Shown: positions 1 through 64,000 of the stretch, piece after piece
How positions within the stretch are numbered: the stretch's first letter is position 1
How the letters are laid out: each line of letters starts with the position of its first letter
Source of the DNA: a virus
Strand: one strand, 5' to 3'
IMG/VR virus record: IMGVR_UViG_3300035663_000005
Span: 22,728 to 86,727 of that record
Length of the DNA: 64,000 bases
Made by a program: the position numbers and the translations under genes
Notes under the pieces: model-generated
What the model was told of the DNA's origin: nothing
What the model saw: only the letters and a program-made list of their open reading frames with translations
Database searches by the model: none

Positions 1-265
1 TATGTTTTTCAAGAATATTTCCTAATTTTTGTGTTCCATTATTTCCATCCCCAACAAACGCTTGTTCAAAAGAACAAGTTCTGTTAAAAAATCTACTTTT
101 GTCTGCATCAACAACTAACCCTTTCCATCCTAGTTCTTCAAATAAAAGACTGTTACTTTCAGTTTTTAAATCTGCACATCCACCACCAACATCAACAAAA
201 TATCCTTGTTGTTGATTATTTAAAACTAAATTAACAAAATCATCTTGAGACGCTTGAGAATACAT
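1..265 (-). CDS. FkbM-type methyltransferase, N-terminal part (runs off window start)
   Basis: The reverse strand opens with ATG at 265, preceded by AAGGAG six bases upstream, and stays open to the window edge. About 88 residues are visible. They contain YFVDVGGG followed by SNSLLFEELGWKGLVVDAD, which matches the SAM-binding start of FkbM/Methyltransf_21 enzymes (Gly-rich loop, then an acidic residue ending strand beta-2). These enzymes O-methylate sugars or other small groups. It is the last visible gene of the glycan island and lies 2 bp after the GT15 gene, so it is probably co-transcribed. The C-terminal half is outside the window, so the substrate cannot be judged. Confidence 0.7.
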   Translation of the reverse strand, partial: MYSQASQDDFVNLVLNNQQQGYFVDVGGGCADLKTESNSLLFEELGWKGLVVDADKSRFFNRTCSFEQAFVGDGNNGTQKLGNILEKH

Positions 266-267
266 TT

Positions 268-1146
268 TTAACTCCTTATTAATTTTGATAGTGAAGAAAT
301 AACGCTTCTTTTGTACGGTTCTGGAATATTCTGAACACACGCATCGTCAATAAGGTGTATGTTGTTTACATCTCCGCCATGTTGATATGCAAAATCTTTA
401 ACTGCCCAAACTTTGTTTGAATCCATGAACATCGTAGACCCCAACCATCTTATACAATGGTCTCCCCACCTTTTGTAAAAGATGTTGTTGGTGTTTTCCA
501 AATATTTGAAATAATTTTGATAATTTTCAGAACGATAGAAATCCATATCAACAATTTCAAAATTTGTATTATAAACTTCTAAATTCCAATCAAAGTTTTT
601 ATTTGTTAGTTTTTTATAATTTTCTTCCATAAACTTTTTGGTAGTTTCCCACAATCCTTCACAAGCCCAAGGAGCATCATATCCTATATTTTCCATATGC
701 GCGTATTGATACTCATTTTCTCTCATGGTAACAAAAGGATCTTTAGTAATTTTTGTTAAAATAAAAGAATCAGAATCCAATCTCATGTACCACTTATATT
801 TTTCTAGAGAAGGATGATTGAAAATTTGACCGCCATAAAAACGGCACATATGTCTGTAACCCATTCTAAACTGATCTAGTGATGGACTGTATAAACTTGG
901 GTCTGAAGAAATTCTTTCTGGCAAAATAAATTCTAGTTTTTCAAACTTTATACTCGGCATAAATCCTAGAGACAAATTTATTTCTGTTAAAAGATTTGTT
1001 ATGTCTATTTTTGTTAAATCATCATAAAAAACTATAACAGGATAATTTGCTTCTCTGTTAAAATTTTTATATAAAAAATTTATACTGTGTTTAAAAACCC
1101 ACAGGTCATTTTTTCGTGTCATGTATACGATTGCAGCATTTTCCAT
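268..1146 (-). CDS. GT15 family glycosyltransferase (Kre2/Mnt1-like)
   Basis: 292 aa. It resembles the fungal alpha-1,2-mannosyltransferase family GT15: YPVIVFYDD near residue 36, MGYRHMCRF (95-103), YMRLDSDSF with a DxD-type metal motif (124-126), TNFEI (194-198, whose Glu matches the proposed nucleophile of yeast Kre2/Mnt1), FFYKRWGD-like KRWGD (225-229) and a late YQH. The family transfers mannose from GDP-mannose, and a gmd gene (GDP-mannose as substrate) lies at 26.9 kb. No signal anchor is visible, unlike the Golgi enzymes, so it would act in the host cytoplasm. It is a paralogue of the gene at 1903-2862 and is separated from it only by an FkbM methyltransferase gene. Sugar donor and acceptor are inferred, not shown. 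Confidence 0.8.
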   Translation of the reverse strand: MENAAIVYMTRKNDLWVFKHSINFLYKNFNREANYPVIVFYDDLTKIDITNLLTEINLSLGFMPSIKFEKLEFILPERISSDPSLYSPSLDQFRMGYRHMCRFYGGQIFNHPSLEKYKWYMRLDSDSFILTKITKDPFVTMRENEYQYAHMENIGYDAPWACEGLWETTKKFMEENYKKLTNKNFDWNLEVYNTNFEIVDMDFYRSENYQNYFKYLENTNNIFYKRWGDHCIRWLGSTMFMDSNKVWAVKDFAYQHGGDVNNIHLIDDACVQNIPEPYKRSVISSLSKLIRS

Positions 1147-1164
1147 AATATAATTCCTCGTTTA

Positions 1165-1899
1165 TTATTTCCACCAATCCAACTTATAATCAAACGCATT
1201 TAAATTATTAGGTGTGTCTATAATTGATGGATATTCAGAATAATCTATCTCATCAGTTGAAATTCCTAAAGATTTGTTTATATAACAGCATTCTACAACT
1301 GCTGGAATTTTAGTACCGCCATAATTGGGTATATCATAATTATTCCCATGAATGTGAACTAGGTGATGGGTGTTTTTAATAGAAACAAGAACATCATATA
1401 TTGAGAGTAAATTACGACTTCTATAATACTCATTGTTCAAATGATATTCGACAACCAACATATTCATTTTAGACTTATGCGAATCGCTCATATTTCGCAA
1501 AACTTCCCATTCTCCACCTTCTATATCCATTTTTAGAAAATATGATTCGGTAGGTATAATTGAATCTATATTATTTCCATCAACATTGGTACGATGATAA
1601 TTTAAATTTAAACTTAAATTTTTAGACCCGCCAATAGGAATATCTTTTAATTCTGGCAAATGATTGAAATCTGGTTCTGCATCAAAACATTCAGTTTTTT
1701 TGCCTATACTAGCCAGATGTTTTTCTACATCAATATTACCTCCCGCACCAAAGCATAAACAAAATTTTGTATTTGCTAACACCTCATTAATTATTACATA
1801 ACCACCATCATTTCCGGCTCCTATTCTTCTTTTAGTTCCGGTGCATTTATTTGGTGTTAAAACTTTATGCATCATTTGTATTGCTGAAATATTATTCAT
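1165..1899 (-). CDS. FkbM family methyltransferase
   Basis: 244 aa. Motifs in order: RIGAGNDGGYVI (about 26-37), LCFGAGGNIDVEK (SAM-binding loop, about 48-60), CFDAEPDF (acidic end of strand 2), YFLKMDIEGGEWEVL (about 120-134) and LVVEYHL. These are typical of the Methyltransf_21/FkbM group that O-methylates carbohydrates and lipids. It sits between two GT15 glycosyltransferase genes with 3-18 bp gaps, so a role in capping or decorating the glycan built by this island is the simplest reading. The actual acceptor is unknown. Confidence 0.75.
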   Translation of the reverse strand: MNNISAIQMMHKVLTPNKCTGTKRRIGAGNDGGYVIINEVLANTKFCLCFGAGGNIDVEKHLASIGKKTECFDAEPDFNHLPELKDIPIGGSKNLSLNLNYHRTNVDGNNIDSIIPTESYFLKMDIEGGEWEVLRNMSDSHKSKMNMLVVEYHLNNEYYRSRNLLSIYDVLVSIKNTHHLVHIHGNNYDIPNYGGTKIPAVVECCYINKSLGISTDEIDYSEYPSIIDTPNNLNAFDYKLDWWK

Positions 1900-1902
1900 A
1901 AT

Positions 1903-2862
1903 TTATTCCCCCCAATTCAACCAATCGGGGCCACCTGCTCTATATCTATTCAAACCAAAAGTGATTCTTTCTAGACGACTGTAACGATGTTGAAGATTTC
2001 CATCAACCAAGTTCATAATCTTCTCGGGAATTTCCTTGTTGGGCAAAGCACTCATGTTGCGTATCCAAGCATTGTGCTGATAGGTGATATCGCTCACCGC
2101 CCAAACCTTGCTTGGGTCTAACAACATCTTTACACCTAGCCAATGGATTGGAGCATCGCCCCATCTCTTATAGAAGATGTTGCCTGTCTGATCCAACTGG
2201 TCAAAGTATGCCATATACTTTTCGCTTCTAAAGAAAGAGAACTTGGCAATTTCAAAGTTTGTGTAGAACAACCGACAACTCCACTTTCCGTCAACCATGC
2301 TGTCTTCAAGGTCTTTAGTCATCGGAATGTTGTGAGCCTTCATAAATCGCTCAGTTTCATCCCAAAGTCCTTCAGCAACGCTTGGAACTTCTCCATCTTC
2401 GGTTGCCATGAAAGCATATTCTTTATCATTCTTTGCCATGTATTCAAATGGATCGTAATTGATTGGCGAATAGATGTAAGAATCAGAATCCAATCTCCAA
2501 TAGTAATCATACTTCAGCAGGCGAGGATCGCGGTAAATACCACCTGAATGATAACGGCACATGTGGCGATATCCCATCCAAGCCTGATCCAAAGGAACAG
2601 TATACTTTGCTGGATCTTCCGAAACCCATTCGGGCATTACGAAATCCAAATGTTCAAACTTCAAATTTGGAATGAATCCCAAGTTCTTGTGAAGTTCAAC
2701 CATTAGATTGGAAATAGTTCCCTTGTCTATATCGTCGTGGAAAACAACGATTGGATATTCTTGAATATGCTTGAAATTCCATCCAAGCATACTAAGACTG
2801 CGATACAAAAGAGGAACATCCCTCATGCGTGACATATAAATTATTGCAGCATTTTCTGCCAT
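1903..2862 (-). CDS. GT15 family glycosyltransferase (Kre2/Mnt1-like), second copy
   Basis: 319 aa and the clearer of the two GT15 members. Visible motifs: YPIVVFHDD (36-44), MGYRHMCRY (96-104), YYWRLDSDSYIY with DSD (125-127), YTNFEIAKFSFFRSEKY (catalytic Glu in TNFEI, 201-205), GNIFYKRWGDAPIHWLG (RWGD 233-236) and ITYQHN. The FFRSE, FYKRWGDAP and YQH blocks are near-diagnostic for Kre2/Mnt1-type enzymes. GT15 is best known from fungi, and this protein is shorter because it lacks the N-terminal membrane anchor. It overlaps neither neighbour and follows the SDR gene by 1 bp, so it is part of one transcription unit. Confidence 0.85.
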   Translation of the reverse strand: MAENAAIIYMSRMRDVPLLYRSLSMLGWNFKHIQEYPIVVFHDDIDKGTISNLMVELHKNLGFIPNLKFEHLDFVMPEWVSEDPAKYTVPLDQAWMGYRHMCRYHSGGIYRDPRLLKYDYYWRLDSDSYIYSPINYDPFEYMAKNDKEYAFMATEDGEVPSVAEGLWDETERFMKAHNIPMTKDLEDSMVDGKWSCRLFYTNFEIAKFSFFRSEKYMAYFDQLDQTGNIFYKRWGDAPIHWLGVKMLLDPSKVWAVSDITYQHNAWIRNMSALPNKEIPEKIMNLVDGNLQHRYSRLERITFGLNRYRAGGPDWLNWGE

Positions 2863-2863
2863 C

Positions 2864-3649
2864 TTATTTCCTCATGTTGAAAAGTTTTTCGTAGGTCAAT
2901 TTCACACCTGCTTCAAGACCATAAATATTTATTTCTGGTAGATTACTTTCCCCGCAGTAAAACTCCAAGTTTGTTGGATTTTGAACAATGATAGGAACAG
3001 TATGATGTCCCATAAAATTTATGAGTCTGGCTATGTTCTTCAGAGTGTGTTTTTGTTCATAGGAGCAGTTAACTTCTTTGCTTGGATTTAAGTCGTTGAT
3101 GTAGAATTCCACCAACGATATCAAATCTTTCATGTAGAAAAAATCCATGATTCTATTGGTGTGTATCTGTATTGATTCGTGATTCAAGTAACGACTTATA
3201 CTTGCTCGTATGAAACGAGTTTCAAGTTCATTTTCATCAAACACTCCAAATATTCTTATGTTGTAAAACTGCTCGGTGTCTTGTATAGACTTTGCTATTT
3301 CTGTTTTGCTTAGGCTGTATTGGGTTTGATGAAAGAATTCCGCACCAGACCCAAAGTGTATTAGTCTTCCAAACCTACCTCTGTTTGCAAGCATATTACG
3401 ATACATTTTCAGGTTTTGATCTCGGACATGATGATTATCTGATTTAAGCCTACTACCACCAGTTGCAGCCGCGTGAATAACCACATCAAAAATTTTACCT
3501 GAAAACCAGTTGTTTAGCGCATCAGTATCAGAAAGATCAAAATCTGTTCTAGAAATAGTGGTGACATTATACCACGAACAAAGTTCACGATTTAGGCTCT
3601 TAGCAATATAACCATTTCCTCCGGTTATCAAAATACTTGGTTTTTTCAT
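2864..3649 (-). CDS. NAD(P)-dependent SDR sugar epimerase/reductase
   Basis: 261 aa extended short-chain dehydrogenase. The N-terminus has ILITGGNGYIAKSL, a Rossmann nucleotide-binding loop, and the catalytic YxxxK is YSLSK near residue 113. It overlaps the transketolase C-subunit gene by 4 bp (translational coupling). Together with the RmlB-like dehydratase and RfbH-like 3-dehydrase upstream in the operon it would suit the last reduction or epimerisation in a deoxysugar pathway. The exact reaction (4-reduction, epimerisation or fucose-synthase type) cannot be read from the motifs. Confidence 0.75.
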   Translation of the reverse strand: MKKPSILITGGNGYIAKSLNRELCSWYNVTTISRTDFDLSDTDALNNWFSGKIFDVVIHAAATGGSRLKSDNHHVRDQNLKMYRNMLANRGRFGRLIHFGSGAEFFHQTQYSLSKTEIAKSIQDTEQFYNIRIFGVFDENELETRFIRASISRYLNHESIQIHTNRIMDFFYMKDLISLVEFYINDLNPSKEVNCSYEQKHTLKNIARLINFMGHHTVPIIVQNPTNLEFYCGESNLPEINIYGLEAGVKLTYEKLFNMRK

Positions 3650-4122
3650 TTTCGGAGATTTAAATAAGTTGGTTGAGGATTCATTAAAATTTCAGCAAAT
3701 TGTTGTACCATATCTTCTACAGTTTCAGGATGCAAAACTCGCAAATTTTCTAGAGTTCTCATTATTCTTTTGTCATCTTCAGCCCAATGAGAAAATCCCA
3801 AGTATCCGTAATCTTTGCCCCTGCCACCACCAATAATATTTACAGGAATATTTTCATGGCTTAGATAATTTCGTATCATCTCAAAAGGTCTGTAGATTGC
3901 AAACGGGCTAATGGAGTATACTAACGGAATCTTTCCATCCATAGCCAGCCCTATAGCCATACCCATCATAGCCATTTCGGACGATCCAACATTATAAAAC
4001 CTGTCCTTGTAATCATCTCGGATTTTGTCCCACAACCCGTAACCCAAATCTCCTGTTATCAGGTAAATTTTTGAGTTTGCTGCCATCGCACCATGAAGAA
4101 GTTCAGCAAATTGCTTTCTCAT
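3646..4122 (-). CDS. Transketolase, C-terminal (pyrimidine-binding) subunit
   Basis: 158 aa, matching only the central/pyrimidine-binding domain of transketolase: LITGDLGYGLWD near residue 21, then RFYNVGSSEMAMMGMAIGLA, whose Glu corresponds to the ThDP-activating glutamate, and a DDKRIMRTLENLRVLHPET stretch. The ThDP-binding half is the next gene upstream (4119-4739) and the two overlap by 4 bp, so this is a split two-chain transketolase that would work as an alpha2-beta2 enzyme. The third, C-terminal domain of classic transketolases is missing. In a nucleotide-sugar operon it could transfer a two-carbon unit onto a keto-sugar to make a branched or longer-chain sugar; that role is inferred. 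Confidence 0.8.
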   Translation of the reverse strand: MRKQFAELLHGAMAANSKIYLITGDLGYGLWDKIRDDYKDRFYNVGSSEMAMMGMAIGLAMDGKIPLVYSISPFAIYRPFEMIRNYLSHENIPVNIIGGGRGKDYGYLGFSHWAEDDKRIMRTLENLRVLHPETVEDMVQQFAEILMNPQPTYLNLRK

Positions 4123-4739
4123 TTTAACATCTCCAATGCTTGCTTGTAATCGGATTCTTTCATAACATGATAGTGTGCATTCAGTCCCTTCAGAAAGGGA
4201 AACTGTTCAACTGTGGTATAGTGTATCTTAACTTCTGGAAGGAATGCTTTCAACCTCTCTGTTAGGTATTGCTGATCCACCTCCATGTAAGCAGCATAAC
4301 CATTCACATTAACATGAACCTCAATATTTTTAATGTTCTGCTCACGAATTGTTTTCAAAGCCTCCCACACGCTACCCTCGGCACACTCTCCATCACTCAC
4401 AAGAACCCAAACCTTTCTCTTTGGATTGGCTACGGCTCTTCCTAATGCAATTGTGATGCCCAAGCCAAGACTTCCCGTTGAGCAGTAGATTTGATTAGCC
4501 TCGTCACGATGTGGATGTCCACCGTGCTTCAAAAACATCTCTTCGGCATTTATACCACGGTGCTTCTGTAGGCAAGCATATAAAGCAACGGCAGCATGTC
4601 CCGAAGACAAGATGAAAATGTCATCCTTGCCCATGTTGCCATACATTTGATCTATAATATCAACAGATGAGAAGTAACTACCTAAATGACCTAGTTTATG
4701 CTTAAATGCTATATCCAATATGATTTTCTTCAGATTCAT
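4119..4739 (-). CDS. Transketolase, N-terminal (ThDP-binding) subunit
   Basis: 206 aa. It contains the transketolase N-terminal signature: KLGHLGSYFSSVDI near the start, DIFILSSGHAAVALYACL, YCSTGSLGLGITIALGRAVA and WVLVSDGECAEGSVWEAL with the start of the ThDP/Mg motif (SDGE, the family's usual GDGE changed to SDGE), continued by VNVNGYAAYM. About one third the length of a full transketolase because the pyrimidine domain is on the following gene. The Gly-to-Ser change at the start of the ThDP motif is mild but worth noting. It lies 4 bp downstream of the RmlB-like dehydratase gene. Confidence 0.8.
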   Translation of the reverse strand: MNLKKIILDIAFKHKLGHLGSYFSSVDIIDQMYGNMGKDDIFILSSGHAAVALYACLQKHRGINAEEMFLKHGGHPHRDEANQIYCSTGSLGLGITIALGRAVANPKRKVWVLVSDGECAEGSVWEALKTIREQNIKNIEVHVNVNGYAAYMEVDQQYLTERLKAFLPEVKIHYTTVEQFPFLKGLNAHYHVMKESDYKQALEMLK

Positions 4740-4743
4740 ATTA

Positions 4744-5694
4744 TTACCAAATAAAATTATTACTGTAGTATTTGACTATTCTAGGAAGTTCTTCATCAAA
4801 CTTTTTGACAGGATTCCATCCTAGTTTTCTAAGTTTAGAATCATCTAGAGCGTATCGGACATCTTGTCCAGGTCTGCTATAAGAAAAGTCTATGTAATCC
4901 GAATATTGGTCTTCTCTAATACCCAAACCCTGTAAAATCTTCGCAACAGTTTCCATATTTGATTGTTCAAATCCGCCGCAAATATTGTATATTTCATTCT
5001 TGGTTTCTGATTCAATTATGGTGATGATGGCTCTAGCAGTATCTTCAGCATGTAACCAATTTCGTATTGGAGTTCCATTGTTGTGTAGAGGAATCTTTCT
5101 TCCCAAATGCAAATACTTACAAACCTTAGGTATAAGTTTTTCAACATACTGACCTATACCATAATTATTCGTAGGTCTAACTATTACATACGGAATCTTG
5201 TAAGTTCTTGCCCAAGCCAACACCAACATGTCGGCGGCCGCTTTAGTGGCTGAGTATGGATTTGATGGCTTAAGTAAATCTTGTTCAGTATGTGCACCAT
5301 CTGCAATATCTCCGTAAACTTCATCTGTGCTGAAGTGTAAAAAGGTCGGAGTTTTTCCATTCTCTTGCCGATAGTTCTTAATCAACTCAAGTATGTTGTG
5401 AACTCCATTGATGTTTGAACTTACAAAATCATCACTATTGCTTATGGAATTCCCAACATGAGTTTCTGCGGCGATGTTTATAATGTAGTCGCAGTCATAA
5501 AGAAACTTAAGATCATTAATGTCAGATTGAACGAACGAAAAATTTGGATATTCCAAAAATTCTGTTAAAAGATCATCGTTAGCAGCGTAAGTGATTTTAT
5601 CAACTCCTTTAACCCACCATCCCTTCTCTAGGCATAGTCTAGTCACATAAGAACCTATAAATCCTAAGCATCCTGTTACATAAACAACTTTCAT
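4744..5694 (-). CDS. dTDP-glucose 4,6-dehydratase-like (RmlB-type) SDR
   Basis: 316 aa. Rossmann loop VTGCLGFIGSYV at the N-terminus, NIAAETHVGNSI, HFSTDEVYGDI with the Asp-Glu catalytic pair typical of RmlB, YSATKAAAD (YxxxK) and RPTNNYGIGQYVEKLIP. It would convert NDP-glucose to NDP-4-keto-6-deoxyglucose, the entry point for 6-deoxy and 3,6-dideoxy sugars. The TDEVYG form argues for a dTDP-sugar rather than the CDP-sugar enzyme RfbG. No nucleotidyltransferase gene (RmlA/RfbF) is in the window, so the activated glucose may come from the host or from elsewhere in the phage. Confidence 0.85.
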   Translation of the reverse strand: MKVVYVTGCLGFIGSYVTRLCLEKGWWVKGVDKITYAANDDLLTEFLEYPNFSFVQSDINDLKFLYDCDYIINIAAETHVGNSISNSDDFVSSNINGVHNILELIKNYRQENGKTPTFLHFSTDEVYGDIADGAHTEQDLLKPSNPYSATKAAADMLVLAWARTYKIPYVIVRPTNNYGIGQYVEKLIPKVCKYLHLGRKIPLHNNGTPIRNWLHAEDTARAIITIIESETKNEIYNICGGFEQSNMETVAKILQGLGIREDQYSDYIDFSYSRPGQDVRYALDDSKLRKLGWNPVKKFDEELPRIVKYYSNNFIW

Positions 5695-5725
5695 ATTTGC
5701 CTCAATTCTACTTCTGTCATATGAT

Positions 5726-7063
5726 TTATTGATTAATAATAGACAAACGAACTCTTTTTTTAGTCATAAAGTCATTCAAAGTTGATTCAATGTAATCTAA
5801 TTGTTCATCTGTTATGACTGGACTGGTTCCCAAGAAGAAGGTATCGGTTGTAACCTTTCTTGCATTAGGATAATCTTTAACTACTCGCTCGGTATCCATC
5901 AGCCCTTCATACGCAGGCTGCAACATGATGTTGCCTGCAAAATACGGTCTAGTTTGAATCTTATTCTCTTCAAAGTAGTCAACAATATCCTTACGCTTGA
6001 ATGGACATCCATCTTTCAAGGTTACTGCAAATGCAAACCAAGCAGGATCAGAATTTTCGGTTGCTTTTGGAATGATGAAATGCTCTTCATACTTGGAGAA
6101 CATTTTGCACAGTCTAGCATGGTTATGCTTTCGTATTTCAATAATCTTGGGTAATCTCTTAACCTGAACAAGACCCATAGCAGCCTGTTGATCTGTAGGC
6201 TTCAGATTATAGCCTATCTCATCGTACACATATTTGTGGTCAAAAATCTCATTCGGTAGAGCAGGAAGCCAATTTGAAAATCTCTTCTTGCAACTGCCGT
6301 TCTTCAGGAAATTCGCCTGCTTTCCTACGCAATAGCAACCTCTTCCCCACTCACGGAAACTTCTAGCAACAATCTCTTGTTCCTTGGTGCGAGTTGCAAC
6401 AAACCCACCTTCTCCCATAGTAATATGATGAGCAGGATAGAATGAACATGAAGCAAACTCACCAAAACTACCTAGAGATTTTCCTCCATAGGTTGATCCT
6501 AAAGCATCACAACAGTCTTCAAGTAAAACAAGATTGTATCGGTTAACAATCTCCATCAATCTATCCATGTTTGGAGGATTACCTAGAACATGAGCAAAAG
6601 TTATGATACGACACCCCTCCTTTGCTCGTTGTTCAACCTGATTCAAATTCAGATTCAAAGTATCCAAATCTATATCAACAAACACTGGCTCAAACCCGAC
6701 TTGAAAAATTGGATTTATTGTAGTTGGGAATCCCGCGATGGGGGTTATTACTTTGGTTCCTTTTGGAAAATTGTTCAAACGCTTAGAGGTCATACACGAC
6801 ATCATTATCAAGTTTGAACTGCTTCCGCTGTTAGTTAAGATACCGTACTCTTTGCCCATCAGATTAGGGAACTGATGCTCAAAGCGAATACCGTTTGATC
6901 CTAAAACCAACCAGCCCTCAAGCAGAGTCTTTACCGATTCGGTGTATTCCTCCGTACCAAAATAAGGCCCTGCGTACTGAACCCAATCAACACCAGCCTT
7001 CCATTTCTTAGAAACTTGCTTTTCCTTAATGAAGTCTTCAACTGCTTTGAGTATGTGTTCCAT
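5726..7063 (-). CDS. RfbH/DdhC-type PLP and Fe-S sugar 3-dehydrase
   Basis: 445 aa DegT/DnrJ family protein. The usual PLP lysine is replaced by His: FYPAHHITMGEGG at 209-220 is the hallmark of the RfbH/DdhC/ColD branch, which dehydrates at C3 rather than transaminates. Cysteines at 243 and 245 (GCYCVG), 258 and in EDCCDALG (184/185) resemble the 2Fe-2S ligands of CDP-6-deoxy-4-hexulose 3-dehydrase E1. Family role: removal of the C3 hydroxyl on the way to 3,6-dideoxyhexoses. The E3 reductase partner (RfbI/AscD) is not visible. It precedes the RmlB-like and transketolase genes in the operon. Confidence 0.85.
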   Translation of the reverse strand: MEHILKAVEDFIKEKQVSKKWKAGVDWVQYAGPYFGTEEYTESVKTLLEGWLVLGSNGIRFEHQFPNLMGKEYGILTNSGSSSNLIMMSCMTSKRLNNFPKGTKVITPIAGFPTTINPIFQVGFEPVFVDIDLDTLNLNLNQVEQRAKEGCRIITFAHVLGNPPNMDRLMEIVNRYNLVLLEDCCDALGSTYGGKSLGSFGEFASCSFYPAHHITMGEGGFVATRTKEQEIVARSFREWGRGCYCVGKQANFLKNGSCKKRFSNWLPALPNEIFDHKYVYDEIGYNLKPTDQQAAMGLVQVKRLPKIIEIRKHNHARLCKMFSKYEEHFIIPKATENSDPAWFAFAVTLKDGCPFKRKDIVDYFEENKIQTRPYFAGNIMLQPAYEGLMDTERVVKDYPNARKVTTDTFFLGTSPVITDEQLDYIESTLNDFMTKKRVRLSIINQ

Positions 7064-7069
7064 AATGTA

Positions 7070-8632
7070 TTAGTGTATTCCAAATCCCCAATCATTCAAG
7101 TTGGGAATACTATATTTTGCCACACTTTCTTTGATAAACTTATACTTATAGTTAGTAGTTAAATCTTGATCTTTGTAAATATCAGAACGAACTTTTAATG
7201 GAAAAGAGAATTCTACAGGTTGCCAAGAAAAATTGTTAACAGATTTGTCGTACTCAGTATAATCAATAACATCTGCATTGAATCTATTCTTGTTAACATA
7301 GTCTTCAATTTTCCAGTAGTATTGCTTGACGGCAACAGCCTTTTTATCAATCCATTGCAAATGAGAAATGAAGATGTTTGGAACCTGAATTGATAACTGA
7401 TTCTTTGGTACAGGAATATGCTCAGAATGCATTTGACGATTCTTAAAAACTGCTCTATTTGAATAGGAGCCTATACGATCAACCCAGTGTACTTGCCACT
7501 TTCCGTCTGTTCGTATTTGATTTTTGCCTACATATTGAATCCATTGGGTATAGAACAAAGTATCCTTATGGGCTTCAAGTATTCCTTTCAACTGCTCTTT
7601 TTTAATGTTGCCATCTATGTACTCATCTGAATCCAAGCAAATTATCTTGCTAGAGTATTTAAATGCTTCATCAAATAACATCTGTCTGGCATCAGACTCT
7701 ATTGCCAACTTATCGTTGTCCCTGTCTATTTTTAAAATACTAACAATGTTATACTTGTTTGCATTTTCTTTTAGATACTGGTAAGTTCCGTCTGTACAAC
7801 TATCCAATAAGAACACAAAAGCATCAGCATACTCCTTCCACACAGGAAGCATTTCTTTCAACAAGAACAGTTCATCTCTAGTTCTAGTAATTTGCACTAT
7901 CCAGCCATCATTAACCTTTGGTTCAATACTTTTAAAGCCATTTGCTTTTCGTGTTTCATAAATTGCTTGGTCAACACTCGCACCCACTCGCATATTATGC
8001 TGCATCAATTCGTCTTGGTTTTCTGCCCACTTATGAACTATGGGGCGACGGTTAATGTGTCGTAGAACACCCATCTGTTCAAACACTTCAGTCTGCTCGT
8101 TGTCACACCATTCAGACTTGTAATCTGGATGGTAGATGTATCCAAAGTGCTCGTACAGTTTTCTCCCAATAACAGGTAGAGTGATTAGAGTCTTAAATCC
8201 GTCTGCTCCCTTTTGCTCTAGACGAGGATCATTGTTATAATTCAAAGATCCATTGGTATCGGGAAATTCTTTAGCCATATCTTCGGCTATGATATCGTCC
8301 CAACCATTTTCAACAGGCTCCATATCATCTGCTGTAGAAATCAAAATATCCCAAGGAGTGCTTGGAATATTTCGGTTTATTGCAGATATCTTCCCATTCT
8401 TCTCCCCGTAGAAATAAAGAACCGAGCACATATCAGTCTTAGGTAAGTTGTCCAAAAAGTGCTTGATTCTAGGATTGTTTAGGAGTAGATCATCAGAATC
8501 CATGCTGATTACATAAGTGATCTTATGCTTACCTGATGCCTTTTCCATATAGGCACGAAGGTTGTTCATAAACTTACCTGGTCTCTGACGAGTTGGGTAC
8601 TTTAAAAGAAGATGCTTCTTATCGCTTTGCAT
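7070..8632 (-). CDS. Two-domain glycosyltransferase (fusion)
   Basis: About 520 aa from ATG at 8632 (GGAAAG eight bases upstream). The N-terminal half (LLLKYPTRQRPGKFMNNL, SMDSDDLLLNNP, ISTADDMEPVENGWDDII, GYIYHPDY) is homologous to the whole protein at 9217-9906. The C-terminal half (ITRTRDELFLLKEMLPVW, FLLDSCTDGTYQYL, KIICLDSDEYIDG) is a GT2-type, WaaE-like GT-A domain with a DSD metal motif. So a stand-alone GT has been fused in front of a GT2 domain. It overlaps the preceding GT2 gene by 14 bp. Acceptor unknown; membership of the glycan island suggests that it builds a surface glycan or decorates virion or DNA. Confidence 0.7.
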   Translation of the reverse strand: MQSDKKHLLLKYPTRQRPGKFMNNLRAYMEKASGKHKITYVISMDSDDLLLNNPRIKHFLDNLPKTDMCSVLYFYGEKNGKISAINRNIPSTPWDILISTADDMEPVENGWDDIIAEDMAKEFPDTNGSLNYNNDPRLEQKGADGFKTLITLPVIGRKLYEHFGYIYHPDYKSEWCDNEQTEVFEQMGVLRHINRRPIVHKWAENQDELMQHNMRVGASVDQAIYETRKANGFKSIEPKVNDGWIVQITRTRDELFLLKEMLPVWKEYADAFVFLLDSCTDGTYQYLKENANKYNIVSILKIDRDNDKLAIESDARQMLFDEAFKYSSKIICLDSDEYIDGNIKKEQLKGILEAHKDTLFYTQWIQYVGKNQIRTDGKWQVHWVDRIGSYSNRAVFKNRQMHSEHIPVPKNQLSIQVPNIFISHLQWIDKKAVAVKQYYWKIEDYVNKNRFNADVIDYTEYDKSVNNFSWQPVEFSFPLKVRSDIYKDQDLTTNYKYKFIKESVAKYSIPNLNDWGFGIH

Positions 8633-9233
8633 ATTGTATACTTTCCGATGTTCTGTCATCATATTGATAGTAGTGAAGCACTTTATCTAGGTGAGTTTCG
8701 CTTGTAACAAACGGATACATTCGTGAACACCAATCAATATCCTCTCCGTATGAAACTGCTCGGAACGGAATGTTTTTGGCAATCTTGCTTGCCCACACGC
8801 ACATATGATATGGAGGACGCTTAATATCTCCTAGTGTTCCATCAGGATTGTGCTTAAGTCCTTCGTGAGGATTTCCCATACGGAAATCAACCTTGAACTC
8901 CTTACCATTTACCGTGCAATGCTGTTCAAAGGTAATCACATCCGCAGGGTTATTTCTCAAGGTTTCAATTAAAGTTGAGATATAATCTTCAGATACGGCA
9001 TCATCATCATCCAAGAAAGCAACCCACTTACCTCTAGCAGATTGAATCAAAGCCTGACGCTTTTCTCCGATGCTCATGCTCTTATTGTCTACAAGAGTTA
9101 AAACCTCAACGCAGGTCTCATTTCCAATTTGTTCCAACAAACGATTGTAAGTTGGAATCAGACACTTCTCAAGACGAGAAGGAATAGAAAGAATCAGAAC
9201 ACTTAGTAAAATTTGATTAGGAGGCGTTGGCAT
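8619..9233 (-). CDS. Glycosyltransferase family 2
   Basis: 204 aa. LLSVLILSIPSRLEKCL opens the GT-A fold, then VDNKSMSIGEKRQALIQSA and KWVAFLDDDDAVSEDYI supply the nucleotide-sugar/metal-binding Asp cluster (DDDD), and YGEDIDWCSRMYP resembles the ED catalytic-base motif of GT2 enzymes. It overlaps both neighbours (17 bp with 9217-9906, 14 bp with the fusion GT), which indicates a compact co-translated set of three glycosyltransferases. Substrate not predictable. Confidence 0.75.
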   Translation of the reverse strand: MPTPPNQILLSVLILSIPSRLEKCLIPTYNRLLEQIGNETCVEVLTLVDNKSMSIGEKRQALIQSARGKWVAFLDDDDAVSEDYISTLIETLRNNPADVITFEQHCTVNGKEFKVDFRMGNPHEGLKHNPDGTLGDIKRPPYHMCVWASKIAKNIPFRAVSYGEDIDWCSRMYPFVTSETHLDKVLHYYQYDDRTSESIQYAKR

Positions 9234-9906
9234 CTTGAGTTAAACCGAAACCGGCTTCCTTTCTTCTATTATAAACTGCGTTATCATGGGCGTACAGTTC
9301 TCGGTTCTCGTTACGCATATACAACGCATCTATTCCAATCTCTATCCAAAAGTGGCGAATGATAACGCGGTCAATATAAGTTGCTTTTCTTAGAATTCTG
9401 CTGACATCAGTAAACTCATTGTCAGGAAACACACTGATGTATTCAGGATTGTAGATATAACCAAATCTTTCAAAATACTTCTTACCAAAGATGCAAAGAG
9501 TATTTAATCTCTCGCCCTGCTTGCCGTCATTGTAATGTAGAACACCATCACCATCAGGATAGTAGGTCTGCATATCCTGCATGATAATATCATCGTATCC
9601 ATGAATCTGAGGAATCATATCGTCTGATGCAAGCAACATTACATCATAATCGCCTGCGTGTTCTAAATCAGCATTAATGGCTTCTATCTTGGTTTTTGAA
9701 TTGCCCCAAAATGCTTTAACCAAATCGCCTTGCTTGGCAATCCAGTTACGCATACCAGGATTGTTCATAGTGACATCATCAAGATCAAACGAGCATAAAA
9801 ACCTAACATCGTGCTTACCGGATGCCATATTCTTATAGAGATTAAATACCTCCATGAACTTAGCCGGACGCGATCTGCTTGGTAACTTAATCAGAAGTTT
9901 CGCCAT
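9217..9906 (-). CDS. GT-A-like glycosyltransferase, stand-alone paralogue of the fusion N-domain
   Basis: 229 aa. [51 protein letters not shown] and FGYIYNPEYISVFPDNEFTD line up along its length with the first half of the protein at 7070-8632. The DLDD and SDD acidic clusters and overall order suggest a GT-A nucleotide-sugar fold, though the family is not one I can name. It overlaps the unknown gene at 9887-10186 by 20 bp and starts the glycosyltransferase trio. Confidence 0.6.
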   Translation of the reverse strand: MAKLLIKLPSRSRPAKFMEVFNLYKNMASGKHDVRFLCSFDLDDVTMNNPGMRNWIAKQGDLVKAFWGNSKTKIEAINADLEHAGDYDVMLLASDDMIPQIHGYDDIIMQDMQTYYPDGDGVLHYNDGKQGERLNTLCIFGKKYFERFGYIYNPEYISVFPDNEFTDVSRILRKATYIDRVIIRHFWIEIGIDALYMRNENRELYAHDNAVYNRRKEAGFGLTQDANAS

Positions 9907-10186
9907 GTAGTTCCGCCTCTTCTTTAAACTCTTCTATAGTACAACGATTTACAAGCACAGGAGTTCCTTCTCCAAGATACCCACCAAGTGTATTCACTTC
10001 CAACCACTCGTAAGCATCAACCACATCCATACCCTGTGCCACTAAAATGTCTAGACACTTTTCGTAATCATAGACAGCCACAGGCATGGTCTGCCCAAAC
10101 TTACGCAGGTTGCCTAAGAACGCGGCTTCAAACTCAGGATAGACGATTATCTCATCATTCCGCTTCAACGGTTTCCGAGGTTTCAT
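9887..10186 (-). CDS. Unknown protein between uvsX and the glycan island
   Basis: About 99 aa if started at ATG 10186, chosen because AAGGAG lies nine bases upstream; a start ten codons earlier is possible. It overlaps the 3' end of uvsX by 32 bp in another frame. The protein is mixed and soluble with [16 protein letters not shown] near the N-terminus and [20 protein letters not shown] centrally. No family recognised. Its place at the uvsX end suggests that it is expressed early with recombination and replication genes. Confidence 0.6.
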
Positions 10187-11219
10187 TGGTGTTTGCTCCT
10201 TCCTGGTCAGAGCCATACTTGAACTCTTTGGCTGCTGCTGTTTCCAAAGCCTTCATCACTTCTTCGGTGAAATACTTGGTTGGATTCTTCACAATCTGGC
10301 TTTCGAAGGCGGTTGTGCCGTTTGGCAATTCAATCTTGGTGGAAACCTTCTTGAACACTCCCTGCTTCAGAGCAAGGTCAACCAAACCGTAGTATCGGTC
10401 AAGTCCCTTATCAAAGGTTAGAAGAACATCAATCATCTTATTCTCTCGGGTAAGACGACCCTTGTAGAGTTTGCAATGAACAATATTGCCAACCACTTCG
10501 TCATCCACCTTGTGCTTCTTCTTGGAAAGATACACGATGGTTGAAGCCGCATACTTAAGTCCTGTGCCACCACCCATCTCCTTGGTTGGCACATACGCAC
10601 CCACTACCTCGTAGGTGTGATTGGTGACAATCATAGGAATGTTATGCAGACCCAACTTCAAGGTAAGCACACGGAACGCACCCTTGATAACCTGAGCGCG
10701 AGTCATGTCTCGCACTTCCTTGCCTTCCAAGGTATCGTTGGTTTCCTTAGAAGTGCTCAACATTCCGAGCGAGTCCAACACCACAAAGAACGGCTTACGC
10801 TTCTTCTCGTCCAACTTACCGTAGTTGTCGATGATTTGCAGCAACTGATGACGGAACTGCTCCACGGTTGCCACAGGGAATACGGCAACGCGATTCGGGT
10901 CAAGTCCGCGTGACTTAATCATATCGCTAGTTACAGCCTGTTCGGAGTCAAAGTAAAGAATCGCTCCTTCAGGATTATCGTTCAAGAACTGTGCGGCGAT
11001 ACCCAAAGCAAAATAAGTCTTGCCTGTGGCAGACTCGCCTGCGATACCTAGAATCTTGTTGTTGGCAATACCGCCAGTCAGAGAGCCTGACAGAAGAGCG
11101 TTGAAAGAATACGAGCCAGTATCCACAAAGCCCGTGATATCTCCTTCAACTCCATCTTCGGCTAGCGAAGCAAACTCATTACCTGATGCACGAATCATAC
11201 TCTTTAAAAAGTCACTCAT
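10155..11219 (-). CDS. uvsX: UvsX RecA-like recombinase
   Basis: 354 aa. Walker A is GESATGKT at 61-68; Walker B-type FFVVLDSLG and the RecA core continue with [16 protein letters not shown] and [16 protein letters not shown]. UvsX coats single-stranded DNA and drives strand exchange for recombination-dependent replication in T4-like phages. The C-terminus is acidic ([17 protein letters not shown]), as in other RecA/UvsX proteins. A well-formed sigma70-type promoter lies just upstream within the end of the small gene at 11246-11413, so uvsX can be transcribed separately from the polymerase operon. Confidence 0.95.
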
Positions 11220-11239
11220 TGTGTATTCTCCATTGTGTT

Positions 11240-11268
11240 ATTGTATCACACTTTTTGTTTCCAGTCAA
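11240..11268 (-). promoter_or_regulatory. Sigma70-type promoter of uvsX
   Basis: On the reverse strand TTGACT, a 17-bp spacer and TACAAT lie 20-50 bp before the uvsX start. It overlaps the 3' end of the small upstream gene. It would let host RNA polymerase transcribe uvsX and the downstream island early. Confidence 0.7.
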
Positions 11269-11413
11269 GTCTTTTAAGAGCGTCCCTCACTCTTTTCCGT
11301 TTTTCTCGTAGTTCATGTTCATGGTATCGTTTATCTTTAATGTGTTCGGTTATTATGTGAAAAACCACTAATATTGTAAAACATAAACTAGTTATAAAAA
11401 TTATTCCATTCAT
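11246..11413 (-). CDS. Small single-pass membrane protein
   Basis: 55 aa. Its ATG overlaps the polymerase stop codon (ATGA), a strong sign of translational coupling to gp43. Residues 4-21 (IIFITSLCFTILVVFHII) form one hydrophobic segment, followed by a highly charged tail rich in Lys, Arg, Glu and His (KDKRYHEHELREKRKRVRD). Likely an inner-membrane peptide with a cytoplasmic basic tail. No family recognised. Confidence 0.6.
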   Translation of the reverse strand: MNGIIFITSLCFTILVVFHIITEHIKDKRYHEHELREKRKRVRDALKRLDWKQKV

Positions 11414-13947
11414 GTCCATGTGAACAAGCCTTCTAGACTGCTAACTTCTCGCATCTGCCACCCGATTACATTTAAGATTGCGTTCAGAGGTTCTTCGAAC
11501 GACTTCTCAAATTGAGTGTCATAGTCTATGTATTTCGCCTCTAGTCCAAACTCCTTGGGAATTCCGGCTGAAAAAGAAATAACCTTGTCACGAATCGGAT
11601 TGGGAACTCGCAGATAAACATACTTAATTTTCTCACCATCGCCAATTTTAGGATATCGCTTTCCTAAATCCTTTTCACGAAGCCAATGGTTATACAATAA
11701 GGCTCCCTTAACATGAAGCGGAGTAGACTTGCGATAGATGGTGGTGTCATCCCGATACTCTTTCAATCCGTTGCATCCACGCGGGAACGCAATTTCTTCC
11801 ACCGAACGAGCAAAGAAGTCAGTCTTAAACTCGGCAACATATTCTCGCAATTCAGATTCTTTGCCCACCATGATAATACCGATGGCTTTCTTTAAAGCAT
11901 CACGAACAATCTCAGGGGTGCTACTCTTCGCGGTTTCAAGACCCATGATTTTAGTTTCAGGCTTGCTCAAAAGAACATCATCTTCTCCCATCCAAATGCT
12001 CAACATGTAACGCTTCTTGGCTGTCCAAATGCCCTTGGAAGAAATGCCTTCTCGCTTCATTCTCATCTTTTGAGCGTAGGCGTTCTGTTGTTCTGCAAGA
12101 GCAGCGTATTGCTTATCAATGAACGGCTGCAACACCTCGTTGCAGAACTTGTTCAAGAACTTTGTAATCTTTTGTGGGTCAGTTTCGTTGGGCATCACTT
12201 GCTTTACAAGCGAGCCTAATCGCAGATATACGGAATCGGTATCTGATGCTATCACATAATCGACTCCTGTGGTCTTCAGGGTTTTATTCAAGAATCCATT
12301 CAAGCCGTTCTCAATCCAACGAATGGATACCTGTCCTGAGATGGTGATAGCCTCGGCAATCTCTTGGTCGTAATAGCGGAAGTATTGATTGCCGCAAGCA
12401 CCGAATGCCGAGTTCAATTGAATCTTACGAACCAACTGAAAGTTGTGGAACTTTGTAATGTCAAGTTTTAGTTGTGCTTCCTGTTCAGGTGTAGGATTCA
12501 CAAGTTTCTTTAAAGCGGCTTTGGCTTCCAACATCTTCTTCTTGAAAGCCTTGCGTTCCTCATACATGGTTTCCATAAGTTTCGGCAAGAATCCTTGTGT
12601 ATCCTTGCGAAACGCTACACAGTTTCCTGCTACACTAAGATTCTTGGCTCGCATGTTATCAAGATAATCTCTCGCGCCTGCGCTCGCACCCGCGCCCGCG
12701 AGGAAGTCGTTCACACTAAACTTGTTGCGAGTTCCTGCATTAGTCTTGGTTTCAGGAGACAGATTGTATTGCATGATAAGATGCGGATACAGCGAGTCCA
12801 AGTCAAAACTCACAACCCAATCGTGCGCTCCAACGATAGGGTCTTTCACATACGCACCTTCAAACTTATCTTCCTTGTCTTCCGCATTTCCCTTCATGGG
12901 AATCGCAATTCGCTTCTTGGTTAGGTGATGGTAGATGATGGCATCCCATGTGCGAACCTGCGAGAACACATCGTTCAGATTCACCTTGGCGGAATACGCA
13001 AGTGCTAGAGCAAGTTCCATCAGTTTAAGTTTGTTCTCAAGCATTCCTACAAGTAGAGTATCGTGGTGATTATACTCCATGAATCGTTGGAAATCATTCT
13101 TGTAGAATTCTGCTAGAGTCCCATCGTAGTGTTTCTTGCGCTCGCCCAACTCCACCCAAACAATATGGTCAAGTTTATAGGTTTCGCGGGTCACATAAGT
13201 GAACTTACGATACAGGTCAAAGTAGTCCAAGGTAGCAATACCTAGCAGGTCATACACCTCGTTCTTCTTGTTCATTACTTCCACTTCGCGGGAACGAATC
13301 TCTCGCCAAGGAGAAAGACGCATGGCTTCCTTCTCGTCAAACAGGCGAGTGATACGATTCACAAGATACGGAATATCAAAGAAGTTGACATTCCATCCTG
13401 TCACAATGTCTATATCCATTGCTTCCCACGCTGCAAGGAAGTCTCGCAACATGTGCTTCTCATCGTCGTATTGGAAACACTTGGCATCAGGAATGTTAAA
13501 CTCACCCAATCCAAACACCAACACCTTGTTTCCCACCTTCAGAGTGATGGCGTTCACTCGTTCGGTTGCAGTCTTGATGGACGGAAAGCCTCCCTCGCAT
13601 TCCGTCTCAATATCAATAAAAGCCACCTTTAGTTTAGACGGGTCGTATTCCACTTCATTCGGAAACGCTTCACCAATGTATTGATACAACCACTCCGTAT
13701 TTCCAAATATTTCAAAGCCTGCCACTCCCTTGTATTCGTTGATGAAATCCTTGGAATCGCGGATGGAACCAGGCTTGAAAGGCTCAACATACTTGCCGTC
13801 AAGAGTCTGCCACTCAGTCTTTTTACCCTTCGCAGGCACAAACAAAGTAGGCATGAACGGAACCTTTTCGGCTATCCGCTTGCCGTTCTCGTATCCACGA
13901 TAAAGGATATGAGAACCTCTAACAGCAACATGGGTGTAAAATTTCAC
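11410..13947 (-). CDS. 43: Family B DNA polymerase (T4 gp43-like)
   Basis: 845 aa, slightly shorter than T4 gp43. The 3'-5' exonuclease motifs are FIDIETECEGGFPS, TGWNVNFFDIPYLVNR and YNHHDTLLVG. Polymerase motif A is DLDSLYPHLI near residue 380, motif B is KIQLNSAFGACGNQYF, and motif C is IASDTDSVYLRLG near 567. It replicates phage DNA with the gp45 clamp, loaded by gp44/62. It overlaps the GroES-like gene by 4 bp. An Ala/Gly-rich stretch (LAGAGASAGARD) just after motif A looks like a lineage-specific insertion. No intein or intron interruption is visible. Confidence 0.97.
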   Translation of the reverse strand: MKFYTHVAVRGSHILYRGYENGKRIAEKVPFMPTLFVPAKGKKTEWQTLDGKYVEPFKPGSIRDSKDFINEYKGVAGFEIFGNTEWLYQYIGEAFPNEVEYDPSKLKVAFIDIETECEGGFPSIKTATERVNAITLKVGNKVLVFGLGEFNIPDAKCFQYDDEKHMLRDFLAAWEAMDIDIVTGWNVNFFDIPYLVNRITRLFDEKEAMRLSPWREIRSREVEVMNKKNEVYDLLGIATLDYFDLYRKFTYVTRETYKLDHIVWVELGERKKHYDGTLAEFYKNDFQRFMEYNHHDTLLVGMLENKLKLMELALALAYSAKVNLNDVFSQVRTWDAIIYHHLTKKRIAIPMKGNAEDKEDKFEGAYVKDPIVGAHDWVVSFDLDSLYPHLIMQYNLSPETKTNAGTRNKFSVNDFLAGAGASAGARDYLDNMRAKNLSVAGNCVAFRKDTQGFLPKLMETMYEERKAFKKKMLEAKAALKKLVNPTPEQEAQLKLDITKFHNFQLVRKIQLNSAFGACGNQYFRYYDQEIAEAITISGQVSIRWIENGLNGFLNKTLKTTGVDYVIASDTDSVYLRLGSLVKQVMPNETDPQKITKFLNKFCNEVLQPFIDKQYAALAEQQNAYAQKMRMKREGISSKGIWTAKKRYMLSIWMGEDDVLLSKPETKIMGLETAKSSTPEIVRDALKKAIGIIMVGKESELREYVAEFKTDFFARSVEEIAFPRGCNGLKEYRDDTTIYRKSTPLHVKGALLYNHWLREKDLGKRYPKIGDGEKIKYVYLRVPNPIRDKVISFSAGIPKEFGLEAKYIDYDTQFEKSFEEPLNAILNVIGWQMREVSSLEGLFTWT

Positions 13948-14216
13948 TTGTCCTCTCGTTCAACCATTGAAATCCAATCCTGATGAATCAGATTGTTTCT
14001 GCCGTATCCTTGTCCACGAATCTTGGAAATATCCCACAGCACCTTGTCGCCAACCTTGACATCTTCGGTGAGTTTATCGCCAACAGAAATCACCGTGCTC
14101 CACACCAACTGCGAGTTAATCTTCTCGGTGTAGATGATACCTTCTGAGGTCTTCTTTTCACCACCACCAACAGTCTGCACTTCAATCCACTTACCAATCG
14201 GTCTCAACTTGTTCAT
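13944..14216 (-). CDS. GroES-like co-chaperonin
   Basis: 90 aa, the normal Cpn10 size. MNKLRPIGKWIEVQ matches the first strand, TSEGIIYTEK sits where the GroES mobile loop is followed by GGI, and ISVGDKLTEDVKVGDKVLWDI matches the conserved G-x-VKVGDxV block. T4 supplies gp31 in place of GroES so that GroEL can fold the major capsid protein; this gene may have the same role. Its position between polymerase and methyltransferase genes with 4-bp overlaps on both sides is unusual for that role. The family assignment rests on pattern, not on high identity. Confidence 0.6.
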   Translation of the reverse strand: MNKLRPIGKWIEVQTVGGGEKKTSEGIIYTEKINSQLVWSTVISVGDKLTEDVKVGDKVLWDISKIRGQGYGRNNLIHQDWISMVEREDK

Positions 14217-15160
14217 GCTAAAAATCCTTGTAATGAGTTTGCCACTTCTTCACGAATTCGGTCTTCCGCAATCTTAACATACTCGGGGTTCAATTCGGTT
14301 CCCACATAGTTTCTACCATTGTTCAAAGCCACCACAGCGGTTGTGCCGCTGCCTGTGAACGGGTCAAATACCGTTCCACCAACAGGCGAACCTGCAAGAA
14401 CACATGGAGTAATTAGTTCCTTGGGATACACCGCAAAGTGTGCGCCCTTGTATCCCTTGGTGTTCACAGTCCACACGGAACGCTTGTTCTTCTTGCCGTC
14501 TGCGCCCCACAATCTCTCAGGCTCTAAAGCAGGGTCACGGGCTCCCTTATCTTCAGGTTGTGTGCGATTCTTGTTGCCAGGAGCATGCGGAGGACTAACA
14601 GCGGCTTCCTTGATGGCTTCATGGTCATAATAGTAGTGCGACTTCTTGGAGAGCATGAAAATGTATTCGTGAGCACGGGTGCATCGGTCGGTAACACTCT
14701 CAGGCATAGGATTAGGCTTGTGCCAAACAATATCTTGACGCAACCACCAACCATCGGCTTGCAAGGCAAACGCTACTCGCCACGGAATTCCAATCAGGTC
14801 TTTCGTCTTTAATCCCTTTTGGTCTTTACGATTGCCTGGCACAAAGTCGGTTGGCATACCACGCTGACCACCGATGGTTTGTGGTGGAGGAGCACAATTC
14901 TTTGCTGCCATGTAAGAATCGCCAAGATTCAACCAAAGTGTTCCGTCATCACGAAGAATACGACGCACCTCGCGGAACACCTCCACCATCTTCTGCACAT
15001 ACTCTTCTACAGTTTCTTCCTGACCGATTTCCTCATCTCCACCCTCGTAGGAACGCAAGCCGAAATACGGTGGGGAAGTTACGCAAGTGTGAATGCAGCC
15101 ATCGGGCAGCGTCTTCATGCCTGCTATACAATCACCAAGAATGATGCGATGTGTGTTCAT
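14213..15160 (-). CDS. DNA methyltransferase, N4-cytosine or N6-adenine, beta-type order
   Basis: 315 aa from ATG at 15160, which overlaps the speD stop by 4 bp; a longer start 17 codons upstream would overlap speD further. Catalytic motif IV is TSPPYFGLRSY (TSPPY at 28-32) and the SAM-binding motif DPFTGSGTTAVVALN is near the C-terminus, the permuted beta order. SPPY is more common in N4-cytosine enzymes, but N6-adenine is possible. No restriction endonuclease is adjacent, so it is an orphan phage methylase, likely masking phage DNA from host restriction or marking it for other enzymes. Confidence 0.85.
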   Translation of the reverse strand: MNTHRIILGDCIAGMKTLPDGCIHTCVTSPPYFGLRSYEGGDEEIGQEETVEEYVQKMVEVFREVRRILRDDGTLWLNLGDSYMAAKNCAPPPQTIGGQRGMPTDFVPGNRKDQKGLKTKDLIGIPWRVAFALQADGWWLRQDIVWHKPNPMPESVTDRCTRAHEYIFMLSKKSHYYYDHEAIKEAAVSPPHAPGNKNRTQPEDKGARDPALEPERLWGADGKKNKRSVWTVNTKGYKGAHFAVYPKELITPCVLAGSPVGGTVFDPFTGSGTTAVVALNNGRNYVGTELNPEYVKIAEDRIREEVANSLQGFLA

Positions 15161-15558
15161 CCAATATCTCCATACTTGGTTCCACGCACAAAGAACTGCT
15201 CTTCGTGCCACTCAAAACCAAAGCATTCTCTAGCATAATTCAAAATGATATCCTTGTCAAACTTGTTGCAGGAATAAACATCAAGCGTAATGAATCGCTT
15301 TGGCTCCATTGAGTGAATCTGAATACCACTCTCAATGAGTGGAACCCAACCACTCACTCCTGCCTTGTCGGGATATAGTTCCGTGCCGTGATTGGTTGGA
15401 CCGTGCATTACTACAGGCTGACTCATGCGAGTCATACCAATCTTGTCTACAACTCGTTCAAGAAAGCGATAGTGCAACTCCAAGTCATCGGCTGCACCGA
15501 CGCGGCAATTATACATGTCCAAATAGTAAGAATATCCGAATGGTTTAATTTCACTCAT
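15157..15558 (-). CDS. speD: S-adenosylmethionine decarboxylase-like proenzyme (SpeD family)
   Basis: 133 aa, the size of class 1B AdoMetDC. The self-cleavage site is Glu76-Ser77 in PLIESGIQIHSMEP, where Ser would become the pyruvoyl group. His82 and Cys97 (LDVYSCNKFD) match the processing and proton-donor residues. AdoMetDC makes decarboxylated SAM for spermidine synthesis; some phage SpeD homologues are reported to act as arginine or ornithine decarboxylases instead. It lies between a Mom-like gene and a DNA methyltransferase gene with 1-bp and 4-bp overlaps, which suggests a link to DNA modification or to polyamine neutralisation of packaged DNA. Confidence 0.85.
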   Translation of the reverse strand: MSEIKPFGYSYYLDMYNCRVGAADDLELHYRFLERVVDKIGMTRMSQPVVMHGPTNHGTELYPDKAGVSGWVPLIESGIQIHSMEPKRFITLDVYSCNKFDKDIILNYARECFGFEWHEEQFFVRGTKYGDIG

Positions 15559-16505
15559 TATTTGCCTCGTTGCTTTGGATACGGCTTCGGAGGATTACGC
15601 TCCTCAAACTCTCGCCGCAGTTTCTTGGTTTCTGCTTTAGTTCTGCCCAACACAAACGCATACTTATGTTTGCTAGGCATTTCCACTTTGGTGGATGTCT
15701 TCTGCTTTTCCTTGGAGTGTTCTCGCAACCGCTGCTCAATCTCATCAGGGATATTTTCCCAAAGTATCTTTTGGTCGTTGTTCCAATCCTTTTCCCAAGG
15801 AATACCCAACTCTTTCGCATACTTCTTGTATGCACTACGCACACGAAAGAATCGGTCACTTACTACTTTGCCGGTATACGGATTGATATACCTAGTCGTG
15901 GTTCCTGAATCTTGACCAAGGTAGTAGAAATTACAAGCCTGATAGATGGTTCCCAATTCTTTTGCGGTTGGGTCAGAGTAAGCAGTGAACAAACGATACT
16001 GCGTGTTCTTTACCATCCAATTGATGCACCACATCAGAAACGAACTAGCCAAACACTTTGGACTCCATGATACGCAAGCACCACGGCTAACCAATCGTTC
16101 AATTTCTTTGGTATTTTCACCAAGTAGTTTAGAGAAAGCGTTCGGCAAGTTCATCAGGATAACTCCCGCCATGATATCCTTGCCTATCAATCCTTGATTC
16201 GGAGCATGATAATACGCACCAAACCAATGCGTGGTGTATTGCGAAAGATTACCAAGCCATTCGTGACGCTTGATGAATTCTGTGGCTTCTCGCTTCTCGG
16301 CTTCCGTTGTAAGCGGCTTGAAAATGAAATCGGAAACTCGCAGTTCGGCTGCTTGTTCTTGAGACAGGTCGGCTTCCGCCAAATCTTGCTGAAGATTGTT
16401 TAAGCGTATATCATACTGCCAACAATGTTCTTTGTCGTAAGATTTAGTTCGCTCAATAATGTCTACCGATTCACTTTTGCTTTTCGAGTTCACTCTTAAC
16501 CTCAA
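15558..16505 (-). CDS. Mom-like/GNAT-type putative DNA-modification protein
   Basis: 315 aa. The core HEWLGNLSQYTTHWFGAYY, GVILMNLPNAF, LVSRGACVSWSPKCLASS, YRLFTAYSDPTAKELGTIYQ and ACNFYYLG is the phage protein family related to Mu Mom, a GNAT-fold enzyme that modifies adenine in DNA. The SRGAC and YSDP blocks are the recognisable parts. The C-terminal third is Lys/Arg rich and may bind DNA. It is followed at 1-bp overlap by speD and then a DNA methyltransferase. Function as a base hypermodification enzyme is an inference from family resemblance and neighbours. Confidence 0.6.
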   Translation of the reverse strand: MRLRVNSKSKSESVDIIERTKSYDKEHCWQYDIRLNNLQQDLAEADLSQEQAAELRVSDFIFKPLTTEAEKREATEFIKRHEWLGNLSQYTTHWFGAYYHAPNQGLIGKDIMAGVILMNLPNAFSKLLGENTKEIERLVSRGACVSWSPKCLASSFLMWCINWMVKNTQYRLFTAYSDPTAKELGTIYQACNFYYLGQDSGTTTRYINPYTGKVVSDRFFRVRSAYKKYAKELGIPWEKDWNNDQKILWENIPDEIEQRLREHSKEKQKTSTKVEMPSKHKYAFVLGRTKAETKKLRREFEERNPPKPYPKQRGK

Positions 16506-16578
16506 TAAGTATCAATAGAATTGTTGTTACTCACAACAACCCTACATTTTTTTTACTTGACAAATAGAATCAAAAAAC

Positions 16579-17064
16579 TTATGAGTTTCTTGTGGTGTCT
16601 TTCCACGGAGAGGAAATGTAATAGGTTTGAAGAGGTCTTGCGGACTCATCTTGCTTGATTGTGTTTTTGCAGCAGCCATTGCCGTTGGTGTGAACAACAT
16701 CAGAAGGCTTAACATCAGCAATGAACAGGGGAGCAGACTGAGCAGATTGGGCTTTCTTGTCATGTAGGTAACTATACATCAAAACTGCGTAGTTGACAAT
16801 ATCAATTATGGTATCTTCGAAAGATTCATTTTCAACAGCCAATTTTCCAGATTCAACAAAAGATGAAAGACGACTCATCTTATCGGTCATGCGAACCAAG
16901 AATCCTTGTTCTGTGCTGCAAATCCCCATTGCTTCTACTCGGGTGAAATTTGCAAATGGTTCATTGCCTCCGTTTCCTGCGTAGTCTGCATTCTTTTTAC
17001 GCATAAGACTACGACCCTTATCACAAATTGTTTCATGTATTTTTAATAATTCATCGCGTGTCAT
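16579..17064 (-). CDS. DUF1599/Nmad1-like nucleotide-modification-associated protein
   Basis: About 161 aa from ATG at 17064, chosen because GGAG lies nine bases upstream and it begins 1 bp after the dut stop. The conserved part is KKNADYAG, then FANFTRVEAMGI, MTDKMSRLSSFVESG and NESFEDTIIDIVNYAVLMYSYL, which matches DUF1599 (nucleotide modification associated domain 1), a family with an all-alpha NTP-pyrophosphatase-like look (ExxD-type motifs). The C-terminal 60 residues are not part of that domain. It sits between dut and the Mom-like gene, consistent with a nucleotide-pool or DNA-base-modification role. Confidence 0.65.
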   Translation of the reverse strand: MTRDELLKIHETICDKGRSLMRKKNADYAGNGGNEPFANFTRVEAMGICSTEQGFLVRMTDKMSRLSSFVESGKLAVENESFEDTIIDIVNYAVLMYSYLHDKKAQSAQSAPLFIADVKPSDVVHTNGNGCCKNTIKQDESARPLQTYYISSPWKDTTRNS

Positions 17065-17065
17065 T

Positions 17066-17602
17066 TTAAGAAACTCCAGTAGAGCCGAATCCACCTGTTC
17101 GGCTAGTCTTGGGCTGAACTCGCTCATCGGTGGACTGTAGCGAGTATTTCAAAACAGGAATCATTTCCCCCTGACAAATTCGGTCGCCGTGTGTTACTCG
17201 AATAGGAATATTTGAAAGATTAATAACAGGAATCATTAACTGATCTGTGTAATCAGAATCAATAACACCTTCAGAATTTGCTAAAATTAATCCTCCTTTT
17301 ATTGCTAGCCCACTTCTAGCATGAAGACGAACAGAATATCCTTCAGGTATATCTAAAACAATACCTGTTGGAATTAAAACTCTAACTCCATCTGGAGGAA
17401 CAAGTAAAAACGCTGGAGCATCTGCTCTCTCAAATGCTGCCAACAATTTATAATTTGCATTGTTTTTATCATAAGCATCAACAATTCTTGTTTTACTACC
17501 AAAGTATGCTTTAATATCAAAACAAGCAGATTGTTCTGTTGCAAATGAAAGGTCGAAAGAATCGGACCACAACTTATTGTATTTTAATATCAATTTATTC
17601 AT
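17066..17602 (-). CDS. dut: dUTPase
   Basis: About 178 aa from ATG at 17602 (GGA seven bases upstream; the open frame extends to a TTG start at 17638). All five trimeric dUTPase motifs are present: SACFDIKA, HARSGLAIK, GVIDSDYTDQ, GDRICQG and RTGGFGSTG. It hydrolyses dUTP to dUMP, protecting phage DNA from uracil and feeding dTMP synthesis. An insertion of roughly 30 residues lies between motifs 1 and 2 (SKTRIVDAYDKNNANYK). It follows regA and precedes the Nmad1-like gene in the same unit. Confidence 0.93.
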   Translation of the reverse strand: MNKLILKYNKLWSDSFDLSFATEQSACFDIKAYFGSKTRIVDAYDKNNANYKLLAAFERADAPAFLLVPPDGVRVLIPTGIVLDIPEGYSVRLHARSGLAIKGGLILANSEGVIDSDYTDQLMIPVINLSNIPIRVTHGDRICQGEMIPVLKYSLQSTDERVQPKTSRTGGFGSTGVS

Positions 17603-17638
17603 AATATAATCCAAATTACTAGCAAAAATATTTATCAA

Positions 17639-18073
17639 TCATTCTTCTGAATCGGGGTCATACACTTCATAGTTTGTTCTTTTTCTTCCTATGTTATATT
17701 TGGGTATTAATTCCCAATTTTTCTTTTCGCCAAATGGTAAAATTTTTAAATAAGAAATTGGAACTGTTGGTTCTTTACTTTTAGAAGAAACTTTCAATTT
17801 TAAAAGACCCCAATCTTGCAATAAGTTACATATAGTGTTTCTTCTTGCAACATCTGTTTCTGGAAAATCTGTTGGAAGCCCATCCAACATAAAAAGTTCT
17901 TTAAAATGCACAATATAATACTTGCCTCTTTTATGAAGAATGTGGCAAGATTGATATAATTTATTTTCTGTTTTAGAAGATATACCAATTCTAGTTAAAG
18001 TTTCTTTTATTTTAAGAAAATTTTCTGGATTGGGTAATTCTACTTCTATAAATGAGTCAATCAATTTGTCCAT
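17639..18073 (-). CDS. regA: RegA translational repressor
   Basis: About 144 aa from ATG at 18073, with AAGGAG seven bases upstream; an ORF start six codons earlier lacks such a site. It aligns along its length with T4 RegA: ENFLKIKETLTRIGI, LYQSCHILHKRGKYYIVHFKE, RRNTICNLLQDWGLL and WELIPKYNIGR. RegA binds ribosome-binding sites of early phage mRNAs and represses their translation. Its position after gp62 and before the polymerase is conserved from T4. It carries a longer, acidic C-terminus (YEVYDPDSEE). A CTAAATAC box precedes it. Confidence 0.93.
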   Translation of the reverse strand: MDKLIDSFIEVELPNPENFLKIKETLTRIGISSKTENKLYQSCHILHKRGKYYIVHFKELFMLDGLPTDFPETDVARRNTICNLLQDWGLLKLKVSSKSKEPTVPISYLKILPFGEKKNWELIPKYNIGRKRTNYEVYDPDSEE

Positions 18074-18111
18074 AACAATACTCCTTACCATTTAAGAGTA
18101 TTTAGATTTTT

Positions 18112-18495
18112 TTATTTTCTGCCACCTGTATTTGTTTTCGCAATCAATTCATCTTTGTCGTTTTCAGACATCATAGACAGATACTCTCTAGCCTTAACGC
18201 GACTAACTTTATAATAATCTGATACTAACTTTTCTATAATTTCGTCTCGTTCTGATTTCTCCCACTTTGAAAACCTTTTTTTCTTCTTGATAGTATAATA
18301 CAAATAATCATATTGCATTTTTTTGTCTAAATGATTCATGCAATTCATAATGTTTGCTGGCATAACACATTCAGCAAAATTGGAAAATGTTCGATTAACA
18401 ATAAATGGAAGATAAGCCCTTTCACATTCAGGATCTCTGTCCATAAGATTTTCGGTTTTTTCGTTTATACTTTTAACAAAATCAAAAGGATTCAC
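18112..18495 (-). CDS. 62: Clamp loader small subunit (gp62-like)
   Basis: 127 aa. MNPFDFVKSINEKTENLM, YLPFIVNRTFSNF, KMQYDYLYYTIKKKKRFSKW and YYKVSRVKAREYL match the short gp62 form typical of cyanophage-type T4-like phages rather than the longer T4 protein. It partners gp44 in the ATP-driven loading of the gp45 clamp. It overlaps the preceding unknown gene by 4 bp, whereas in T4 gene 62 follows gene 44 directly. Confidence 0.85.
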   Translation of the reverse strand: MNPFDFVKSINEKTENLMDRDPECERAYLPFIVNRTFSNFAECVMPANIMNCMNHLDKKMQYDYLYYTIKKKKRFSKWEKSERDEIIEKLVSDYYKVSRVKAREYLSMMSENDKDELIAKTNTGGRK

Positions 18496-19199
18496 TTTAC
18501 AGTCTCAATGATACTAATTAAATCGTCTTCACAATCCAATTTTACAATCAATCTAATTGGTATATAAATCCAATCTTTCTTTTTAACATCATAATATGAT
18601 CTTAAAAGGAAAGAATCATATGCATTTATACCATGATATCTGTCAATTAGTGGGGCTTCAACATATTCCTTTGTAACTGAGGAAATTTTATTTTTTATTT
18701 TCGTAACTATTTTACTTCCATTTAAATCTTCATAAGTTATATCCAAGTGTTTTGGTGATATTTTTACTAAAACTTTGTCAATAAAATCGCCAAGTACAAC
18801 ATCTGCTGCGCCACTAATATCAAAAATATTTTGCATTCCATCTTTATTTTTATGATTTCCTATGGCTTTAGTAGAAAAATAGTTTTTTCTATCTTTAAGA
18901 AACATTTCTCTCAAACTATTACATTCATCAAGATATTCATTGTAGTTGTATTTTTCTGTTATATTTTCTGTCGATGATACAATTTTTTCAATCATTTCAT
19001 CGGACAGTTTAGAAGATAAATCTACTATTTTTTGAAATGGGTTTACACTATTTGTTTCTTTTAGTTCGTTAATGACATTTAAACTAACATCACCTAGTGT
19101 TTTTTTATAAACTTCAATAAAATCTTCAATCTTATACTTCTTGTTCACTTCGTGAAGTGCGATTGTTAAATCGTTTAGGCTTTTTATTTTGTGATTCAT
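18492..19199 (-). CDS. Unknown protein inserted between gp44 and gp62
   Basis: 235 aa, AT-rich coding. The first half looks mostly helical and charged (KSLNDLTIALHEVNKKY, KIVDLSSKLSDEMIEKIVSS), the second half more beta (VLVKISPKHLDITYEDLNG, YIPIRLIVKLDCEDDLISII). It is 6 bp after the gp44 stop and overlaps gp62 by 4 bp, so it is produced with the clamp loader. No family recognised. A role as a clamp-loader accessory or a regulator of replication is possible only from position. Confidence 0.6.
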   Translation of the reverse strand: MNHKIKSLNDLTIALHEVNKKYKIEDFIEVYKKTLGDVSLNVINELKETNSVNPFQKIVDLSSKLSDEMIEKIVSSTENITEKYNYNEYLDECNSLREMFLKDRKNYFSTKAIGNHKNKDGMQNIFDISGAADVVLGDFIDKVLVKISPKHLDITYEDLNGSKIVTKIKNKISSVTKEYVEAPLIDRYHGINAYDSFLLRSYYDVKKKDWIYIPIRLIVKLDCEDDLISIIETVK

Positions 19200-19205
19200 A
19201 TACCT

Positions 19206-20138
19206 TTATTTATCGAAAGAACAATCTGAAGCGAGCATCAAACAACAAGCAACCATGTTCAATTCTTGGTCTGCAACAAACGCAGCCTTGTATTGATACT
19301 CGCTCAGGATAAGAATTGCTTGCGGTATAGATCCCAAATTCATCTTGTCTTGAAGTCCGTCATAAATACGCCGGAAGATCATTGCAGGTTCGGTGTCCGA
19401 GTGTTCCGCAACCCATTTGCGAATATCAGCAAACGACTTGCTCTTCATCGCCTTCACCAAATGGTCGATATCAATATCTTTGCCAGTAGCAAGAGCACTA
19501 GAATTCACCGCTCCTGCAACAGAGTGTCTCTGAATAGTATTCAGTATTCTACGAAAGTCGGGGAAGTAACGAATGATGAGTTCAGCAATCGCTTTCTCTT
19601 CATATTCGATGCCTTCCGCTTCCATGATTCTCTTGGCTCGCTCAAGGAATTCTCCAGCGAGTTGCGGCTTCTCTTTCGCAGGAATCTTGAAGTCAACAAC
19701 CGTGCAACGAGAGTGTAGTGGCTCAATGATACGAGCCTTGTAGTTGCAAGTCATAATGAATCGACAGTTCACAGCAAACTCTTCAATAGCACCACGAAGA
19801 GCAGGCTGTGTAGACTGTGGATTCAGATAGTCGGCTTCGTCAAGTATGATGACTTTCTTGCCACCATTCAAAGAAACGGTTGAGGCGAAGTTTCGAATCT
19901 TGGTGCGTAGTGTATCAATGCCACCCTCCTCGCTCGCATTGATAAACATGTAGTCCACCCCAAGTTCCGAACACATCGCACGGGCTATGGTTGTTTTACC
20001 ACAGCCTGCGGTTCCCGACAGTATCATGTTCGGGATTTCGCCTGACTGCACTACACCTTCGAAGGTGGACTTAATCGCCTTCGGAAGAACGCAGTCTGCA
20101 ACCGTCTTCGGTCGATATTTTTCAACCAACGGCAGCAT
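19206..20138 (-). CDS. 44: Clamp loader large subunit (gp44-like AAA+ ATPase)
   Basis: 310 aa. Walker A is SGTAGCGKTTIA, Walker B is VIILDEADYL, the sensor-1 region is CRFIMTCNYKARII and the arginine-finger SRC motif is EPLHSRCTVVDF. It is the RFC-type ATPase that opens the gp45 clamp with gp62. It overlaps the gp45 stop by 17 bp. The C-terminal collar domain runs to SDCSFDK. Full length compared with T4 gp44 (319 aa). Confidence 0.95.
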   Translation of the reverse strand: MLPLVEKYRPKTVADCVLPKAIKSTFEGVVQSGEIPNMILSGTAGCGKTTIARAMCSELGVDYMFINASEEGGIDTLRTKIRNFASTVSLNGGKKVIILDEADYLNPQSTQPALRGAIEEFAVNCRFIMTCNYKARIIEPLHSRCTVVDFKIPAKEKPQLAGEFLERAKRIMEAEGIEYEEKAIAELIIRYFPDFRRILNTIQRHSVAGAVNSSALATGKDIDIDHLVKAMKSKSFADIRKWVAEHSDTEPAMIFRRIYDGLQDKMNLGSIPQAILILSEYQYKAAFVADQELNMVACCLMLASDCSFDK

Positions 20139-20847
20139 TGGACTTCTTCTTGCTCTTGGTGAACTTGCTGTCAGTCTCCAAAGAAATCCAATAGGTCAAC
20201 GCCTGATTCTTGGTTTCAAACTGAGCCACCTTCTTGTCGGACACCTTAACTTCGTAAGTGCCAGGAATCATTTTTAGATTCTCCGACTTGAACATGAACT
20301 CAAAAGAATCATCACCATCATACTCGCCAACATCAATTGAATAGGTGTGTCCTGTGCTGTCCTTGCGGTCAAACACATTCAAAGTTAGACGGTCACCAGA
20401 GTTGCGAAGAGCAAGGTCAGGAGCAGCAAGAACTGCTGCGGCTTTCTGTAACTCGTTGAAATCCTTGGAATCCAAAGTGAAATCCACAACAGATTCTGGC
20501 ATGTTGAAACTCTTGCCGCTCTTGATGATTTGCAGAATCTGCGGGTCAAGCATTTCAAGGTTTGAATAGTAGTAGCGAACCTTGGCTCGACTGCCTTCCG
20601 ACTTAATTACCACATGGTTGTTTTCAAATTCGAAGTGTGGTTCCTTGAACATGCTTACGGTTGCAAGGAACTTGCTTAAATCCCAAACACCGAACTCTAT
20701 CGGGAAGTCCTCCTGAACTTCCGCCTCAACCATAATGTTCTTGGTTGGGCTGATAGTCTTCAAGATGTTGCCTGGCATCACAATTAGGTTGCTGTTGATA
20801 GTGCTGAAATTCTTCAGAACTGCCAGCGTGTCGTGCGAAATCTTCAT
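20122..20847 (-). CDS. 45: Sliding clamp (gp45-like)
   Basis: 241 aa. MKISHDTLAVLKNFSTINSN, FPIEFGVWDLSKFLATVSMF and NHVVIKSEGSRAKVRYYYS match the first domain of T4 gp45; the second half has the expected FDRKDSTGHTYSIDVG and TYWISLE strands. It is the DNA polymerase processivity ring and, in T4, also the mobile activator of late transcription. The last residues are Lys-rich (KFTKSKKKSNAAVG). First gene of the replication operon, behind its own promoter. Confidence 0.93.
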   Translation of the reverse strand: MKISHDTLAVLKNFSTINSNLIVMPGNILKTISPTKNIMVEAEVQEDFPIEFGVWDLSKFLATVSMFKEPHFEFENNHVVIKSEGSRAKVRYYYSNLEMLDPQILQIIKSGKSFNMPESVVDFTLDSKDFNELQKAAAVLAAPDLALRNSGDRLTLNVFDRKDSTGHTYSIDVGEYDGDDSFEFMFKSENLKMIPGTYEVKVSDKKVAQFETKNQALTYWISLETDSKFTKSKKKSNAAVG

Positions 20848-20874
20848 AGTGTAATCTCCTTCAAAGGTTGTGGT

Positions 20875-20902
20875 ATACTACCACGAACTCAGGAGAAGTC
20901 AA
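20875..20902 (-). promoter_or_regulatory. Sigma70-type promoter of the gp45-44-62-regA operon
   Basis: Reverse strand: TTGACT, 16-bp spacer, TAGTAT (or TATACC with an 18-bp spacer), ending about 28 bp before the gp45 start. It overlaps the last codon of the upstream protease gene. The arrangement resembles the other early promoters in this window. Confidence 0.6.
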
Positions 20903-21753
20903 GCACTAGGTGGAAGTAATTCTCCTTGATTGTGTCGTAGCAGTGTCTCTTTTAAAAACAAGGCTGGCACAGAATATATTTGCCAATTACGGCAGTTTAG
21001 CATAACCACTACACCAATGCAAGCCCCGGAGTCTGCACGATACAATCCGCCGCCTGAGGAGCCTGGAGCACCATCAGCATCTGTTTGATAATAATAAGGT
21101 AGATGCTCGGATAGTGAACCCCGGCTCCTGTGATTGTTTCCAATGATACCGCGAGTAATGCTCATGTAATCCGACGATGGGTTTCCCATGATGTATACAG
21201 GCACTCCCATTCGTGGAGTAGCATAATCAAACCTGCATCCTTTAACAAGAGCGGTCAATGGTTTATCGTTTGCCACCTCTAGGATGGCTAGGTCATATTC
21301 TGGATCGTTGAATACCAATTTACAAGTTTCTTTACTTATTGGAGACTCTAACTCTCCTGCAAACAGAGTAACTTCTATCTTTTTTGTTCCCCATGTTTTA
21401 TCATTAGATGATGCGTCTTCAGAAAAAGAAGGAAACATAGGAACAAAATCTATTTCCACATAATTATCAGGAAAAATACATCTTCTAGTTTTAACTTGTT
21501 CTTCATCTTCAATCACATGTGCTGCTGTGAGCACATACAACTTGCCGTTCTTGCGATATGCAATGCCAGAACCAAGAGGCACACCGTCGTAGTGGACAAC
21601 GGCATTTGCTCCCACGATACTTTCCACAACCTGTTGGTTGTAACTATTGCAATCGCAATTTGCTGATGAATGGCAGGATACTTGTCCTGCTGTAAGCACG
21701 CTTGCAAGCGTTAGTAGCACGCTCGCCATGACCAAACTCCTCGGTCTACGCAT
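20899..21753 (-). CDS. Exported trypsin-like serine protease
   Basis: About 284 aa from ATG 21753 (GGAG six bases upstream), which gives a signal peptide with basic start MRRPRS and hydrophobic core VMASVLLTLASVLTAG; a start at 21729 (GAGGAG upstream) is also possible. Catalytic residues are His79 (LTAAHVIED), Asp154 (EYDLAILEV) and Ser233 (GAPGSSGGGLY), the S1 chymotrypsin fold also seen in DegP/HtrA, without a PDZ domain. Cys pairs after the signal peptide (SANCDCNSY) suggest a periplasmic or outer location. Unusual for a phage; could attack host envelope proteins or process virion proteins. A TATAAATA late box lies about 105 bp upstream. Confidence 0.8.
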   Translation of the reverse strand: MRRPRSLVMASVLLTLASVLTAGQVSCHSSANCDCNSYNQQVVESIVGANAVVHYDGVPLGSGIAYRKNGKLYVLTAAHVIEDEEQVKTRRCIFPDNYVEIDFVPMFPSFSEDASSNDKTWGTKKIEVTLFAGELESPISKETCKLVFNDPEYDLAILEVANDKPLTALVKGCRFDYATPRMGVPVYIMGNPSSDYMSITRGIIGNNHRSRGSLSEHLPYYYQTDADGAPGSSGGGLYRADSGACIGVVVMLNCRNWQIYSVPALFLKETLLRHNQGELLPPSA

Positions 21754-21766
21754 ACGCGGCTCCAAT

Positions 21767-21853
21767 CTGTCCTTTTAAGACGGCTAGTTTTTGGTTAATC
21801 TAGCCGTTTAAGACGGCTAGTTTTTGGTTAATCTAGCCGTTTGAGAAGGACAG
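21767..21853. repeat. Tandem 33-bp hairpin repeat inside an outer stem
   Basis: Two identical 33-bp units (21775-21807 and 21808-21840) each contain ACGGCTAG and CTAGCCGT, an 8-bp stem with a 12-base loop. They are flanked by CTGTCCTT (21767-21774) and AAGGACAG (21846-21853), an 8-bp outer inverted repeat. The whole element can fold as two hairpins on a common stem on either strand. It lies between the late-type box and the protease start, so it is in the protease leader RNA. It could be a terminator pair, an mRNA-stabilising leader or a protein-binding site. Confidence 0.8.
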
Positions 21854-21856
21854 AAT

Positions 21857-21864
21857 TATTTATA
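21857..21864 (-). promoter_or_regulatory. T4-late-like TATAAATA box before the protease gene
   Basis: Exact TATAAATA on the reverse strand in the short gap after the 21868-22488 gene, about 105 bp before the protease start. This is the T4 late promoter core; no late sigma factor gene is visible in the window. Confidence 0.5.
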
Positions 21865-21867
21865 AAA

Positions 21868-22488
21868 TTACTGCTTTTGATTTTTTAAATCGTAGTAGTA
21901 ACTATCATCATCGCAATCAATAACCCAACGGTCGCTTGTTCCCTCGCATCGGAAAATCTTATCGTCAACCTTGTAGTCAGGCTTCTCAGGGAACGGCTTA
22001 GTTACAAACGACATATGCTTCCAATAGATTCTGTTGTTTGGCTGTAGGGCAAAGCACCCGTTATCCAAACGAATCATATGCAAGCACTTGTATTGAGTTG
22101 GCTCATCGCTGTATGCGTTGTTATACCAATCAAAAGTTGTCATGTAATCTCCCCAATATGCTTTACCGTCTTTCAAGATAACCTTGCAACGAGACCCACG
22201 AAGAGGTTCGTATGTGGTGACAGTTGAGTTAATGGAGAAGCAATCCCATAACTGAAGATGATCTAAAGGAATCTCAGGTGCGTCTTCACGATGACAAAGC
22301 ATGTGAATAGGAACACGACTGCGAACCAAACCGTTATCTGTTAAAACATGAAACAGGATTGCTCGCTCAGGATTGGATTGAGCACCAAATACCATAACTT
22401 TATCAAACTCACCTCGGTGAGTCTTATGCTGATACATGTGTTCACGACGAAGCAAACAGAAAAAATTTGGTATGTTTAGGTTTAGCAT
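21868..22488 (-). CDS. Conserved phage protein of unknown function
   Basis: 206 aa as the longest frame; a start at residue 18 (MYQHKTHRGEFDKVM) is also plausible since the first ATG is only 6 bp after the tRNA-Thr gene. Features: FDKVMVFGAQSNPERAILFH, HVLTDNGLVRSRVPIHML and WKHMSFVTKPFPEKPDYK. It looks like a soluble, Trp/Tyr-rich protein, and I recall similar proteins in T4-like cyanophages, without known function. It lies directly downstream of three tRNA genes. Confidence 0.6.
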   Translation of the reverse strand: MLNLNIPNFFCLLRREHMYQHKTHRGEFDKVMVFGAQSNPERAILFHVLTDNGLVRSRVPIHMLCHREDAPEIPLDHLQLWDCFSINSTVTTYEPLRGSRCKVILKDGKAYWGDYMTTFDWYNNAYSDEPTQYKCLHMIRLDNGCFALQPNNRIYWKHMSFVTKPFPEKPDYKVDDKIFRCEGTSDRWVIDCDDDSYYYDLKNQKQ

Positions 22489-22493
22489 GTAAA

Positions 22494-22564
22494 GCCATCT
22501 GTGGGATTCGAACCCACGACCTCCAGATTACAAATCAGGTGCACTACCACTGTGCTAAGATGGC
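22494..22564 (-). tRNA. tRNA-Thr (TGT)
   Basis: 71 nt cloverleaf; acceptor GCCATCT pairs with AGATGGC, anticodon loop TTTGTAA reads TGT, T-arm GTGGG TTCGAAT CCCAC. CCA is not encoded. It is the last of a run of three tRNAs. Confidence 0.93.
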
Positions 22565-22570
22565 GAAAGT

Positions 22571-22642
22571 AGTCCCTATAGGATTCGAACCTACAACTTC
22601 TTCCGTGTAAAGGAAGCACTCTAGCCGTTGAGTTAAGGGACT
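22571..22642 (-). tRNA. tRNA-Val (TAC)
   Basis: 72 nt; acceptor AGTCCCT pairs with AGGGACT, anticodon stem CTTCC/GGAAG with loop TTTACAC gives TAC; T-arm with TTCGAAT. Six bases from tRNA-Thr. Confidence 0.92.
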
Positions 22643-22648
22643 ATTAGT

Positions 22649-22729
22649 GTCGGTGGAGGGAGTCGAACCCACACGCCTTGCGGCAAAAGAACCTAAATCT
22701 TTCGTGTATGCCAATTTCACCACACCGAC
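22649..22729 (-). tRNA. tRNA-Leu (TAG)
   Basis: 81 nt class II tRNA; acceptor GTCGGTG pairs with CACCGAC, anticodon stem AAAGA/TCTTT with loop TTTAGGT gives TAG, followed by a long variable arm TGCCGCAAGGCG. Confidence 0.92.
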
Positions 22730-22735
22730 TATTTC

Positions 22736-23269
22736 TTACTTCTTGACTTTGGTTTTCTTTTCCTTCTTTGCCAAAGACTTCTTAACCTTGGCAACCATTT
22801 CCTTCAGTTCAGGAGGAGAGAATGCGTTTGTCTTCAGTAGATCGTTTCTTCGCTTCTCTTCTTCCTTCTCTGCCTTCATTTCTCTGGCCTTTTCCCCACT
22901 ATCAAGTTGCTTGCAGTATTCAACGAGAGCAGCCTGACATTCTGCTTCGTTAACAAAAGGCCCGTGAAACTGTGCCCATGTTTCATCCCAAAAAATCCAA
23001 CCTGAATGCTTGGGAGAATACTCTACAGGATCGTGACGACCGATAGCAATGTATCCCTTCTCACTTGCCTTGGGCTTACTCCACTCGCACATTACCTTTT
23101 CGGTATTCTTGACCCACAGTTCAACATCAAAATCAAACGGGTAGTGCTTTAGCAAATCACGAGCCTGCTTGCGAATTGCATCCTTGCCCATCTTGGTGTT
23201 GCCCATAAGTTCCTTCAGAAATTCTGAAGTCTTAACAACTGCCCAATAAGATTCATATGGTAGCGTCAT
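22736..23269 (-). CDS. BPSL0761-like N-terminal phage protein
   Basis: About 177 aa from ATG 23269 (AAGGAG ten bases upstream). The start MTLPYESYWAVVKTSEFLKE with ...IRKQARDLLKHYPFDFD resembles the small BPSL0761-type family often found in phages and proteobacteria. The middle has Trp-rich SGWIFWDETWAQFHGPF, and the C-terminus is very Lys/Glu-rich (EKEEEKRRN, KKSLAKKEKKTKVKK). Function unknown. Only 6 bp separate its stop from tRNA-Leu(TAG), so gene and tRNAs share a transcript. Confidence 0.65.
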   Translation of the reverse strand: MTLPYESYWAVVKTSEFLKELMGNTKMGKDAIRKQARDLLKHYPFDFDVELWVKNTEKVMCEWSKPKASEKGYIAIGRHDPVEYSPKHSGWIFWDETWAQFHGPFVNEAECQAALVEYCKQLDSGEKAREMKAEKEEEKRRNDLLKTNAFSPPELKEMVAKVKKSLAKKEKKTKVKK

Positions 23270-23450
23270 GGTATAGTTTCTCCTTCCTACGAGACTGTCG
23301 CTCGTAGGCTTTAAATAATCCTTCACTAAATCCGGCATGCTTGCCGTGACCGTATCCTTGAGAATACGCCCAAGTATATAACTTGATTTGTGAGGCTGCG
23401 AATGCGGAAATTGCCGAAACGATGAAAAAGATTGTTGCTATTGTTTCCAT
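23253..23450 (-). CDS. Small single-pass membrane protein
   Basis: 65 aa from ATG 23450. Residues 2-22 (ETIATIFFIVSAISAFAASQ) form an N-terminal transmembrane segment, followed by a Gly/His/Tyr-rich and then basic part (GYGHGKHAGFSEG, RQSRRKEK). The open frame runs further upstream through a tRNA gene, so the shorter start is preferred. It overlaps the next gene by 17 bp. No function recognised. Confidence 0.55.
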   Translation of the reverse strand: METIATIFFIVSAISAFAASQIKLYTWAYSQGYGHGKHAGFSEGLFKAYERQSRRKEKLYHDATI

Positions 23451-23487
23451 ATCATTAGTTATAGTATAACACAATCTGAACAAAAGT

Positions 23488-23572
23488 GCGAGAGGTGGGA
23501 TTCGAACCCACACGCCTTTAGAGGGCAGCGGATTTTGAATCCGCCGTGTATGCCAATTCCAGCCACTCTCGC
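23488..23572 (-). tRNA. tRNA-Leu (CAA)
   Basis: 85 nt class II tRNA; acceptor GCGAGAG pairs with CTCTCGC, anticodon stem GCGGA/TCCGC with loop TTCAAAA gives CAA, long variable arm TGCCCTCTAAAGGCG, T-loop TTCGAAT. Confidence 0.92.
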
Positions 23573-23579
23573 AAACAGT

Positions 23580-23651
23580 AGGACTGATGGGATTCGAACC
23601 CATACTTTGCGGATTTTAAATCCGCTGACTCTGCCGTTGGTCTACAGTCCC
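23580..23651 (-). tRNA. tRNA with anticodon TAA (Leu codon) but short variable loop
   Basis: 72 nt; acceptor GGGACTG pairs with CAGTCCT (G1.U72), anticodon stem GCGGA/TCCGC with loop TTTAAAA gives TAA. The variable loop is only five bases (AAAGT), as in class I tRNAs, whereas Leu tRNAs are class II, including the other two Leu tRNAs here. The amino acid identity is therefore uncertain even though the anticodon reads UUA. Confidence 0.8.
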
Positions 23652-23660
23652 GTCAAGTAT

Positions 23661-23688
23661 AGTATACTGTCTACTCCAACAAAGTCAA
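23661..23688 (-). promoter_or_regulatory. Sigma70-type promoter of a tRNA run
   Basis: Reverse strand TTGACT, 16-bp spacer, TATACT, ending about 10 bp before the TAA-anticodon tRNA. It would drive that tRNA, tRNA-Leu(CAA) and following small genes. Confidence 0.7.
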
Positions 23689-23709
23689 GCACAAAATAAT
23701 TTTAAAACT

Positions 23710-23778
23710 GGCTCGGCTGGATTCGAACCAGCAACCTATCCGTTAACAGCGGATCGCACTACCGTTGTGCTACGAGCC
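23710..23778 (-). tRNA. tRNA-Asn (GTT)
   Basis: 69 nt; acceptor GGCTCG pairs with CGAGCC, anticodon stem ATCCG/CGGAT with loop CTGTTAA gives GTT, T-arm GCTGG TTCGAAT CCAGC. Confidence 0.9.
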
Positions 23779-23784
23779 AACTTT

Positions 23785-23937
23785 TTAAATTTGCTTTTCT
23801 CGCTTAATCCAAAGTGGAAGAATACCACGCTCTTCAAGTTTACGAAGAGTTTCCTTCTTTGCATTAAGTAGCAGTTCCTGTCGCTTCAAGCGACGAGATT
23901 CATAACGACGCTTACGACGACGACGAAGTTCTCTCAT
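23785..23937 (-). CDS. Small Arg/Lys-rich basic protein
   Basis: 50 aa beginning MRELRRRRKRRYESRRLKRQ and then a helical LLLNAKKETLRKLEERG. It overlaps the 3' end of the DUF3293-like gene by 26 bp and no strong Shine-Dalgarno site is visible. The strong basic charge suggests nucleic-acid or ribosome binding. Too short to assign to a family. Confidence 0.45.
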   Translation of the reverse strand: MRELRRRRKRRYESRRLKRQELLLNAKKETLRKLEERGILPLWIKREKQI

Positions 23938-24547
23938 TTTGTCTATCATTATCTAAACCTTTCTTCTTCATAAGATGCTTCACCCAAATTTCAGTTACAG
24001 TCATTGGATGATGGAATTCCTCAAACTTGAAACCACTAATTGGCTCCTTGTTCTTGGTCTTGAGTGCAGTATAGATGCCGTTGAGTCGGTTAGGCTTGAA
24101 CTCACCAACAGGTTCTTCCTTACCTAGACCAGGCCATGCTTCTGCCTTGGTTCCGATTACCAATCCTTGTGGAGATGCAGGCGACTTAAAGAATATGGCA
24201 TCCTGCTCATACTTTGCGCCCATCTTCTTGGCAAAGCCTTTGATGGCTCCGCTCTTTGTTGGAGTGGCATCATCTCCGATAATCATAAAAGACTCTTCAG
24301 TAACACGACGCTTCTTGCCGTCACCAAGGTCTTCTTCGTAAGTGCCAACAACTTTCTCAAAACCAAAACCTGCTGCACGAATATCATTCTCCAACTTCTT
24401 GTTGAGTCCACGATTCACCGACAGCGAATTGCTGCCACGAAACGCGGTAAGCAAAGCAAACGGTCGCTTCTCAACATGTGAGAACACGCGAGCAAGTGAG
24501 ATTTCTGTAATCAATTCTTTTCGATAGGTTTCAATTTGTTCAGACAC
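23912..24547 (-). CDS. DUF3293-like phage protein
   Basis: 211 aa from a GTG start at 24547 with GGGGAG six bases upstream. The pattern FALLTAFRGSNSLSVNRGLN, LENDIRAAGFGFEKVVGTYEED, TEESFMIIGDD and MGAKYEQDAIFFKSP follows the DUF3293 layout (N-terminal 'ALLTA', a variable-length Gly turn, 'ESF', then 'yeQdAi'). Biochemical role unknown. C-terminal DNDRQNERTSSSS overlaps the small basic gene. Confidence 0.55.
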   Translation of the reverse strand: MSEQIETYRKELITEISLARVFSHVEKRPFALLTAFRGSNSLSVNRGLNKKLENDIRAAGFGFEKVVGTYEEDLGDGKKRRVTEESFMIIGDDATPTKSGAIKGFAKKMGAKYEQDAIFFKSPASPQGLVIGTKAEAWPGLGKEEPVGEFKPNRLNGIYTALKTKNKEPISGFKFEEFHHPMTVTEIWVKHLMKKKGLDNDRQNERTSSSS

Positions 24548-24722
24548 TTGTGGCTCCCCTGATTTCTTCTGTAGATTGTTTTAGTGACAAGTAAACTTTT
24601 CGTATCTCTTCAAACGCTTGCGATGCGGTGAACTTGCCTTCCAATTCCCACTCAACAATACGAGCAGTTTTGCGGGCTAGTTCTCCAATGTTCGCATGTG
24701 CTGCGAAGTCTTCAATCTCCAT
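24540..24722 (-). CDS. Small unknown helical protein
   Basis: 60 aa from the second of two consecutive ATGs (GGAG seven bases upstream; the first ATG at 24725 is also possible). Almost entirely helix-forming (FAAHANIGELARKTARIV, ASQAFEEIRKVYLSLKQ). It overlaps the DUF3293-like gene by 8 bp, and a sigma70-type promoter lies about 70 bp upstream. Function unknown. Confidence 0.55.
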   Translation of the reverse strand: MEIEDFAAHANIGELARKTARIVEWELEGKFTASQAFEEIRKVYLSLKQSTEEIRGATSV

Positions 24723-24790
24723 CATTTTTCTCCGAATGCGACTTGCTGTAACCGCTCCAACAAGTCTGGTAAAGTTAAGGTATAGTGTTT

Positions 24791-24819
24791 AGTATACCGT
24801 CACTTTCCCTTCGGTGCAA
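24791..24819 (-). promoter_or_regulatory. Sigma70-type promoter
   Basis: Reverse strand TTGCAC, 17-bp spacer, TATACT. It overlaps the stop region of the small gene at 24800-24934 and would serve the 24722 and 24547 genes downstream. Confidence 0.65.
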
Positions 24820-24934
24820 TTTTTTTATTTGCTTTCCGCTTTTTCTTAAAAATTGCGTCCCAATTCTTTGACCATAAAGCGTAATCCACCTTACGGTATC
24901 TATCTCCCTTGCCTGCTGCATGCTTGCCGCTCAT
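24800..24934 (-). CDS. Small conserved basic phage protein
   Basis: 44 aa with a good AGGAG five bases before ATG. MSGKHAAGKGDRYRKVDYAL, then WSKNWDAIFKKKRKANK, matches a tiny protein family I recall from many T4- and T7-like marine phages (KGDxxR...W..NWD.IF). Very basic; function unknown but probably nucleic-acid binding. Confidence 0.65.
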   Translation of the reverse strand: MSGKHAAGKGDRYRKVDYALWSKNWDAIFKKKRKANKKIAPKGK

Positions 24935-25039
24935 ATCGTCTCCTGGTGGCTTGAGAAGGTGATTTGGTGAACAGGTAGACCGCAGTTTCCTGCATCGCCA
25001 ATAGCATCAATTATAAAAACCTTCAGTTCGCCTAAATCT

Positions 25040-25276
25040 TTAAAATTGTGCAAGGCGGTCAAGTGCTTCGTTTGCAGTTCCCCACCGCTTACGCCATGCC
25101 TTCCAACGAGTGAATGCGTTACGAAGACTTGGCGTAGGAGGATTCTCCATTGCTTCAAACAATCGCTTCGCGTCTTCAGGAGACATGGCATTCAATCTCC
25201 ACTCCATCTCAGCAGAATTCATCTGATTGAGTGGAAGATTCAAAAATTCTTTAACACGGTCAAAAGGTTCAGTCAT
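25040..25276 (-). CDS. Small unknown helical protein
   Basis: 78 aa from ATG 25276 (GGAG eight bases upstream); the longer open frame starts inside tRNA-Pro and is rejected. MTEPFDRVKEFLNLPLNQ, SAEMEWRLNAMSPEDAKRLF and RNAFTRWKAWRKRWGT suggest a helical, Trp- and Arg-rich protein. Function unknown. It lies directly downstream of tRNA-Pro and tRNA-Gly. Confidence 0.55.
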   Translation of the reverse strand: MTEPFDRVKEFLNLPLNQMNSAEMEWRLNAMSPEDAKRLFEAMENPPTPSLRNAFTRWKAWRKRWGTANEALDRLAQF

Positions 25277-25293
25277 TTTATATACTCCAAAGT

Positions 25294-25367
25294 CGGGGTG
25301 ATAGGATTTGAACCTACGACCTCCTGCTCCCAAAGCAGGCGCACTAGCCAAACTGTGCTACACCCCG
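25294..25367 (-). tRNA. tRNA-Pro (TGG)
   Basis: 74 nt; acceptor CGGGGTG pairs with CACCCCG followed by A, anticodon stem CCTGC/GCAGG with loop TTTGGGA gives TGG; C1-G72 and A73 are normal for tRNA-Pro. Confidence 0.93.
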
Positions 25368-25372
25368 AGAAA

Positions 25373-25443
25373 GCGGGTAGAGGGATTCGAACCCTCGGCC
25401 TTTGGTTTGGAAAACCAATACTCTACCGCTGAGTTATACCCGC
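25373..25443 (-). tRNA. tRNA-Gly (TCC)
   Basis: 71 nt; acceptor GCGGGTA pairs with TACCCGC, anticodon stem TTGGT/ACCAA with loop TTTCCAA gives TCC. Five bases from tRNA-Pro. Confidence 0.93.
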
Positions 25444-25464
25444 AAAAAGTCCGAGCCATTATAG

Positions 25465-26523
25465 TTAGGTGAAAATGGTATTGAGTTGACGGTTAACTCG
25501 GACAAATGTTGTGCATTTTGGCAAGTCCTTCAGGCGAGCAGCACCCACATAAGTGCAAGCCGAACGAACTCCACCAAGAATTTGTTGCATCACGCCATCC
25601 ACAGGACCAACAGGCTTCACATGAACCCGCTTACCTTCTGCGGCACGATATTGTGCAACCCCTCCTGAATACTTTTCCATTGCAGTAGCGGAACTCATGC
25701 CGTAGAACTCCTTGCCGTCTTCGGTTTCCTCACCTGCGGCTTCATCAGTTCCTGCAAACATGCCACCAATCATAACAAAGTCTGCGCCTGCACCGAATGC
25801 CTTGGCTACATCACCGGGGCAGGTGCACCCACCGTCCGAAAGCACATAGCCACCTAGTCCGTGTGCGGCATCAGCACACTCCATGATGCACGACAGTTGC
25901 GGGTAGCCAACACCTGCAACCTTTCGTGTGGTGCAAACCGAGCCAGGCCCAATTCCAATCTTGACAATGTTCGCACCTGCAAGAATCAAGGCTTCAGTCA
26001 TTTCTCGTGTCACCACATTACCTGCAATCAGAATATGATTAGGAAAAGCCTCACGAATAGTTTGCACATACCGCACAAACTTTTCAGTATAGCCGTTAGC
26101 CACATCCACACAGATAAACTTGATGGACTTGTGGCGATTCAGAATTCGTTCAGCCTTTTGGATTTCTTCCATGCTGGAATTCATATCACCCATACCGATA
26201 GTATACACCACATTGGTAGACCAATTCAAATGACTACTTGCCCAATTATTCATAAACTTATCCCATTCTGCTTCCGTGTAATACTTGTGAATACCACACA
26301 GCGCAGCGTACTCGCTAAGACTATCAGCCATTTCAAATGTACCAACAGTATCCATGTTGGCTGCAACAATTGGCACACCAGTCCAAGTTTCTTCATTTTT
26401 ATTTGGAAGTTTAAATACAAATGTGCGAGACACATCAACCTTGCTACGACTATCAAGATTGCTGCGCTTTGGGCGAATCAGCACATCAGCGAAATCCAAC
26501 TTTACATCGTCTTCAATCTTCAT
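25465..26523 (-). CDS. guaC: GMP reductase
   Basis: 352 aa, close to E. coli GuaC (347). [55 protein letters not shown] with the catalytic Cys, [40 protein letters not shown] and [14 protein letters not shown] follow GuaC throughout; no CBS domains, unlike most IMP dehydrogenases. It reduces GMP to IMP, moving guanine nucleotides toward adenine. As a phage metabolic gene it would rebalance the purine pool for a genome of about this base composition. It is flanked by tRNA genes. Confidence 0.92.
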
Positions 26524-26548
26524 GTTGTAAACTCCTAAACTATTTAGA

Positions 26549-26823
26549 CGGGGATGCGGGAATCGAACCCGCCACTAATGAATTATCCGGAATATTTTCA
26601 TCAGCGATTCTACCGATGGTTGTTACTCCTTCAACCAAAGAACTCTCCCCATAAAAGAAAGGCGGTAGACCTGATGCTCTCTAGTGGCCATCTAGAAGAA
26701 ACATCCAACTACGCCTCTTTGTTTGCCACCGCACACTATTCTTCCTGCCGTTAGTGGGCAGGTAGGTGGGTGAGAGCAACCAAAGTTTTTGATGGGGTTA
26801 ACAATCCCACCAAGGTTTTAAGT
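26549..26823 (-). ncRNA. Gene-free stretch ending in a tRNA-like T-arm (candidate structured RNA or decayed tRNA)
   Basis: The 300 bases between guaC and tRNA-Glu hold no credible ORF. At its 3' end the reverse strand has a perfect T-arm GCGGG TTCGATT CCCGC followed by ATCCCCG. A 5' partner TGGGGAG lies about 100 nt upstream, closing six of seven pairs imperfectly. Between them are hairpins TTCTT/AAGGA, GGTTG/CAACC and CATCG/CGCTG, but no standard anticodon arm spacing. Further upstream are strong hairpins such as CCTGCC CACTAAC GGCAGG and TCTAG ATGGCCA CTAGA. It could be a decayed class II tRNA, a tmRNA-like RNA or another structured RNA. Confidence 0.4.
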
Positions 26824-26894
26824 GACCCCAACGGGACTCGAACCCGTGTCAGAAGAGTGAAAGTCTTCGATCCTTGCCGCTAGACGATGGGGCC
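26824..26894 (-). tRNA. tRNA-Glu (TTC)
   Basis: 71 nt; acceptor GGCCCCA pairs with TGGGGTC (one G.U), anticodon stem GAAGA/TCTTC with loop CTTTCAC gives TTC; T-arm ACGGG TTCGAGT CCCGT. Confidence 0.93.
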
Positions 26895-26906
26895 TAGAAC
26901 AACTAT

Positions 26907-26934
26907 AGTATACTCAAGAGTTGAACTGTGTCAA
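26907..26934 (-). promoter_or_regulatory. Strong sigma70-type promoter of tRNA-Glu
   Basis: Reverse strand TTGACA (consensus), 16-bp spacer, TATACT, ending 12 bp before tRNA-Glu and lying partly within the gmd 3' end. It would also transcribe the structured stretch and guaC downstream. Confidence 0.75.
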
Positions 26935-27972
26935 GTATTCCGAACCAACTTCTGAAGAAATTTTTTCTGAAATAGGATTTAAAATTGCTTCATAATCTTT
27001 ATCAAACATAAGTTTGGCAAGTCTTTCGATATCATACTCCGTTTTCCAACCCAAAACTCGCTTTGCTTTTTCTGGATTACCCAAAAGAAAAGGAACTTCA
27101 TTTGGTCGTAATAGCCTAGGATCAATTTCAACATATTTGTTATAGTCTCCCAAACCGGCGTATTCAAAAACAATACTTAAAAACTCTCTAACTGTGTGTG
27201 TTTGTTGGGTTGCTATAACATAATCATCTGCAACATTTTGTTGTAGCATTAACCACATAGCCTTTACATAATCTCCAGCAAATCCCCAATCTCTTAAAGC
27301 GTCAAGATTTCCTAAAAACAATTTATCTTGTAATCCTGCTTTAATTTTTGCGGCTGCTATTGTTATTTTTCTAGTAACAAAAGTTTCTCCTCTTCTAGGA
27401 CTTTCGTGATTGAAAAGTATTCCAGAAGAAGCGTGAAGACCGTAAGCATTTCTATAAATTCTTACACTATGATGAGCATACAACTTTGCGGCAGCATAAG
27501 GAGAAACTGGAGTCATTTTACTGTTTTCAGTAAATCCATTTGAACCATAATCTTTGCTGTCGCCAAACATTTCCGAAGAAGATGCTTGATAAAATTTAGT
27601 TTGGGGACTAACTAGACGAATGCCATCCATTATTCTAATTGTTCCCATAGCAATACCATCGGAAGTGTATTGTGCTAGATCGAAAGAAACACCAACATGG
27701 GATTGAGCAGCAAGATTATAGAACTCATCAGGCTGATACTCTTGCAAAAGTCTCACCACAGATGTTCCATCCATTAAATCATAGTAATGCATCTTGAAAT
27801 TTTTACTTAAATCTTTATTGTTTATGATATGATCTAGTCTAGGTGTATTGATGGTTGAGGTTCTTCTTTTAAGACCAACAACAAAATAACCCTTTTCAAG
27901 AAGTAAGTCTGCAAGATAAGAACCATCTTGACCAGAAACACCAGTTATTATGGCAACCTTTTGCTTTCTCAT
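26914..27972 (-). CDS. gmd: GDP-mannose 4,6-dehydratase
   Basis: 352 aa. TGVSGQDGSYLADLLLEKGY, VGLKRRTSTINTPRLDHI, NLAAQSHVGVSFDLAQYTSD, YQASSSEMFGD with Ser-Glu in place of the RmlB Asp-Glu, VSPYAAAKLYAHHS (YxxxK) and ILFNHESPRRGETFVTRKI are diagnostic of Gmd. It makes GDP-4-keto-6-deoxymannose from GDP-mannose, the precursor of GDP-fucose, rhamnose or perosamine. No fucose synthase (WcaG/Fcl) lies beside it; the SDR at 2864-3649 could be the partner. AT-rich relative to nearby genes, suggesting separate acquisition. Confidence 0.95.
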   Translation of the reverse strand: MRKQKVAIITGVSGQDGSYLADLLLEKGYFVVGLKRRTSTINTPRLDHIINNKDLSKNFKMHYYDLMDGTSVVRLLQEYQPDEFYNLAAQSHVGVSFDLAQYTSDGIAMGTIRIMDGIRLVSPQTKFYQASSSEMFGDSKDYGSNGFTENSKMTPVSPYAAAKLYAHHSVRIYRNAYGLHASSGILFNHESPRRGETFVTRKITIAAAKIKAGLQDKLFLGNLDALRDWGFAGDYVKAMWLMLQQNVADDYVIATQQTHTVREFLSIVFEYAGLGDYNKYVEIDPRLLRPNEVPFLLGNPEKAKRVLGWKTEYDIERLAKLMFDKDYEAILNPISEKISSEVGSEYLTQFNS

Positions 27973-27997
27973 TATATTAAATCCTCACATTAAAAAG

Positions 27998-28360
27998 TTA
28001 TTGCAAACGAAGCAGATATTTTGTTTGGTTTAAAACTCCAATCATTTCGTCACGAATATTTAAAAGGTCGGTATCGTTTGTCGCATCCAACTTTTGTGGC
28101 ATTTCGTGTGAAAGATAGTAGATGGCGTTGTTAATCACGCCCAAAGAGTTTGAGTCCTTATAGTTGTTAACATTGAAACTAAAACTTGGATTGCCTAAAG
28201 TGTTGCCGTATTTGCCTGTGTGGACTTCCATAAACTGGTCAATCAATCCATCAAGCCCTTCATAAGCCTTTCCTAAAGCCTTATGCTCGGCATAAGACTT
28301 GGTTTGCCAGTGAAGCACTCGCAATTGAGATTGAAGTTGTAGGAAGAAGGTTACGCACAT
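27998..28360 (-). CDS. DUF5856-like (ferritin/Dps-like) phage protein
   Basis: 120 aa. FFLQLQSQLRVLHWQTKSYA, EHKALGKAYEGLDGLIDQFM and TDLLNIRDEMIGVLNQTKYL resemble the phage family DUF5856, whose LHWQT/EH pattern recalls the four-helix Dps/ferritin fold with its first two helices. Whether the metal site is intact cannot be judged. No clear Shine-Dalgarno site; it lies 19 bp after tRNA-Cys. Confidence 0.6.
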   Translation of the reverse strand: MCVTFFLQLQSQLRVLHWQTKSYAEHKALGKAYEGLDGLIDQFMEVHTGKYGNTLGNPSFSFNVNNYKDSNSLGVINNAIYYLSHEMPQKLDATNDTDLLNIRDEMIGVLNQTKYLLRLQ

Positions 28361-28379
28361 AGTCTAGTATATATTAAAA

Positions 28380-28453
28380 GGTCGGAGTGAGATTTGAACT
28401 CACGAAATCACGGATTTGCAATCCGTTCCCTTAAGCCACTTGGGTATCCGACC
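28380..28453 (-). tRNA. tRNA-Cys (GCA)
   Basis: 74 nt; acceptor GGTCGGA pairs with TCCGACC, anticodon stem ACGGA/TCCGT with loop TTGCAAA gives GCA. Confidence 0.92.
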
Positions 28454-28458
28454 AAAGC

Positions 28459-28542
28459 GGACAGAGAAGGATTCGAACCCTCGGAGGCATTCACCTCGGC
28501 GGTTTAGTAAACCGCTGCATTAGACCACTCTGCCATCTGTCC
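28459..28542 (-). tRNA. tRNA-Ser with anticodon ACT
   Basis: 84 nt class II tRNA; acceptor GGACAGA pairs with TCTGTCC, anticodon stem GCGGT/ACCGC with loop TTACTAA gives ACT, variable arm GAGG TGAAT GCCTC. Bacterial and phage tRNA-Ser for AGY codons normally have GCT; A at position 34 is unusual. Confidence 0.85.
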
Positions 28543-28546
28543 TAGT

Positions 28547-28626
28547 GCGTCGTGTAGGACTCGAACCTACGAAGTCAAAGACAACAGATTTACAGTCTGT
28601 CCCAGTTGCCGCTTTGGTAACGACGC
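28547..28626 (-). tRNA. tRNA-Tyr (GTA)
   Basis: 80 nt with a class II variable arm; acceptor GCGTCGT pairs with ACGACGC, anticodon stem ACAGA/TCTGT with loop CTGTAAA gives GTA. Confidence 0.92.
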
Positions 28627-28631
28627 TTAAC

Positions 28632-28718
28632 GGGCAGAGAGGGATTCGAACCCCCGGTAGATTGTTCACCTACTGTTGTTTTCAAGACAACCGCGTTAGA
28701 CCACTCCGCCATCTGCCC
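28632..28718 (-). tRNA. tRNA-Ser (TGA)
   Basis: 87 nt class II tRNA; acceptor GGGCAGA pairs with TCTGCCC, then G73; anticodon stem GTTGT/ACAAC with loop CTTGAAA gives TGA; long variable arm GTAGGTGAACAATCTAC. Confidence 0.92.
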
Positions 28719-28724
28719 CATATT

Positions 28725-28931
28725 TCACTCAGAAAGAAATCGCTTGCTTTCGCTGATTCCTTGCTTGGCTCGTTCAATGATATTTCGTTCCGCTTCCGCA
28801 TATCCCTGTCGATACTCAGCCCAATACGGTTGAGTTGCAGCATATGCAACAGAACGATCTGCTAGTCCTGCCATTCTATCTTGATAGCCGTCCTTATAGC
28901 CTTGTCCTGGAATGTATTCGTGTGTGTTCAT
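28725..28931 (-). CDS. Small unknown protein
   Basis: 68 aa from ATG 28931 with AGGAG eight bases upstream; the longer frame runs into tRNA-Ala. Tyr/Gly-rich start MNTHEYIPGQGYKDGYQDRM and repeated Y-x-x-G/Y-A-E patterns (EYRQGYAEAERNIIER), helical C-terminus. Function unknown; expressed with the surrounding tRNAs. Confidence 0.55.
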   Translation of the reverse strand: MNTHEYIPGQGYKDGYQDRMAGLADRSVAYAATQPYWAEYRQGYAEAERNIIERAKQGISESKRFLSE

Positions 28932-28949
28932 ACTGCGGTCTCCTGTAGT

Positions 28950-29021
28950 GGATCGAAGAGGACTCGAACCTCCAACCCATGCCTTGCAAAGGCATTGTTC
29001 TCCCAATTGAACTATCGACCC
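28950..29021 (-). tRNA. tRNA-Ala (TGC)
   Basis: 72 nt; acceptor GGGTCGA pairs with TCGATCC (G3.U70, the alanine identity pair), anticodon stem ATGCC/GGCAT with loop TTTGCAA gives TGC. Confidence 0.93.
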
Positions 29022-29234
29022 TTATTCATCTCTCATAAATTCTATGCCGTCAACTTTAGTGAATGATGAGGCATAATCGCCTGCTCGCTTCCACAGATCT
29101 TTATCCATCTCTTTCACATATTCGGCAAACTTCAATCCAAACAACATGATAGCCTGATGATATCGCTTCACCGTTTCTGGATCACGAATCTCATTGCCGT
29201 CATCATCTGTTGGATAGAAGTTCCACTTTTCCAT
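29022..29234 (-). CDS. Small unknown protein
   Basis: 70 aa from ATG 29234 (GGAG six bases upstream). MEKWNFYPTDDDGNEIRDPE, then helical RYHQAIMLFGLKFAEYVKEM and acidic end. Its stop codon is immediately followed by tRNA-Ala. No family recognised. Confidence 0.55.
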   Translation of the reverse strand: MEKWNFYPTDDDGNEIRDPETVKRYHQAIMLFGLKFAEYVKEMDKDLWKRAGDYASSFTKVDGIEFMRDE

Positions 29235-29249
29235 ATCTGTCTCCAAAAA

Positions 29250-29321
29250 TTGCCCGACCTAGATTCGAACTAGGACACAGAGGACCAAAATCTCTGGTGC
29301 TACCGTTACACCATCGGGCAA
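29250..29321 (-). tRNA. tRNA-Gln (TTG)
   Basis: 72 nt; acceptor TTGCCCG pairs with CGGGCAA (U1-A72 as usual for Gln). Anticodon loop TTTTGGT gives TTG; the last pair of the anticodon stem (AGAGA/CCTCT) is an A.C mismatch, or the loop can be read as nine bases. Confidence 0.85.
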
Positions 29322-29345
29322 GTGCATCCTTGCACTACTCCTCTA

Positions 29346-29558
29346 TCAGCAAGCGGGAGTGTTGCCGCCAAAAAGACCCATCACCACATTGATGACAGCG
29401 ACCACGGCGTTCTTCAGCCACAAGGCTCCGTTCCAAGCGAACGGAAGCAGGGCGAGAGTAACGAGCATGCTACGATTGACCCCAACCTTGGAAAGAAGGC
29501 AGTTCAACTTGTCGCAGCCACCAGTAACAGGGCATGAGCCCGATTCAAACTTAGCCAT
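29346..29558 (-). CDS. Small membrane protein
   Basis: 70 aa with AAGGAG six bases upstream. Cys-containing N-terminus (SGSCPVTGGCDKLNCLLS), then two hydrophobic segments MLVTLALLPFAWNGALWL and NAVVAVINVVMGLFGG. Small size and two-helix layout would suit a holin/antiholin or other inner-membrane peptide, but nothing specific identifies it. Confidence 0.55.
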   Translation of the reverse strand: MAKFESGSCPVTGGCDKLNCLLSKVGVNRSMLVTLALLPFAWNGALWLKNAVVAVINVVMGLFGGNTPAC

Positions 29559-29604
29559 TTTTTTCTCCTTATGTAAAAGTTAATTGGGGATGGCAATCCC
29601 CTTA

Positions 29605-29961
29605 TCAGTTACGCTTCTTACTCTTACGAGAACTCTTGGTCTTAGCCTTGGGTTCCGTGTAATCGTCAAGATCGTAAACCTGATTTTCATAGACCTTATC
29701 AGTAAGGTCTTCAATCATACGCGAAAGTGTGTCAATGTTATCGTTGAACTCTCGTCGCACATCGTTAATCTGCGAATCAATTTCATTACGAAGACTAGAA
29801 ATTTCCAAATCAATTCTCTTGTTCGTTTCTTCGTGAACACCGTTAATAGTTCTCTGATTCTCATCGTCACGCTTCTTTGAGTTAGCAACCAAAGTGTTGA
29901 TGGCAGAGAATGCGTTAGCCGCGAGTGAGAGACCAAGCAATCCGTAAAGATAAGTATCCAT
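29605..29961 (-). CDS. Membrane-anchored coiled-coil protein
   Basis: 118 aa from ATG 29961 (AAGGAG eight bases upstream; six codons shorter than the open frame). N-terminal transmembrane segment YLYGLLGLSLAANAFSAI, then a long heptad-rich coiled coil (RIDLEISSLRNEIDSQINDV to DLTDKVYENQV) and a basic tail KAKTKSSRKSKKRN. The type II anchor plus coiled coil resembles i-spanins, but no o-spanin is nested with it. Function unknown. Confidence 0.6.
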   Translation of the reverse strand: MDTYLYGLLGLSLAANAFSAINTLVANSKKRDDENQRTINGVHEETNKRIDLEISSLRNEIDSQINDVRREFNDNIDTLSRMIEDLTDKVYENQVYDLDDYTEPKAKTKSSRKSKKRN

Positions 29962-30000
29962 AATGTATTCTCCTTTCAAGAGAAGGTGAGTTTATTTAGT

Positions 30001-30072
30001 GCCCCCGACAGGACTCGAACCTGTAACCTACCGATTAAAAGTCGGCTACTCTACCAATTGAGTTACGGAGGC
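30001..30072 (-). tRNA. tRNA-Lys (TTT)
   Basis: 72 nt; acceptor GCCTCCG pairs with CGGGGGC (with G.U), anticodon stem GCCGA/TCGGT with loop CTTTTAA gives TTT. Confidence 0.9.
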
Positions 30073-30078
30073 GGAAGC

Positions 30079-30152
30079 GTTCCTGATAGGATTCGAACCT
30101 ATGACCTGATGCTTAGAAGGCATCTGCACTATCCAGGCTGTGCTACAGGAAC
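30079..30152 (-). tRNA. tRNA-Arg (TCT)
   Basis: 74 nt; acceptor GTTCCTG pairs with CAGGAAC, anticodon stem GATGC/GCATC with loop CTTCTAA gives TCT, reading AGA/AGG. Confidence 0.92.
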
Positions 30153-30160
30153 TTAGTTTT

Positions 30161-30427
30161 TTAAGATTCCTGTTTTATTTCTTTGATTTGTTCTACTGAA
30201 AATCCTCGCCACGCATTCTTATCCAAATCCCAAACAGCGAGCGTATCAGGATTAGTTTTGCGAACCTTAACTTCTGTGGTTGGCTTTGTGGCGACAGGAG
30301 CGGGAAGTAAATCGCTCTTCAAGGTGCATCGCATCACACGCTCTGTGCCATCACGCTTGGTGAAAGTAACAACACAAATGTTATCACGAAGCAAAGTCAA
30401 GTAGTCATTACGAGTTAGTGTAGTCAT
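30161..30427 (-). CDS. WYL_2/DUF2693-like SH3-barrel phage protein
   Basis: 88 aa. DNICVVTFTKRDGTERVMRC, then TLKSDLLP and NPDTLAVWDLDKNAWRGFSV match the WYL_2 (formerly DUF2693) Sm-like beta-barrel domain common in T4-like cyanophages. Function unknown. A sigma70-type promoter is immediately upstream. It overlaps the preceding membrane-protein gene by 20 bp. Confidence 0.75.
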   Translation of the reverse strand: MTTLTRNDYLTLLRDNICVVTFTKRDGTERVMRCTLKSDLLPAPVATKPTTEVKVRKTNPDTLAVWDLDKNAWRGFSVEQIKEIKQES

Positions 30428-30653
30428 TGTTGTTCTCGTTACGCTTATTATACTCGGTCTTGTTCAGTCCTGCAAGTATACCACGAAAAAAAGCGTGTGC
30501 AAATGAAAATGCTAAAGGAATCCAAAGTGGGGAAAGAGTCCATCTCCACGACCAATCAAGTTGTCCGTCAAGACGAAGAACCACAAGCGTCAGCGTGGAT
30601 GATGCTGCTGCAATTGCAGTTTTATTAAAAGTGTTGTCTTTCAATTCATTCAT
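30408..30653 (-). CDS. Small transmembrane protein (Fragile-X-F-like phage family)
   Basis: 81 aa. LTLVVLRLDGQLDWSWRWTL, SPLWIPLAFSFAHAFFRGIL: the W-S-W-x-W-x-L-x-PLWIP core is typical of the small phage membrane proteins annotated as transmembrane Fragile-X-F protein. Two membrane-spanning segments with an Asn-rich cytoplasmic tail (NKRNENNNDYTNS). Function unknown. It follows its own promoter. Confidence 0.65.
   Translation of the reverse strand: MNELKDNTFNKTAIAAASSTLTLVVLRLDGQLDWSWRWTLSPLWIPLAFSFAHAFFRGILAGLNKTEYNKRNENNNDYTNS
30447..30475 (-). promoter_or_regulatory. Sigma70-type promoter
   Basis: Reverse strand TTGCAG, 17-bp spacer, TATAAT (perfect -10), ending 20 bp before the WYL_2-like gene and inside the upstream membrane-protein gene. 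Confidence 0.7.
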
Positions 30654-30659
30654 ACAGTA

Positions 30660-30688
30660 ATATTACCATACGAATGCGGTCAAGTCAA
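30660..30688 (-). promoter_or_regulatory. Sigma70-type promoter
   Basis: Reverse strand TTGACT, 17-bp spacer, TAATAT, ending 7 bp before the ATG of the membrane-protein gene, so the leader would be very short or absent. Confidence 0.65.
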
Positions 30689-31096
30689 GCCCCTTCTGAT
30701 TGCATTTCCTCTAGCAAGTAAAGGAAGTTTTAAATCTGTTGAGCCTTTCTTTTTAGAAATAGATTTATAAACTTTACGAAGGGCTCGCAAAGAATTTTTA
30801 CTTTCGTGTATTTCTACCGCTTCAGTTTCGCCGTCCGTAGCAAATGCAATCCATCCACCTGCTTTTCTTTTTTTTAGAGTTCCATAAAATCTACGCATAG
30901 TCCCTGTTGGTTCTTTTAAAGCCCAATCATACGATTCTCTACCTACACGATAATCTTTATGTTTTTTAATCATTACCGTAATAACTGGTTTTTCATGTCT
31001 CATATCTGAAGGTCTGACAACTATGGAGCCCGATGGCTCAAGTGGTTCATCACTTGTTCCCGTTAACTTAGACCAAAAATCTTTAAAACTTATCAT
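30680..31096 (-). CDS. Unknown protein
   Basis: 138 aa. N-terminus MISFKDFWSKLTGTSDEPLE, middle VITVMIKKHKDYRVGRESYD and GTMRRFYGTLKKRKAGGWIA, basic C-terminus KSISKKKGSTDLKLP. The first residues (MISFKDFWSKLTG) resemble the short amphipathic starts seen on packaged proteins in this genome but lack a clear [IL]-x-E site. Function unknown. Confidence 0.5.
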   Translation of the reverse strand: MISFKDFWSKLTGTSDEPLEPSGSIVVRPSDMRHEKPVITVMIKKHKDYRVGRESYDWALKEPTGTMRRFYGTLKKRKAGGWIAFATDGETEAVEIHESKNSLRALRKVYKSISKKKGSTDLKLPLLARGNAIRRGLT

Positions 31097-31294
31097 TTAT
31101 TTTTTTCTAGGATTTATTTTTTTGCCTGAGTAGGGAGAAACTTCAATTGCTATTGATGTTTTTCCATCATTTGTTGAAATTGCATCAACAACTTTGAGTA
31201 AAGGTAATCCTGGTCTGTCAATAACAGTTCCTGAAATTAAAAAACTATTGTAAATCTCATCAGTAACAGAAAGATTGATTATTTTTTTTGTCAT
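31097..31294 (-). CDS. Small unknown protein
   Basis: 65 aa, 0-bp gap to the following gene. Beta-rich MTKKIINLSVTDEIYNSFLI, then VVDAISTNDGKTSIAIEVSP and a basic end GKKINPRKK. Function unknown. Confidence 0.5.
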   Translation of the reverse strand: MTKKIINLSVTDEIYNSFLISGTVIDRPGLPLLKVVDAISTNDGKTSIAIEVSPYSGKKINPRKK

Positions 31295-31339
31295 GTAGTT
31301 TTCCTTTACAATTAAATTTAAGTGTTTAAAACATAAAAA

Positions 31340-32161
31340 CTATATCAAGGAAAATTCTTTTAATTTTTGATAAACTTTACCTTTAACTTGTGGCATATTT
31401 TTATATCCCATTATATGAACATATCCTTTATCTGTAGCATCATTATCTGTTTGAATTTTTCTTTCTCTAGTTTTATCATCCCCATTTAAATAGGATGTAA
31501 CAGAAATATTTTGTTTATGAGTTAACAACCACAGATAATGTTGCTCTGTTATTGTTGCAGGAGCCCAAGATTTGTATTTGAACATTTCTGCATAAGTTTT
31601 TTTTGTATCTTCTTCTAAAGAAAATTCTACGGCTTTTGTACCATAGTTAACAACAAAATCATAGTCTTTAAAACAACCAAAAATTCCCATATTAAATGCT
31701 TTATATGTTTCGTCTGAAGATTCAAACCCATATTTTTCTTTTAAATATGGTGTCAATGAAGAATAAAATTTTTCTAATTGATAATGTTTGTATGAACCTG
31801 TTTCTAAACTCTGCACAAGTATGTTAGACTCTTCTTCATATTTTTTATCTATAGGTTTCATTAAAAAAACATCATAATCTATATGCAAGAACGGTTCTCG
31901 TTTTTCGGCAATAAGTTTATACGCATACAATTTTCCTAAAGCCCAATTTTTACACTCGACTCCATTAAAAACATCCAATTCTGTTGTTATAGTTGAAAAT
32001 GGTGCGTCTTTAAAAAATTCTTTACTATTACTATCTGTTATTAAAGTAACATCTCCGTAATTTATTTTTGCATAGTATGCTGCTAATTTATGTAAGTCAA
32101 CAACATATTGATTAGGAATTTTTTGATAACCACCAGACCAATAAGACATGTAAATTTTCAT
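31340..32161 (-). CDS. DUF6734-like glycosyltransferase-type protein
   Basis: 273 aa. MKIYMSYWSGGYQKIPNQ, YYAKINYGDVTLITDSNSKE, EPFLHIDYDVFLMKPI with a DxD motif (DYD), FNMGIFGCFKDYDFV and HIMGYKNMPQVKGKV resemble the DUF6734 group of GT-A-like proteins. It stands apart from the 0-10 kb glycan island and is AT-rich. Likely a glycosyltransferase acting on a virion or host glycan; donor unknown. Confidence 0.6.
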   Translation of the reverse strand: MKIYMSYWSGGYQKIPNQYVVDLHKLAAYYAKINYGDVTLITDSNSKEFFKDAPFSTITTELDVFNGVECKNWALGKLYAYKLIAEKREPFLHIDYDVFLMKPIDKKYEEESNILVQSLETGSYKHYQLEKFYSSLTPYLKEKYGFESSDETYKAFNMGIFGCFKDYDFVVNYGTKAVEFSLEEDTKKTYAEMFKYKSWAPATITEQHYLWLLTHKQNISVTSYLNGDDKTRERKIQTDNDATDKGYVHIMGYKNMPQVKGKVYQKLKEFSLI

Positions 32162-32206
32162 ATTTTAACTCCCTTAAAGTCTCAATCTTTTTGGTTTAAA
32201 TTTCAT

Positions 32207-32497
32207 TTATCGTTTTACTGATTGCCATGCTGGTGCTAGAGGCAAAGAGGTTTTAGCAACTGCTTGTTCGCTGCCTGCTCCTGCCGCTTGTAACCATTTT
32301 GCAACCATCCCCCTTCTACGATTTGCGTATAGTGCGTTTTCTACTTCCCAAGGAAGTTTTGTTCTTTCAAAACCATCATATTTTTCCACATCAAAATCTG
32401 TTGGAACCATGTCTGCTTGAAATCCTAAACCATAAGTGAAAACTCCGGTTCCATTCGCCGGCCCTTCTTCACGAATGTATTGTTTAAACGATTTCAT
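32207..32497 (-). CDS. Small protein with capsid-targeting-like N-terminus
   Basis: 96 aa. MKSFKQYIREEGPANG begins like T4 internal head proteins (M-K-x-[FY]-x-x-[FYI]-[IL]-x-E), with a possible prohead-protease cut after YIRE. The rest (YGLGFQADMVPTDFDVEKYD, YANRRRGMVAKWLQAAGAGS) is unlike any family I know. Probably a small head-packaged protein. Confidence 0.5.
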   Translation of the reverse strand: MKSFKQYIREEGPANGTGVFTYGLGFQADMVPTDFDVEKYDGFERTKLPWEVENALYANRRRGMVAKWLQAAGAGSEQAVAKTSLPLAPAWQSVKR

Positions 32498-32498
32498 T

Positions 32499-32780
32499 TC
32501 ACGATTTAGAATTATCTTTTTTGGGTTCTTCTGTTGTGGTTTCTTCCTCTTTGCACTTCTGCTTTAGATAATGATTGTAAGCCCACACCACAACCAAGAA
32601 TACTACAGGCAGATACCATAGAATCCATCCCCAATTAGTTGTTAGATGGGTATTGTTTGTAATTTCCCATTGAAGTCTCTTCATAACCACATTGTCTTTG
32701 GTTGTGTCGGGAACAATAACTGGTGCTGTGCTGCAAGCCGTTAGAACGAGTGAAGTGATTAATCCTATTAGGTATTTCAT
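32499..32780 (-). CDS. Lipoprotein with transmembrane segment (candidate lysis or envelope protein)
   Basis: 93 aa from ATG 32780 (AAAGGAG upstream; the longer frame starts within the upstream gene). The signal MKYLIGLITSLVLTACSTAP has a textbook lipobox L-T-A-C, then a second hydrophobic segment WILWYLPVVFLVVVWAYNHY and an acidic tail. A lipidated protein with an added membrane span is unusual for o-spanins. It follows a holin-like gene by 10 bp, which makes a role in lysis or envelope modification plausible. Confidence 0.6.
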   Translation of the reverse strand: MKYLIGLITSLVLTACSTAPVIVPDTTKDNVVMKRLQWEITNNTHLTTNWGWILWYLPVVFLVVVWAYNHYLKQKCKEEETTTEEPKKDNSKS

Positions 32781-32790
32781 GTTTACTCCT

Positions 32791-33219
32791 TTACGACTTG
32801 TTTGCTGCTGCTGCTGAACCAAAGTAGAATCCTACAATGCTCAACAAGATTTGACGATTCTCTGATGTGAACAGGAACCCGTTGATTTCTACAAAGTATT
32901 TCTTGATGTTGTCCATGCCAAACAGGTTTGTTTGCGTGGCATCCACTTCAACAAAGGTTGGCACACCGAAGAACGGCAAAACAAACGGAGCCAAGAAAGT
33001 TGCAAAGAGTGTTGACAAAACGATGACTTGGCGAACTCCTCTGCCAACATCAATCCCAACTCTTTGAACTGCTGCGTTTTGATTTTTTGTGGTTCTTTCG
33101 TTCGCTTGCATCATCTGTTGAAAGAGTTCCTTTTGGTCTTGAGACTTCTGTGCTATGAAGCGGAACAGGAAGCCAACAGCAGAACCTCCAAGCATTGATA
33201 GTAGTTCAATCATAGGCAT
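32791..33219 (-). CDS. Three-segment membrane protein, holin-like candidate
   Basis: 142 aa from ATG 33219 (AAGGGG five bases upstream). Hydrophobic segments: LSMLGGSAVGFLFRFIA near the start, VIVLSTLFATFLAPFVLPFF in the middle and ILLSIVGFYFGSAAAA at the end, with a charged helical stretch between the first and second. The layout and the G-F-Y-F-G-S end recall 3-TM phage holins. No endolysin gene is recognisable nearby, so the lysis role is tentative. Confidence 0.5.
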   Translation of the reverse strand: MPMIELLSMLGGSAVGFLFRFIAQKSQDQKELFQQMMQANERTTKNQNAAVQRVGIDVGRGVRQVIVLSTLFATFLAPFVLPFFGVPTFVEVDATQTNLFGMDNIKKYFVEINGFLFTSENRQILLSIVGFYFGSAAAANKS

Positions 33220-33253
33220 GATAACCCCTTTCTAAAAATACTAAAGTATTTAG

Positions 33254-33285
33254 GAAAAGAAAAGGGGAGGAGTCGCCTCCTCCCC
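33254..33285 (-). terminator. Rho-independent terminator after the outer-membrane barrel gene
   Basis: Reverse strand: GGGGAGGA, loop GGCGAC, TCCTCCCC, then TTTTCTTTTCC; stem at 33264-33285. It lies about 28 bp after the stop of the 33313-34068 gene. Confidence 0.85.
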
Positions 33286-33312
33286 AATCTCTGACAGTAT
33301 TGAATTGTAAAA

Positions 33313-34068
33313 TCAGAACTTGATGCCGATACCGGCGGTGACATTCCAACTGTTCTCGTTGGCAGCGTTTACTTCCTGCCATACGGGAATACCGAAGCCT
33401 GCGTTCAGGTCAACATTGTTGGAGACCTTCCATTCAGCCTTTGGCCCAAGGAAAGCAACATTGCTGCCCTCGGTATACCACTGATTCAAGTCTAAGCCGA
33501 CAGCAAGTGAATCCCACTTATAGGCAACAAACGACTCGGCGTTCAAACCGTAGTTATTGTAGTTACCGAACACGGGGGTATAAGCATATGAGCCAACCCA
33601 CAGAACATCAAAAGTCTGTGTGTAGACAACCGAACCCCAAGTCATGTCATAGTTGAAACCGACATGTGGGTTCACATTATCTGTGCCGTATCCTGCTGAC
33701 CCTGTTGGCATCCATGCACCCGCTTCAACGCTGAAGTTGGTGACTGAACCAAGAAACTTCTCGCCTGTGAACAAAGCGTAATCTACACCAACATCAATAG
33801 CACCATAACCGGTGGAGTCCTGTGAATAAACAGGAACGGTGATGTGCCAACCGAGCAGGTCATACAACTTGCCCTTAATGGTTGAGTCCAACTCCGTAAC
33901 GGTGTCAACATTCTTCTTGCCCCAGAAGGTCAAGGTTTCGTCAACCGATACGCTGTTGAACATGGCAGGTGATGCCTTCGTAGCCGGAGCCGAAGCAGTC
34001 TGAGCGAAAGTGCTGTGTGCCAAAACTACTGCGGCTACAGCGGCGAAGTATCTAAAGAATCGTGTCAT
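33313..34068 (-). CDS. Phage-encoded outer-membrane beta-barrel (porin-like) protein
   Basis: 251 aa. The signal peptide MTRFFRYFAAVAAVVLAHST ends in FA with cleavage likely after residue 22 (TFA/Q). The mature part alternates polar and aromatic residues (VGVDYALFTG, SVEAGAWMPTG, HVGFNYDMTWGSVVYTQTFD) with Asn/Gly turns and ends VTAGIGIKF; a C-terminal Phe is the BAM recognition signal of outer-membrane proteins. It is a single-gene unit: stem-loop leader upstream, Rho-independent terminator downstream. It may alter host envelope permeability or exclude superinfecting phage; it may instead be a host-derived porin fragment. No close relative is recalled from T4. Confidence 0.8.
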   Translation of the reverse strand: MTRFFRYFAAVAAVVLAHSTFAQTASAPATKASPAMFNSVSVDETLTFWGKKNVDTVTELDSTIKGKLYDLLGWHITVPVYSQDSTGYGAIDVGVDYALFTGEKFLGSVTNFSVEAGAWMPTGSAGYGTDNVNPHVGFNYDMTWGSVVYTQTFDVLWVGSYAYTPVFGNYNNYGLNAESFVAYKWDSLAVGLDLNQWYTEGSNVAFLGPKAEWKVSNNVDLNAGFGIPVWQEVNAANENSWNVTAGIGIKF

Positions 34069-34090
34069 TTCATTTCTCCTTATAAGTTAG

Positions 34091-34111
34091 AACCCCTCAA
34101 CTCCGAGGGGT
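34091..34111. repeat. Stem-loop in the leader of the barrel gene
   Basis: ACCCCTC and GAGGGGT form a 7-bp GC-rich stem with a six-base loop, about 25 bp before the 33313-34068 gene start. On the reverse strand it is followed by TCTAACTTATAAGGAG with no T-run, so it is more likely a 5'-leader stabiliser than a terminator. Confidence 0.6.
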
Positions 34112-34159
34112 CTAGTATATTGGCCTGAAATGTCTGACAGATTAGATTTATAAAATAGT

Positions 34160-34309
34160 TTAAATTTTAACTTTTATCGCTCTCAAAGTCACATCGTGAC
34201 CTGGTGGATAAAGTTTCGGCAATCCTTGACGAGAAACGCCCTTTGGACGCTTGCGGGTTTTGTAGCCACCTTTTCGGAAAGCCTTTGTGCCATCTCTATT
34301 CTTTGCCAT
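34160..34309 (-). CDS. Small basic protein
   Basis: 49 aa. MAKNRDGTKAFRKGGYKTRK, RPKGVSRQGLPKLYPPG, then VTLRAIKVKI. Strongly basic with Gly/Pro, ribosomal-protein-like in composition. It starts inside the end of the preceding small gene (14-bp overlap). Function unknown; probably binds nucleic acid or a virion component. Confidence 0.5.
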   Translation of the reverse strand: MAKNRDGTKAFRKGGYKTRKRPKGVSRQGLPKLYPPGHDVTLRAIKVKI

Positions 34310-34472
34310 CTGATTTGCTCTTTGATTTAGTTTCTTTTTTAATTTCTTCTTGTTCGTTGTGTAAATTTTCCGCTGCTTGTTCTTCTGGTGTTGCAGAAGG
34401 AAATTTTATAGGTTCGATAGAACCCATTTTCAATTTTTCTCTGAAGTTTGGCCCAAGAAAAAAATTTTTCAT
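34296..34472 (-). CDS. Small acidic/Lys-rich protein
   Basis: 58 aa. The ATG overlaps the upstream stop as TGATG, so it is translationally coupled to the 34472-35365 gene. MKNFFLGPNFREKLKMGSIE, then a Glu/Lys-rich helix ATPEEQAAENLHNEQEEIKK and SKSKSDGKE. Function unknown. Confidence 0.5.
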   Translation of the reverse strand: MKNFFLGPNFREKLKMGSIEPIKFPSATPEEQAAENLHNEQEEIKKETKSKSKSDGKE

Positions 34473-35365
34473 CAAGCGGTTCCTTTCATCACAAGATTAT
34501 GTGCTTGTGTGAATCCTTTAACTATCTCGTGCCAATCACGAAGATTGATGAATGCTCTATTTACCGTGTTTTCATCTCCAGGATCTCCGCCAGAGCAAAC
34601 ATTTGCTTTCTTGCAAAGTGCATCAGGAATGAAACTTAAATCTCCGTATATTGACCATCTTTGTCTAAAACCACCGAATGTTTTTTTAATTCCACCTTCA
34701 GAATACATTACTACTATAGTTCCAATTCCAGGAATAATTTTTTCGATTGCAGGAATACCAGGACCAGTTGGATCTTCTATAGTTGTTGCTTTCCATCCTT
34801 GTGGAGGACGATTATAAAAATCTGGAATTTTTGGTGGGGTTTTTTTGCCGCCAAAACCAAAAATCTTCTCTGTTAGAGAACGCTTTACTTCTTCGTGCAA
34901 CTTCTTTTGATAGTAGTAAGCACTTCCGCTTAGTTGTGCAGATTCAATTTTACCTAAAGCGTAACGCCTTGATAGTGCAGGAATAATTTCTGCCGCAAGT
35001 TTGGTGATTAGATCTTTCTCTTTTTGTGTGCATTCCGTCTTTAGAATGCTTAGAACCTTGTCTGGATTATTAGAGTTCTGATTGATTTTTGCTGCCAATC
35101 GGGGGAGAACGATTGAAGAGAAAGAAGTTAAAAGTAGTTGTTCGTTTGGAGTAGCCGACTTCTTGAACCATCCGAAAAATTCTGAAACAGGAATTACAAT
35201 TTGAGGATTGCGATCCGAAAGTGTTTGCAACATTTCGTCAATAGTTACTTCACGATCTTCTTTCGACAAAACTGAAACAGGGGTTGGGGCGACGGGTGTA
35301 GTTTCAGCCTTATTTGGTTGAAACTTGGCGACTTCTTCCTGCAATTTCTTTTGATAATGATACAT
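34472..35365 (-). CDS. Unknown, possibly virion-associated protein with repeated YQKKL-EEV segment
   Basis: 297 aa. The N-terminus MYHYQKKLQEEVAKF recurs internally as YYYQKKLHEEVKRSL near residue 150. The second half has Pro/Gly-rich KTPPKIPDFYNRPPQGWK, DPTGPGIPAIEKIIPGIG and a C-terminal part with two Cys (LCKKANVCSGGDPG). A TATAAATA late box 31 bp upstream suggests late, structural expression. No family recognised. Confidence 0.6.
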   Translation of the reverse strand: MYHYQKKLQEEVAKFQPNKAETTPVAPTPVSVLSKEDREVTIDEMLQTLSDRNPQIVIPVSEFFGWFKKSATPNEQLLLTSFSSIVLPRLAAKINQNSNNPDKVLSILKTECTQKEKDLITKLAAEIIPALSRRYALGKIESAQLSGSAYYYQKKLHEEVKRSLTEKIFGFGGKKTPPKIPDFYNRPPQGWKATTIEDPTGPGIPAIEKIIPGIGTIVVMYSEGGIKKTFGGFRQRWSIYGDLSFIPDALCKKANVCSGGDPGDENTVNRAFINLRDWHEIVKGFTQAHNLVMKGTA

Positions 35366-35395
35366 TTTTTCTCCCTGAAAAAAGTTTTTCTAAAG

Positions 35396-35403
35396 TATTT
35401 ATA
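35396..35403 (-). promoter_or_regulatory. T4-late-like TATAAATA box
   Basis: Exact TATAAATA on the reverse strand, 31 bp before the 34472-35365 gene. Opposite it on the plus strand, AATAAATAAATAAG at about 35445-35458 could serve the divergent gene at 35481. Confidence 0.6.
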
Positions 35404-35460
35404 TTTAATTGCCCTGCGGGGGGGTATAAAGTTTTCAAAACAACTTAATAAATAAATAAG

Positions 35461-35582
35461 ATCAATAAAAAGGACTCAAAATGCACTCAAACAGAATTGA
35501 ACACTTTCTGTACGCAAACACAATTCCAACCGAACTTAACTATCAAACCGATATTTTAAGATCTTTAGTGTATACTGATGGA
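35461..35582 (+). repeat. 122-bp perfect direct repeat, copy 1
   Basis: Identical base for base to 37156-37277. It covers the ribosome-binding region and the first 34 codons of the 35481 gene. The base before and after each copy differs, so the limits are exact. Confidence 0.95.
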
Positions 35583-37163
35583 GCAGAGTATCCTTATTCT
35601 TTGAATCCTGTTGATATGCCAGTGTATGTGGGTCGATTACGAGATTCTGTTACAAAAATTTTAAATAATGCAAATGGTGTAAGTCAAGAGTGTGTTGGTG
35701 CATTTACACAAGCCGTTTGTGATTACGAAAAAAAATTGGCTGATATTAATGATAAAATAAGACAAGAAACAGATAATTTTCTAAAAAACCTAATAAACAA
35801 CTACATGGATTGGTTAGAATCTTTAGGATCTTATTTACCGATATCTGAGATTTATGATAAGTTTTTAACTGCTTTAGGTCAAGAAGCAGAATCACTAGGA
35901 CTTGCTGCTTCAGGTTTTTTTGGAACTTCTGAGGTTATTGACGCATATAATACTATACAATCTCAAATGCAATCATTGCCTGAGAATATACAAAATGCTT
36001 GGAGAGGGTATAGGCATAATATTGCTCAGTCAACCAGGGTAACTGGTGAAATAAATCAATTAAATACATTAATAGAATCACTTAGAAGAACCCCTCCTTC
36101 ACTTATCCCCTCAAATGCTAGTAGAGAAAGATTACTTAATCAATATTTAAGTCAACTTAACGATAAAAAAAGAGAACTAATAGCAATTCAAAATCTTATA
36201 TCATCGTATTCGAGTGCTTTATTAGACTTTGTTAGAAATAATCCACAAGCAGCAAGTATTCAGGGATTTAGACGGGCTATAGAACAAATAATTATAGTAA
36301 AGATAAAGCCTACGCCTCCTCCGGGTGCTAGACCAGGATTTGTTAATGTTGAAAACATTAGAGATGCATTTAAATGGATTGCTGGAACTTTAAAAAGATT
36401 AAAAAATGTGCTTAAAGCAGCATTAGTAGCACTGGGAGCAGCAGCACTTGGTGCTTTAATAGGAGTGTCTGTACTGTTAACTGCAGCATTAGAAAGACTT
36501 TTGTTTGAAATATCATCGGCTTGCAATACTTGGGAAAATAAAGTTCGGGAATTAGAAAATGTTCATAGATTTAGAGCATCAAGCGAATTTTATGAAAAAA
36601 TAAATGAAATTTTAACTGATGGTTGTTGCGATAAGTCCTGTCCTCCAATTTGTAGTGGTGGTTCAGGAAGTGGTTCAGGAAGTAATACAGGTTCTGGAGG
36701 AGGTTCTGGTAGCGGTGTAGGATCATCTTGCACTGAAGGAGTCGGATTAACTCTTCTGATGGGCAGCAAATATATTCCTACCTATTATGATTCCATCAAT
36801 ATAAATTACAAGAATATGTCTCAGGTGGCAGAACCTGGAAAGTGTGGATATTTGGATGATTGCCCTCCAAGAGATGTTTTTAATTGCACTATATGTGGAA
36901 GTTTAACAGTTGATTCTAACAATATTCCTGTTTCATATCCTGATAATAACTGGAAAACATGTAGAGATACAATAAGGACTATTCCTTCAAACACTGTAAA
37001 CGAACCACCACTTATGCCAAGACACACTTGTGCTTGCGGATGGCCAGATGAACAAAATCTGACTAGTCCTTGTGATATTGCTGGTCAACTTTATGATGCT
37101 GCAACCGATTTAGTTAAAGATATACTGAGCACTATTGGCGGCGGAATTACAACAAATCAATAA
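35481..37163 (+). CDS. Large probable virion protein with coiled coil, hydrophobic segment, Gly/Ser linker and Cys-rich C-module
   Basis: 560 aa. Order: N-terminal MHSNRIEHFLYANTIPTEL shared with a remnant downstream; helical region; Ala-rich hydrophobic segment about 311-337 (AALVALGAAALGALIGVSVL); Gly/Ser linker about 392-415; then a Cys-rich module from GVGLTLLMGSKYIPTYYD to HTCACGWPDEQ. That module recurs in the gene cut by the window end (63536-64000). Plus-strand, AT-rich, bracketed by a 122-bp direct repeat whose second copy overlaps its stop codon. Poss. tail-fibre, capsid-decoration or injected protein; the function is not recognised. Confidence 0.7.
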   Translation: MHSNRIEHFLYANTIPTELNYQTDILRSLVYTDGAEYPYSLNPVDMPVYVGRLRDSVTKILNNANGVSQECVGAFTQAVCDYEKKLADINDKIRQETDNFLKNLINNYMDWLESLGSYLPISEIYDKFLTALGQEAESLGLAASGFFGTSEVIDAYNTIQSQMQSLPENIQNAWRGYRHNIAQSTRVTGEINQLNTLIESLRRTPPSLIPSNASRERLLNQYLSQLNDKKRELIAIQNLISSYSSALLDFVRNNPQAASIQGFRRAIEQIIIVKIKPTPPPGARPGFVNVENIRDAFKWIAGTLKRLKNVLKAALVALGAAALGALIGVSVLLTAALERLLFEISSACNTWENKVRELENVHRFRASSEFYEKINEILTDGCCDKSCPPICSGGSGSGSGSNTGSGGGSGSGVGSSCTEGVGLTLLMGSKYIPTYYDSININYKNMSQVAEPGKCGYLDDCPPRDVFNCTICGSLTVDSNNIPVSYPDNNWKTCRDTIRTIPSNTVNEPPLMPRHTCACGWPDEQNLTSPCDIAGQLYDAATDLVKDILSTIGGGITTNQ

Positions 37164-37277
37164 AAAGGACTCAAAATGCACTCAAACAGAATTGAACACT
37201 TTCTGTACGCAAACACAATTCCAACCGAACTTAACTATCAAACCGATATTTTAAGATCTTTAGTGTATACTGATGGA
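37156..37277 (+). repeat. 122-bp perfect direct repeat, copy 2
   Basis: Second copy of 35461-35582, beginning at the stop codon of the 35481 gene. Homologous recombination between the copies would delete the whole 1.7-kb gene. Confidence 0.95.
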
Positions 37278-37283
37278 ATATGA
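37176..37283 (+). pseudogene. Truncated 5' end of a second copy of the 35481 gene
   Basis: Within repeat copy 2 the ATG and first 34 codons are intact (MHSNRIEHFLYANTIPTELN, YQTDILRSLVYTDG), then one Ile and TGA, giving 35 aa. It keeps its AAAGGA ribosome-binding site. Either a remnant of a paralogue sharing the same N-terminus or the footprint of a duplication. Confidence 0.7.
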
Positions 37284-37313
37284 TATTGCCTGAATATTTA
37301 CAACAAATAACAG

Positions 37314-37883
37314 ATGAAATCGTTTCGCACATTTTTAAACGAGCAAAGCGACCCAAAATGTTTGGAGCAATCCAAATTTGTTTGGCGTGGTGCTGTTAAA
37401 GAGAGTGCTATCTGTAATTTTAAAAATGGGATTGTGTGGCAGGGAGCCATTCAATCTGTTCCGCTTTTCAATATTAAAGGTGGAATAATGTGGGAAGGAG
37501 CCTTGCAAGCCAAGGCTATCGGTAACTTTAAAGGCGGCATCCTTTGGGCAGGCATGATTCAACAAACTCCGCTATGCAACATGCGCGAAGGAGTTGTATG
37601 GCAAGGAGCGGTTCAAGCAAAGGCTGTTGCCAACTACGGCATACAGATTGGTCAAGCAAACGAGTGCGGTTCTGAAAGTCTGTTCTTGTGGAAAGATATG
37701 GTTAGAAGTGTTGCGTTCTTTAATTCTAACACTAAACTTAGCAACCACATGAAAATGGCTTTAGTGTATTGGTTCTTGATGCGAACAACCAAGTCTACAA
37801 ATAAAAAAGCAGCCTCGGCGGTTAAGCCAAAGGCTGCTGTTTCAAAGCCAAAGTCTAAATCGACTCAAGCATCCAAAGCGTAA
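37314..37883 (+). CDS. Packaged-protein candidate with five 18-residue Trp repeats and a histone-like tail
   Basis: 189 aa. The N-terminus MKSFRTFLNEQSDPK is a capsid-targeting-like start with a possible cut after FLNE. Residues 22-108 contain five tandem 18-residue repeats of the form hhWxGAhQxxxhxNhKxG with Trp at exactly 24, 42, 60, 78 and 96. The C-terminal 30 residues are Lys/Ala/Ser/Pro-rich (KKAASAVKPKAAVSKPKSKS), like histone H1 tails, and would bind DNA. It overlaps the convergent gene at 37865 by 19 bp. Likely carried in the head with DNA; function of the repeats unknown. Confidence 0.65.
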   Translation: MKSFRTFLNEQSDPKCLEQSKFVWRGAVKESAICNFKNGIVWQGAIQSVPLFNIKGGIMWEGALQAKAIGNFKGGILWAGMIQQTPLCNMREGVVWQGAVQAKAVANYGIQIGQANECGSESLFLWKDMVRSVAFFNSNTKLSNHMKMALVYWFLMRTTKSTNKKAASAVKPKAAVSKPKSKSTQASKA

Positions 37884-38692
37884 TAATTCGTCGTTTTGCT
37901 TGGCGAGTTGTTGATGAAGTTTTCAATACCTTGCATGATTTCATAAAACTTCTGCTTGTCTGAAACCATCTCCTGCTCCGTCAGGTCTTCGGTAAGAATG
38001 CGAGGAGTGGTGAAATCTGGAAGTGCGGTATCTACACCTATATTCCAATTCCTGCTTCCCCATTGCAAACGAGGAGGCTGACTCTTCATGTCTTCAGGAT
38101 GAGAAACTCGCTTAACCCTGTTCCATTGGTTTTCATCCCAACTGTTGTGAGAAGTCAACTCTCCGAATGTGCGAGTAGAAACATCGGGTGAGTGCGCCCA
38201 CACGCGAGCGTAAACCTGCTCCCAAATTACACGAGCCAAGTCGGGAGTAATCAGAAGAAACTGACAACCGTTCACCGAGATGCCCTTGCCTCTGCTGTAA
38301 TCTTCTTCAAACATCTTGAACAAGCGGTTGTTCATGTTCGCTTCATGGGTAGCCATGTTCCACGAGTCGCTTGGGTCTGCATCAATCTTGTGAAGCACAC
38401 TTAAAGGAGCCAACGGCTTATGGTCGGAAAGCATGGGTGTGCCGAACACACCCTCTAATTCCCGAATTTCCATCGGATACCAACAGTTTGTCCCGTTGCT
38501 GCCAAGCCCACGCGGAGCAGCACCAAGCCACTCACGAGCAAACAGGGCAACGCAATGTGGGCGGTTGGACTTCAATCTCCAAAAGTGAAGTTCCACAATG
38601 TTGTGCTGCTGCAAACCGTTGAACAGAATGGTGTGCTTGTTCACTACAGGAACGCCGTGAATCTTGGATAGTGTCATGGTGTCGTCACGCAT
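37865..38692 (-). CDS. Unknown protein
   Basis: 275 aa from ATG 38692 (AAGGA seven bases upstream; an ATG two codons earlier is too close to the ribosome-binding site). MRDDTMTLSKIHGVPVVNKH, HNIVELHFWRLKSNRPHCVA, MATHEANMNNRLFKMFEED and RLQWGSRNWNIGVDTALPDF. Soluble, Trp- and His-rich. First gene downstream end of the 38-42 kb run. No family recognised. Confidence 0.6.
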   Translation of the reverse strand: MRDDTMTLSKIHGVPVVNKHTILFNGLQQHNIVELHFWRLKSNRPHCVALFAREWLGAAPRGLGSNGTNCWYPMEIRELEGVFGTPMLSDHKPLAPLSVLHKIDADPSDSWNMATHEANMNNRLFKMFEEDYSRGKGISVNGCQFLLITPDLARVIWEQVYARVWAHSPDVSTRTFGELTSHNSWDENQWNRVKRVSHPEDMKSQPPRLQWGSRNWNIGVDTALPDFTTPRILTEDLTEQEMVSDKQKFYEIMQGIENFINNSPSKTTNYYALDA

Positions 38693-38921
38693 TTTCATTT
38701 CCTTTTAACGCTGGATATCGGTCTTGGATTCGTCCCATTGTTTCCGATAAATCTTTTCCTTCCCGGAACGCTTGCATCATGTCCATCAGAAAAATGGTGT
38801 TGTGTTCGTTGCCTGCAATCAACACTTCATCAAACAAGAGATAGAACATCTCTCTAGTTTGTTCTGCGGTGACTGCGTATTCCTTGCCTTCATGCCGGTA
38901 AATCCAAAGTGGAGAGGTCAT
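38685..38921 (-). CDS. Small unknown protein
   Basis: 78 aa. MTSPLWIYRHEGKEYAVTAE, QTREMFYLLFDEVLIAGNEH, FLMDMMQAFREGKDLSETMG. Starts with a beta pair and continues helical. Overlaps the next gene by 8 bp. Function unknown. Confidence 0.55.
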   Translation of the reverse strand: MTSPLWIYRHEGKEYAVTAEQTREMFYLLFDEVLIAGNEHNTIFLMDMMQAFREGKDLSETMGRIQDRYPALKGNENA

Positions 38922-38923
38922 AA

Positions 38924-39301
38924 TTAAATTCCTAGTTCCTTTCGGATGAGTTCCTTGTTTTCATTCGTTGGATTGTAGAAGCAGTGCTGAAGGTGCGGAG
39001 GAAGAATTCTACAAATCCAACCAGTAGGGTCAGTCTGGTCGTAGTGCCGAAGCATCTGTTCCCAATCTGCACGAGCCATTGGTAAATCTTCAAACTGCTT
39101 TGTGCCGTAAGAGGTGCGACTGCCTGCCTCAAAGTCTCGCACCCATACCGAATCGCCGGGACGCAATACCTTGTATGTTGAGTCATGCAGGTCAAGCGGA
39201 ATAAGGTATTCACGCATCCACATTTGACCAGTTAAACGATTGAAGCACAGCAGACAGTAAACCGAGAACGGGGCCTTCACATCGGTGGCATTACTCGACA
39301 T
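38924..39301 (-). CDS. Unknown protein with AR-x-x-W-type motif
   Basis: 125 aa from ATG 39301 (GGGAG nine bases upstream), overlapping the upstream gene by 11 bp. FSVYCLLCFNRLTGQMWMRE, RPGDSVWVRDFEAGSR, MARADWEQMLRHYDQTDPTG. The ARADWEQML stretch belongs to a recurring A-R-x-x-W-x-x-L pattern in this region. Function unknown. Confidence 0.55.
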   Translation of the reverse strand: MSSNATDVKAPFSVYCLLCFNRLTGQMWMREYLIPLDLHDSTYKVLRPGDSVWVRDFEAGSRTSYGTKQFEDLPMARADWEQMLRHYDQTDPTGWICRILPPHLQHCFYNPTNENKELIRKELGI

Positions 39302-39542
39302 CGAGAATTGCTCCCATGTTAACGAGCCTATCCCATTGCTTGCGAGCATTTTCAACCGTCAATTCAATGGTGTTGATGCACTTGTCTTTAAAAAAGTGAC
39401 AGCACATTACATTTCGTGGGTCGGTTTTAACAAGAGTGAAACTCCAAGTTTCTTTCTCATATAGGTGATGAGTCATCACCAAACGATGAGTGATAAACTT
39501 TTCCTTGTTGGTCTGATTGGTTTCCCATTTAGCCCAATTCAT
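39291..39542 (-). CDS. Small unknown protein ending in AR-x-x-W motif
   Basis: 83 aa. MNWAKWETNQTNKEKFITHR, ETWSFTLVKTDPRNVMCCHF and C-terminal TVENARKQWDRLVNMGAIL. The last block (ENAR..W..LV..GA) is shared with 39809-40105 and, more weakly, with 58748-59149 and 45294-46181. Overlaps the upstream gene by 4 bp (ATGA). Confidence 0.55.
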   Translation of the reverse strand: MNWAKWETNQTNKEKFITHRLVMTHHLYEKETWSFTLVKTDPRNVMCCHFFKDKCINTIELTVENARKQWDRLVNMGAILDVE

Positions 39543-39796
39543 GCTCCACCTTCTTCCGCAAAGATTTGACCTCGTTCGTGAAGTTCAGAAAGACGCAGAA
39601 TGGGATGAGCAAGCGCGTCACGAAAACGATTGAGTGATTCGTGCAATCCTTCAATGGTATCTCCCAACACACTTGCAAAGTGCGGAGAGACCGCAGTAAG
39701 GATTCCGTTTTCATACCCTGCTTCGTGAATTGCGAAGTATTCGTTCTCGGGGTCGGTGTCGTGGTGAACCACGCGATGATTCCATGTGAATTCCAT
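39539..39796 (-). CDS. Small unknown protein
   Basis: 85 aa from ATG 39796 (AAGGA nine bases upstream). MEFTWNHRVVHHDTDPENEY, FAIHEAGYENGILTAVSPHF, SLNRFRDALAHPILRLSELH. Looks like the antitoxin-like small beta-alpha fold seen in HicB-type proteins (YFAIHE..YENG..TA), but without enough match to call it. Function unknown. Confidence 0.5.
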   Translation of the reverse strand: MEFTWNHRVVHHDTDPENEYFAIHEAGYENGILTAVSPHFASVLGDTIEGLHESLNRFRDALAHPILRLSELHERGQIFAEEGGA

Positions 39797-39808
39797 TTTC
39801 AATTTTCC

Positions 39809-40105
39809 TTACTTGGTGGGAGTATACGATTGGTCGCCACGACGCTCGGTTTTCTGAATGAGATACCTACCGTTCTGCTTGGTGATATAGTGTTCCCACA
39901 GTTGACGAGCGTTTTCCACAGTGCCAGTCCAAGTGCTGAGAATCTTGCCAGGCTCACCGTTGGTGTCTGCCCGAACCAAGACTCGGCACTGATGAACATG
40001 CTTGAAAGGTTTGGTGTGAACCACAAACTGCACCCATTCCTGTCGCTTGTAGCCGCCGTAGTCATCTTCAACCAACAGCCAATAGTGAATCACTTCCCAA
40101 TTCAT
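39809..40105 (-). CDS. Small unknown protein with AR-x-x-W motif
   Basis: 98 aa from ATG 40105 (GAGGAG ten bases upstream). Beta-rich MNWEVIHYWLLVEDDYGGYK, VQFVVHTKPFKHVHQCRVLV, then TWTGTVENARQLWEHYITKQ near the end. Same architecture as 39291-39542: N-terminal strands followed by the ENAR..W helix. Function unknown. Confidence 0.55.
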   Translation of the reverse strand: MNWEVIHYWLLVEDDYGGYKRQEWVQFVVHTKPFKHVHQCRVLVRADTNGEPGKILSTWTGTVENARQLWEHYITKQNGRYLIQKTERRGDQSYTPTK

Positions 40106-40107
40106 TT

Positions 40108-40338
40108 TCAGTCTTCTCCTCGCCAGTTTCTGGCCCAAACTTCTTCTCGGTAATCCTCAAGCCCCTTAACCTCTTCACGAAGGCTTTCAATCTCCATCGC
40201 GGCTCGGTCAAGCAGCCACTCAATACCCTTCTTCCCGCTGAACCATGCAGCGGCTTCACGCAAGTCCTTCACAATATCAGGAGTCTCCTGAACGGGAGTC
40301 TTGCGAACAGTCTTCTTCTTGGTCTTCTTGGTTTTCAT
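40108..40338 (-). CDS. Small coiled-coil protein with basic N-terminus
   Basis: 76 aa. MKTKKTKKKTVRKTPVQETP is strongly basic, followed by helical DIVKDLREAAAWFSGKKGIE and a Glu-rich coiled coil IESLREEVKGLEDYREEVW. Possibly a DNA-binding or scaffold-like peptide. Function unknown. Confidence 0.55.
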   Translation of the reverse strand: MKTKKTKKKTVRKTPVQETPDIVKDLREAAAWFSGKKGIEWLLDRAAMEIESLREEVKGLEDYREEVWARNWRGED

Positions 40339-40346
40339 TTTTTCTT

Positions 40347-40580
40347 TCAGTAAAGGTTCGGATAGTTTGGATTGTCTTTCAAGGTTTCGTTCATCACTTG
40401 AATCATTGCTCGCATGCGTGTGTCATCGTTTGAAAATTGGTTGGAGTAGTAAATGCCCCAAACAGTTCGCATCGCTTGACGCAACCGCAGTATTTCACTG
40501 CCCGCAGCACACGAAAGTTCATCGCTGCGACGAAACAGTTCGTCCACGATGTCTCGCTTGAATGATGCAGAGGTTGTCAT
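40347..40580 (-). CDS. Small unknown helical protein
   Basis: 77 aa. ATG overlaps the upstream stop as TGATG, so it is coupled to the phosphoesterase gene. MTTSASFKRDIVDELFRRSD, ELSCAAGSEILRLRQAMRTV, MIQVMNETLKDNPNYPN. Helical throughout; function unknown. Confidence 0.55.
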   Translation of the reverse strand: MTTSASFKRDIVDELFRRSDELSCAAGSEILRLRQAMRTVWGIYYSNQFSNDDTRMRAMIQVMNETLKDNPNYPNLY

Positions 40581-41143
40581 CACAGTCCTGCTTTCTTACG
40601 AATCTCTTCCAACGAAATCGGCGTGTAGTTGATTCGTTCCACACACACCGAAAAGTAACGAGGGTCTTCCGCCTGACATGCTCGCATCGGCTCCTCGGGG
40701 TCATCGTGCATTTCCATCACGGCTTCCGCGTGAAGATGAGCATGAATGTTCAGCCACCATCCACCAGTCCGATGCCGATACAAGGAATTCGGATGCAGCG
40801 GAATGTGCGAAAGAATCTCCTTGTCCATTCTGTGATACGCACGAATATCCTTGAAATACTTCAGGTATTCGCCTGGCTTCAGAATGTCGTGATTGCCCTT
40901 GATAAGAATCTTGGAACCGTTAAGAGAACCAAGAATTTTCAAAGCCTGATTCGTGAATGCAACATCACCCATCACATACACCTTATCAGCAGAACGCACC
41001 GTAGCGTTCCACCGTTCTGCCATCACCGCATCTCCCTCGGCGGCATTCGCAAACGGGCGAACTCGCTCACCGTTTGAACGAGTGAAGCGGTAAATGTTGT
41101 CGTGCCCGAAGTGCGGACAACCGATGAAGAAGGTGTTAGCCAT
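40580..41143 (-). CDS. Calcineurin-like metallophosphoesterase, variant first motif
   Basis: 187 aa. Metallophosphoesterase motifs in order: GCPHFGHDNI (usual form is SDTHFGHxN, so the first metal-binding Asp is Cys9), VYVMGDVAF (Asp60), IKGNHD (83-86), HIPLHP (His117) and NIHAHLH (usual NVHGHTH). It probably hydrolyses a phosphodiester or nucleotide; the Asp-to-Cys change may alter metal use. Starts at a TAATG overlap with the gene upstream. Confidence 0.75.
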   Translation of the reverse strand: MANTFFIGCPHFGHDNIYRFTRSNGERVRPFANAAEGDAVMAERWNATVRSADKVYVMGDVAFTNQALKILGSLNGSKILIKGNHDILKPGEYLKYFKDIRAYHRMDKEILSHIPLHPNSLYRHRTGGWWLNIHAHLHAEAVMEMHDDPEEPMRACQAEDPRYFSVCVERINYTPISLEEIRKKAGL

Positions 41144-42054
41144 TATCGCTGCCCACCAATCTCCATCGTGAGGTTTGAGGGGGAAACGCGAGCATGCGGA
41201 TTCGGCGTATCACCGATGGGAGGATATCGCATCAGCAGAGCAAGCATCTGCTTGGTGCGCTCGTCGCACAGTCTGTCTGCCTGCTTGGAATCCTCAATAA
41301 GATTGTTGAGAATCTGCTGGTCGGCATCGTTCGGCACATACTCCACATTCGCGGGATTGATGAAACCCACATCCGTGAACTTGCCGTTAGCATCACGCTT
41401 GTCCGACCAAGCAAGACCGATGGCAGGGCCGAAGCGAGTCTTGCCGTCCCAAAACATCATGCCCACCTTGCCGTGCGGATACTTGCGACCCGCATTCACG
41501 CGCCACTTGGAACCCTTCACAGGCTTAGGAGACACCGTTTCCTCCCAACTCTTGCGAAGTTGAGCAAGATAGTTTTCCTTGAAGTTTTTGCCCATCGCGG
41601 CAGCAGTCTGCACCGCCCACACAGTCTTCCACCACACGAGAAATTCGGCTCGCTCCTTCACGGAAGCATCGCACTGAAACGCGGTGCTGGAAACATGATG
41701 ACCGCGAACAGGCGTGTAGCCGTAGCGTCGCTGCTCGTGGCACTGCACCATGATGGGAAGGAAACGCACCATCTCGGTGGCGTTCGGGTCGGGGTTTCGC
41801 AGCCACGCATACAGCATGCAGCACATGCTGGTGGTATCGTCCGCGTAGAGCGGAATCATGCCCCACCAATCTGTGAGACAGCACACCTTGCCCTTGTAAC
41901 GCTCAAACAGATCCTGCGTGTGCGGATTCCATCCCGACTCCAACAGCAGTTCCGCGTTGTCGGAATGGTAGAACAGCGGAGCCGTGGACACGGGCGTGAC
42001 ATCGGCGGGCAGGAGAGTGGCGAGAGAGTAGGGCGGCAATGTAGTTGTGGTCAT
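41143..42054 (-). CDS. Unknown GC-rich protein
   Basis: 303 aa. Features: YKGKVCCLTDWWGMIPLYAD, MVQCHEQRRYGYTPVRGHHV, WKTVWAVQTAAAMGKNFKE, KVGMMFWDGKTRFGPAIGLA, RTKQMLALLMRYPPIGDTPN. GC-rich codon use compared with genes on either side. Served by its own sigma70-type promoter. No family recognised; possibly related to the 52-58 kb GC-rich set. Confidence 0.6.
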   Translation of the reverse strand: MTTTTLPPYSLATLLPADVTPVSTAPLFYHSDNAELLLESGWNPHTQDLFERYKGKVCCLTDWWGMIPLYADDTTSMCCMLYAWLRNPDPNATEMVRFLPIMVQCHEQRRYGYTPVRGHHVSSTAFQCDASVKERAEFLVWWKTVWAVQTAAAMGKNFKENYLAQLRKSWEETVSPKPVKGSKWRVNAGRKYPHGKVGMMFWDGKTRFGPAIGLAWSDKRDANGKFTDVGFINPANVEYVPNDADQQILNNLIEDSKQADRLCDERTKQMLALLMRYPPIGDTPNPHARVSPSNLTMEIGGQR

Positions 42055-42060
42055 CCCTCA

Positions 42061-42089
42061 ATTTTAGCATAAAAACGGGGCCCTGTCAA
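42061..42089 (-). promoter_or_regulatory. Sigma70-type promoter
   Basis: Reverse strand TTGACA (consensus), 17-bp spacer, TAAAAT, ending 7 bp before the ATG of the 41143-42054 gene. A GTCCGATAATA motif lies about 29 bp upstream of the -35. Confidence 0.7.
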
Positions 42090-42117
42090 GCCGTAGGGCC
42101 GCCGAATCGCCATTTTT

Positions 42118-42273
42118 TATTATCGGACGCACACCCAAAAGGACCGGGTTTCCTGCGGGTTTTTGGGGGGTTTTGGAGCCGCTAGCCGCCTCTCTGGCGC
42201 GTTCGCAGGTCGGGCCCCACCCTACGGGCATCCCCACGGGGCCACCCCTCCACGGGGCCTAAAGTTATCGGAC
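42118..42273. other. GC-rich gene-free stretch with TATCGGAC motifs
   Basis: No ORF. Contains TATTATCGGAC at 42118-42128 and TTATCGGAC at 42265-42273, G/C homopolymer runs, and short hairpins such as CCACGGGG/CCACGGGGC direct repeats. The motif recurs at 54.5 and 58.3 kb. Confidence 0.6.
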
Positions 42274-43530
42274 TTACCAGGTGTAACGCATTTCGGTGGG
42301 CTGTAGGCCGAACTTATCCAAGAACGAACCTAATCCAAGTCCACGAATTGCTCGACTTAAAATTGCCGCAAAGATTGAAACTACTTTACGCAAAGCCTCA
42401 ACAAACTTTTTAAATCCTTCTTTAACATATTGATAACCTTTCATGCCTGCGTTAACCACATTTTGTTTTGCGGTTTTCAACCAATCGCCCAATCCTTCAT
42501 TGAAACATTGCATGTAGTATTCGTAGTTCTGTTCCAACATCATGCCGTCGAACGCTTCATCTAGTTCGCCTGCATCTCCTGCTTTCTGAGCGAAGTCTAA
42601 TCGGAACGCAATGCCACGAGAACCGCCACCGCTCTTGCTGCTCTTTCTTCCACGGTCACGCAAACCGAACTTGAAGCGAGGCAACATGTGGTCAATGAAT
42701 TCGTCTGCATCCATAAACTTAATGCTGCCGTCATCAAACCATTCCAAGAAGTGAGTGGCTATAAAGTCAGGTTTGTTAAATCGTTTTTCACCTGTCGCAA
42801 ACTCACGAAGTAGTTTCTTGCGATTCTCATTTTTCAACATGAACTTGGTCATTTCAATTGTTATCTTTTCACGAACTCCAATCAAATCCAAGAATTCGTT
42901 TATCTGTTCTAGTTCGCGGTCGAACGGAACTCCTGTTCCACTCTTCAAGCCAGTGACCACACTTATCAGGCGGTCAAATTCATCTTTACCATATTTGGTT
43001 TCAAACTTCTTGCGAGTCTGCTTGTAGACTGTTTCGTTACCGGTTTGAATAATAATGTTAGAAATGGTTTTAGCAATTTCTGCACCTTCTGTTTTTCCAA
43101 AGGTTGCGTTAAGCACCGCGTAGATTTCGTTGGTTTGTGCGGAAGCAATTTGTGCTGCTGCTCCGTTTTTAACCGAGGAGCAATACTTTTTGCCGCTCTG
43201 ATTTAAGAACACAATATCGGTTTTTGGTTCGCCACTCTTAATACTCTTGCCTGGCCCACCTTCCGTGTATGCAGCAGTAATTACCGAAGTGGGTGCTCGC
43301 CCTGCCATCTGCCAAGCCAAGCGAGGCTTGCCAATCTTTTTAACCAACTCTTTAACGCAAGACTTAGCCGCAACTTCCGCTGCTTTGCTTTGATACTTTA
43401 GTCCGGTAGCACGACTTTTTCCTTCGCTTGAAATTTCATTGAACGCCTTCGTCAAGTCCATTTCAAATTTGGTGGAATTGATAGACTCTGTTAGGTAGAG
43501 TTCTCCAAGTAGTCCGGTTAAAGTCTTCAT
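42274..43530 (-). CDS. Capsid-targeted protein with PD-(D/E)xK-nuclease-like core
   Basis: 418 aa. MKTLTGLLGELYLTESIN gives possible prohead-protease cuts after LLGE and YLTE. Residues 102-121 read PKTDIVFLNQSGKKYCSSVK, i.e. Asp105 plus S-x-K (119-121), the spacing of a PD-(D/E)xK active site, followed by NGAAAQIASAQTNE. The C-terminus has an amphipathic to hydrophobic stretch FVEALRKVVSIFAAILSRAI. First (promoter-proximal end is uncertain) of nine tagged genes. Probably packaged in the head and injected; a nuclease against host DNA is one option. Confidence 0.55.
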   Translation of the reverse strand: MKTLTGLLGELYLTESINSTKFEMDLTKAFNEISSEGKSRATGLKYQSKAAEVAAKSCVKELVKKIGKPRLAWQMAGRAPTSVITAAYTEGGPGKSIKSGEPKTDIVFLNQSGKKYCSSVKNGAAAQIASAQTNEIYAVLNATFGKTEGAEIAKTISNIIIQTGNETVYKQTRKKFETKYGKDEFDRLISVVTGLKSGTGVPFDRELEQINEFLDLIGVREKITIEMTKFMLKNENRKKLLREFATGEKRFNKPDFIATHFLEWFDDGSIKFMDADEFIDHMLPRFKFGLRDRGRKSSKSGGGSRGIAFRLDFAQKAGDAGELDEAFDGMMLEQNYEYYMQCFNEGLGDWLKTAKQNVVNAGMKGYQYVKEGFKKFVEALRKVVSIFAAILSRAIRGLGLGSFLDKFGLQPTEMRYTW

Positions 43531-43555
43531 ATCGGTATTTATTCTTTCTGCGTGA

Positions 43556-44503
43556 TTATGCCAATATTGATACTAGTGCGTTAAATGCTTTTTCTGTGGC
43601 ATCAACGCTTGTGAAGAACTTTCGGAAGTGACGCATGAATATTGCTTTATCTTCCTTCTTCCAATCCCAAACGGTTGTGTGCTCATCCGAATTGCTCCAT
43701 TCTGGATCTTCCCCGTATCCTCCTGGCGCGTTCTGCATCATGGCAACAAATCCTCTCAAAGGCACATAAACCTTGCAACGAATCGGCTTATTACTTAAGC
43801 GAAGCACTTCCTCTTCATCATCAACGCTTCCCATTACTGCATTAAGTATATCGCTGCTTGCTTTGCCGTCAAACAGAGTTTCTTGTTTGGTTAACTGTGC
43901 TTCCATGACTGCCATAACGCGAGACTTGTTGGTGCGTTCACGAACATATTTTACCGATATTTTACCAAATGTTTCGGCAACTCTAAATGTTGTTGACCAT
44001 GATTGTCCTTCATACCTAGAACTGTAGGTCATATCTCCAATCAGGTAAGTGCTGCTGCCAGTAAATGCAACATCTTTAAACTTCACTCCCTTAAAGTCAA
44101 CCATACCTAATGTGGTTCCGCGATACGCTTCACCATCATACCAAGTCCAAGAAGCACGAGACGGACAAGCAAGCAATTTTTTCAATGCTAGTTTTACTGA
44201 ATTCATGTCACTTTGCGAACGATTTGAATCTATAGAAACTTTGAAATGCTCTCCGATATTTACTGCTGCCATCCAAATTTCTTTTGTTAGATTTGGTGCA
44301 GCAGGCGCAAACTTTTTGCGATACTCTTCGTATGCAACTCTTATTTTCAAGGTTTCAATCATCGCGTAATCGTAACGAACCGTTTCAAATCTTTCGTAAC
44401 AGAAATACACCAACTCCTTTAACGGTCTAACCATAGGTTGACGCAGCCACCAGCAGATGCCTTCGTTTGGAGCCTCTTGAAGATAGTTGGTGAAATCTTT
44501 CAT
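43556..44503 (-). CDS. Capsid-targeted ADP-ribosyltransferase (Alt/Mod-like), copy 1
   Basis: 315 aa. Tag MKDFTNYLQEAPNEG with probable cut after YLQE. ART motifs: AYRGTT with Arg128, QSWSTTFRVAETFG with the S-W-S at 168-170, and DEEEVLRLSN with ExE at 230-232, the R-S-E triad of arginine-specific mono-ADP-ribosyltransferases. The region ACPSRASWTWYDG before the Arg is conserved in all four paralogues. T4 carries Alt in the head to modify host RNA polymerase; this is a smaller protein without Alt's long N-domain. Overlaps the next gene by 4 bp. Confidence 0.75.
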   Translation of the reverse strand: MKDFTNYLQEAPNEGICWWLRQPMVRPLKELVYFCYERFETVRYDYAMIETLKIRVAYEEYRKKFAPAAPNLTKEIWMAAVNIGEHFKVSIDSNRSQSDMNSVKLALKKLLACPSRASWTWYDGEAYRGTTLGMVDFKGVKFKDVAFTGSSTYLIGDMTYSSRYEGQSWSTTFRVAETFGKISVKYVRERTNKSRVMAVMEAQLTKQETLFDGKASSDILNAVMGSVDDEEEVLRLSNKPIRCKVYVPLRGFVAMMQNAPGGYGEDPEWSNSDEHTTVWDWKKEDKAIFMRHFRKFFTSVDATEKAFNALVSILA

Positions 44504-45297
44504 ACGGAATATTTACTTACCTTTTTCTCAAAGTGTTTCCACAAGTTGCTTGTGCTCATTCGTTTTAACGCATCTTCTCCGGTAATTTTAGCAAGACGAG
44601 TTTTGAATGTTTTAATATCTCTTTCGTCTGCATTCCCTATACTGAAATCTACTAGACTACCCCATGCGCTCCATAGGGAAACATAAGCACGAACCTGTAT
44701 TGGTGTGTTGCTTACACGAAGAATTTCTTTCTCTTCGGTGTGAGCAGATATCTGACGAATCACATCAGGTGTTAAGAAAGTTTCTTGTCGTTTAACACGA
44801 TGCTCAATTATGATTTGGATGGCATCTTCAGTAAAAGAAGGTATTGTGTAGTTTGTAAATTGTTGTGCCACCCTAAACTCGTAACTCCACGATTGAATCG
44901 GATGCTCTGATTTATAAGTTCCCGTCGCCACAAGATATTCCACACCGTTAAATTCAACCAATTCTCCTGTAAACTTAAATTTCTCGGCAAGATAACGAGA
45001 AGTCTTATTAAGCCCACGCCAAACTGGTATGCCATCAAACGAGTAAGTCCAGTTTGCACGATTCTTACATTTACACATTTCAAGTATAGCATCGTGAACA
45101 CTAGGTTTTCTTATGCTTGAATCAAAATAATAAATCAACGCGCTTGAGTATTTTTTCAGTGAACCCATACCAGAAGAAACAGGATGTTTAGCCATATCTA
45201 CAAACGCTTCTTCTGTTGGCTGAGACAGCAATTCACAGATGGTTGGCCCCTTTGTCGTTTTGGTGGCTTCTTGAAGATAGTCTATGAAATCTTTCAT
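44500..45297 (-). CDS. Capsid-targeted ADP-ribosyltransferase, copy 2
   Basis: 265 aa. Tag MKDFIDYLQEATKTTKG, nearly the same as copy 1. ART motifs: PVWRGLNK with Arg94, QSWSYEFRVAQQF with S-W-S at 136-138, EEKEILRVSN with ExE at 189-191. Preceded by NRANWTYSFDG. Shortest of the four. Overlaps both neighbours by 4 bp, so all are co-translated. NAD is the expected donor; target unknown. Confidence 0.75.
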   Translation of the reverse strand: MKDFIDYLQEATKTTKGPTICELLSQPTEEAFVDMAKHPVSSGMGSLKKYSSALIYYFDSSIRKPSVHDAILEMCKCKNRANWTYSFDGIPVWRGLNKTSRYLAEKFKFTGELVEFNGVEYLVATGTYKSEHPIQSWSYEFRVAQQFTNYTIPSFTEDAIQIIIEHRVKRQETFLTPDVIRQISAHTEEKEILRVSNTPIQVRAYVSLWSAWGSLVDFSIGNADERDIKTFKTRLAKITGEDALKRMSTSNLWKHFEKKVSKYSV

Positions 45298-46181
45298 GTT
45301 AACTTCTCGTTTGTGTTCACAGTAATCTTACCGTTATCCCATCGTGCTGTCCACTTTGCGGTTTTAACAAGCGAGTCCCAAATCTTTCTGGCTTCGCGTG
45401 TGTAGATGTTTGAGCGTTTCGGGTCTGTCCACTTTCCTGTTGAAGGCGAATACCAATACGCAATTTGATATTCGGTAATGGTATTCTTGTCATCGGTAAG
45501 ATGTCCGAAAATTCTATACGGGTATATGCCGTTCGTCGTTTTGCCTTGGTATTTTGCAGTAACTTTCTCAGGCTCTGCAATGATATGCAACACTTCAGGT
45601 ATACTGCCATAACCCTTCTTCAATGTTTCAACTATACTTTCCACATTCCACTTTGCGTTTTTAATTTCACGGTCTGTCATCTCGGTGATAGGTTTACGCA
45701 TGTGTGAAGTCAAGTCAAGCATCACCACCGTAGGATTAATGCCGTTCATAAACGCAATATCCATTCGCGTGTTGCCTGCAAGAACTCGCATATCTCCTTT
45801 AGGAAACTTCACCACGATAGGCATGTCTACCGGCTTGCCTGCCTTTATAAGTTTCTCTAAATCTTTAAGTGTATCTTCATTTCTAAACTTTGGAAACGAA
45901 CGATATCCTGAGATAAGGTCTAGTAGTTCTTCCATGTCTCGGGTGCGACTGCGATTGTGAATCTTACGGTCGGTAGCAGAATCAATCTGCATCGTGGGAG
46001 CAGACTTTACCGCTTTCAGAAACTCTGCTTCGGTTGGAAAAATGTTTCTAGGCAACTCGTGAATCAGATGCTTTAGATACTCAATCTGATATTCTTTGCG
46101 AATGCTAGCATCGCTTGGGCGAACCCAATTGCCGCGTTTCGCTTCACTCAAAACTTCTCGTAGTTGCCAGTAGTCTTTCAT
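45294..46181 (-). CDS. Capsid-targeted protein with ParB-like domain
   Basis: 295 aa. Tag MKDYWQLREVLSEAKRGN with possible cuts after QLRE and VLSE. Residues about 115-150 contain PIVVKFPKGDMRVLAGNTRM, then DIAFMNGINPTVVMLD, the ParB/Srx-type pattern (G-N-T-R in place of the common G-x-x-R). The C-terminus has TREARKIWDSLVKTAKW, related to the AR-x-x-W helices in this genome. First 28 bases of the gene are identical to those of 46183-47331. ParB-fold proteins can be NTP-binding clamps, nucleases or kinases; which applies here is unknown. Confidence 0.6.
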   Translation of the reverse strand: MKDYWQLREVLSEAKRGNWVRPSDASIRKEYQIEYLKHLIHELPRNIFPTEAEFLKAVKSAPTMQIDSATDRKIHNRSRTRDMEELLDLISGYRSFPKFRNEDTLKDLEKLIKAGKPVDMPIVVKFPKGDMRVLAGNTRMDIAFMNGINPTVVMLDLTSHMRKPITEMTDREIKNAKWNVESIVETLKKGYGSIPEVLHIIAEPEKVTAKYQGKTTNGIYPYRIFGHLTDDKNTITEYQIAYWYSPSTGKWTDPKRSNIYTREARKIWDSLVKTAKWTARWDNGKITVNTNEKLT

Positions 46182-46182
46182 A

Positions 46183-47331
46183 TTATTTTTCTCGCAACAA
46201 AGTCTTGTAAATATACGCTACTGCTTCACTATCATTACGAACTGCTGATACGAGAGTTCCTTTGGTGAGAATAAACTTCGCTTTAATTGGAGCATTAGAT
46301 ACACGAATCACTTCCTCTTCAGAAGAACCAATTCCAGCACGAGCCGCCAATTTTCTTGAAGCCCGTTCACTAAGCATGCGCTGCTCTATAGGAACCTCTG
46401 CGGAAACTATCACAGGAGCAGAACCAGATACTTTTCCGGTTCCAGGCTTAGGCATTACTCCTCCTGAAATTCCTGAGATGTGTAACTCGGCTTCAGGAGA
46501 ACCACTACCACCAGAGCCAGCCCCTCTTGCAAAATTTTTAGCGACAGCAATACTTCTTGTCCAAGATTGTGCTCCAAGTCTGCTCTGATAGATTCCCTCG
46601 GCGTGTAAGTCGTTTCCGACTCGTTTCCACCTTAACTCTTTAAGTTTATCCCAAGACATAGTTTTGCCGCGATATAAAGTTCCCTTGAAATCTGCCTTTG
46701 TCCAATCGCCTCGTGTTGGACACGCTTGTATTGCTTTAAACACTCCTAGCACCGAGGCTTTACCGCGACCCATTAAATCGGAACCAAACCAATCATTAAA
46801 TGCTGTTTCAATTTTAACGGCTACAGATTCAAGCGTTTTCATTCCGTCTAAAATCCACGCATCTAATAACTCTTTAGTATTATCGTTCCAAAGATATGAG
46901 TCTTTAAGTCCGTCAATCACATACACCATGTCATCAAGAGATAAACTCACGAAGTCGCATATGGTGACACCTGAGAAATTGGGAAATCCTAAATTATCCT
47001 TTTTGCCTTTACTTAACTTGGTAAATATCTTTTTGTCTTCTGGGTCAAATTGGTAATCACTAGGATTGAGTTTTTTTGGTTTACTTGAGTTACCCGATTT
47101 ACTTGAGTTCTTGTCAAGTCCGTATTCTCGTATAATTGTTTCAGCCCATAATTCGCTCCATTCCGCCCCGCCTGTTATCCCGCCTGGAGTCCAGCCACCC
47201 CGAAGTTTTTTAGCCAAGGCTGCATCTCCTCCAAACTTTCTACTCCATTCTTTCCAGTATGCATCCCAAGACTCGTTTACGAGTTTGCTTGAACCCTTCA
47301 ACTCTTCTCGTAGTTGCCAGTAGTCTTTCAT
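46183..47331 (-). CDS. Capsid-targeted ADP-ribosyltransferase, copy 3
   Basis: 382 aa from ATG 47331 (AGGA seven bases upstream; a GTG two codons earlier is disfavoured). Tag MKDYWQLREELKGSS. A unique domain at about 98-135 (DKKIFTKLSKGKKDNLGFPN, FSGVTICDFVSLSLDD) is shared with copy 4. ART motifs: TLYRGKTMSWD with Arg221, GAQSWTRSIAVAKNF with S-W-T at 256-258, SEEEVIRVSN with ExE at 338-340. A Gly-rich loop (RGAGSGGSGSPEAE) lies between S and E motifs. Longest of the four. Confidence 0.75.
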   Translation of the reverse strand: MKDYWQLREELKGSSKLVNESWDAYWKEWSRKFGGDAALAKKLRGGWTPGGITGGAEWSELWAETIIREYGLDKNSSKSGNSSKPKKLNPSDYQFDPEDKKIFTKLSKGKKDNLGFPNFSGVTICDFVSLSLDDMVYVIDGLKDSYLWNDNTKELLDAWILDGMKTLESVAVKIETAFNDWFGSDLMGRGKASVLGVFKAIQACPTRGDWTKADFKGTLYRGKTMSWDKLKELRWKRVGNDLHAEGIYQSRLGAQSWTRSIAVAKNFARGAGSGGSGSPEAELHISGISGGVMPKPGTGKVSGSAPVIVSAEVPIEQRMLSERASRKLAARAGIGSSEEEVIRVSNAPIKAKFILTKGTLVSAVRNDSEAVAYIYKTLLREK

Positions 47332-47333
47332 GT

Positions 47334-48275
47334 TCACTTCCTCTTACCAATGATATTGAAGATGTGGTCAATCTGCTCATCGTTGTGGGTTACAGTTTCT
47401 AACATTCCTCGTGTAACCGTAAACTTTGCTCGGATAGGTTCTGTGGAAACACGAAGCACTTCCTTTTCGTTTAATCCGTGGTGTCCTAACGCTGCTTGAA
47501 TTTTATCAATCATATAAGGATTAAACATGCAATCTTTCGCTGGAATGTTGGCTTGAATAATCACAGGAAGAAATCCTGTTATATTTCTTCCGTATACCTC
47601 TTCCTCTCTTGCATCACTCCAACCTGTTGGTATTTCTAAATCCATATCACTCATAGCACCTTCATTCCCTGCGGCAAATTTTTTTGCTACCTTTGGGTCT
47701 ATGGTCCACGATTGCATTGCTAGTTTGCTTTGATAGATTGCGGTGCATTCTAGATTCTTACCTACAAGTCGCCACGGCATACTCTTGAATTTATCCCAAG
47801 AAATTCGTTTGCCGCGATACAGGATTCCGCCTGAGAATCGTGCCCAATCGCCTCGTGTGGAACACGCTTTAATATCACGGAACACTTGCACCACTGAAGA
47901 CTTGCCGCCACCCATCAAAACATCTCCGAACGCATCCTCAAACGCTTGTCGTATTCTGTCCGTCATTCCTGTGAGAGCATTCCAACCGCGAACCTTGTAA
48001 TCCGAGTAGTTTACGAAATTATCGGTTTGTTCTTTAGAACCTTCTCCGTCTGTAGCCTTAAGCATCCGACAAAAATCTTCAAGGTTTAGAGAAATCAAAT
48101 CACAGAAAGTTACGCCGGTAAAATCAGGAATGCCATTCTCATCTCGCTTGCCTTTGCTAACCTTAAGCAATATCTTTTCATCGGTGGGATGAAATCCTTT
48201 AACATCATATTCGCGCTTCAGTTTAATTTTCTGAGCGGCGGTTAGATCTTCGCGTAGATACCAGTAGTCTTTCAT
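47334..48275 (-). CDS. Capsid-targeted ADP-ribosyltransferase, copy 4
   Basis: 313 aa. Tag MKDYWYLREDLTAAQ with probable cut after YLRE. Shared domain with copy 3: DEKILLKVSKGKRDENGIPD, FTGVTFCDLISLNLEDF. ART motifs: ILYRGKRISWD with Arg154, AMQSWTIDPKVAKKF with S-W-T at 189-191, NEKEVLRVST with ExE at 270-272. Overlaps the following gene by 4 bp. Confidence 0.75.
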   Translation of the reverse strand: MKDYWYLREDLTAAQKIKLKREYDVKGFHPTDEKILLKVSKGKRDENGIPDFTGVTFCDLISLNLEDFCRMLKATDGEGSKEQTDNFVNYSDYKVRGWNALTGMTDRIRQAFEDAFGDVLMGGGKSSVVQVFRDIKACSTRGDWARFSGGILYRGKRISWDKFKSMPWRLVGKNLECTAIYQSKLAMQSWTIDPKVAKKFAAGNEGAMSDMDLEIPTGWSDAREEEVYGRNITGFLPVIIQANIPAKDCMFNPYMIDKIQAALGHHGLNEKEVLRVSTEPIRAKFTVTRGMLETVTHNDEQIDHIFNIIGKRK

Positions 48276-49060
48276 GTGATGATATAATTTTCCGCTTCGG
48301 CTCTTGTTTTAAGCATCTTAAATGTTCTTGATTGACGAGCACTGTTGGGCGCATACAACTCTAGTTGAATTTTCATCTCGCCAGGTATCGTGGCAAGAAT
48401 TTCACGAACCGCCAATCTTGCGGCAAGTTTACTTGTGCCTTCTAAAGATATCCAAGAGTCGGAGTGCCGTCTTCCGTAAACTTTAAACCAGCCTTTATCG
48501 TAAACTCGTCGTTGCAGCGGAAAGCAAAGATCTATAACTTCATTTTGAATGAGTTCTTTAATATGATGAGGTTCTAGTTTTTCGCCGTCCTCAAGATCGA
48601 ATTTTGATTCAAAATACTCTGTGTCGAAATGCGATTTGTTTTTAAGGTATTCGTCTAACCCTTGCTCCATTTCACTGTTTGAGATACCGAATCGCTGCGG
48701 TTTATTTACAATCTGTGTGGTATGATATCCGTCGCTATCATGGAAGAAAGTGAACCATTGATTAGAGGCATGCCACCAGCCTGCACGATCTTTATCCCAC
48801 GGAAACGGAGTCCGAGTGGGCTTTGCTATGCCAAGTTTTTTTAATCGTTCAAGTTTTTTTAGAGCCGCTGCATCTCTACGCTGTGCGGCTGCAATCATGG
48901 CTTGACCGCGTGGACTGCGCTCAAACTTTAAACGCAACTCGCGCTCGCGTGGAGTTTCCACATGCCCGCCTCGTGGTTCAAATGCGTTCGGGTTGGTGTA
49001 GATGCCCAACAGTTCATCTAGTTGTCGTAATTCGGTTAACAGTTCAGATAAGGTTTTCAT
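48272..49060 (-). CDS. Capsid-targeted protein of unknown function
   Basis: 262 aa. MKTLSELLTELRQLDELLG fits the tag pattern with a possible cut after LLTE. Then a basic helix (PRERELRLKFERSPRGQAMI), WWHASNQWFTFFHDSDGYHT and GWFKVYGRRHSDSWISLEG. The last 40 residues (RTFKMLKTRAEAENYIIT) look like a small beta-alpha unit. Sits among the ART genes with a 4-bp overlap. Function unknown. Confidence 0.55.
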   Translation of the reverse strand: MKTLSELLTELRQLDELLGIYTNPNAFEPRGGHVETPRERELRLKFERSPRGQAMIAAAQRRDAAALKKLERLKKLGIAKPTRTPFPWDKDRAGWWHASNQWFTFFHDSDGYHTTQIVNKPQRFGISNSEMEQGLDEYLKNKSHFDTEYFESKFDLEDGEKLEPHHIKELIQNEVIDLCFPLQRRVYDKGWFKVYGRRHSDSWISLEGTSKLAARLAVREILATIPGEMKIQLELYAPNSARQSRTFKMLKTRAEAENYIIT

Positions 49061-49064
49061 AAGA

Positions 49065-49568
49065 TTACTCCCACAACATATCGTCGCCGCGATCTAGCAT
49101 TACACGACGAGTCGCTTTATCTAGCACCTGCAAGCCTGTGCCTGCGGCTTTCAGTTCCACTTCTTTACCGCTCATGCTTAGGTAAGTTTCGCGTCCCATC
49201 TTCATGGCTTTCCGGATGAACATGCTTTGCGGGCTACCATCAAGTTTTTTTCCCATGATCTCAATTTTAATCCCTACCGGCTTGATGCTGAGAGTCAAGA
49301 TCATATCTTTCGCGGTATCAATTGCAGCCTTGGTCATTTGTCGGGTAGCCGACCATGCTTTCGCGTTTCGCTTAGGAATAAGATTACCCATCGCATCAGT
49401 TTTGCGAGCCTTGAGTGGCTTCTGCGAGCCTACGAATCTTTGAGGATCATCTAGATTAACTCCGTAACCGATTGTACCTAAACCTGGTCCCTTGGGGAAC
49501 TTTGGTTTCTCGGTCAGCAAACTTAAAACCATTTCCGCGTTTTCTAAAATCTCTCGGTAGTTACGCAT
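49065..49568 (-). CDS. Capsid-targeted protein of unknown function
   Basis: 167 aa. MRNYREILENAEMVLSLLTE: a possible cut after LLTE at residue 20. The mature part is basic (KPKFPKGPGLGTIGYGVNLD, KPLKARKTDAMGNLIPKRNA, RQMTKAAIDTAKDMILTLSI). A basic packaged protein would fit with DNA binding in the head. AGGAGG lies upstream, preceded by a CTAAATA box. Confidence 0.55.
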   Translation of the reverse strand: MRNYREILENAEMVLSLLTEKPKFPKGPGLGTIGYGVNLDDPQRFVGSQKPLKARKTDAMGNLIPKRNAKAWSATRQMTKAAIDTAKDMILTLSIKPVGIKIEIMGKKLDGSPQSMFIRKAMKMGRETYLSMSGKEVELKAAGTGLQVLDKATRRVMLDRGDDMLWE

Positions 49569-49590
49569 ACGCCCGATCCTCCTGATTTAA

Positions 49591-50316
49591 TTATTTAGGG
49601 TTTTTTGTGGCGTGAAACGGAACACCTTCGCCAAACCACGCTAATTTAACATTAGTCATTTCAGGTCGGGGAGACGGCATATCGTAGAGTCTTGCTTGCA
49701 GGTCTCCGCTTATTCTGCGAGCGATACCGTTATAAATCACAGTCCTAACAGGTCGAGCGTTTGTTTTGGTTCCCCAGAAGATTCCTTGCGGTTTTTTTCT
49801 AGCCGTAAACGATTTCACAATTTCAATAATTGTACCAAAGATGCGTGTGGTGTGTGCAGTATTGTCCGCACCAATATCATCGTCTGTGCCTTTATCAAAG
49901 CCTGAGCCGTCGGTATCAATATAGGTGGCAAAGCCGAGTTCCCATAAAGACTCAAACATCGGCAGAGTTATTTTAGGTTTAATTTCCGCTGAGAAATTTG
50001 CTCTGGCTAAACTACGATTGATTCTTCGCATGCCTTCATAGGCCATTGTGCCGTGATGTTGCGTGAATGTAACCACTATTCGCTGTCTGATGCCAGGATT
50101 AGATTTTCTGTAATCTTGCAGCATGCGATCTGTGGTAGCAATTGATCTTGGCACGCCAGGAGTAAACGATGGGCCAGGATCGGGTATCCAACGATCTGTT
50201 CCTGCGAGTCTTACCGCGTCAAATCTATAGTCTTCCTCATTCCCACCTGAAACGAAAAGCCGCCACGGATAAGATCGTTCAAAGATTTCTGTAATATACG
50301 AATCAAAGTATTTCAC
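49591..50316 (-). CDS. Capsid-targeted protein of unknown function
   Basis: 241 aa. MKYFDSYITEIFERSYPW with possible cut after YITE. Later YPWRLFVSGGNEEDYRFDAV, VTFTQHHGTMAYEGMRRINR, FATYIDTDGSGFDKGTDDDI (Asp-rich, Ca-binding-like) and AWFGEGVPFHATKNPK. First gene of the tagged run downstream of the terminator at 50.33 kb. No family recognised; it might be a fifth enzyme of the arsenal. Confidence 0.55.
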   Translation of the reverse strand: MKYFDSYITEIFERSYPWRLFVSGGNEEDYRFDAVRLAGTDRWIPDPGPSFTPGVPRSIATTDRMLQDYRKSNPGIRQRIVVTFTQHHGTMAYEGMRRINRSLARANFSAEIKPKITLPMFESLWELGFATYIDTDGSGFDKGTDDDIGADNTAHTTRIFGTIIEIVKSFTARKKPQGIFWGTKTNARPVRTVIYNGIARRISGDLQARLYDMPSPRPEMTNVKLAWFGEGVPFHATKNPK

Positions 50317-50328
50317 TGAGAGTATTTA

Positions 50329-50355
50329 GAAAAAACAAACCTCCTCGCGGAGGGG
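50329..50355 (-). terminator. Rho-independent terminator
   Basis: Reverse strand CCTCC GCGA GGAGG followed by TTTGTTTTTTC. It separates the 50374-50862 gene from the tagged-effector run downstream. Confidence 0.75.
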
Positions 50356-50373
50356 TGTTTTCAAAAGTTAAAT

Positions 50374-50862
50374 TCAGGCGAATGTAGATGTTGGTGGTAC
50401 AGTTGGGTATTGGATGCGACGAATACAGTCTCCGCGCTGACTCAGAATTATAATACATTGTTTGTCATAGTATACACTTAACTTACCCAATTCGTCAATG
50501 TGCTTATCTTTTGCTGTTTGTGTACATTCTTTATACTCCTGTTCACATTTCGCATTACGCGCAGCATCTCCCGCTGGGTCATAAAGAGGTATTGGGTTTG
50601 GGTTTATGCATGCATCGCGCTTTGAATCACACTGACTCAACCTGAAATTCAAAACCTCATCTATCGGTGCTCTTTTTTCAGCAATTTCCTTGTCTAATGC
50701 TTTTAATGCTGCTTTGTATATATCATAACACATCTGAATGTTATAGTTGGTTTCTCCACTGCCGCGTCTGTATCCTCCTGGGCGGTTGATTCCGAGGATA
50801 CCACCAGCAACAAGATAGTTGTATTTTTGATTTTCATTACTATCTTGGTTTGATAATGCCAT
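50374..50862 (-). CDS. Cys-containing probable virion protein
   Basis: 162 aa. YLVAGGILGINRPGGYRRGS, IQMCYDIYKAALKALDKEIA, then a run of Cys spaced every few residues (SQCDSKRDACINPNPIPLYD, KCEQEYKECTQTAKD, YDKQCIIILSQRGDC). Cys-rich with spacing like the proteins at 59-63 kb. A CATAAATA late box lies 40 bp upstream. Probably structural; the cysteines would form disulfides only outside the cytoplasm or after release. Confidence 0.55.
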   Translation of the reverse strand: MALSNQDSNENQKYNYLVAGGILGINRPGGYRRGSGETNYNIQMCYDIYKAALKALDKEIAEKRAPIDEVLNFRLSQCDSKRDACINPNPIPLYDPAGDAARNAKCEQEYKECTQTAKDKHIDELGKLSVYYDKQCIIILSQRGDCIRRIQYPTVPPTSTFA

Positions 50863-50900
50863 TGATTTCCCCTAAGAGTTGAATACAAATTCGTTACCGA

Positions 50901-50908
50901 TATTTATG
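50901..50908 (-). promoter_or_regulatory. Late-type CATAAATA box
   Basis: Reverse strand TTTTTCATAAATATCGG, 40 bp before the 50374-50862 gene. The same TTTTTCATAAATAT sequence precedes the 62809-63504 gene, so the match extends beyond the core. Confidence 0.6.
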
Positions 50909-51112
50909 AAAAACTTAAATTCAACCTGTTTTCAGGGGGGTTTGGGCCCCGCGTGTTGTAGGCGATTTTTGGGAAACTGAAATGTTTTAAGTTTTGGGGG
51001 GTGGGGGCCGACTTTTCTACGCGGACGCGATAATTTTTTTTCCACTCTGCCCTTGCTTGGATGGGAACCCATGCGTTCCAAAACTAAAGTAGGGGGCCGT
51101 TTTTTCTGGCGG

Positions 51113-51146
51113 AAAACAAAAAAACCTCGCCATTGCTGACGAGGTT
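51113..51146 (-). terminator. Rho-independent terminator
   Basis: Reverse strand AACCTCG, loop TCAGCAATGG, CGAGGTT, then a T run. It lies 23 bp after the 51169-51654 gene. Confidence 0.8.
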
Positions 51147-51168
51147 TCGTGGAAATCTATTCAGTTGT

Positions 51169-51654
51169 TCAGAACGGTGGCTTTAGATCGTTCACATCAT
51201 CAGGATCTTCAGGTAAATCCTTGTCGTCAATGTCATCCACCATACCCTGCTCGTACAGTTCCTTGTCCTTAGGCGACAATCCGTTGATCTGCTTGTTGAT
51301 ATCGAAAATCAATCGCTCAAGATCAGCAAGGAAATCATTCGACTTGCTCATATCCGTCTGAAACGGAAAGAAAAATACTTCATTAATGAATTGCTTCGGC
51401 TTGGATTCAACAATCTTGCCCTTGAAAATCTTGCCAGTACTCTCAGAGTAAATGGTTTCAATCTCTTCAGGAGTCTTCGCCTTCACAATACGAGCCGTGG
51501 CCTCCATCATGCACTTATCAGTGTTAGACATCGGCACATTGGCTCGCTGTAGAGCAACACTCAGATGATCATGGCTGAGACAAACCTGATACAGTTTGCT
51601 AGACAAGATTTTATTTTGCATTTCAAGACGACGCAAACGCTTTTCTAAATTCAT
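51169..51654 (-). CDS. Unknown protein with N-terminal coiled coil
   Basis: 161 aa from ATG 51654 (AAAGGA eight bases upstream); the longer frame overlaps the next gene. MNLEKRLRRLEMQNKILSSK is a coiled coil, then ATARIVKAKTPEEIETIYSE, helical FLADLERLIFDINKQINGLS and an acidic C-terminus DDIDDKDLPEDPDDVNDL. Function unknown. End of the CobS/CobT-like operon. Confidence 0.6.
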   Translation of the reverse strand: MNLEKRLRRLEMQNKILSSKLYQVCLSHDHLSVALQRANVPMSNTDKCMMEATARIVKAKTPEEIETIYSESTGKIFKGKIVESKPKQFINEVFFFPFQTDMSKSNDFLADLERLIFDINKQINGLSPKDKELYEQGMVDDIDDKDLPEDPDDVNDLKPPF

Positions 51655-51667
51655 TTTTGGGTTCCTT

Positions 51668-52075
51668 TCAAACAGTTCCACGGGCGATACCAGCACCGGT
51701 GCTGATTTTCCATTCGCCCGAATCAATCCATCGCAAGCCTTCTGCCATAGCCGCATCCTCGGCTTCGGTTGTCCATTCCTCGTCGCGGCAGAACCATCTA
51801 ACGAGAAAGTATTTATGATCTTCCTCGTGATGACGGTCAATTGTGGTGAAGAATCGAGCCGCCTTTAACTGCTCCGATTCCGCTACCACACGCACCGTAG
51901 AGCCCTCACCATATGGCGAGTAAATCAAGATCCCGTCTGTCCACGACTGCACGGCTAGGGTTTCGTCGGGTGAGTCCACGCCAAACACCCACAGGTTCGG
52001 TTGCGGATTCCACACCTGAACCCAACGAACCGGCACAGGATTCGGCTTATCGTTTTGAATTCTCAACTTAATCAA
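51668..52075 (-). CDS. Unknown protein of the CobT-like operon
   Basis: 135 aa, overlapping the CobT-like gene by 4 bp. PVPVRWVQVWNPQPNLWVFG, AVQSWTDGILIYSPYGEGST, HKYFLVRWFCRDEEWTTEAE. Trp-rich, beta-leaning, acidic middle. No family recognised; likely accessory to the ATPase-VWA pair because of coupling. Confidence 0.6.
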   Translation of the reverse strand: MIKLRIQNDKPNPVPVRWVQVWNPQPNLWVFGVDSPDETLAVQSWTDGILIYSPYGEGSTVRVVAESEQLKAARFFTTIDRHHEEDHKYFLVRWFCRDEEWTTEAEDAAMAEGLRWIDSGEWKISTGAGIARGTV

Positions 52076-54438
52076 GCCGTCACCTTCGCCTTCTTGCCGT
52101 CCGCCTTGGCAATCAGATCCACGAGGCGGGTGCAGAGCAGACGATTGTTGCCCGCCTTCTCAAGACTAGCCTCGAAAGCCTTCTTCAGGTTCGCCTTGCT
52201 GGCATCACCTGCAATCAGCGAACCGAACGGGTCGCTCTCGTCCACACGAGGATTCGGCACAGCGAACCAAGCGGTGTAACCGTGAACGCCCTCAGCGCAC
52301 AGGAAGCCGTCACGACGGCTCTGCTCCAAGCACTTATCCTGCTGTTCCGCCTTCAGACCCGAGTAACGCAGCAGCGACTTGAAATCGCGCTTCGGCGTGA
52401 TGGAGATACCCACCGAGCGAAGACCCGGAACACGCACCGAGAGCAGACTCAGCAGAGCCTTCAGACCGCTGCTGCTATGACAACGAGCGCAACGAGCGGT
52501 AGCACCCGTCACAGGATCTCGCAACTCGTAGCCGCTCGCATAGTCGGAACCCTTGGCGTGAGTAACAGGCGCATCATAATGATCGTCGCCCCACGAAGTC
52601 TTCTGACCGGTCGGGCGACCTGAGGCGTGAACATAATCGCTAGCCTCGCCGTCCGTCAGGGTGACGAAGTGAACAATCTGAAGTCCGTTCTGACGCTTGA
52701 ACTGCTCAACCAGATCAAGAGCCGCAGCCGTAGCCGCCACGGTGGGAGTGCTGTTCAAAGCAAACAACCGCGTCGTCTGACGATACTGCTCGTCGCTGCC
52801 CCACTGACCATTGCTGTTGCTCATGGCGGTGTAATCGTGACGCGCACCCCACACGGCAAGCAGACCGCCCGCCGTGGTGCGCCAATCGCGGTCGCTGAGA
52901 CCCTTGGTGGAGATCAGGTGAACAAGACGCATGCCGCCATCAAGGGTGGCACGGTTGGTATCGCTGTCACGATGCACCCACGGCGAAGAGACCTGACCGT
53001 TCACACAGCCCTGCCACTTGTGACCGATGCCGTCCGAGAAACCGTAAACATCGCACGGAATGTTGCTACGACGACACCAAGCCGCAAGCATCAGCATCTG
53101 ACGAATGGTTTCCGACATGATGGCACTCATGCTGCCCGAGAAGTCCACGAACACCACAATACCGTGACTCTGACCGTTACGCACCGTGGCGTTCTGAAGG
53201 AAGATGTCATCGGAAATCTTGTAACTCCACAGACGATTCACATCAATCGTGCCGGTATCCGACACCGAGGTGCGGCTAGCAGCATCCGCCGCCATACGAC
53301 GCAGAAACTCCTGCTGCATGATGCTGACATCACGACGGCTCTTGCTCTCCCACTCAGCGAGCAGGCTAGCACCATTGCAATTGGTGAAATACTTGGTGAG
53401 CGCAGGCAGCACATGCTCGCGGAAATCAATCACGCCACGCTGCGAATCGAAACGCGGCAGAGTGAGCGGCGTGTAGTGGGTCGCCTTGGTGTCGCGGAAC
53501 TCGTTGCTCACCGACTGCATGAAGTTGTCGGTCTGAGCCGCAGTCGGATCACGCTCAGTCTTCTGAGCCTCACCTTCGCTCTTCGCAGACTCGTTACCTG
53601 AAGCCGCCGCGTTACCGCTCTGCGGCTTGTCGGACTTGCTCTGCTCGTCGCCCTTGGCATCCGAATTGTCCTGCTTGCTCTCGCCCTGCTCGCCGGTATC
53701 CACATCACGCTGTCCCTGCGGCTCGCGGGTGCTGCTGCCAGGCTGCTGCTGTTCCTGCGGCTCGCCCTGCTGACCCTCGCCGTCGCCCTGACCGGCACTC
53801 TGCTGAGGCTCCTGCTGCTCCTGCGGCTCCGAGTTCTCCTGCTCTCGCTGCATCTCCCAAATGCGACGGCTCAGGTCGATCACATCATCCCAAGTCTTGG
53901 TTCGCTCCACTTCCTGCACGAGCGGAAGTTCCTCAGCGGTGAACGGAACCTTGCACCACGCACCAAACTTGTAGTGCATGTTGACACGATCAATCAGACG
54001 CATCTTGTCCACGAACTTGAACTGTTCCACGAACAGCGGGTGATCCATCAGTTCCTTGTAGGCGTTGAAGAACGAACGACGCAGACCCGGCAGGCGAGCC
54101 TTCATCAGACGCTCAATTCGCGCATCCTCCACAATGTTGAGAAAGGTCTTCGCAGCGGTCGAGCCGTTGCGAGGATCCACCTTGCGAATCGCATCCACAA
54201 GGGGCTGAGTGCCCGCAGGAGTGAACAGAGCGTGACCCGTTTCGTGACCGGCGAGCATATCGTAAAGATCGTTGCTCATGCCCTTCCAACACGGAAACAC
54301 CAGAGTGCGGCTCGTGCTGTCGAAATACGCGGTCTGTGCGCTCGGCACATGCTCCACGGTGAGGTTTTCAGTAGCCATCATGCGAGCGAGGACGGCCTTG
54401 GAGTCGAGAACGGTGCGAGAGAGAGTAGATGTGGTCAT
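52072..54438 (-). CDS. CobT-like VWA protein with N-terminal HExxH peptidase-like domain
   Basis: 788 aa, GC-rich. MLAGHETGHALFTP has HExxH at 65-69 with NIVEDARIERL (101-111) as the usual third-ligand region, a zinc-peptidase-like layout seen in CobT/DUF2201 proteins. Residues about 200-310 are a Gln/Glu/Ser linker. The VWA domain has the MIDAS sequence FVDFSGSMS (Asp432, Ser434, Ser436). Between VWA strands an Asn/Trp-rich insertion and CARCHSS. Pairs with the AAA+ protein at 56987. It may remodel or cleave a target with ATPase help; cobalt chelation is unlikely in a phage. Confidence 0.75.
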   Translation of the reverse strand: MTTSTLSRTVLDSKAVLARMMATENLTVEHVPSAQTAYFDSTSRTLVFPCWKGMSNDLYDMLAGHETGHALFTPAGTQPLVDAIRKVDPRNGSTAAKTFLNIVEDARIERLMKARLPGLRRSFFNAYKELMDHPLFVEQFKFVDKMRLIDRVNMHYKFGAWCKVPFTAEELPLVQEVERTKTWDDVIDLSRRIWEMQREQENSEPQEQQEPQQSAGQGDGEGQQGEPQEQQQPGSSTREPQGQRDVDTGEQGESKQDNSDAKGDEQSKSDKPQSGNAAASGNESAKSEGEAQKTERDPTAAQTDNFMQSVSNEFRDTKATHYTPLTLPRFDSQRGVIDFREHVLPALTKYFTNCNGASLLAEWESKSRRDVSIMQQEFLRRMAADAASRTSVSDTGTIDVNRLWSYKISDDIFLQNATVRNGQSHGIVVFVDFSGSMSAIMSETIRQMLMLAAWCRRSNIPCDVYGFSDGIGHKWQGCVNGQVSSPWVHRDSDTNRATLDGGMRLVHLISTKGLSDRDWRTTAGGLLAVWGARHDYTAMSNSNGQWGSDEQYRQTTRLFALNSTPTVAATAAALDLVEQFKRQNGLQIVHFVTLTDGEASDYVHASGRPTGQKTSWGDDHYDAPVTHAKGSDYASGYELRDPVTGATARCARCHSSSGLKALLSLLSVRVPGLRSVGISITPKRDFKSLLRYSGLKAEQQDKCLEQSRRDGFLCAEGVHGYTAWFAVPNPRVDESDPFGSLIAGDASKANLKKAFEASLEKAGNNRLLCTRLVDLIAKADGKKAKVTA

Positions 54439-54445
54439 ATGCTTA

Positions 54446-54474
54446 ATTATAGCCTAAAACAGGGGTTATGGCAA
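54446..54474 (-). promoter_or_regulatory. Sigma70-type promoter of the CobT-like gene
   Basis: Reverse strand TTGCCA, 17-bp spacer, TATAAT, ending 7 bp before ATG. The -10 to ATG arrangement (TATAATTAAGcATATG-like) is almost the same as at 58.27 kb. Confidence 0.75.
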
Positions 54475-54860
54475 GTCTATAGGGCGAAAAACGGGGGCCA
54501 AAATGCCCATTTTTTCAAATTTTTACCTAAAGTCCGATAATTATGGCCCCGTTTTTAGCCTTTAAAAAGGGCCTTTAACGAATCACCAGGTGCTTTAATC
54601 CAAGGTTTTCTTTTCAAGATTTAACCTTGAATCTTGAATTTGCGAGCGTGAACGACAACAACATCAGCCAGCAGCAACCAGCGAACACAGAGAATTCAAG
54701 TTAACTTTCAACCTGTAAAAAGAACAACCCCTTGGATATGAAAGAGATCCAAGGGGAGTTCCAAAGGGGGAATCAGGATGTGAACTGCGAGGTGTGGTGG
54801 GCCGCCACAGGATTAATTTCAAAAATTAGCCCACCACACCCCCACAGGTTAATCACCCAC
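54475..54860. other. Gene-free stretch with terminator, stem-loop and GTCCGATAAT motif
   Basis: Holds GTCCGATAAT at 54532, A/T- and G/C-rich runs, an AAGATTTAACCTTGAATCTTGAATTT-type repeat near 54615-54640, a terminator (54716-54756) and a GTGGTGGGC/GCCCACCAC stem around 54793-54831. No ORF seen on either strand. Confidence 0.6.
54716..54756 (-). terminator. Rho-independent terminator
   Basis: Reverse strand CCCCTTGGAT, loop CTCTTTCAT, ATCCAAGGGG, then TTGTTCTTTTT. It ends the short unit of the 54861-55166 gene. Confidence 0.85.
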
Positions 54861-55166
54861 TCAGGCCGAGTAGGTGTAGTAGTTCGGGTAACCAGCGCGG
54901 CGCAGCGTGTTGCGACGGAACGAGGCGCGGTGAGCCGACTTCTCCTTCAGCGAGACCTTCTGGTCCCAATCGAAGGTGCGAATCTCGCCACACTCAAAGC
55001 GAACGCGCACAGTGCCCTTGCTCTCGTTGCGAGTGATGCTCTCAACGAACAGGCTCGGCTCGCCACGCAGAAGGAACTCATCGCCCTCCAGCATGTTCTG
55101 AGCAGCCACACGGATGCGGTTAGAGATGCGAATGTTACGACCGTTAGTAGTCATGGTTGCAGGCAT
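54861..55166 (-). CDS. Small basic protein of the CobS/CobT-like block
   Basis: 101 aa with AGGAG eight bases before ATG. MPATMTTNGRNIRISNRIRV, MLEGDEFLLRGEPSLFVESI, VRFECGEIRTFDWDQKVSLK, then a Arg-rich end (HRASFRRNTLRRAGYPNYY). Possibly an SH3- or Sm-like fold with a basic tail. Function unknown. Confidence 0.6.
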   Translation of the reverse strand: MPATMTTNGRNIRISNRIRVAAQNMLEGDEFLLRGEPSLFVESITRNESKGTVRVRFECGEIRTFDWDQKVSLKEKSAHRASFRRNTLRRAGYPNYYTYSA

Positions 55167-55481
55167 AGTGAAATCTCCTAAGTAGGAATGCGCGAGTTGT
55201 TACATTAACTCGCTAGGTTTTGAAAATCCTGCACACACCGTTAAGTGGATGCAAGAGAGTGCAGCAGGAACTTACAATATAGTTCAGGTGTTTCGCATCA
55301 TGCCGCTGAGTGCTACTTTGCCTGCTAATTTAATCGTCGGTGAGCGAACTTTTAAATTAGGCAATTATAATATTAAACATGGTTCTTGACCCAAGGCTCA
55401 CGAAATCCGTCTGCATGGTTTCCCACACAGACGGGGGTGCGACTCAGTATGACCACAGGAGTCGCCACTGTCCCTCTACTC
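55167..55481. other. Gene-free stretch of about 315 bp
   Basis: Reverse strand TTAATATTATAATTGCC holds a TATAAT-like -10 with only a weak -35 (TTGGGT at 19 bp), possible promoter for the 54861 gene. No ORF with a credible start; short inverted repeats only. Confidence 0.45.
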
Positions 55482-55793
55482 TCAGGCAGTCGCAGGAGCC
55501 TCGGCGGGGGTTACAGGGGACTGCGCCCCATTCGCTGCCACGAAAGCATCGAATTCCGCCCACGGGAGGGAGTAAACGGCTCGCTGCACAGTGAAGTTTG
55601 CGGAATTCGTCAGCCAAGCAGGATGACGAAGCGCGTAACCAAAAGGACCAGTCTTGCCAGTCCACTTGGTTTGAATATCAAGCAAGGCCTTGCGAGTCAC
55701 GGTCGCAGGACGACCAAACTCGGTTTCAAACGCGGCAAGCCAGTTGCACTGACGCTTGTTCAGACGAATCGTGATGTTGTTGGTGTTGCTCAT
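55482..55793 (-). CDS. Small protein sharing the N-terminal module of the CobS-like ATPase
   Basis: 103 aa from ATG 55793, right behind a promoter. MSNTNNITIRLNKRQCNWLA, then VTRKALLDIQTKWTGKTGPF, YALRHPAWLTNSANF and AVYSLPWAEFDAF. The block VTRxxLL ... xPAWLTNxxxxxxRxxYxxP matches residues 31-68 of the CobS-like protein at 56987. It may be a DNA- or partner-binding helical module. Function unknown. Confidence 0.65.
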   Translation of the reverse strand: MSNTNNITIRLNKRQCNWLAAFETEFGRPATVTRKALLDIQTKWTGKTGPFGYALRHPAWLTNSANFTVQRAVYSLPWAEFDAFVAANGAQSPVTPAEAPATA

Positions 55794-55804
55794 GTTGCTC
55801 CTAT

Positions 55805-55832
55805 AGTATAGCGGGTTTTGGGTGAATTGCAA
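55805..55832 (-). promoter_or_regulatory. Sigma70-type promoter
   Basis: Reverse strand TTGCAA, 16-bp spacer, TATACT, ending 12 bp before the 55482-55793 gene. Confidence 0.7.
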
Positions 55833-55872
55833 GTGATGAACTGAAAAAATCCGCACTTTCTTTTTTTAAATT

Positions 55873-56196
55873 TCAGTCCTCACACTCAGGATCAGCATCC
55901 GTTTCAAGAAATCGCTCTGCGCCCGCAGGAGAAATTCCTGAAATCAAGGATTCGCATTCAAGGTTTTCGAGATACGGAAAGTAGTGAGAAATCGGAAACA
56001 GGGTGTTAGCCATGCTGCGCCAACTAACCCAATCCGCCGCTTCCACCGTAACCGTGAACGGCTTGCCGGTAACAGGGCAGGTGCGAGTAATGGCGTGTGG
56101 AATCTTGAATTGATGTGCGGCAGGCAGCATCTCCTTCTTATCCTTCAACTCTCGCTGTGCAGCACTGATTCTCTCTTTAATTTCTGCTTCCGTCAC
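55873..56196 (-). CDS. Small unknown protein with Cys-x-x-x-G-like element
   Basis: 107 aa. Helical start MTEAEIKERISAAQRELKDK, then ITRTCPVTGKPFTVTVEAAD (a CP-x-T-G-K turn resembling a zinc ribbon half) and SWRSMANTLFPISHYFPYLE; ends ETDADPECED. Follows the 56200 gene by 3 bp. Function unknown. Confidence 0.55.
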   Translation of the reverse strand: MTEAEIKERISAAQRELKDKKEMLPAAHQFKIPHAITRTCPVTGKPFTVTVEAADWVSWRSMANTLFPISHYFPYLENLECESLISGISPAGAERFLETDADPECED

Positions 56197-56199
56197 GCC

Positions 56200-56583
56200 T
56201 CAACCTTTCTGAGCCGCGGCCCAATTCAAGATTTCAAGCAGTTTCACCGGAGGACAGTTATCCTTCACGGTATCGCCTGATTCAAATTCCACAAGATCGT
56301 CTTGCGGATTAAAAATCGCCACTTCCACCGTGGCGAACACGGCGCGGTGCATATCACCGCCACCGTAACTTTCCTTTTCCTGTTGAAGTCCCTCGCAGTA
56401 AATGCCTGCTGGCGCGTCAAGGTGCGTGAGTCCACCAATCCAAGAAACCGACCAACCGTTCGGAAATCGAATCCGATTGCGATAAACGGTGCGAACCGCG
56501 CTCTCCGTGGCGCGGGCGGCGGTGGAGGAAAACATGCGTTCCACGCTGCATACGATATGAGGTTGTTCAGGAAGAGTTTTCAT
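56200..56583 (-). CDS. Unknown protein
   Basis: 127 aa. MKTLPEQPHIVCSVERMFSS, RNRIRFPNGWSVSWIGGLTH, YGGGDMHRAVFATVEVAIFN, VKLLEILNWAAAQKG. A beta-rich protein with an A-T-x-x-A-V-R motif. Preceded by the structured element at 56594-56661. Function unknown. Confidence 0.55.
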   Translation of the reverse strand: MKTLPEQPHIVCSVERMFSSTAARATESAVRTVYRNRIRFPNGWSVSWIGGLTHLDAPAGIYCEGLQQEKESYGGGDMHRAVFATVEVAIFNPQDDLVEFESGDTVKDNCPPVKLLEILNWAAAQKG

Positions 56584-56593
56584 GGTGTCCTTT

Positions 56594-56661
56594 CAGATGG
56601 GCCCTTGGGGGGGAGCGAGCCGAAGCCCGCTCCTAGCGGCGAACCGCTTGCCCCCAATCTG
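56594..56661 (-). ncRNA. Three-way-junction-like RNA element with two UUCG hairpins
   Basis: Reverse strand: outer stem CAGATTGGGGG with CCCCCAA...ATCTG (bulge GGGCCC), enclosing AGCGG-TTCG-CCGCT and the 8-bp GAGCGGGC-TTCG-GCTCGCTC. Both hairpins have UUCG tetraloops. It lies between the 56663 stop and the 56583 start, directly before a ribosome-binding site (AAAGGA). Could be a terminator/attenuator or a riboswitch-like leader. Confidence 0.65.
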
Positions 56662-56662
56662 A

Positions 56663-56917
56663 TTAGGCGATTTCCACAGTCACCTGAGCCGCGTCCATGC
56701 CGCTGCCCAGACGATCATTCCAACGCTTCATCACGATGGGCAGACCAGCATCCGTGGTCTTGTAGGTGTACGCCACCGAGTCGCCGATGTAGTCGATGCC
56801 AGCAGGCTTGATGTTCGTGCCGCACAGACGACGGCTGAACGCATCAAACTTGGTCTCAGTGCTGTTGTCGAACAGATCCACGGTCACGGTCACGAAATAC
56901 TTGTTGTTGTTACGCAT
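56663..56917 (-). CDS. Small unknown beta-rich protein
   Basis: 84 aa. MRNNNKYFVTVTVDLFDNST, AFSRRLCGTNIKPAGIDYIG, VAYTYKTTDAGLPIVMKRWN. Alternating beta strands, soluble. It follows the CobS-like gene by about 70 bp and precedes the UUCG element. Function unknown. Confidence 0.55.
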   Translation of the reverse strand: MRNNNKYFVTVTVDLFDNSTETKFDAFSRRLCGTNIKPAGIDYIGDSVAYTYKTTDAGLPIVMKRWNDRLGSGMDAAQVTVEIA

Positions 56918-56986
56918 AGTGAGAGTTTCCTTTCAAGAAACGAGTTGAAGTAAAAGTGAAAAGTTGGAAGCACACACTCCCAAAGA

Positions 56987-58264
56987 TCAGAACGGGCACT
57001 TGGTGCTAGGCGTGTTCGCAGCGGTGGCTTCCTGCGGAGCCCGACCGAGCGTATCGGTCTTCGGAGCGTTCGCAGGATCAATCTTCTGGAACAGAGACAG
57101 CATCGCCTCGCGGGTGATCTCGTCGTAGATGTTGATGCCGAGTTCCACCGCAAGGGTGCGCTCCCCGAGAATGCCGAGATTCTGAGCGATCTGCACCAAC
57201 CGTCGCGTGGTCATGGTTTCGTCCAGGCCGCCCTCGCGGTTCGTCTTGCGAATCATGCCCGCCCAATCCACGAGCAGCCCCGCGAATTCCGCGTCCTCCA
57301 CACCTGCTGCGATCATCGCCTTGTTCAGAATCTTCTTCTCCACGGCCGGCGACGGGTAATCCGCCACGAAGCACATGCCTGAGAGACGATCACGGAATGC
57401 CACATTCAAGGGATTCGCACCCACGAAGCGACCCGTATCATCGCCGTTGCCCTTGGTGTTCGCGGTTGCTCCCACATTGAAGCCAGCAGCAGGCTTCACC
57501 CACTGATTGATCTTCTTAAGGAACACCGGCTTGCCGTTGAGAACCTGCTGAAGGCACATCACCTTGCTCGTGGCCTGGTCGATCTCGTCGAGCACCAGGA
57601 AGCCGCCACGCATCATGGCGAGCGTGACAGGGCCGTAGATGAACTTGGTTTCCCCGTTCACCAACCGGAAGCCGCCGAGCAGATCGTCTTCGGTGGTTTC
57701 CGTGGTAATCTGCACCTCAAAGTATTCGCGCTTCAGATCCGCACAGGCCTGCTGATACGCATAGGTCTTGCCACAGCCCGAGGGACCAACCACATACGAG
57801 GGAGCCCATCGGGTCGAGCCGATGATACGCTTCACCGTATCGTAGTGGCCGTAAGCCACGAAGAGAGCATCCTTTTCAGGAATCGCGTTACCGCACTCTG
57901 CAATCGCGGCGAGCGAGAGAGTGGAGTCCACGAGAGGAGAACCCGTCGAAGCCGCCGTAGCGACCACCGGTGCGGCAGACTTGACGGGAGTGTTCAGGGT
58001 AGCCGTAGCCGCAGGACGCGACTTCGGCATCGCACTAGCGGAAGCCAGCGCAATCTTGTCGGCGGGAATGCGATACTTGCCGCGACCCGCACGGTATTCT
58101 GGATTGTTGGTGAGCCACGCCGGATTCGCCAGACCCGCCTTGCGAGCGGCATGCAGAACCTGTTCGCGGGTCACAACGGGCGAGCCGTTCGTGAGAGCGA
58201 GAGCGGCGTGAATGAAAGCGACCTGAGCGGTCGCACGATTGCCAAGGGTAGAAACGGTGGTCAT
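56987..58264 (-). CDS. CobS/MoxR-like AAA+ ATPase
   Basis: 425 aa. An N-terminal helical module (31-68, VTREQVLHAARKAGLANPAW to GKYRIP) and Ala/Pro-rich linker precede an AAA+ core: Walker A GPSGCGKT at 160-167, TEDDLLGGFRLVNGETKFIY, Walker B GGFLVLDEID, FNVGATANTKGNGDDTGRFV (sensor 1) and LNVAFRDRLSG. It belongs to the CobS/MoxR group, which works with VWA proteins as co-chaperones or remodellers. The CobT-like VWA protein follows 2.5 kb downstream with small genes between. In phages this pair is common in T4-like marine relatives. Confidence 0.85.
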   Translation of the reverse strand: MTTVSTLGNRATAQVAFIHAALALTNGSPVVTREQVLHAARKAGLANPAWLTNNPEYRAGRGKYRIPADKIALASASAMPKSRPAATATLNTPVKSAAPVVATAASTGSPLVDSTLSLAAIAECGNAIPEKDALFVAYGHYDTVKRIIGSTRWAPSYVVGPSGCGKTYAYQQACADLKREYFEVQITTETTEDDLLGGFRLVNGETKFIYGPVTLAMMRGGFLVLDEIDQATSKVMCLQQVLNGKPVFLKKINQWVKPAAGFNVGATANTKGNGDDTGRFVGANPLNVAFRDRLSGMCFVADYPSPAVEKKILNKAMIAAGVEDAEFAGLLVDWAGMIRKTNREGGLDETMTTRRLVQIAQNLGILGERTLAVELGINIYDEITREAMLSLFQKIDPANAPKTDTLGRAPQEATAANTPSTKCPF

Positions 58265-58271
58265 ATCCTTA

Positions 58272-58300
58272 ATTATAACCTAGAATCGGGGCCGATGCAA
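58272..58300 (-). promoter_or_regulatory. Sigma70-type promoter of the CobS-like gene
   Basis: Reverse strand TTGCAT, 17-bp spacer, TATAAT, ending 7 bp before ATG. Same layout as the promoter at 54446-54474; a GTCCGATAATA motif lies about 31 bp upstream of the -35. Confidence 0.75.
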
Positions 58301-58330
58301 GAGGGTTGGACGGAAATCGGGAAAGATTTT

Positions 58331-58382
58331 TATTATCGGACATCGGTTTTCCGCTGAAAAACGGGGGGTGCGTCCGATAATA
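58331..58382. repeat. 11-bp perfect inverted repeat TATTATCGGAC/GTCCGATAATA
   Basis: Arms at 58331-58341 and 58372-58382 with 30 bp between. Same 8-base core as at 42118, 42265 and 54532. Probable binding site or structured element upstream of the CobS-like promoter. Confidence 0.75.
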
Positions 58383-58747
58383 TTTGCGATGAATAAAGTT
58401 GAATAGTTATGCAAAAATATTCAGCGGTGAATTTAAAAAGACGCGATACACCGACCGCTAAGGTGAACACGAAAACACTCATTCCCCGCCGGTCCGCAAG
58501 TGGGGGGAAGTGGGGGATTGTGTAGTTATGTGTGATTAAAATAAAAAATCCTCCTGATATCGCTCAGGAGGAAAGCGGAAGCCGTTCGGGATAGGAGGCT
58601 TCAAACCCAGACCCGTTGACTCTTACACGGTGACAACGCAGATCGTTAGGGCTCCGGAACCCGGGAATACGATCACCCTTATCAGGGAAAGCGAGGATAA
58701 GGTGAACCTGTCTCGCTTGGCAACTTCCGTTGCACGAACCCTGTTAA
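58383..58747. other. Gene-poor stretch, unresolved coding
   Basis: 58383-58540 has no credible ORF (AT- and G-rich). 58573-58747 contains competing short frames: a plus frame from GTG 58630 and a reverse frame reading LINRVRATEVAKRDRF; neither has a ribosome-binding site. The terminator at 58539-58572 divides the two parts. Confidence 0.45.
58539..58572 (-). terminator. Rho-independent terminator
   Basis: Reverse strand TCCTCCTGA, loop GCGATA, TCAGGAGGA, then TTTTTATTTT. Downstream of the 58748-59149 unit. Confidence 0.8.
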
Positions 58748-59149
58748 TCAAGTCTCTCCCATCCAATCTCGGGCTGGCGGAAGATCAGGAGTTGGTGGCG
58801 TGGGAGATAACGGTTCCCATCCCTCGTTCACAAGATTCTCCCATACTTTTCTAGCCACCCGAATTCGCAGGGTGGTGGTGTGCCCGTATCCCAACTCCTG
58901 CTCACCCAAGGTGTCGAAAATTTTTAATTTCACACCGAGGGCAGCCCGATTTTCAAGTTCCACCCATATATGATCCTCTCCCTGAGGCTCCACAAACGAG
59001 GGAGGAGGAAAAGGAAAAGGAGGAGGCAAGGCAGGCGGCACTCGAAAGCATAGGCGAGAACCATCACCGCCGCGTTGCGGATTTCTCCATAAGGTGTATA
59101 TCTGTGAAGACTTCACGGGAACAAGTATACCACAACTTGTAGCAAACAC
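58748..59149 (-). CDS. Unknown protein, Pro-rich with AR-x-x-W motif
   Basis: 133 aa as the longest frame; the start is uncertain because no ribosome-binding site is visible. Pro/Phe-rich middle (PPALPPPFPFPPPSFVEPQG), then LENRAALGVKLKIFDTLGEQ and RVARKVWENLVNEGWEPLSP, a relative of the ENAR..W..LV..G helix in 39-40 kb genes. Ends Pro-rich. Function unknown. Confidence 0.45.
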   Translation of the reverse strand: MFATSCGILVPVKSSQIYTLWRNPQRGGDGSRLCFRVPPALPPPFPFPPPSFVEPQGEDHIWVELENRAALGVKLKIFDTLGEQELGYGHTTTLRIRVARKVWENLVNEGWEPLSPTPPTPDLPPARDWMGET

Positions 59150-59167
59150 AAGAAAAAAATAAATCTT

Positions 59168-59782
59168 TTACTGAATTTCCGCTCCAACATTAACATCCTG
59201 CACACAATTCAACACACACTCTTGATATTGATTTCTAGCCGTGTTAAAGCAGTCATTCATATATTTAAAAATTTTATCTTTGAATTCTGTATCGCATTCG
59301 CATCCGTTAGGAGGGCAATTTCCTCCTATATCTTTAGCACACATTCCGCAAGGGCCTATGCAGGCAGCAAAATCTCGTTTCCAAGCGTCGTTACAAGCGG
59401 TAGGCTTTATTGGACTTGTTCGGTTTCTGAAATATCGCAGAAATTCATTTTCTCTGCAAATGGTATAGTTATCGGCAGCGATCTGTAAACAACCCTGAAC
59501 CTCAGAAAATCTATCCGATATGCCGGTATTAAGGCATCCACTTCTTTCTAAAAATCCTTCCCAAGCCTCATCATCGCCGCCCACAGTTTGTTGCACTCCT
59601 CTTCGATAACAAGTAGCAAAAAGTCCTTGCCATCTTTTAAAACATCCTTCTTGGCATGTATCCAGTATTGAAGGAATTAGTCCTCTAGCATTAGGTGTAA
59701 CTTTTGAAAGCAAGTATTGATATTTGTCAAACGCATACTCTGGTTCTTCGTTCGAGAATTCTTGTGAAAAATTTGAATTCAT
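59168..59782 (-). CDS. Cys-rich probable virion protein
   Basis: 204 aa with at least sixteen Cys (LDTCQEGCFKRWQGLFATCY, CIGPCGMCAKDIGGNCPPNG, CECDTEFKDKIFKYMNDCFN). No signal peptide. Cys pairs spaced as in the proteins at 50374, 59917 and 62809, suggesting one family of disulfide-rich or metal-binding virion proteins. Start overlaps a small upstream gene (ATGA). Function unknown. Confidence 0.6.
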   Translation of the reverse strand: MNSNFSQEFSNEEPEYAFDKYQYLLSKVTPNARGLIPSILDTCQEGCFKRWQGLFATCYRRGVQQTVGGDDEAWEGFLERSGCLNTGISDRFSEVQGCLQIAADNYTICRENEFLRYFRNRTSPIKPTACNDAWKRDFAACIGPCGMCAKDIGGNCPPNGCECDTEFKDKIFKYMNDCFNTARNQYQECVLNCVQDVNVGAEIQ

Positions 59783-59880
59783 TTGAGTTCTTTTCCTTTT
59801 AAGTTAAACGCAAATTTCCAAGCAAAATATCCAACCGTGAAAACCACAACACACACAGAAATACTAGTTAAAACATACAT
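59779..59880 (-). CDS. Tiny single-pass membrane peptide
   Basis: 33 aa: MYVLTSISVCVVVFTVGYFA, WKFAFNLKGKELK. One hydrophobic segment and a short basic tail. Stop overlaps the next start as ATGA. No clear ribosome-binding site, so this may be chance, but the coupling is suggestive. Confidence 0.4.
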   Translation of the reverse strand: MYVLTSISVCVVVFTVGYFAWKFAFNLKGKELK

Positions 59881-59916
59881 GTTTAATTTTTTAATTTTAA
59901 AAAGTTGGTTGAGTCA

Positions 59917-61029
59917 CTATTCGCCCGCGCCACCTGACGGGTTTGGTTGAGGTTTTGCAGGATTTCCTGGATTATTAGGTTGTGTTGGACTAACAGGTAA
60001 GGGAGGAAGTGCTTCTCCGAAAGGCGGATTTCGGAGTTTGTCTAGTAATTCTCTCAAGAAGTTGGGATTTGTTTGCAACATTCCATCAATCCATCGTTTA
60101 ATTGCTTCCGCTCCACGATGGTAGTATCCGATTCTACCAAGAGCATCAAATATTATTCTTTTTAATACATCGTTACTTTGTTCATAGAGAAGAGCAATAA
60201 AGCATCTTTTTGGTTGCGGTGAGTTCATGCAGGCTCTTACTCTAGCCTCGTTTAATCCCGACTGTATAAAAATTGATATAGGAATCAGAATTTGATCTGC
60301 TGCATCAAGACTCTTCTTCAAATCTTGAAGTATAAGTTCTAAAATTTTAGTTAAACATCCAACCCAACCTGAATCGTATGGAATAGCACTCTTTCCTGGT
60401 GGCGGTGGAGGGGGTCTATAATTGGGCCCGCAGCGATACGCATGAAGTAAACAGTCTGGACATTTTAACTCTCCGCTTTGCGGAAATGGTGGTGCTGTAG
60501 GGCTAGGAGGATTTGGCCATTTACTACCGCTTGGAGGCATTGAGCAATCAAGCATCACTTTATCGGGGTCGATGGGCCTTGACCAAACTTTTTTCATCTC
60601 TTCACATAACGATTTTAGCATCTCTTCATCAGTAAGCGGCTTCGGAACAACAAATTCTGTAATTGTATTTTTCCTTGAAGATGCTTCTGCCAAATCCAAC
60701 ATTATGTCTTTCGGAACTATTGGATCCACATAATATTGACTTCTTGTGGTAGGAATATACTTAATAATTGCTGTGCCTCTTAAAATTTCATCCTCGGTCA
60801 TAGCAATCGTTTGGCTGATGGGAGCCATACACCGCTCTAATTCTTCTTGAGTCTTTTTTGCTCTATCAAGTATATCCTTACAATTTTTATCATCTGCGGG
60901 TTTTTTTAAGCAGCACAAGCATATTTCAGGATTTGATGGCTCACAACAATTATACACATACAACAAGTTTTTAACTTGTCTGCGTAACGGCTCACAGTCG
61001 TTTTGACGAAGAGAAAAAAATGAGGGCAT
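59917..61029 (-). CDS. Cys/Pro-rich probable virion protein
   Basis: 370 aa. Cys cluster near the start (NCCEPSNPEICLCCLKKPAD), Pro-rich linkers (PSPTAPPFPQSGELKCPDCL, NYRPPPPPPGKSAIPYD) and a C-terminal PVSPTQPNNPGNPAKPQPNP. Helical body with Cys pairs. Probably structural. A CTAAATAC box about 25 bp upstream suggests late expression. Confidence 0.6.
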   Translation of the reverse strand: MPSFFSLRQNDCEPLRRQVKNLLYVYNCCEPSNPEICLCCLKKPADDKNCKDILDRAKKTQEELERCMAPISQTIAMTEDEILRGTAIIKYIPTTRSQYYVDPIVPKDIMLDLAEASSRKNTITEFVVPKPLTDEEMLKSLCEEMKKVWSRPIDPDKVMLDCSMPPSGSKWPNPPSPTAPPFPQSGELKCPDCLLHAYRCGPNYRPPPPPPGKSAIPYDSGWVGCLTKILELILQDLKKSLDAADQILIPISIFIQSGLNEARVRACMNSPQPKRCFIALLYEQSNDVLKRIIFDALGRIGYYHRGAEAIKRWIDGMLQTNPNFLRELLDKLRNPPFGEALPPLPVSPTQPNNPGNPAKPQPNPSGGAGE

Positions 61030-61079
61030 ATAAGAATTCCTAAAAATACATTTGTATTTAGGTATTTAATGCTTTTAAA

Positions 61080-61682
61080 CTATTCTGTTGTGTTTACAGC
61101 ATTGATGAATTGCTCTTGTAGTACAGGAGTTTGTTTAACAATATAAAATATCACTCCTGTTTCAGGTTCATCAATCGTTGTCAGTTTTTCTGTTTCATAC
61201 ACCGCATATCCGTTCTCATGTATTTCAGACTTAAATCTTTTTAAAGCAGAACGATATAAGTTTATTCTAGAAGGTTTCCCTGAATTTTTACGATAATATG
61301 CGTGAAATAAAATCACATCCGGACTAGCAATTTCTTTAAAACTTCTAAACACAACCACCATAGTTGCTAAAATTTTAGAAACCATGTGCTTTACCTGAAG
61401 TTTTGGGGGCGAAACATTTAAATCTCTATAGTGTTTTTCGTAAGATTCAAGCAGAGCAGGAGAATATGTTTCTGTTTCCGATTTAATCATTTCCCATTCT
61501 CCATCTATAAAATAAGAAATTAAATATTCGGAATATCGAAGTTCATTTTCATTTTTTACGGCAACACATCGAAATTTTCTTTTTCTGTTTGTTTCCGTTT
61601 CTAAAAATTTTGCTCTCCACTCGATTTGAGATAAATCGCTATCAGCAACAACACTCAAATTTTCAAACGGAGAATTAAACAT
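61080..61682 (-). CDS. Unknown protein
   Basis: 200 aa. MFNSPFENLSVVADSDLSQI, RYSEYLISYFIDGEWEMIKS, VVVFRSFKEIASPDVILFHA, GVIFYIVKQTPVLQEQFINA. AT-rich and soluble, mixed alpha/beta. Function unknown. Confidence 0.55.
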   Translation of the reverse strand: MFNSPFENLSVVADSDLSQIEWRAKFLETETNRKRKFRCVAVKNENELRYSEYLISYFIDGEWEMIKSETETYSPALLESYEKHYRDLNVSPPKLQVKHMVSKILATMVVVFRSFKEIASPDVILFHAYYRKNSGKPSRINLYRSALKRFKSEIHENGYAVYETEKLTTIDEPETGVIFYIVKQTPVLQEQFINAVNTTE

Positions 61683-61701
61683 TTTAATTTTCTTACAATT
61701 T

Positions 61702-61767
61702 TTAGTTGCTAATAAGTTTGAAAAGGGTTTTCATGTTCCATGCCCACGGAACTTTAAATGAGTGGTT
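61702..61767 (-). pseudogene. Vestigial C-terminus of a receiver-domain gene copy
   Basis: Out of frame with the end of the 61754-62227 gene, the reverse strand reads NHSFKVPWAWNMKTLFKLIS then N and stop. This matches the last 21 residues of the receiver-domain protein at 62236-62634 (NHTFKVPWAWTMKNLFKLIS, N, stop). A remnant of duplication or of a frameshifted longer gene. Confidence 0.6.
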
Positions 61768-62227
61768 TGTTGTTTTTATTTGACTTTTCCCAAAGTTTCC
61801 AAACCATCTCCGGATTTTTTTGCACTTGAAGTTTTACATGAGTTTCCATTTGCTTTAGCCAGTCTTCACTCGGAGCATCCGAAAATTGAATTCCCTCATT
61901 TTCCATCCATTCTCCTCCTGTAGAATCCAAAGTTTTCCATCTACTTCTTTCAGGATTATTCGGATCAAGAAAACTACTAGCCCTAAGAATAGAAAACCTG
62001 GTTGCCTGATAAAGGTTCTGCACACCGTCACAAAAATCTGAGTAATCCAAAAAACTTACAAATTCAAATGAGTCTAATGGTAAAATCAAATCTGTGTAGT
62101 CTACTGGAATTTCATCAATATAATAAACTTTACAGACCTTCATCTTTTGATTTTCTAGAAAAATTTCAACATTCCAGTCATCCAAAATTATTCGACAATT
62201 GTGAGTCACTTTATTTGCATTGCTCAT
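61754..62227 (-). CDS. Unknown protein, possibly frameshifted at its end
   Basis: 157 aa. MSNANKVTHNCRIILDDWNV, CKVYYIDEIPVDYTDLILPL, FCDGVQNLYQATRFSILRAS, WLKQMETHVKLQVQKNPEMV. The frame ends NNKPLI inside a segment that in another frame encodes the C-terminus of the neighbouring receiver-type gene, so a frameshift may have shortened it. It is 8 bp downstream of the receiver gene. Confidence 0.55.
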   Translation of the reverse strand: MSNANKVTHNCRIILDDWNVEIFLENQKMKVCKVYYIDEIPVDYTDLILPLDSFEFVSFLDYSDFCDGVQNLYQATRFSILRASSFLDPNNPERSRWKTLDSTGGEWMENEGIQFSDAPSEDWLKQMETHVKLQVQKNPEMVWKLWEKSNKNNKPLI

Positions 62228-62235
62228 GTTATTCC

Positions 62236-62634
62236 TTAATTGCTAATAAGTTTAAAAAGATTTTTCATCGTCCAAGCCCACGGAACCTTGAATGTATGAT
62301 TTTGAGTTCGAGCAAACAAAGAAAGAATATCTTGTGCTCCAACAGGATTTGCAGAATGCACAACAAGAAGAGTGGAGTCTAAAACACCACCATCATCAAT
62401 TTGCTGACGAACCGCTCGGGCAAATGGCAGCGAAGTGGCATACTCACCACCAGGCCCCTCACCCAAATCGTGATCGAAGCAAATCACATCATAATGATTG
62501 TTCATTAGCAAATCAAAAGCCTCTGCACAAGTATAGGCAGAGTCTACCCGACAATCTGAATTGTTTCGAATGAATGCGGCGTGACGATCAACATCGTCAT
62601 CAAGAACCAACACAATAATAGGGTGTGTATCCAT
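62236..62634 (-). CDS. Receiver-domain protein (cyclic-phosphate-processing receiver type)
   Basis: 132 aa. VLVLDDDVDRHAAFIRNNSD, YDVICFDHDLGEGPGGEYAT, LVVHSANPVGAQDIL. The triple-Asp start, DHDLG in place of the phosphorylated D-x-x site and HSANPxGA match the receiver-like family annotated as cyclic-phosphate-processing receiver domains, rather than classic two-component receivers. Might handle 2',3'-cyclic phosphate RNA ends, e.g. in tRNA repair. Has its own promoter. Named by motif pattern only. Confidence 0.7.
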   Translation of the reverse strand: MDTHPIIVLVLDDDVDRHAAFIRNNSDCRVDSAYTCAEAFDLLMNNHYDVICFDHDLGEGPGGEYATSLPFARAVRQQIDDGGVLDSTLLVVHSANPVGAQDILSLFARTQNHTFKVPWAWTMKNLFKLISN

Positions 62635-62640
62635 ATCAAA

Positions 62641-62668
62641 ATTATATCACATTTCCTAAAAAAGTCAA
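62641..62668 (-). promoter_or_regulatory. Sigma70-type promoter of the receiver gene
   Basis: Reverse strand TTGACT, 16-bp spacer, TATAAT, ending 7 bp before ATG. Confidence 0.75.
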
Positions 62669-62720
62669 CTCATTTCACAAAAATTAAAATAAATAGTATT
62701 AGACATACAGGAGGTTTTGT

Positions 62721-62801
62721 ATGCGTAAATTTCAAAAAATATTGGTTTGTGCTTGTTCTTTTTTAATTGGCGTAGTTATAGCCAGACTTTTGGGATTTTA
62801 A
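62721..62801 (+). CDS. Tiny plus-strand membrane peptide
   Basis: 26 aa (MRKFQKILVCACSFLIGVVI, ARLLGF) with a strong AGGAGG seven bases before ATG and an AATAAATAG late-like box about 30 bp further upstream. Single transmembrane helix with basic start. It sits in the divergent gap between the receiver gene and a Cys-rich gene. Confidence 0.5.
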   Translation: MRKFQKILVCACSFLIGVVIARLLGF

Positions 62802-62808
62802 ATTAAAA

Positions 62809-63504
62809 TTACATCGGCGTAAACCAAAGACCATCTCTTTCACTTGGTGTTCTTCCAGGATTTAAAATATCTGAGGGAGATCGTCTTATGGGAGGTGGAG
62901 GAGCAATTACTGGAGGTAAAGGAGGGGTTCCTCCATTTTGTATGCAAGCATCGTAGGCTTTCTTTCTCATATCACAGCAAGTGCATACCTTATTTGGATT
63001 ACCAGTACCACATATTGCTCCTGTAGCCCTACAGTATTCAGTATTAGCATCTTCCACTTCTTTTTCGTATTGCTTTCTACCCGTTTCTACTATGTTATGA
63101 TATAAGTCGCCACATTCTGTACAAGCAGCAACTTGCAAGGGATGCGATTGTCCTCCGCAACCTTTTGATTTGTAAATACAATTAGGCCATGTACTAGAAT
63201 CATCTGCACAAGCATCTTGCTGACACATCTGCCCGCCTGCTCCAGGAGCATAGTAAAACCCGTTTCTATCTTGAACGCATAGAGGTTTGTCTTGACATGC
63301 TAATCTAGCCTCAATTGCTTTTTGCATCACACCAGGAACTAAAACTGTACTGTTGTTTGAAGGTGGAGGAGGCGCATATTTTCCAAACATTTTTTCGTGA
63401 GCGATTCGTATTCTATCATCTCTTTTTTTCGCAGCAGCGTTAACACAATTTGTGTAAATTGAGTCTGCGTATTGGTCACATGTTAGTAAAGTTGGCGTTG
63501 CCAT
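62809..63504 (-). CDS. Cys-rich probable virion protein
   Basis: 231 aa with about 18 Cys: LTCDQYADSIYTNCVNAAAK, GGQMCQQDACADDSSTWPNC, AACTECGDLYHNIVETGRKQ, CRATGAICGTGNPNKVCTCC. Ends in Pro-rich LPPVIAPPPPIRRSPSDIL. Cys spacing and Pro-rich tail match the 59168 and 59917 proteins. A CATAAATA late box is 18 bp upstream. Function unknown. Confidence 0.6.
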   Translation of the reverse strand: MATPTLLTCDQYADSIYTNCVNAAAKKRDDRIRIAHEKMFGKYAPPPPSNNSTVLVPGVMQKAIEARLACQDKPLCVQDRNGFYYAPGAGGQMCQQDACADDSSTWPNCIYKSKGCGGQSHPLQVAACTECGDLYHNIVETGRKQYEKEVEDANTEYCRATGAICGTGNPNKVCTCCDMRKKAYDACIQNGGTPPLPPVIAPPPPIRRSPSDILNPGRTPSERDGLWFTPM

Positions 63505-63522
63505 ATGATTGTTCCCTTTAAA

Positions 63523-63530
63523 TATTTATG
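63523..63530 (-). promoter_or_regulatory. Late-type CATAAATA box
   Basis: Reverse strand TTTTTCATAAATATTTAAAG, 18 bp before the 62809-63504 gene; the same extended sequence as at 50901. Confidence 0.6.
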
Positions 63531-63535
63531 AAAAA

Positions 63536-64000
63536 TTAAACTCCAATTCCGCCGCCACTACTTATAACGCCGTCTATAACACCAGGCAAAGAACGAAGAG
63601 CAAGACCAAATACTTCTACAATATCTCCGAAATTACAAGGAGAAAGTTCGGGTTCGGGATGCCAACCACAAGCACACCTGTGAGAGTGTACATAAAGACC
63701 ATACGGAGTCATAACTTGACAGTCAGTAGAAGTAGTAGAAGTACAACTCGGGCCGCAAGTTATCCAAGTATTCACGATGTATGATGATGGGGGCTCCACA
63801 TCTCCGTTAACTAAACCACATTTTGTGCAATCAGGCCCTGGCGTACTTCCTCCAAATCCTATTCTTGGTGGACAATTAGATTTCCACCCGTTCACTCCAG
63901 GCGTTGGTTCATTATTCATATTCATGTAATTTGAATTTATATTATCGTAATAAGTTGGAATGTACTTGTTGCCCATCAATAGAGTTAAACCAACTCCTTG
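63536..64000 (-). CDS. C-terminal module of a large Cys-rich virion protein (runs off window end)
   Basis: The frame is open to the window edge. Residues from GVGLTLLMGNKYIPTYYDNI through CKWxCPPR, TKCGLVNGD, HRCACGWHPEPE to the end match the C-terminal module of the plus-strand 35481-37163 protein (GVGLTLLMGSKYIPTYYDSI, HTCACGWPDEQ). So two large genes 28 kb apart and on opposite strands share this module. About 155 residues are visible; the N-terminal part lies beyond the window. Confidence 0.7.
   Translation of the reverse strand, partial: QGVGLTLLMGNKYIPTYYDNINSNYMNMNNEPTPGVNGWKSNCPPRIGFGGSTPGPDCTKCGLVNGDVEPPSSYIVNTWITCGPSCTSTTSTDCQVMTPYGLYVHSHRCACGWHPEPELSPCNFGDIVEVFGLALRSLPGVIDGVISSGGGIGV

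Follow-up and report, generated by a model that had tools for sequence, protein, structure and literature searches.

An uncultured virus of bacteria carries four different, still-selected proteins of the ADP-ribosyltransferase (ART) type, a kind of enzyme that chemically marks host proteins; they probably enter the cell along with the viral DNA and serve its takeover. The window analysed is a stretch of 64,000 nt from IMG/VR virus record IMGVR_UViG_3300035663_000005 (positions 22,728 to 86,727). In the reading preferred here, to which a probability of roughly three in four is assigned, the four proteins are late, head-packaged, gp21-trimmed and co-injected arginine-type mono-ADP-ribosyltransferases, and form one part of a nine-gene tagged cassette. 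The genes would encode R-S-E-class enzymes whose E-x-E loop is of the arginine type, and these enzymes would be produced late in infection. An N-terminal capsid-targeting sequence would pull them into the prohead, where a phage gp21-type protease would trim most of them after [LI]-x-E. The ARTs would enter the cell with the DNA and, during the first minutes after infection, use NAD+ to modify proteins of the host. Injection with the DNA is considered probable because the tags resemble the head-packing type of T4.

The four ART genes were found as open reading frames on the minus strand (Table 1), as the first-pass annotation had described them. They are clustered, but not strictly tandem as proposed there, because the gene of a ParB/sulfiredoxin-like (ParB/Srx-like) protein separates ART-2 from ART-3. 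The start codon of ART-3 is GTG; an ATG lies two codons further in, at 47331. An extra N-terminal domain had been ascribed to ART-3 and ART-4, and these two do have one further segment in common, but a cysteine-containing helical segment ahead of the core is common to ART-1 through ART-4.

Table 1. Features of the tagged gene cluster and of other tagged genes in the window (an arrow marks the predicted cut)
Feature	Coordinates	Strand	Details
Small tagged gene, separate	32207..32497	-	96 aa; MKSFKQYIRE↓E
Tagged gene apart from cluster	37314..37883	+	189 aa; MKSFRTFLNE↓Q
Tagged cluster, last gene	42274..43530	-	418 aa; phrog_22045; tag MKTLTGLLGE↓L
Late-promoter-like element ATAAATAC	43535..43542	-	4 nt ahead of 42274-43530; conserved in L008 and L009
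ART-1	43556..44503	-	315 aa; R128, S168, E230-x-E232; tag MKDFTNYLQE↓A
Tag of ART-1, 10 codons	44474..44503	-	capsid-targeting-like
ART-2	44500..45297	-	265 aa; R94, S136, E189-x-E191; tag MKDFIDYLQE↓A; AlphaFold2 pLDDT 84.8, pTM 0.81
Tag of ART-2, 10 codons	45268..45297	-	capsid-targeting-like
ParB/Srx-like protein	45294..46181	-	295 aa (LAGNTRMDIAF); tag MKDYWQLRE / LSE↓A
ART-3	46183..47337	-	384 aa; R223, S258, E340-x-E342; tag MKDYWQLRE↓E
Tag of ART-3, 9 codons	47305..47331	-	capsid-targeting-like
ART-4	47334..48275	-	313 aa; R154, S189, E270-x-E272; tag MKDYWYLRE↓D; AlphaFold2 pLDDT 77.1
Tag of ART-4, 9 codons	48249..48275	-	capsid-targeting-like
Tagged protein, no fold assigned	48272..49060	-	262 aa; tag MKTLSELLTE↓L
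Conserved tagged protein	49065..49568	-	167 aa; tag MRNYREILE↓N
Tagged cluster, first gene	49591..50316	-	241 aa; tag MKYFDSYITE↓I
Late-promoter-like element CTAAATAC	50322..50329	-	5 nt ahead of 49591-50316 start codon

The motifs YRG or WRG, QSW and E-x-E follow one another in this order in all four proteins. Among the 118 genes of the record these proteins alone contain the ordered pattern, as do their homologues alone in related contigs. A chance origin of the motif was dropped, as none of 20,000 residue shuffles reproduced it. Invariant in all 19 aligned homologues (19-92% identical to ART-4) are C, W, RG, Y, S, QSW, F, E-x-E and R, and the ordered R / QSW / E-x-E pattern is intact in 24 of 24 sequences. 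The proposed likeness of the R-S-E layout to that of T4 Alt, ModA and ModB is thereby borne out, with the triad kept throughout the alignment. Conservation was low over the whole alignment, and two sub-alignments were therefore used for scans.

AlphaFold2 structures were made for ART-2 and ART-4. In both models R lies on a strand, QSW on the following strand, and E-x-E opens a late strand; alignment and models together would thus put the R on the first strand, the S on the conserved strand that follows and the E-x-E on a late strand, as in the R-S-E clade. Searched against the PDB with Foldseek, the ART-2 model had as its top match the Vis ART with NAD (E 3e-3, probability 1.00; next match 0.04), and the first three entries for the ART-4 model were all Vis (probability 0.95). 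This solved ART is the sole convincing PDB match of both models (PDB 4xzj, 4xzk, 4y1w). It is likewise an R-S-E arginine-type ART, but shares only 14-16% identity at low TM-scores and, unlike the internal proteins of phages, is bacterial. A Foldseek search of BFVD gave seven matches at E<=1e-3, with Alt of phiAS5 at a probability of 0.98. The predicted folds thus match ARTs; with TM-scores as low as these (0.23-0.41 for the ART matches, by query length), the assignment of the fold depends in good part on the motif. The ART fold is accepted with reservation, because of these scores and because two of the four proteins were modelled, and it is predicted for all four.

Profile comparison by HHalign set YRG and QSW in register with the R and S motifs of ModA/ModB (E about 6e-5 in one comparison, probability 65-66%; the E-x-E falls outside the aligned stretch), while the comparison with the Alt profile was not significant (E 0.47). 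The window proteins match none of the Pfam ART models, and show no Alt-family profile homology by way of the PF03496 domain; T4 Alt matches PF03496 at 5.8e-36. Searches of Pfam, NCBIfam and PDB sequences with the ARTs returned no useful match, and a weak Pfam match to Apo-CIII (E 0.012) was judged to be chance. Marginal matches to PHROG 'minor head protein' 16619 occurred in 4 of 19 members (best 0.0011), two of them window proteins, over the R-to-S region, and were not relied on. No credible relative was detected in 50,697 phage records (megablast of 22 kb; tblastn of ART-1, ART-2, ART-3 and one ART of the related contig G002), and none in GTDB genomes scanned with ART-2-type sequences. ModA and ModB resemble the cluster ARTs further in being small single-ART proteins encoded by adjacent genes. 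They are, however, unpackaged, whereas the cluster ARTs carry a tag and an N-terminal helical domain. The R-to-S spacing is 35-42 in the cluster ARTs and 24 in ModA, QSW stands where ModA/ModB have SxS, and no P-x-G follows the E-x-E.

The dN/dS values of the four ARTs (0.20-0.47 against L008, 0.26-0.39 against L009) indicate purifying selection on every one of them, and the paralogues already existed before the split from a relative of 53-70% identity. That four divergent paralogues have been maintained separately suggests that each has its own set of targets. Bulk filling of the prohead core by tagged proteins with degenerate, non-catalytic ART domains would have a parallel in IPII and IPIII of T4, which are plentiful in the core and whose function is unclear (PMC9026906). 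This explanation is scarcely credible here, as dN/dS is well under 1 and the signature residues are all invariant over 24 sequences, which is unexpected for a degenerate domain. The ART-fold enzymes could also have another job, namely modification of nucleic acid or of a host defence complex, NAD+ depletion, or action against co-infecting phages, all compatible with packaging. Phage ARTs are functionally broad (PMC9503650), and AcrIF11 is described as modifying a CRISPR complex (PMC12421852). The partners point the same way, being ParB/Srx-like here and including HNH, zincin-like and zeta-toxin-like proteins in relatives, as in polyvalent proteins. Such a job is nevertheless held to be unlikely: the E-x-E retained in 24 of 24 sequences is of the arginine-protein type, Vis, the best solved match, has also been solved with the arginine analogue agmatine, and a PADLOC search gave no match for the ARTs.

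Packaging is predicted from the N-termini. Nine consecutive genes (42274-50316), the four ARTs included, begin with M-[KR]-x-[FYL] followed by [LI]-x-E. This matches the T4 capsid-targeting sequence MKTYQEFIAE, with agreement to the IPII/IPIII tag at positions 1, 2, 4, 7, 8 and 10. In the T4 tag residues 4 and 7 direct targeting and residues 8 and 10 processing, and gp21 cleaves after [LI]-x-E (PMC9026906). ART-1 and ART-2 carry the canonical form (about 10 residues, with key positions 4, 7, 8 and 10 and [LI]-x-E), and ART-3 and ART-4 a 9-residue form, MKDYW[QY]LRE. A clear [LI]-x-E is missing in 5 of the 22 ARTs with an intact N-terminus. The strict motif, which was composed after examples had been seen, occurs at 24 N-termini among 612 genes (six contigs) and at none of 2,959 internal Met; T4 provides an independent check, and there it selects ipII and ipIII alone among about 86 genes. 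The tag that the first-pass annotation saw as shared by the ARTs is present on them but spans the whole cluster; its likeness to capsid-targeting sequences, and the tags of the neighbours, had not been recognised. A secretion signal was dropped as an explanation, since no hydrophobic stretch was seen by eye.

The TAAATA at the CTAAATAC site is conserved in L008 and L009, and a NATAAATA-like element lies ahead of the cluster in three phages; NATAAATA is a cyanophage late promoter (PMC2984593). Together with the tag, this late-promoter-like element speaks for packaging, though only indirectly, and against ARTs made after infection like ModA/ModB. Scans of the cluster for sigma-70 promoters and terminators gave results close to shuffled expectation and were set aside. 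A gp21-family protease is encoded on four related contigs (G003, G005, G007 and G008) and was not found in G000, which is this record, a fragment. Related contigs also encode gp22 and gp23, and their gp23 propeptides end in the L-x-E sites YLRE↓D or YLKE↓A. Were the ARTs ordinary ModA/ModB-like enzymes, made in the cell after infection and unpackaged, the tag likeness would be a translation-start bias or a relic. The HHalign tie to ModA/ModB and not to Alt fits such enzymes, as does the cleavage site of ART-3, which its orthologues do not retain (LRE / LKQ / LRK). We regard this as quite improbable, as the tag is common to unrelated proteins but rare elsewhere in the same genomes, the same motif picks only two real internal proteins in T4, the element ahead of the cluster is late-type and conserved, and ARTs of other contigs open with a tag-like sequence where the contig edge spares the gene.

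The ParB/Srx-like member of the tagged cassette is absent from the first-pass annotation. In the relative L009 its gene is fused to ART-2, and the merged ORF retains an LTE↓A where its two parts meet; the prohead protease may therefore split a polyprotein, once packaged, into two effectors. In another phage a member of the ParB-like family forms one protein of 2,019 aa with a Mu-type portal protein, which is counted in favour of packaging. Delivery of ART and ParB-like effectors by way of the head is a concept shared with polyvalent and MuF-ART head proteins (PMC5512222, PMC9503650), as is the occurrence of the ParB-like family in a portal-fused protein. Polyvalent proteins, however, have 2-15 disparate domains per polypeptide and ARTs of the H-Y-[EDQ] type (PMC5512222), whereas the window proteins are separate, with one recognisable domain and a tag each; the L009 fusion is the only two-domain case. 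Since a tag of about 10 N-terminal residues would load a protein into the head, it is proposed that tagged gene arrays were assembled by tag acquisition. The chances appear even that this uncultured T4-like lineage has a modular arsenal addressed by the tag (up to six ARTs per phage, with ParB-like, HNH, zincin-like and zeta-toxin-like proteins), with arrays so built and the L009 polyprotein perhaps cut by the protease.

Along with its packaged ART, T4 injects a few small internal proteins, the use of which is mostly unknown. That ART, Alt (about 40 copies per head), is single, and four tagged ARTs are found here. Expansion past one packaged ART, as claimed in the first-pass annotation, is supported by the six ARTs of G002 and the four of the present record; that annotation further proposed that the expansion may reflect several host targets or an arms race with host hydrolases. 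Alt resembles the cluster ARTs in being head-packaged and injected, as is predicted for them, and in its short N-terminal propeptide cut by gp21 (it begins MELITE; PMC9026906). It differs in its 682 aa, large N-terminal region and STS motif. T4 IPII and IPIII share the capsid-targeting tag and the late, head-internal delivery predicted here, but the present cargo is partly enzyme-like and is encoded by nine tagged genes in a row.

The delivery logic of T4 has apparently been scaled up here to a whole array of tagged proteins, several divergent ARTs among them, and these genes have no described relative among the phage records searched. If this is true, the injected effectors of T4-like phages would be readable from sequence by their tag, including many without a database match. 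It would also make available several ARTs for a comparison of their targets, and natural capsid-targeting sequences beyond those of T4.

The four genes that the first-pass annotation had described as tandem mono-ADP-ribosyltransferases (ARTs) are present on the minus strand and do lie in one run, but the run consists of five genes, since a ParB/sulfiredoxin-like gene is included. Overlaps of 4 bases were identified at four junctions, counting that with the adjoining gene. All four ARTs carry the proposed motif Y/WRG ... QSW ... E-x-E-[VI]-[LI]-R; the record's remaining genes lack it, and 0 of 20,000 shuffles contain it. The IMG/VR record is a fragment of 86,727 bases (the window covers 22728-86727). 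The window contains 17 tRNA genes and replication genes of T4 type, and its DNA polymerase gp43 shows approximately 50% identity to marine cyanomyophages. Sugar-nucleotide and glycosyltransferase-like genes are clustered beside UvsX and gp43 (ORF reading only), and by eye one ORF resembles a serine protease of the trypsin type (GSSGGG) carrying a signal peptide.

Coordinates of the features (window positions unless a contig is named)
Feature	Location	Strand
ART-1	43556-44503	-
ART-2	44500-45297	-
ParB-like gene	45294-46181	-
ART-3	46183-47337	-
ART-4	47334-48275	-
Adjoining gene	48272-49060	
Nine tagged genes	42274 to 50316	
TAAATA-type examples, spacing to start codons	50322-50329; 43535-43542	
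Sugar-nucleotide/glycosyltransferase-like cluster	268-9906	
Trypsin-like ORF	20899-21765	-
Cytidylyltransferase-like gene	whole record (G000) 11001-13652 = L007:2-2653	-
ParB-like/ART-2 fusion	L009 9113-10402	+
2,019-aa protein	L101 608-6667	+
Tagged-gene array	L075 5430-12804	+
Tagged P-loop protein	L052:13583-14452	+

The class assignment, R-S-E ARTs comparable with those of T4, is supported by structure prediction and the invariant triad. AlphaFold2 models of two of the four, ART-2 (pLDDT 84.8) and ART-4 (77.1), put the R within one strand and QSW within a following one; a late strand begins at the second E of E-x-E. Among PDB structures, Vis was the only high-probability match to ART-2 (E 3e-3, probability 1.00; runner-up 0.04), and three Vis entries headed the list for ART-4. 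Predicted structures of viral proteins included seven matches at E<=1e-3; the Alt protein from Aeromonas phage phiAS5 had a probability of 0.98. Overall TM-scores are low, so the assignment rests on fold and triad jointly. HHalign placed YRG over YRG and QSW over the S motif of a ModA/ModB alignment (E about 6e-5), and gave no match to Alt. The missing Pfam matches do not count against the class, as Pfam has no model that recognises T4 ModA either. ModB carries out RNAylation and has the R-S-ExE signature (PMC10468400); Alt is packaged, and phage ARTs are functionally broad (PMC9503650).

The start M-[KR]-x-[FYL] is common to all nine genes of the surrounding cluster, and an [LI]-x-E follows at residues 7-9 or 8-10. 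In the T4 record the packaged internal proteins IPII and IPIII begin MKTYQEFIAE↓A (arrow, inferred cleavage point). In T4, targeting is governed by tag residues 4 and 7 and processing by 8 and 10, and the prohead protease gp21 cleaves after L/I-x-E (PMC9026906). The strict 10-residue motif occurs at 24 N-termini among 612 genes of six contigs versus 0 of 2,959 internal Met positions (Fisher 3e-14), an imperfect control because N-termini are biased; in T4, the better control, it marks ipII and ipIII only among about 86 genes. Every ART with an uncut N-terminus (22/22) has a tag-like start, and 17 have [LI]-x-E; the others are ART-3 of the related loci L008 (LKQ) and L009 (LRK), two with FxE (contigs G002 and G003), and one in G005. 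As Asp at position 10 stops processing in T4 with targeting retained (PMC9026906), these five need not lack packaging. Another long tagged array surrounds one ART in L075; one of its genes encodes a protein of 457 aa and another a short protein that is HNH-like. A zeta-toxin-like P-loop protein with a tag (MKTFKHYLEE↓K; PF06414 at 2e-5) is encoded in L052. The cytidylyltransferase-like protein of the record, with RimK ATP-grasp and zinc/aspartyl-protease-like domains, begins MEVKKLSQVITE↓A, which is tag-like and fails the strict motif.

A gp21-family protease is present on four related contigs, followed in G003 by gp22 and gp23 head genes. The putative gp23 propeptide sites, YLRE↓D (G003) and YLKE↓A (G005), share the L-x-E form with ART-4 (LRE↓D) and with ART-1 and ART-2 (LQE↓A). 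The T4-type late promoter of S-PM2 is NATAAATA, with core TAAATA (PMC2984593). The window, L008 and L009 all have TAAATA a few nucleotides 5' of the gene that opens the tagged cluster; across G000, G002, G003 and G005 it occurs 5-7 nt 5' of start codons in 21 cases, and four control hexamers gave 0-4 cases each. This spacing, combined with a T4-type late start site, predicts leaderless late mRNAs, of which no description was found in the literature searched.

Gene order is identical in L008 (IMGVR 3300034104), with ARTs 92-98% identical to those of the window; those of L009 (IMGVR 3300007735) are 53-70% identical. G002 has six ARTs, G003 two and G005 two, and further scans added relatives in L014-L019, L073, L075, L078, L082 and L083. 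No credible relative was found in 50,697 phage records (four queries) or in a single GTDB scan. Phylogenetic analysis of 24 ART cores separates the window genes into four groups, each with L008 and L009 counterparts (bootstrap 90-99); the duplications thus predate that split. dN/dS is 0.20-0.47 against L008 and 0.26-0.39 against L009.

GNTR is retained in the ParB-like protein, whose similarity to ParB chains is weak (E 0.06-0.08). A single ORF of L009 encodes a fusion of this protein with ART-2. Comparison of the junction, MKLTEAAETETEPTICELL, with the separate gene, MKDFIDYLQEATKTTKGPTICELL, indicates that the inner tag is shortened, yet L-x-E↓A (LTE↓A) is kept; the fusion is possibly a packaged polyprotein cleaved by the prohead protease. 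Relatives in L094 and L097 have the tag and those in L103 and L105 do not. The relative in L101 is joined to a Mu-type portal domain, which supports, independently of the tag, a putative delivery of the partner via the head. The L101 protein also holds pyridine nucleotide-disulphide oxidoreductase and zeta-toxin domains.

Every ingredient is already known, as are polyvalent proteins (PMC5512222); an earlier description of expanded ARTs combined with tags was not found in a limited literature search. The sequences, invariants, selection, statistics, motifs and synteny of the ART system are established. The window ARTs appear to represent a new, divergent R-S-E family. It belongs to T4-like phages that are uncultured, and joins an expansion of paralogues with capsid-targeting tags of the T4 type. 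The ARTs would be expressed late, packaged, trimmed after E and injected into the host, where they would use NAD+ with arginine as acceptor and may have several targets.
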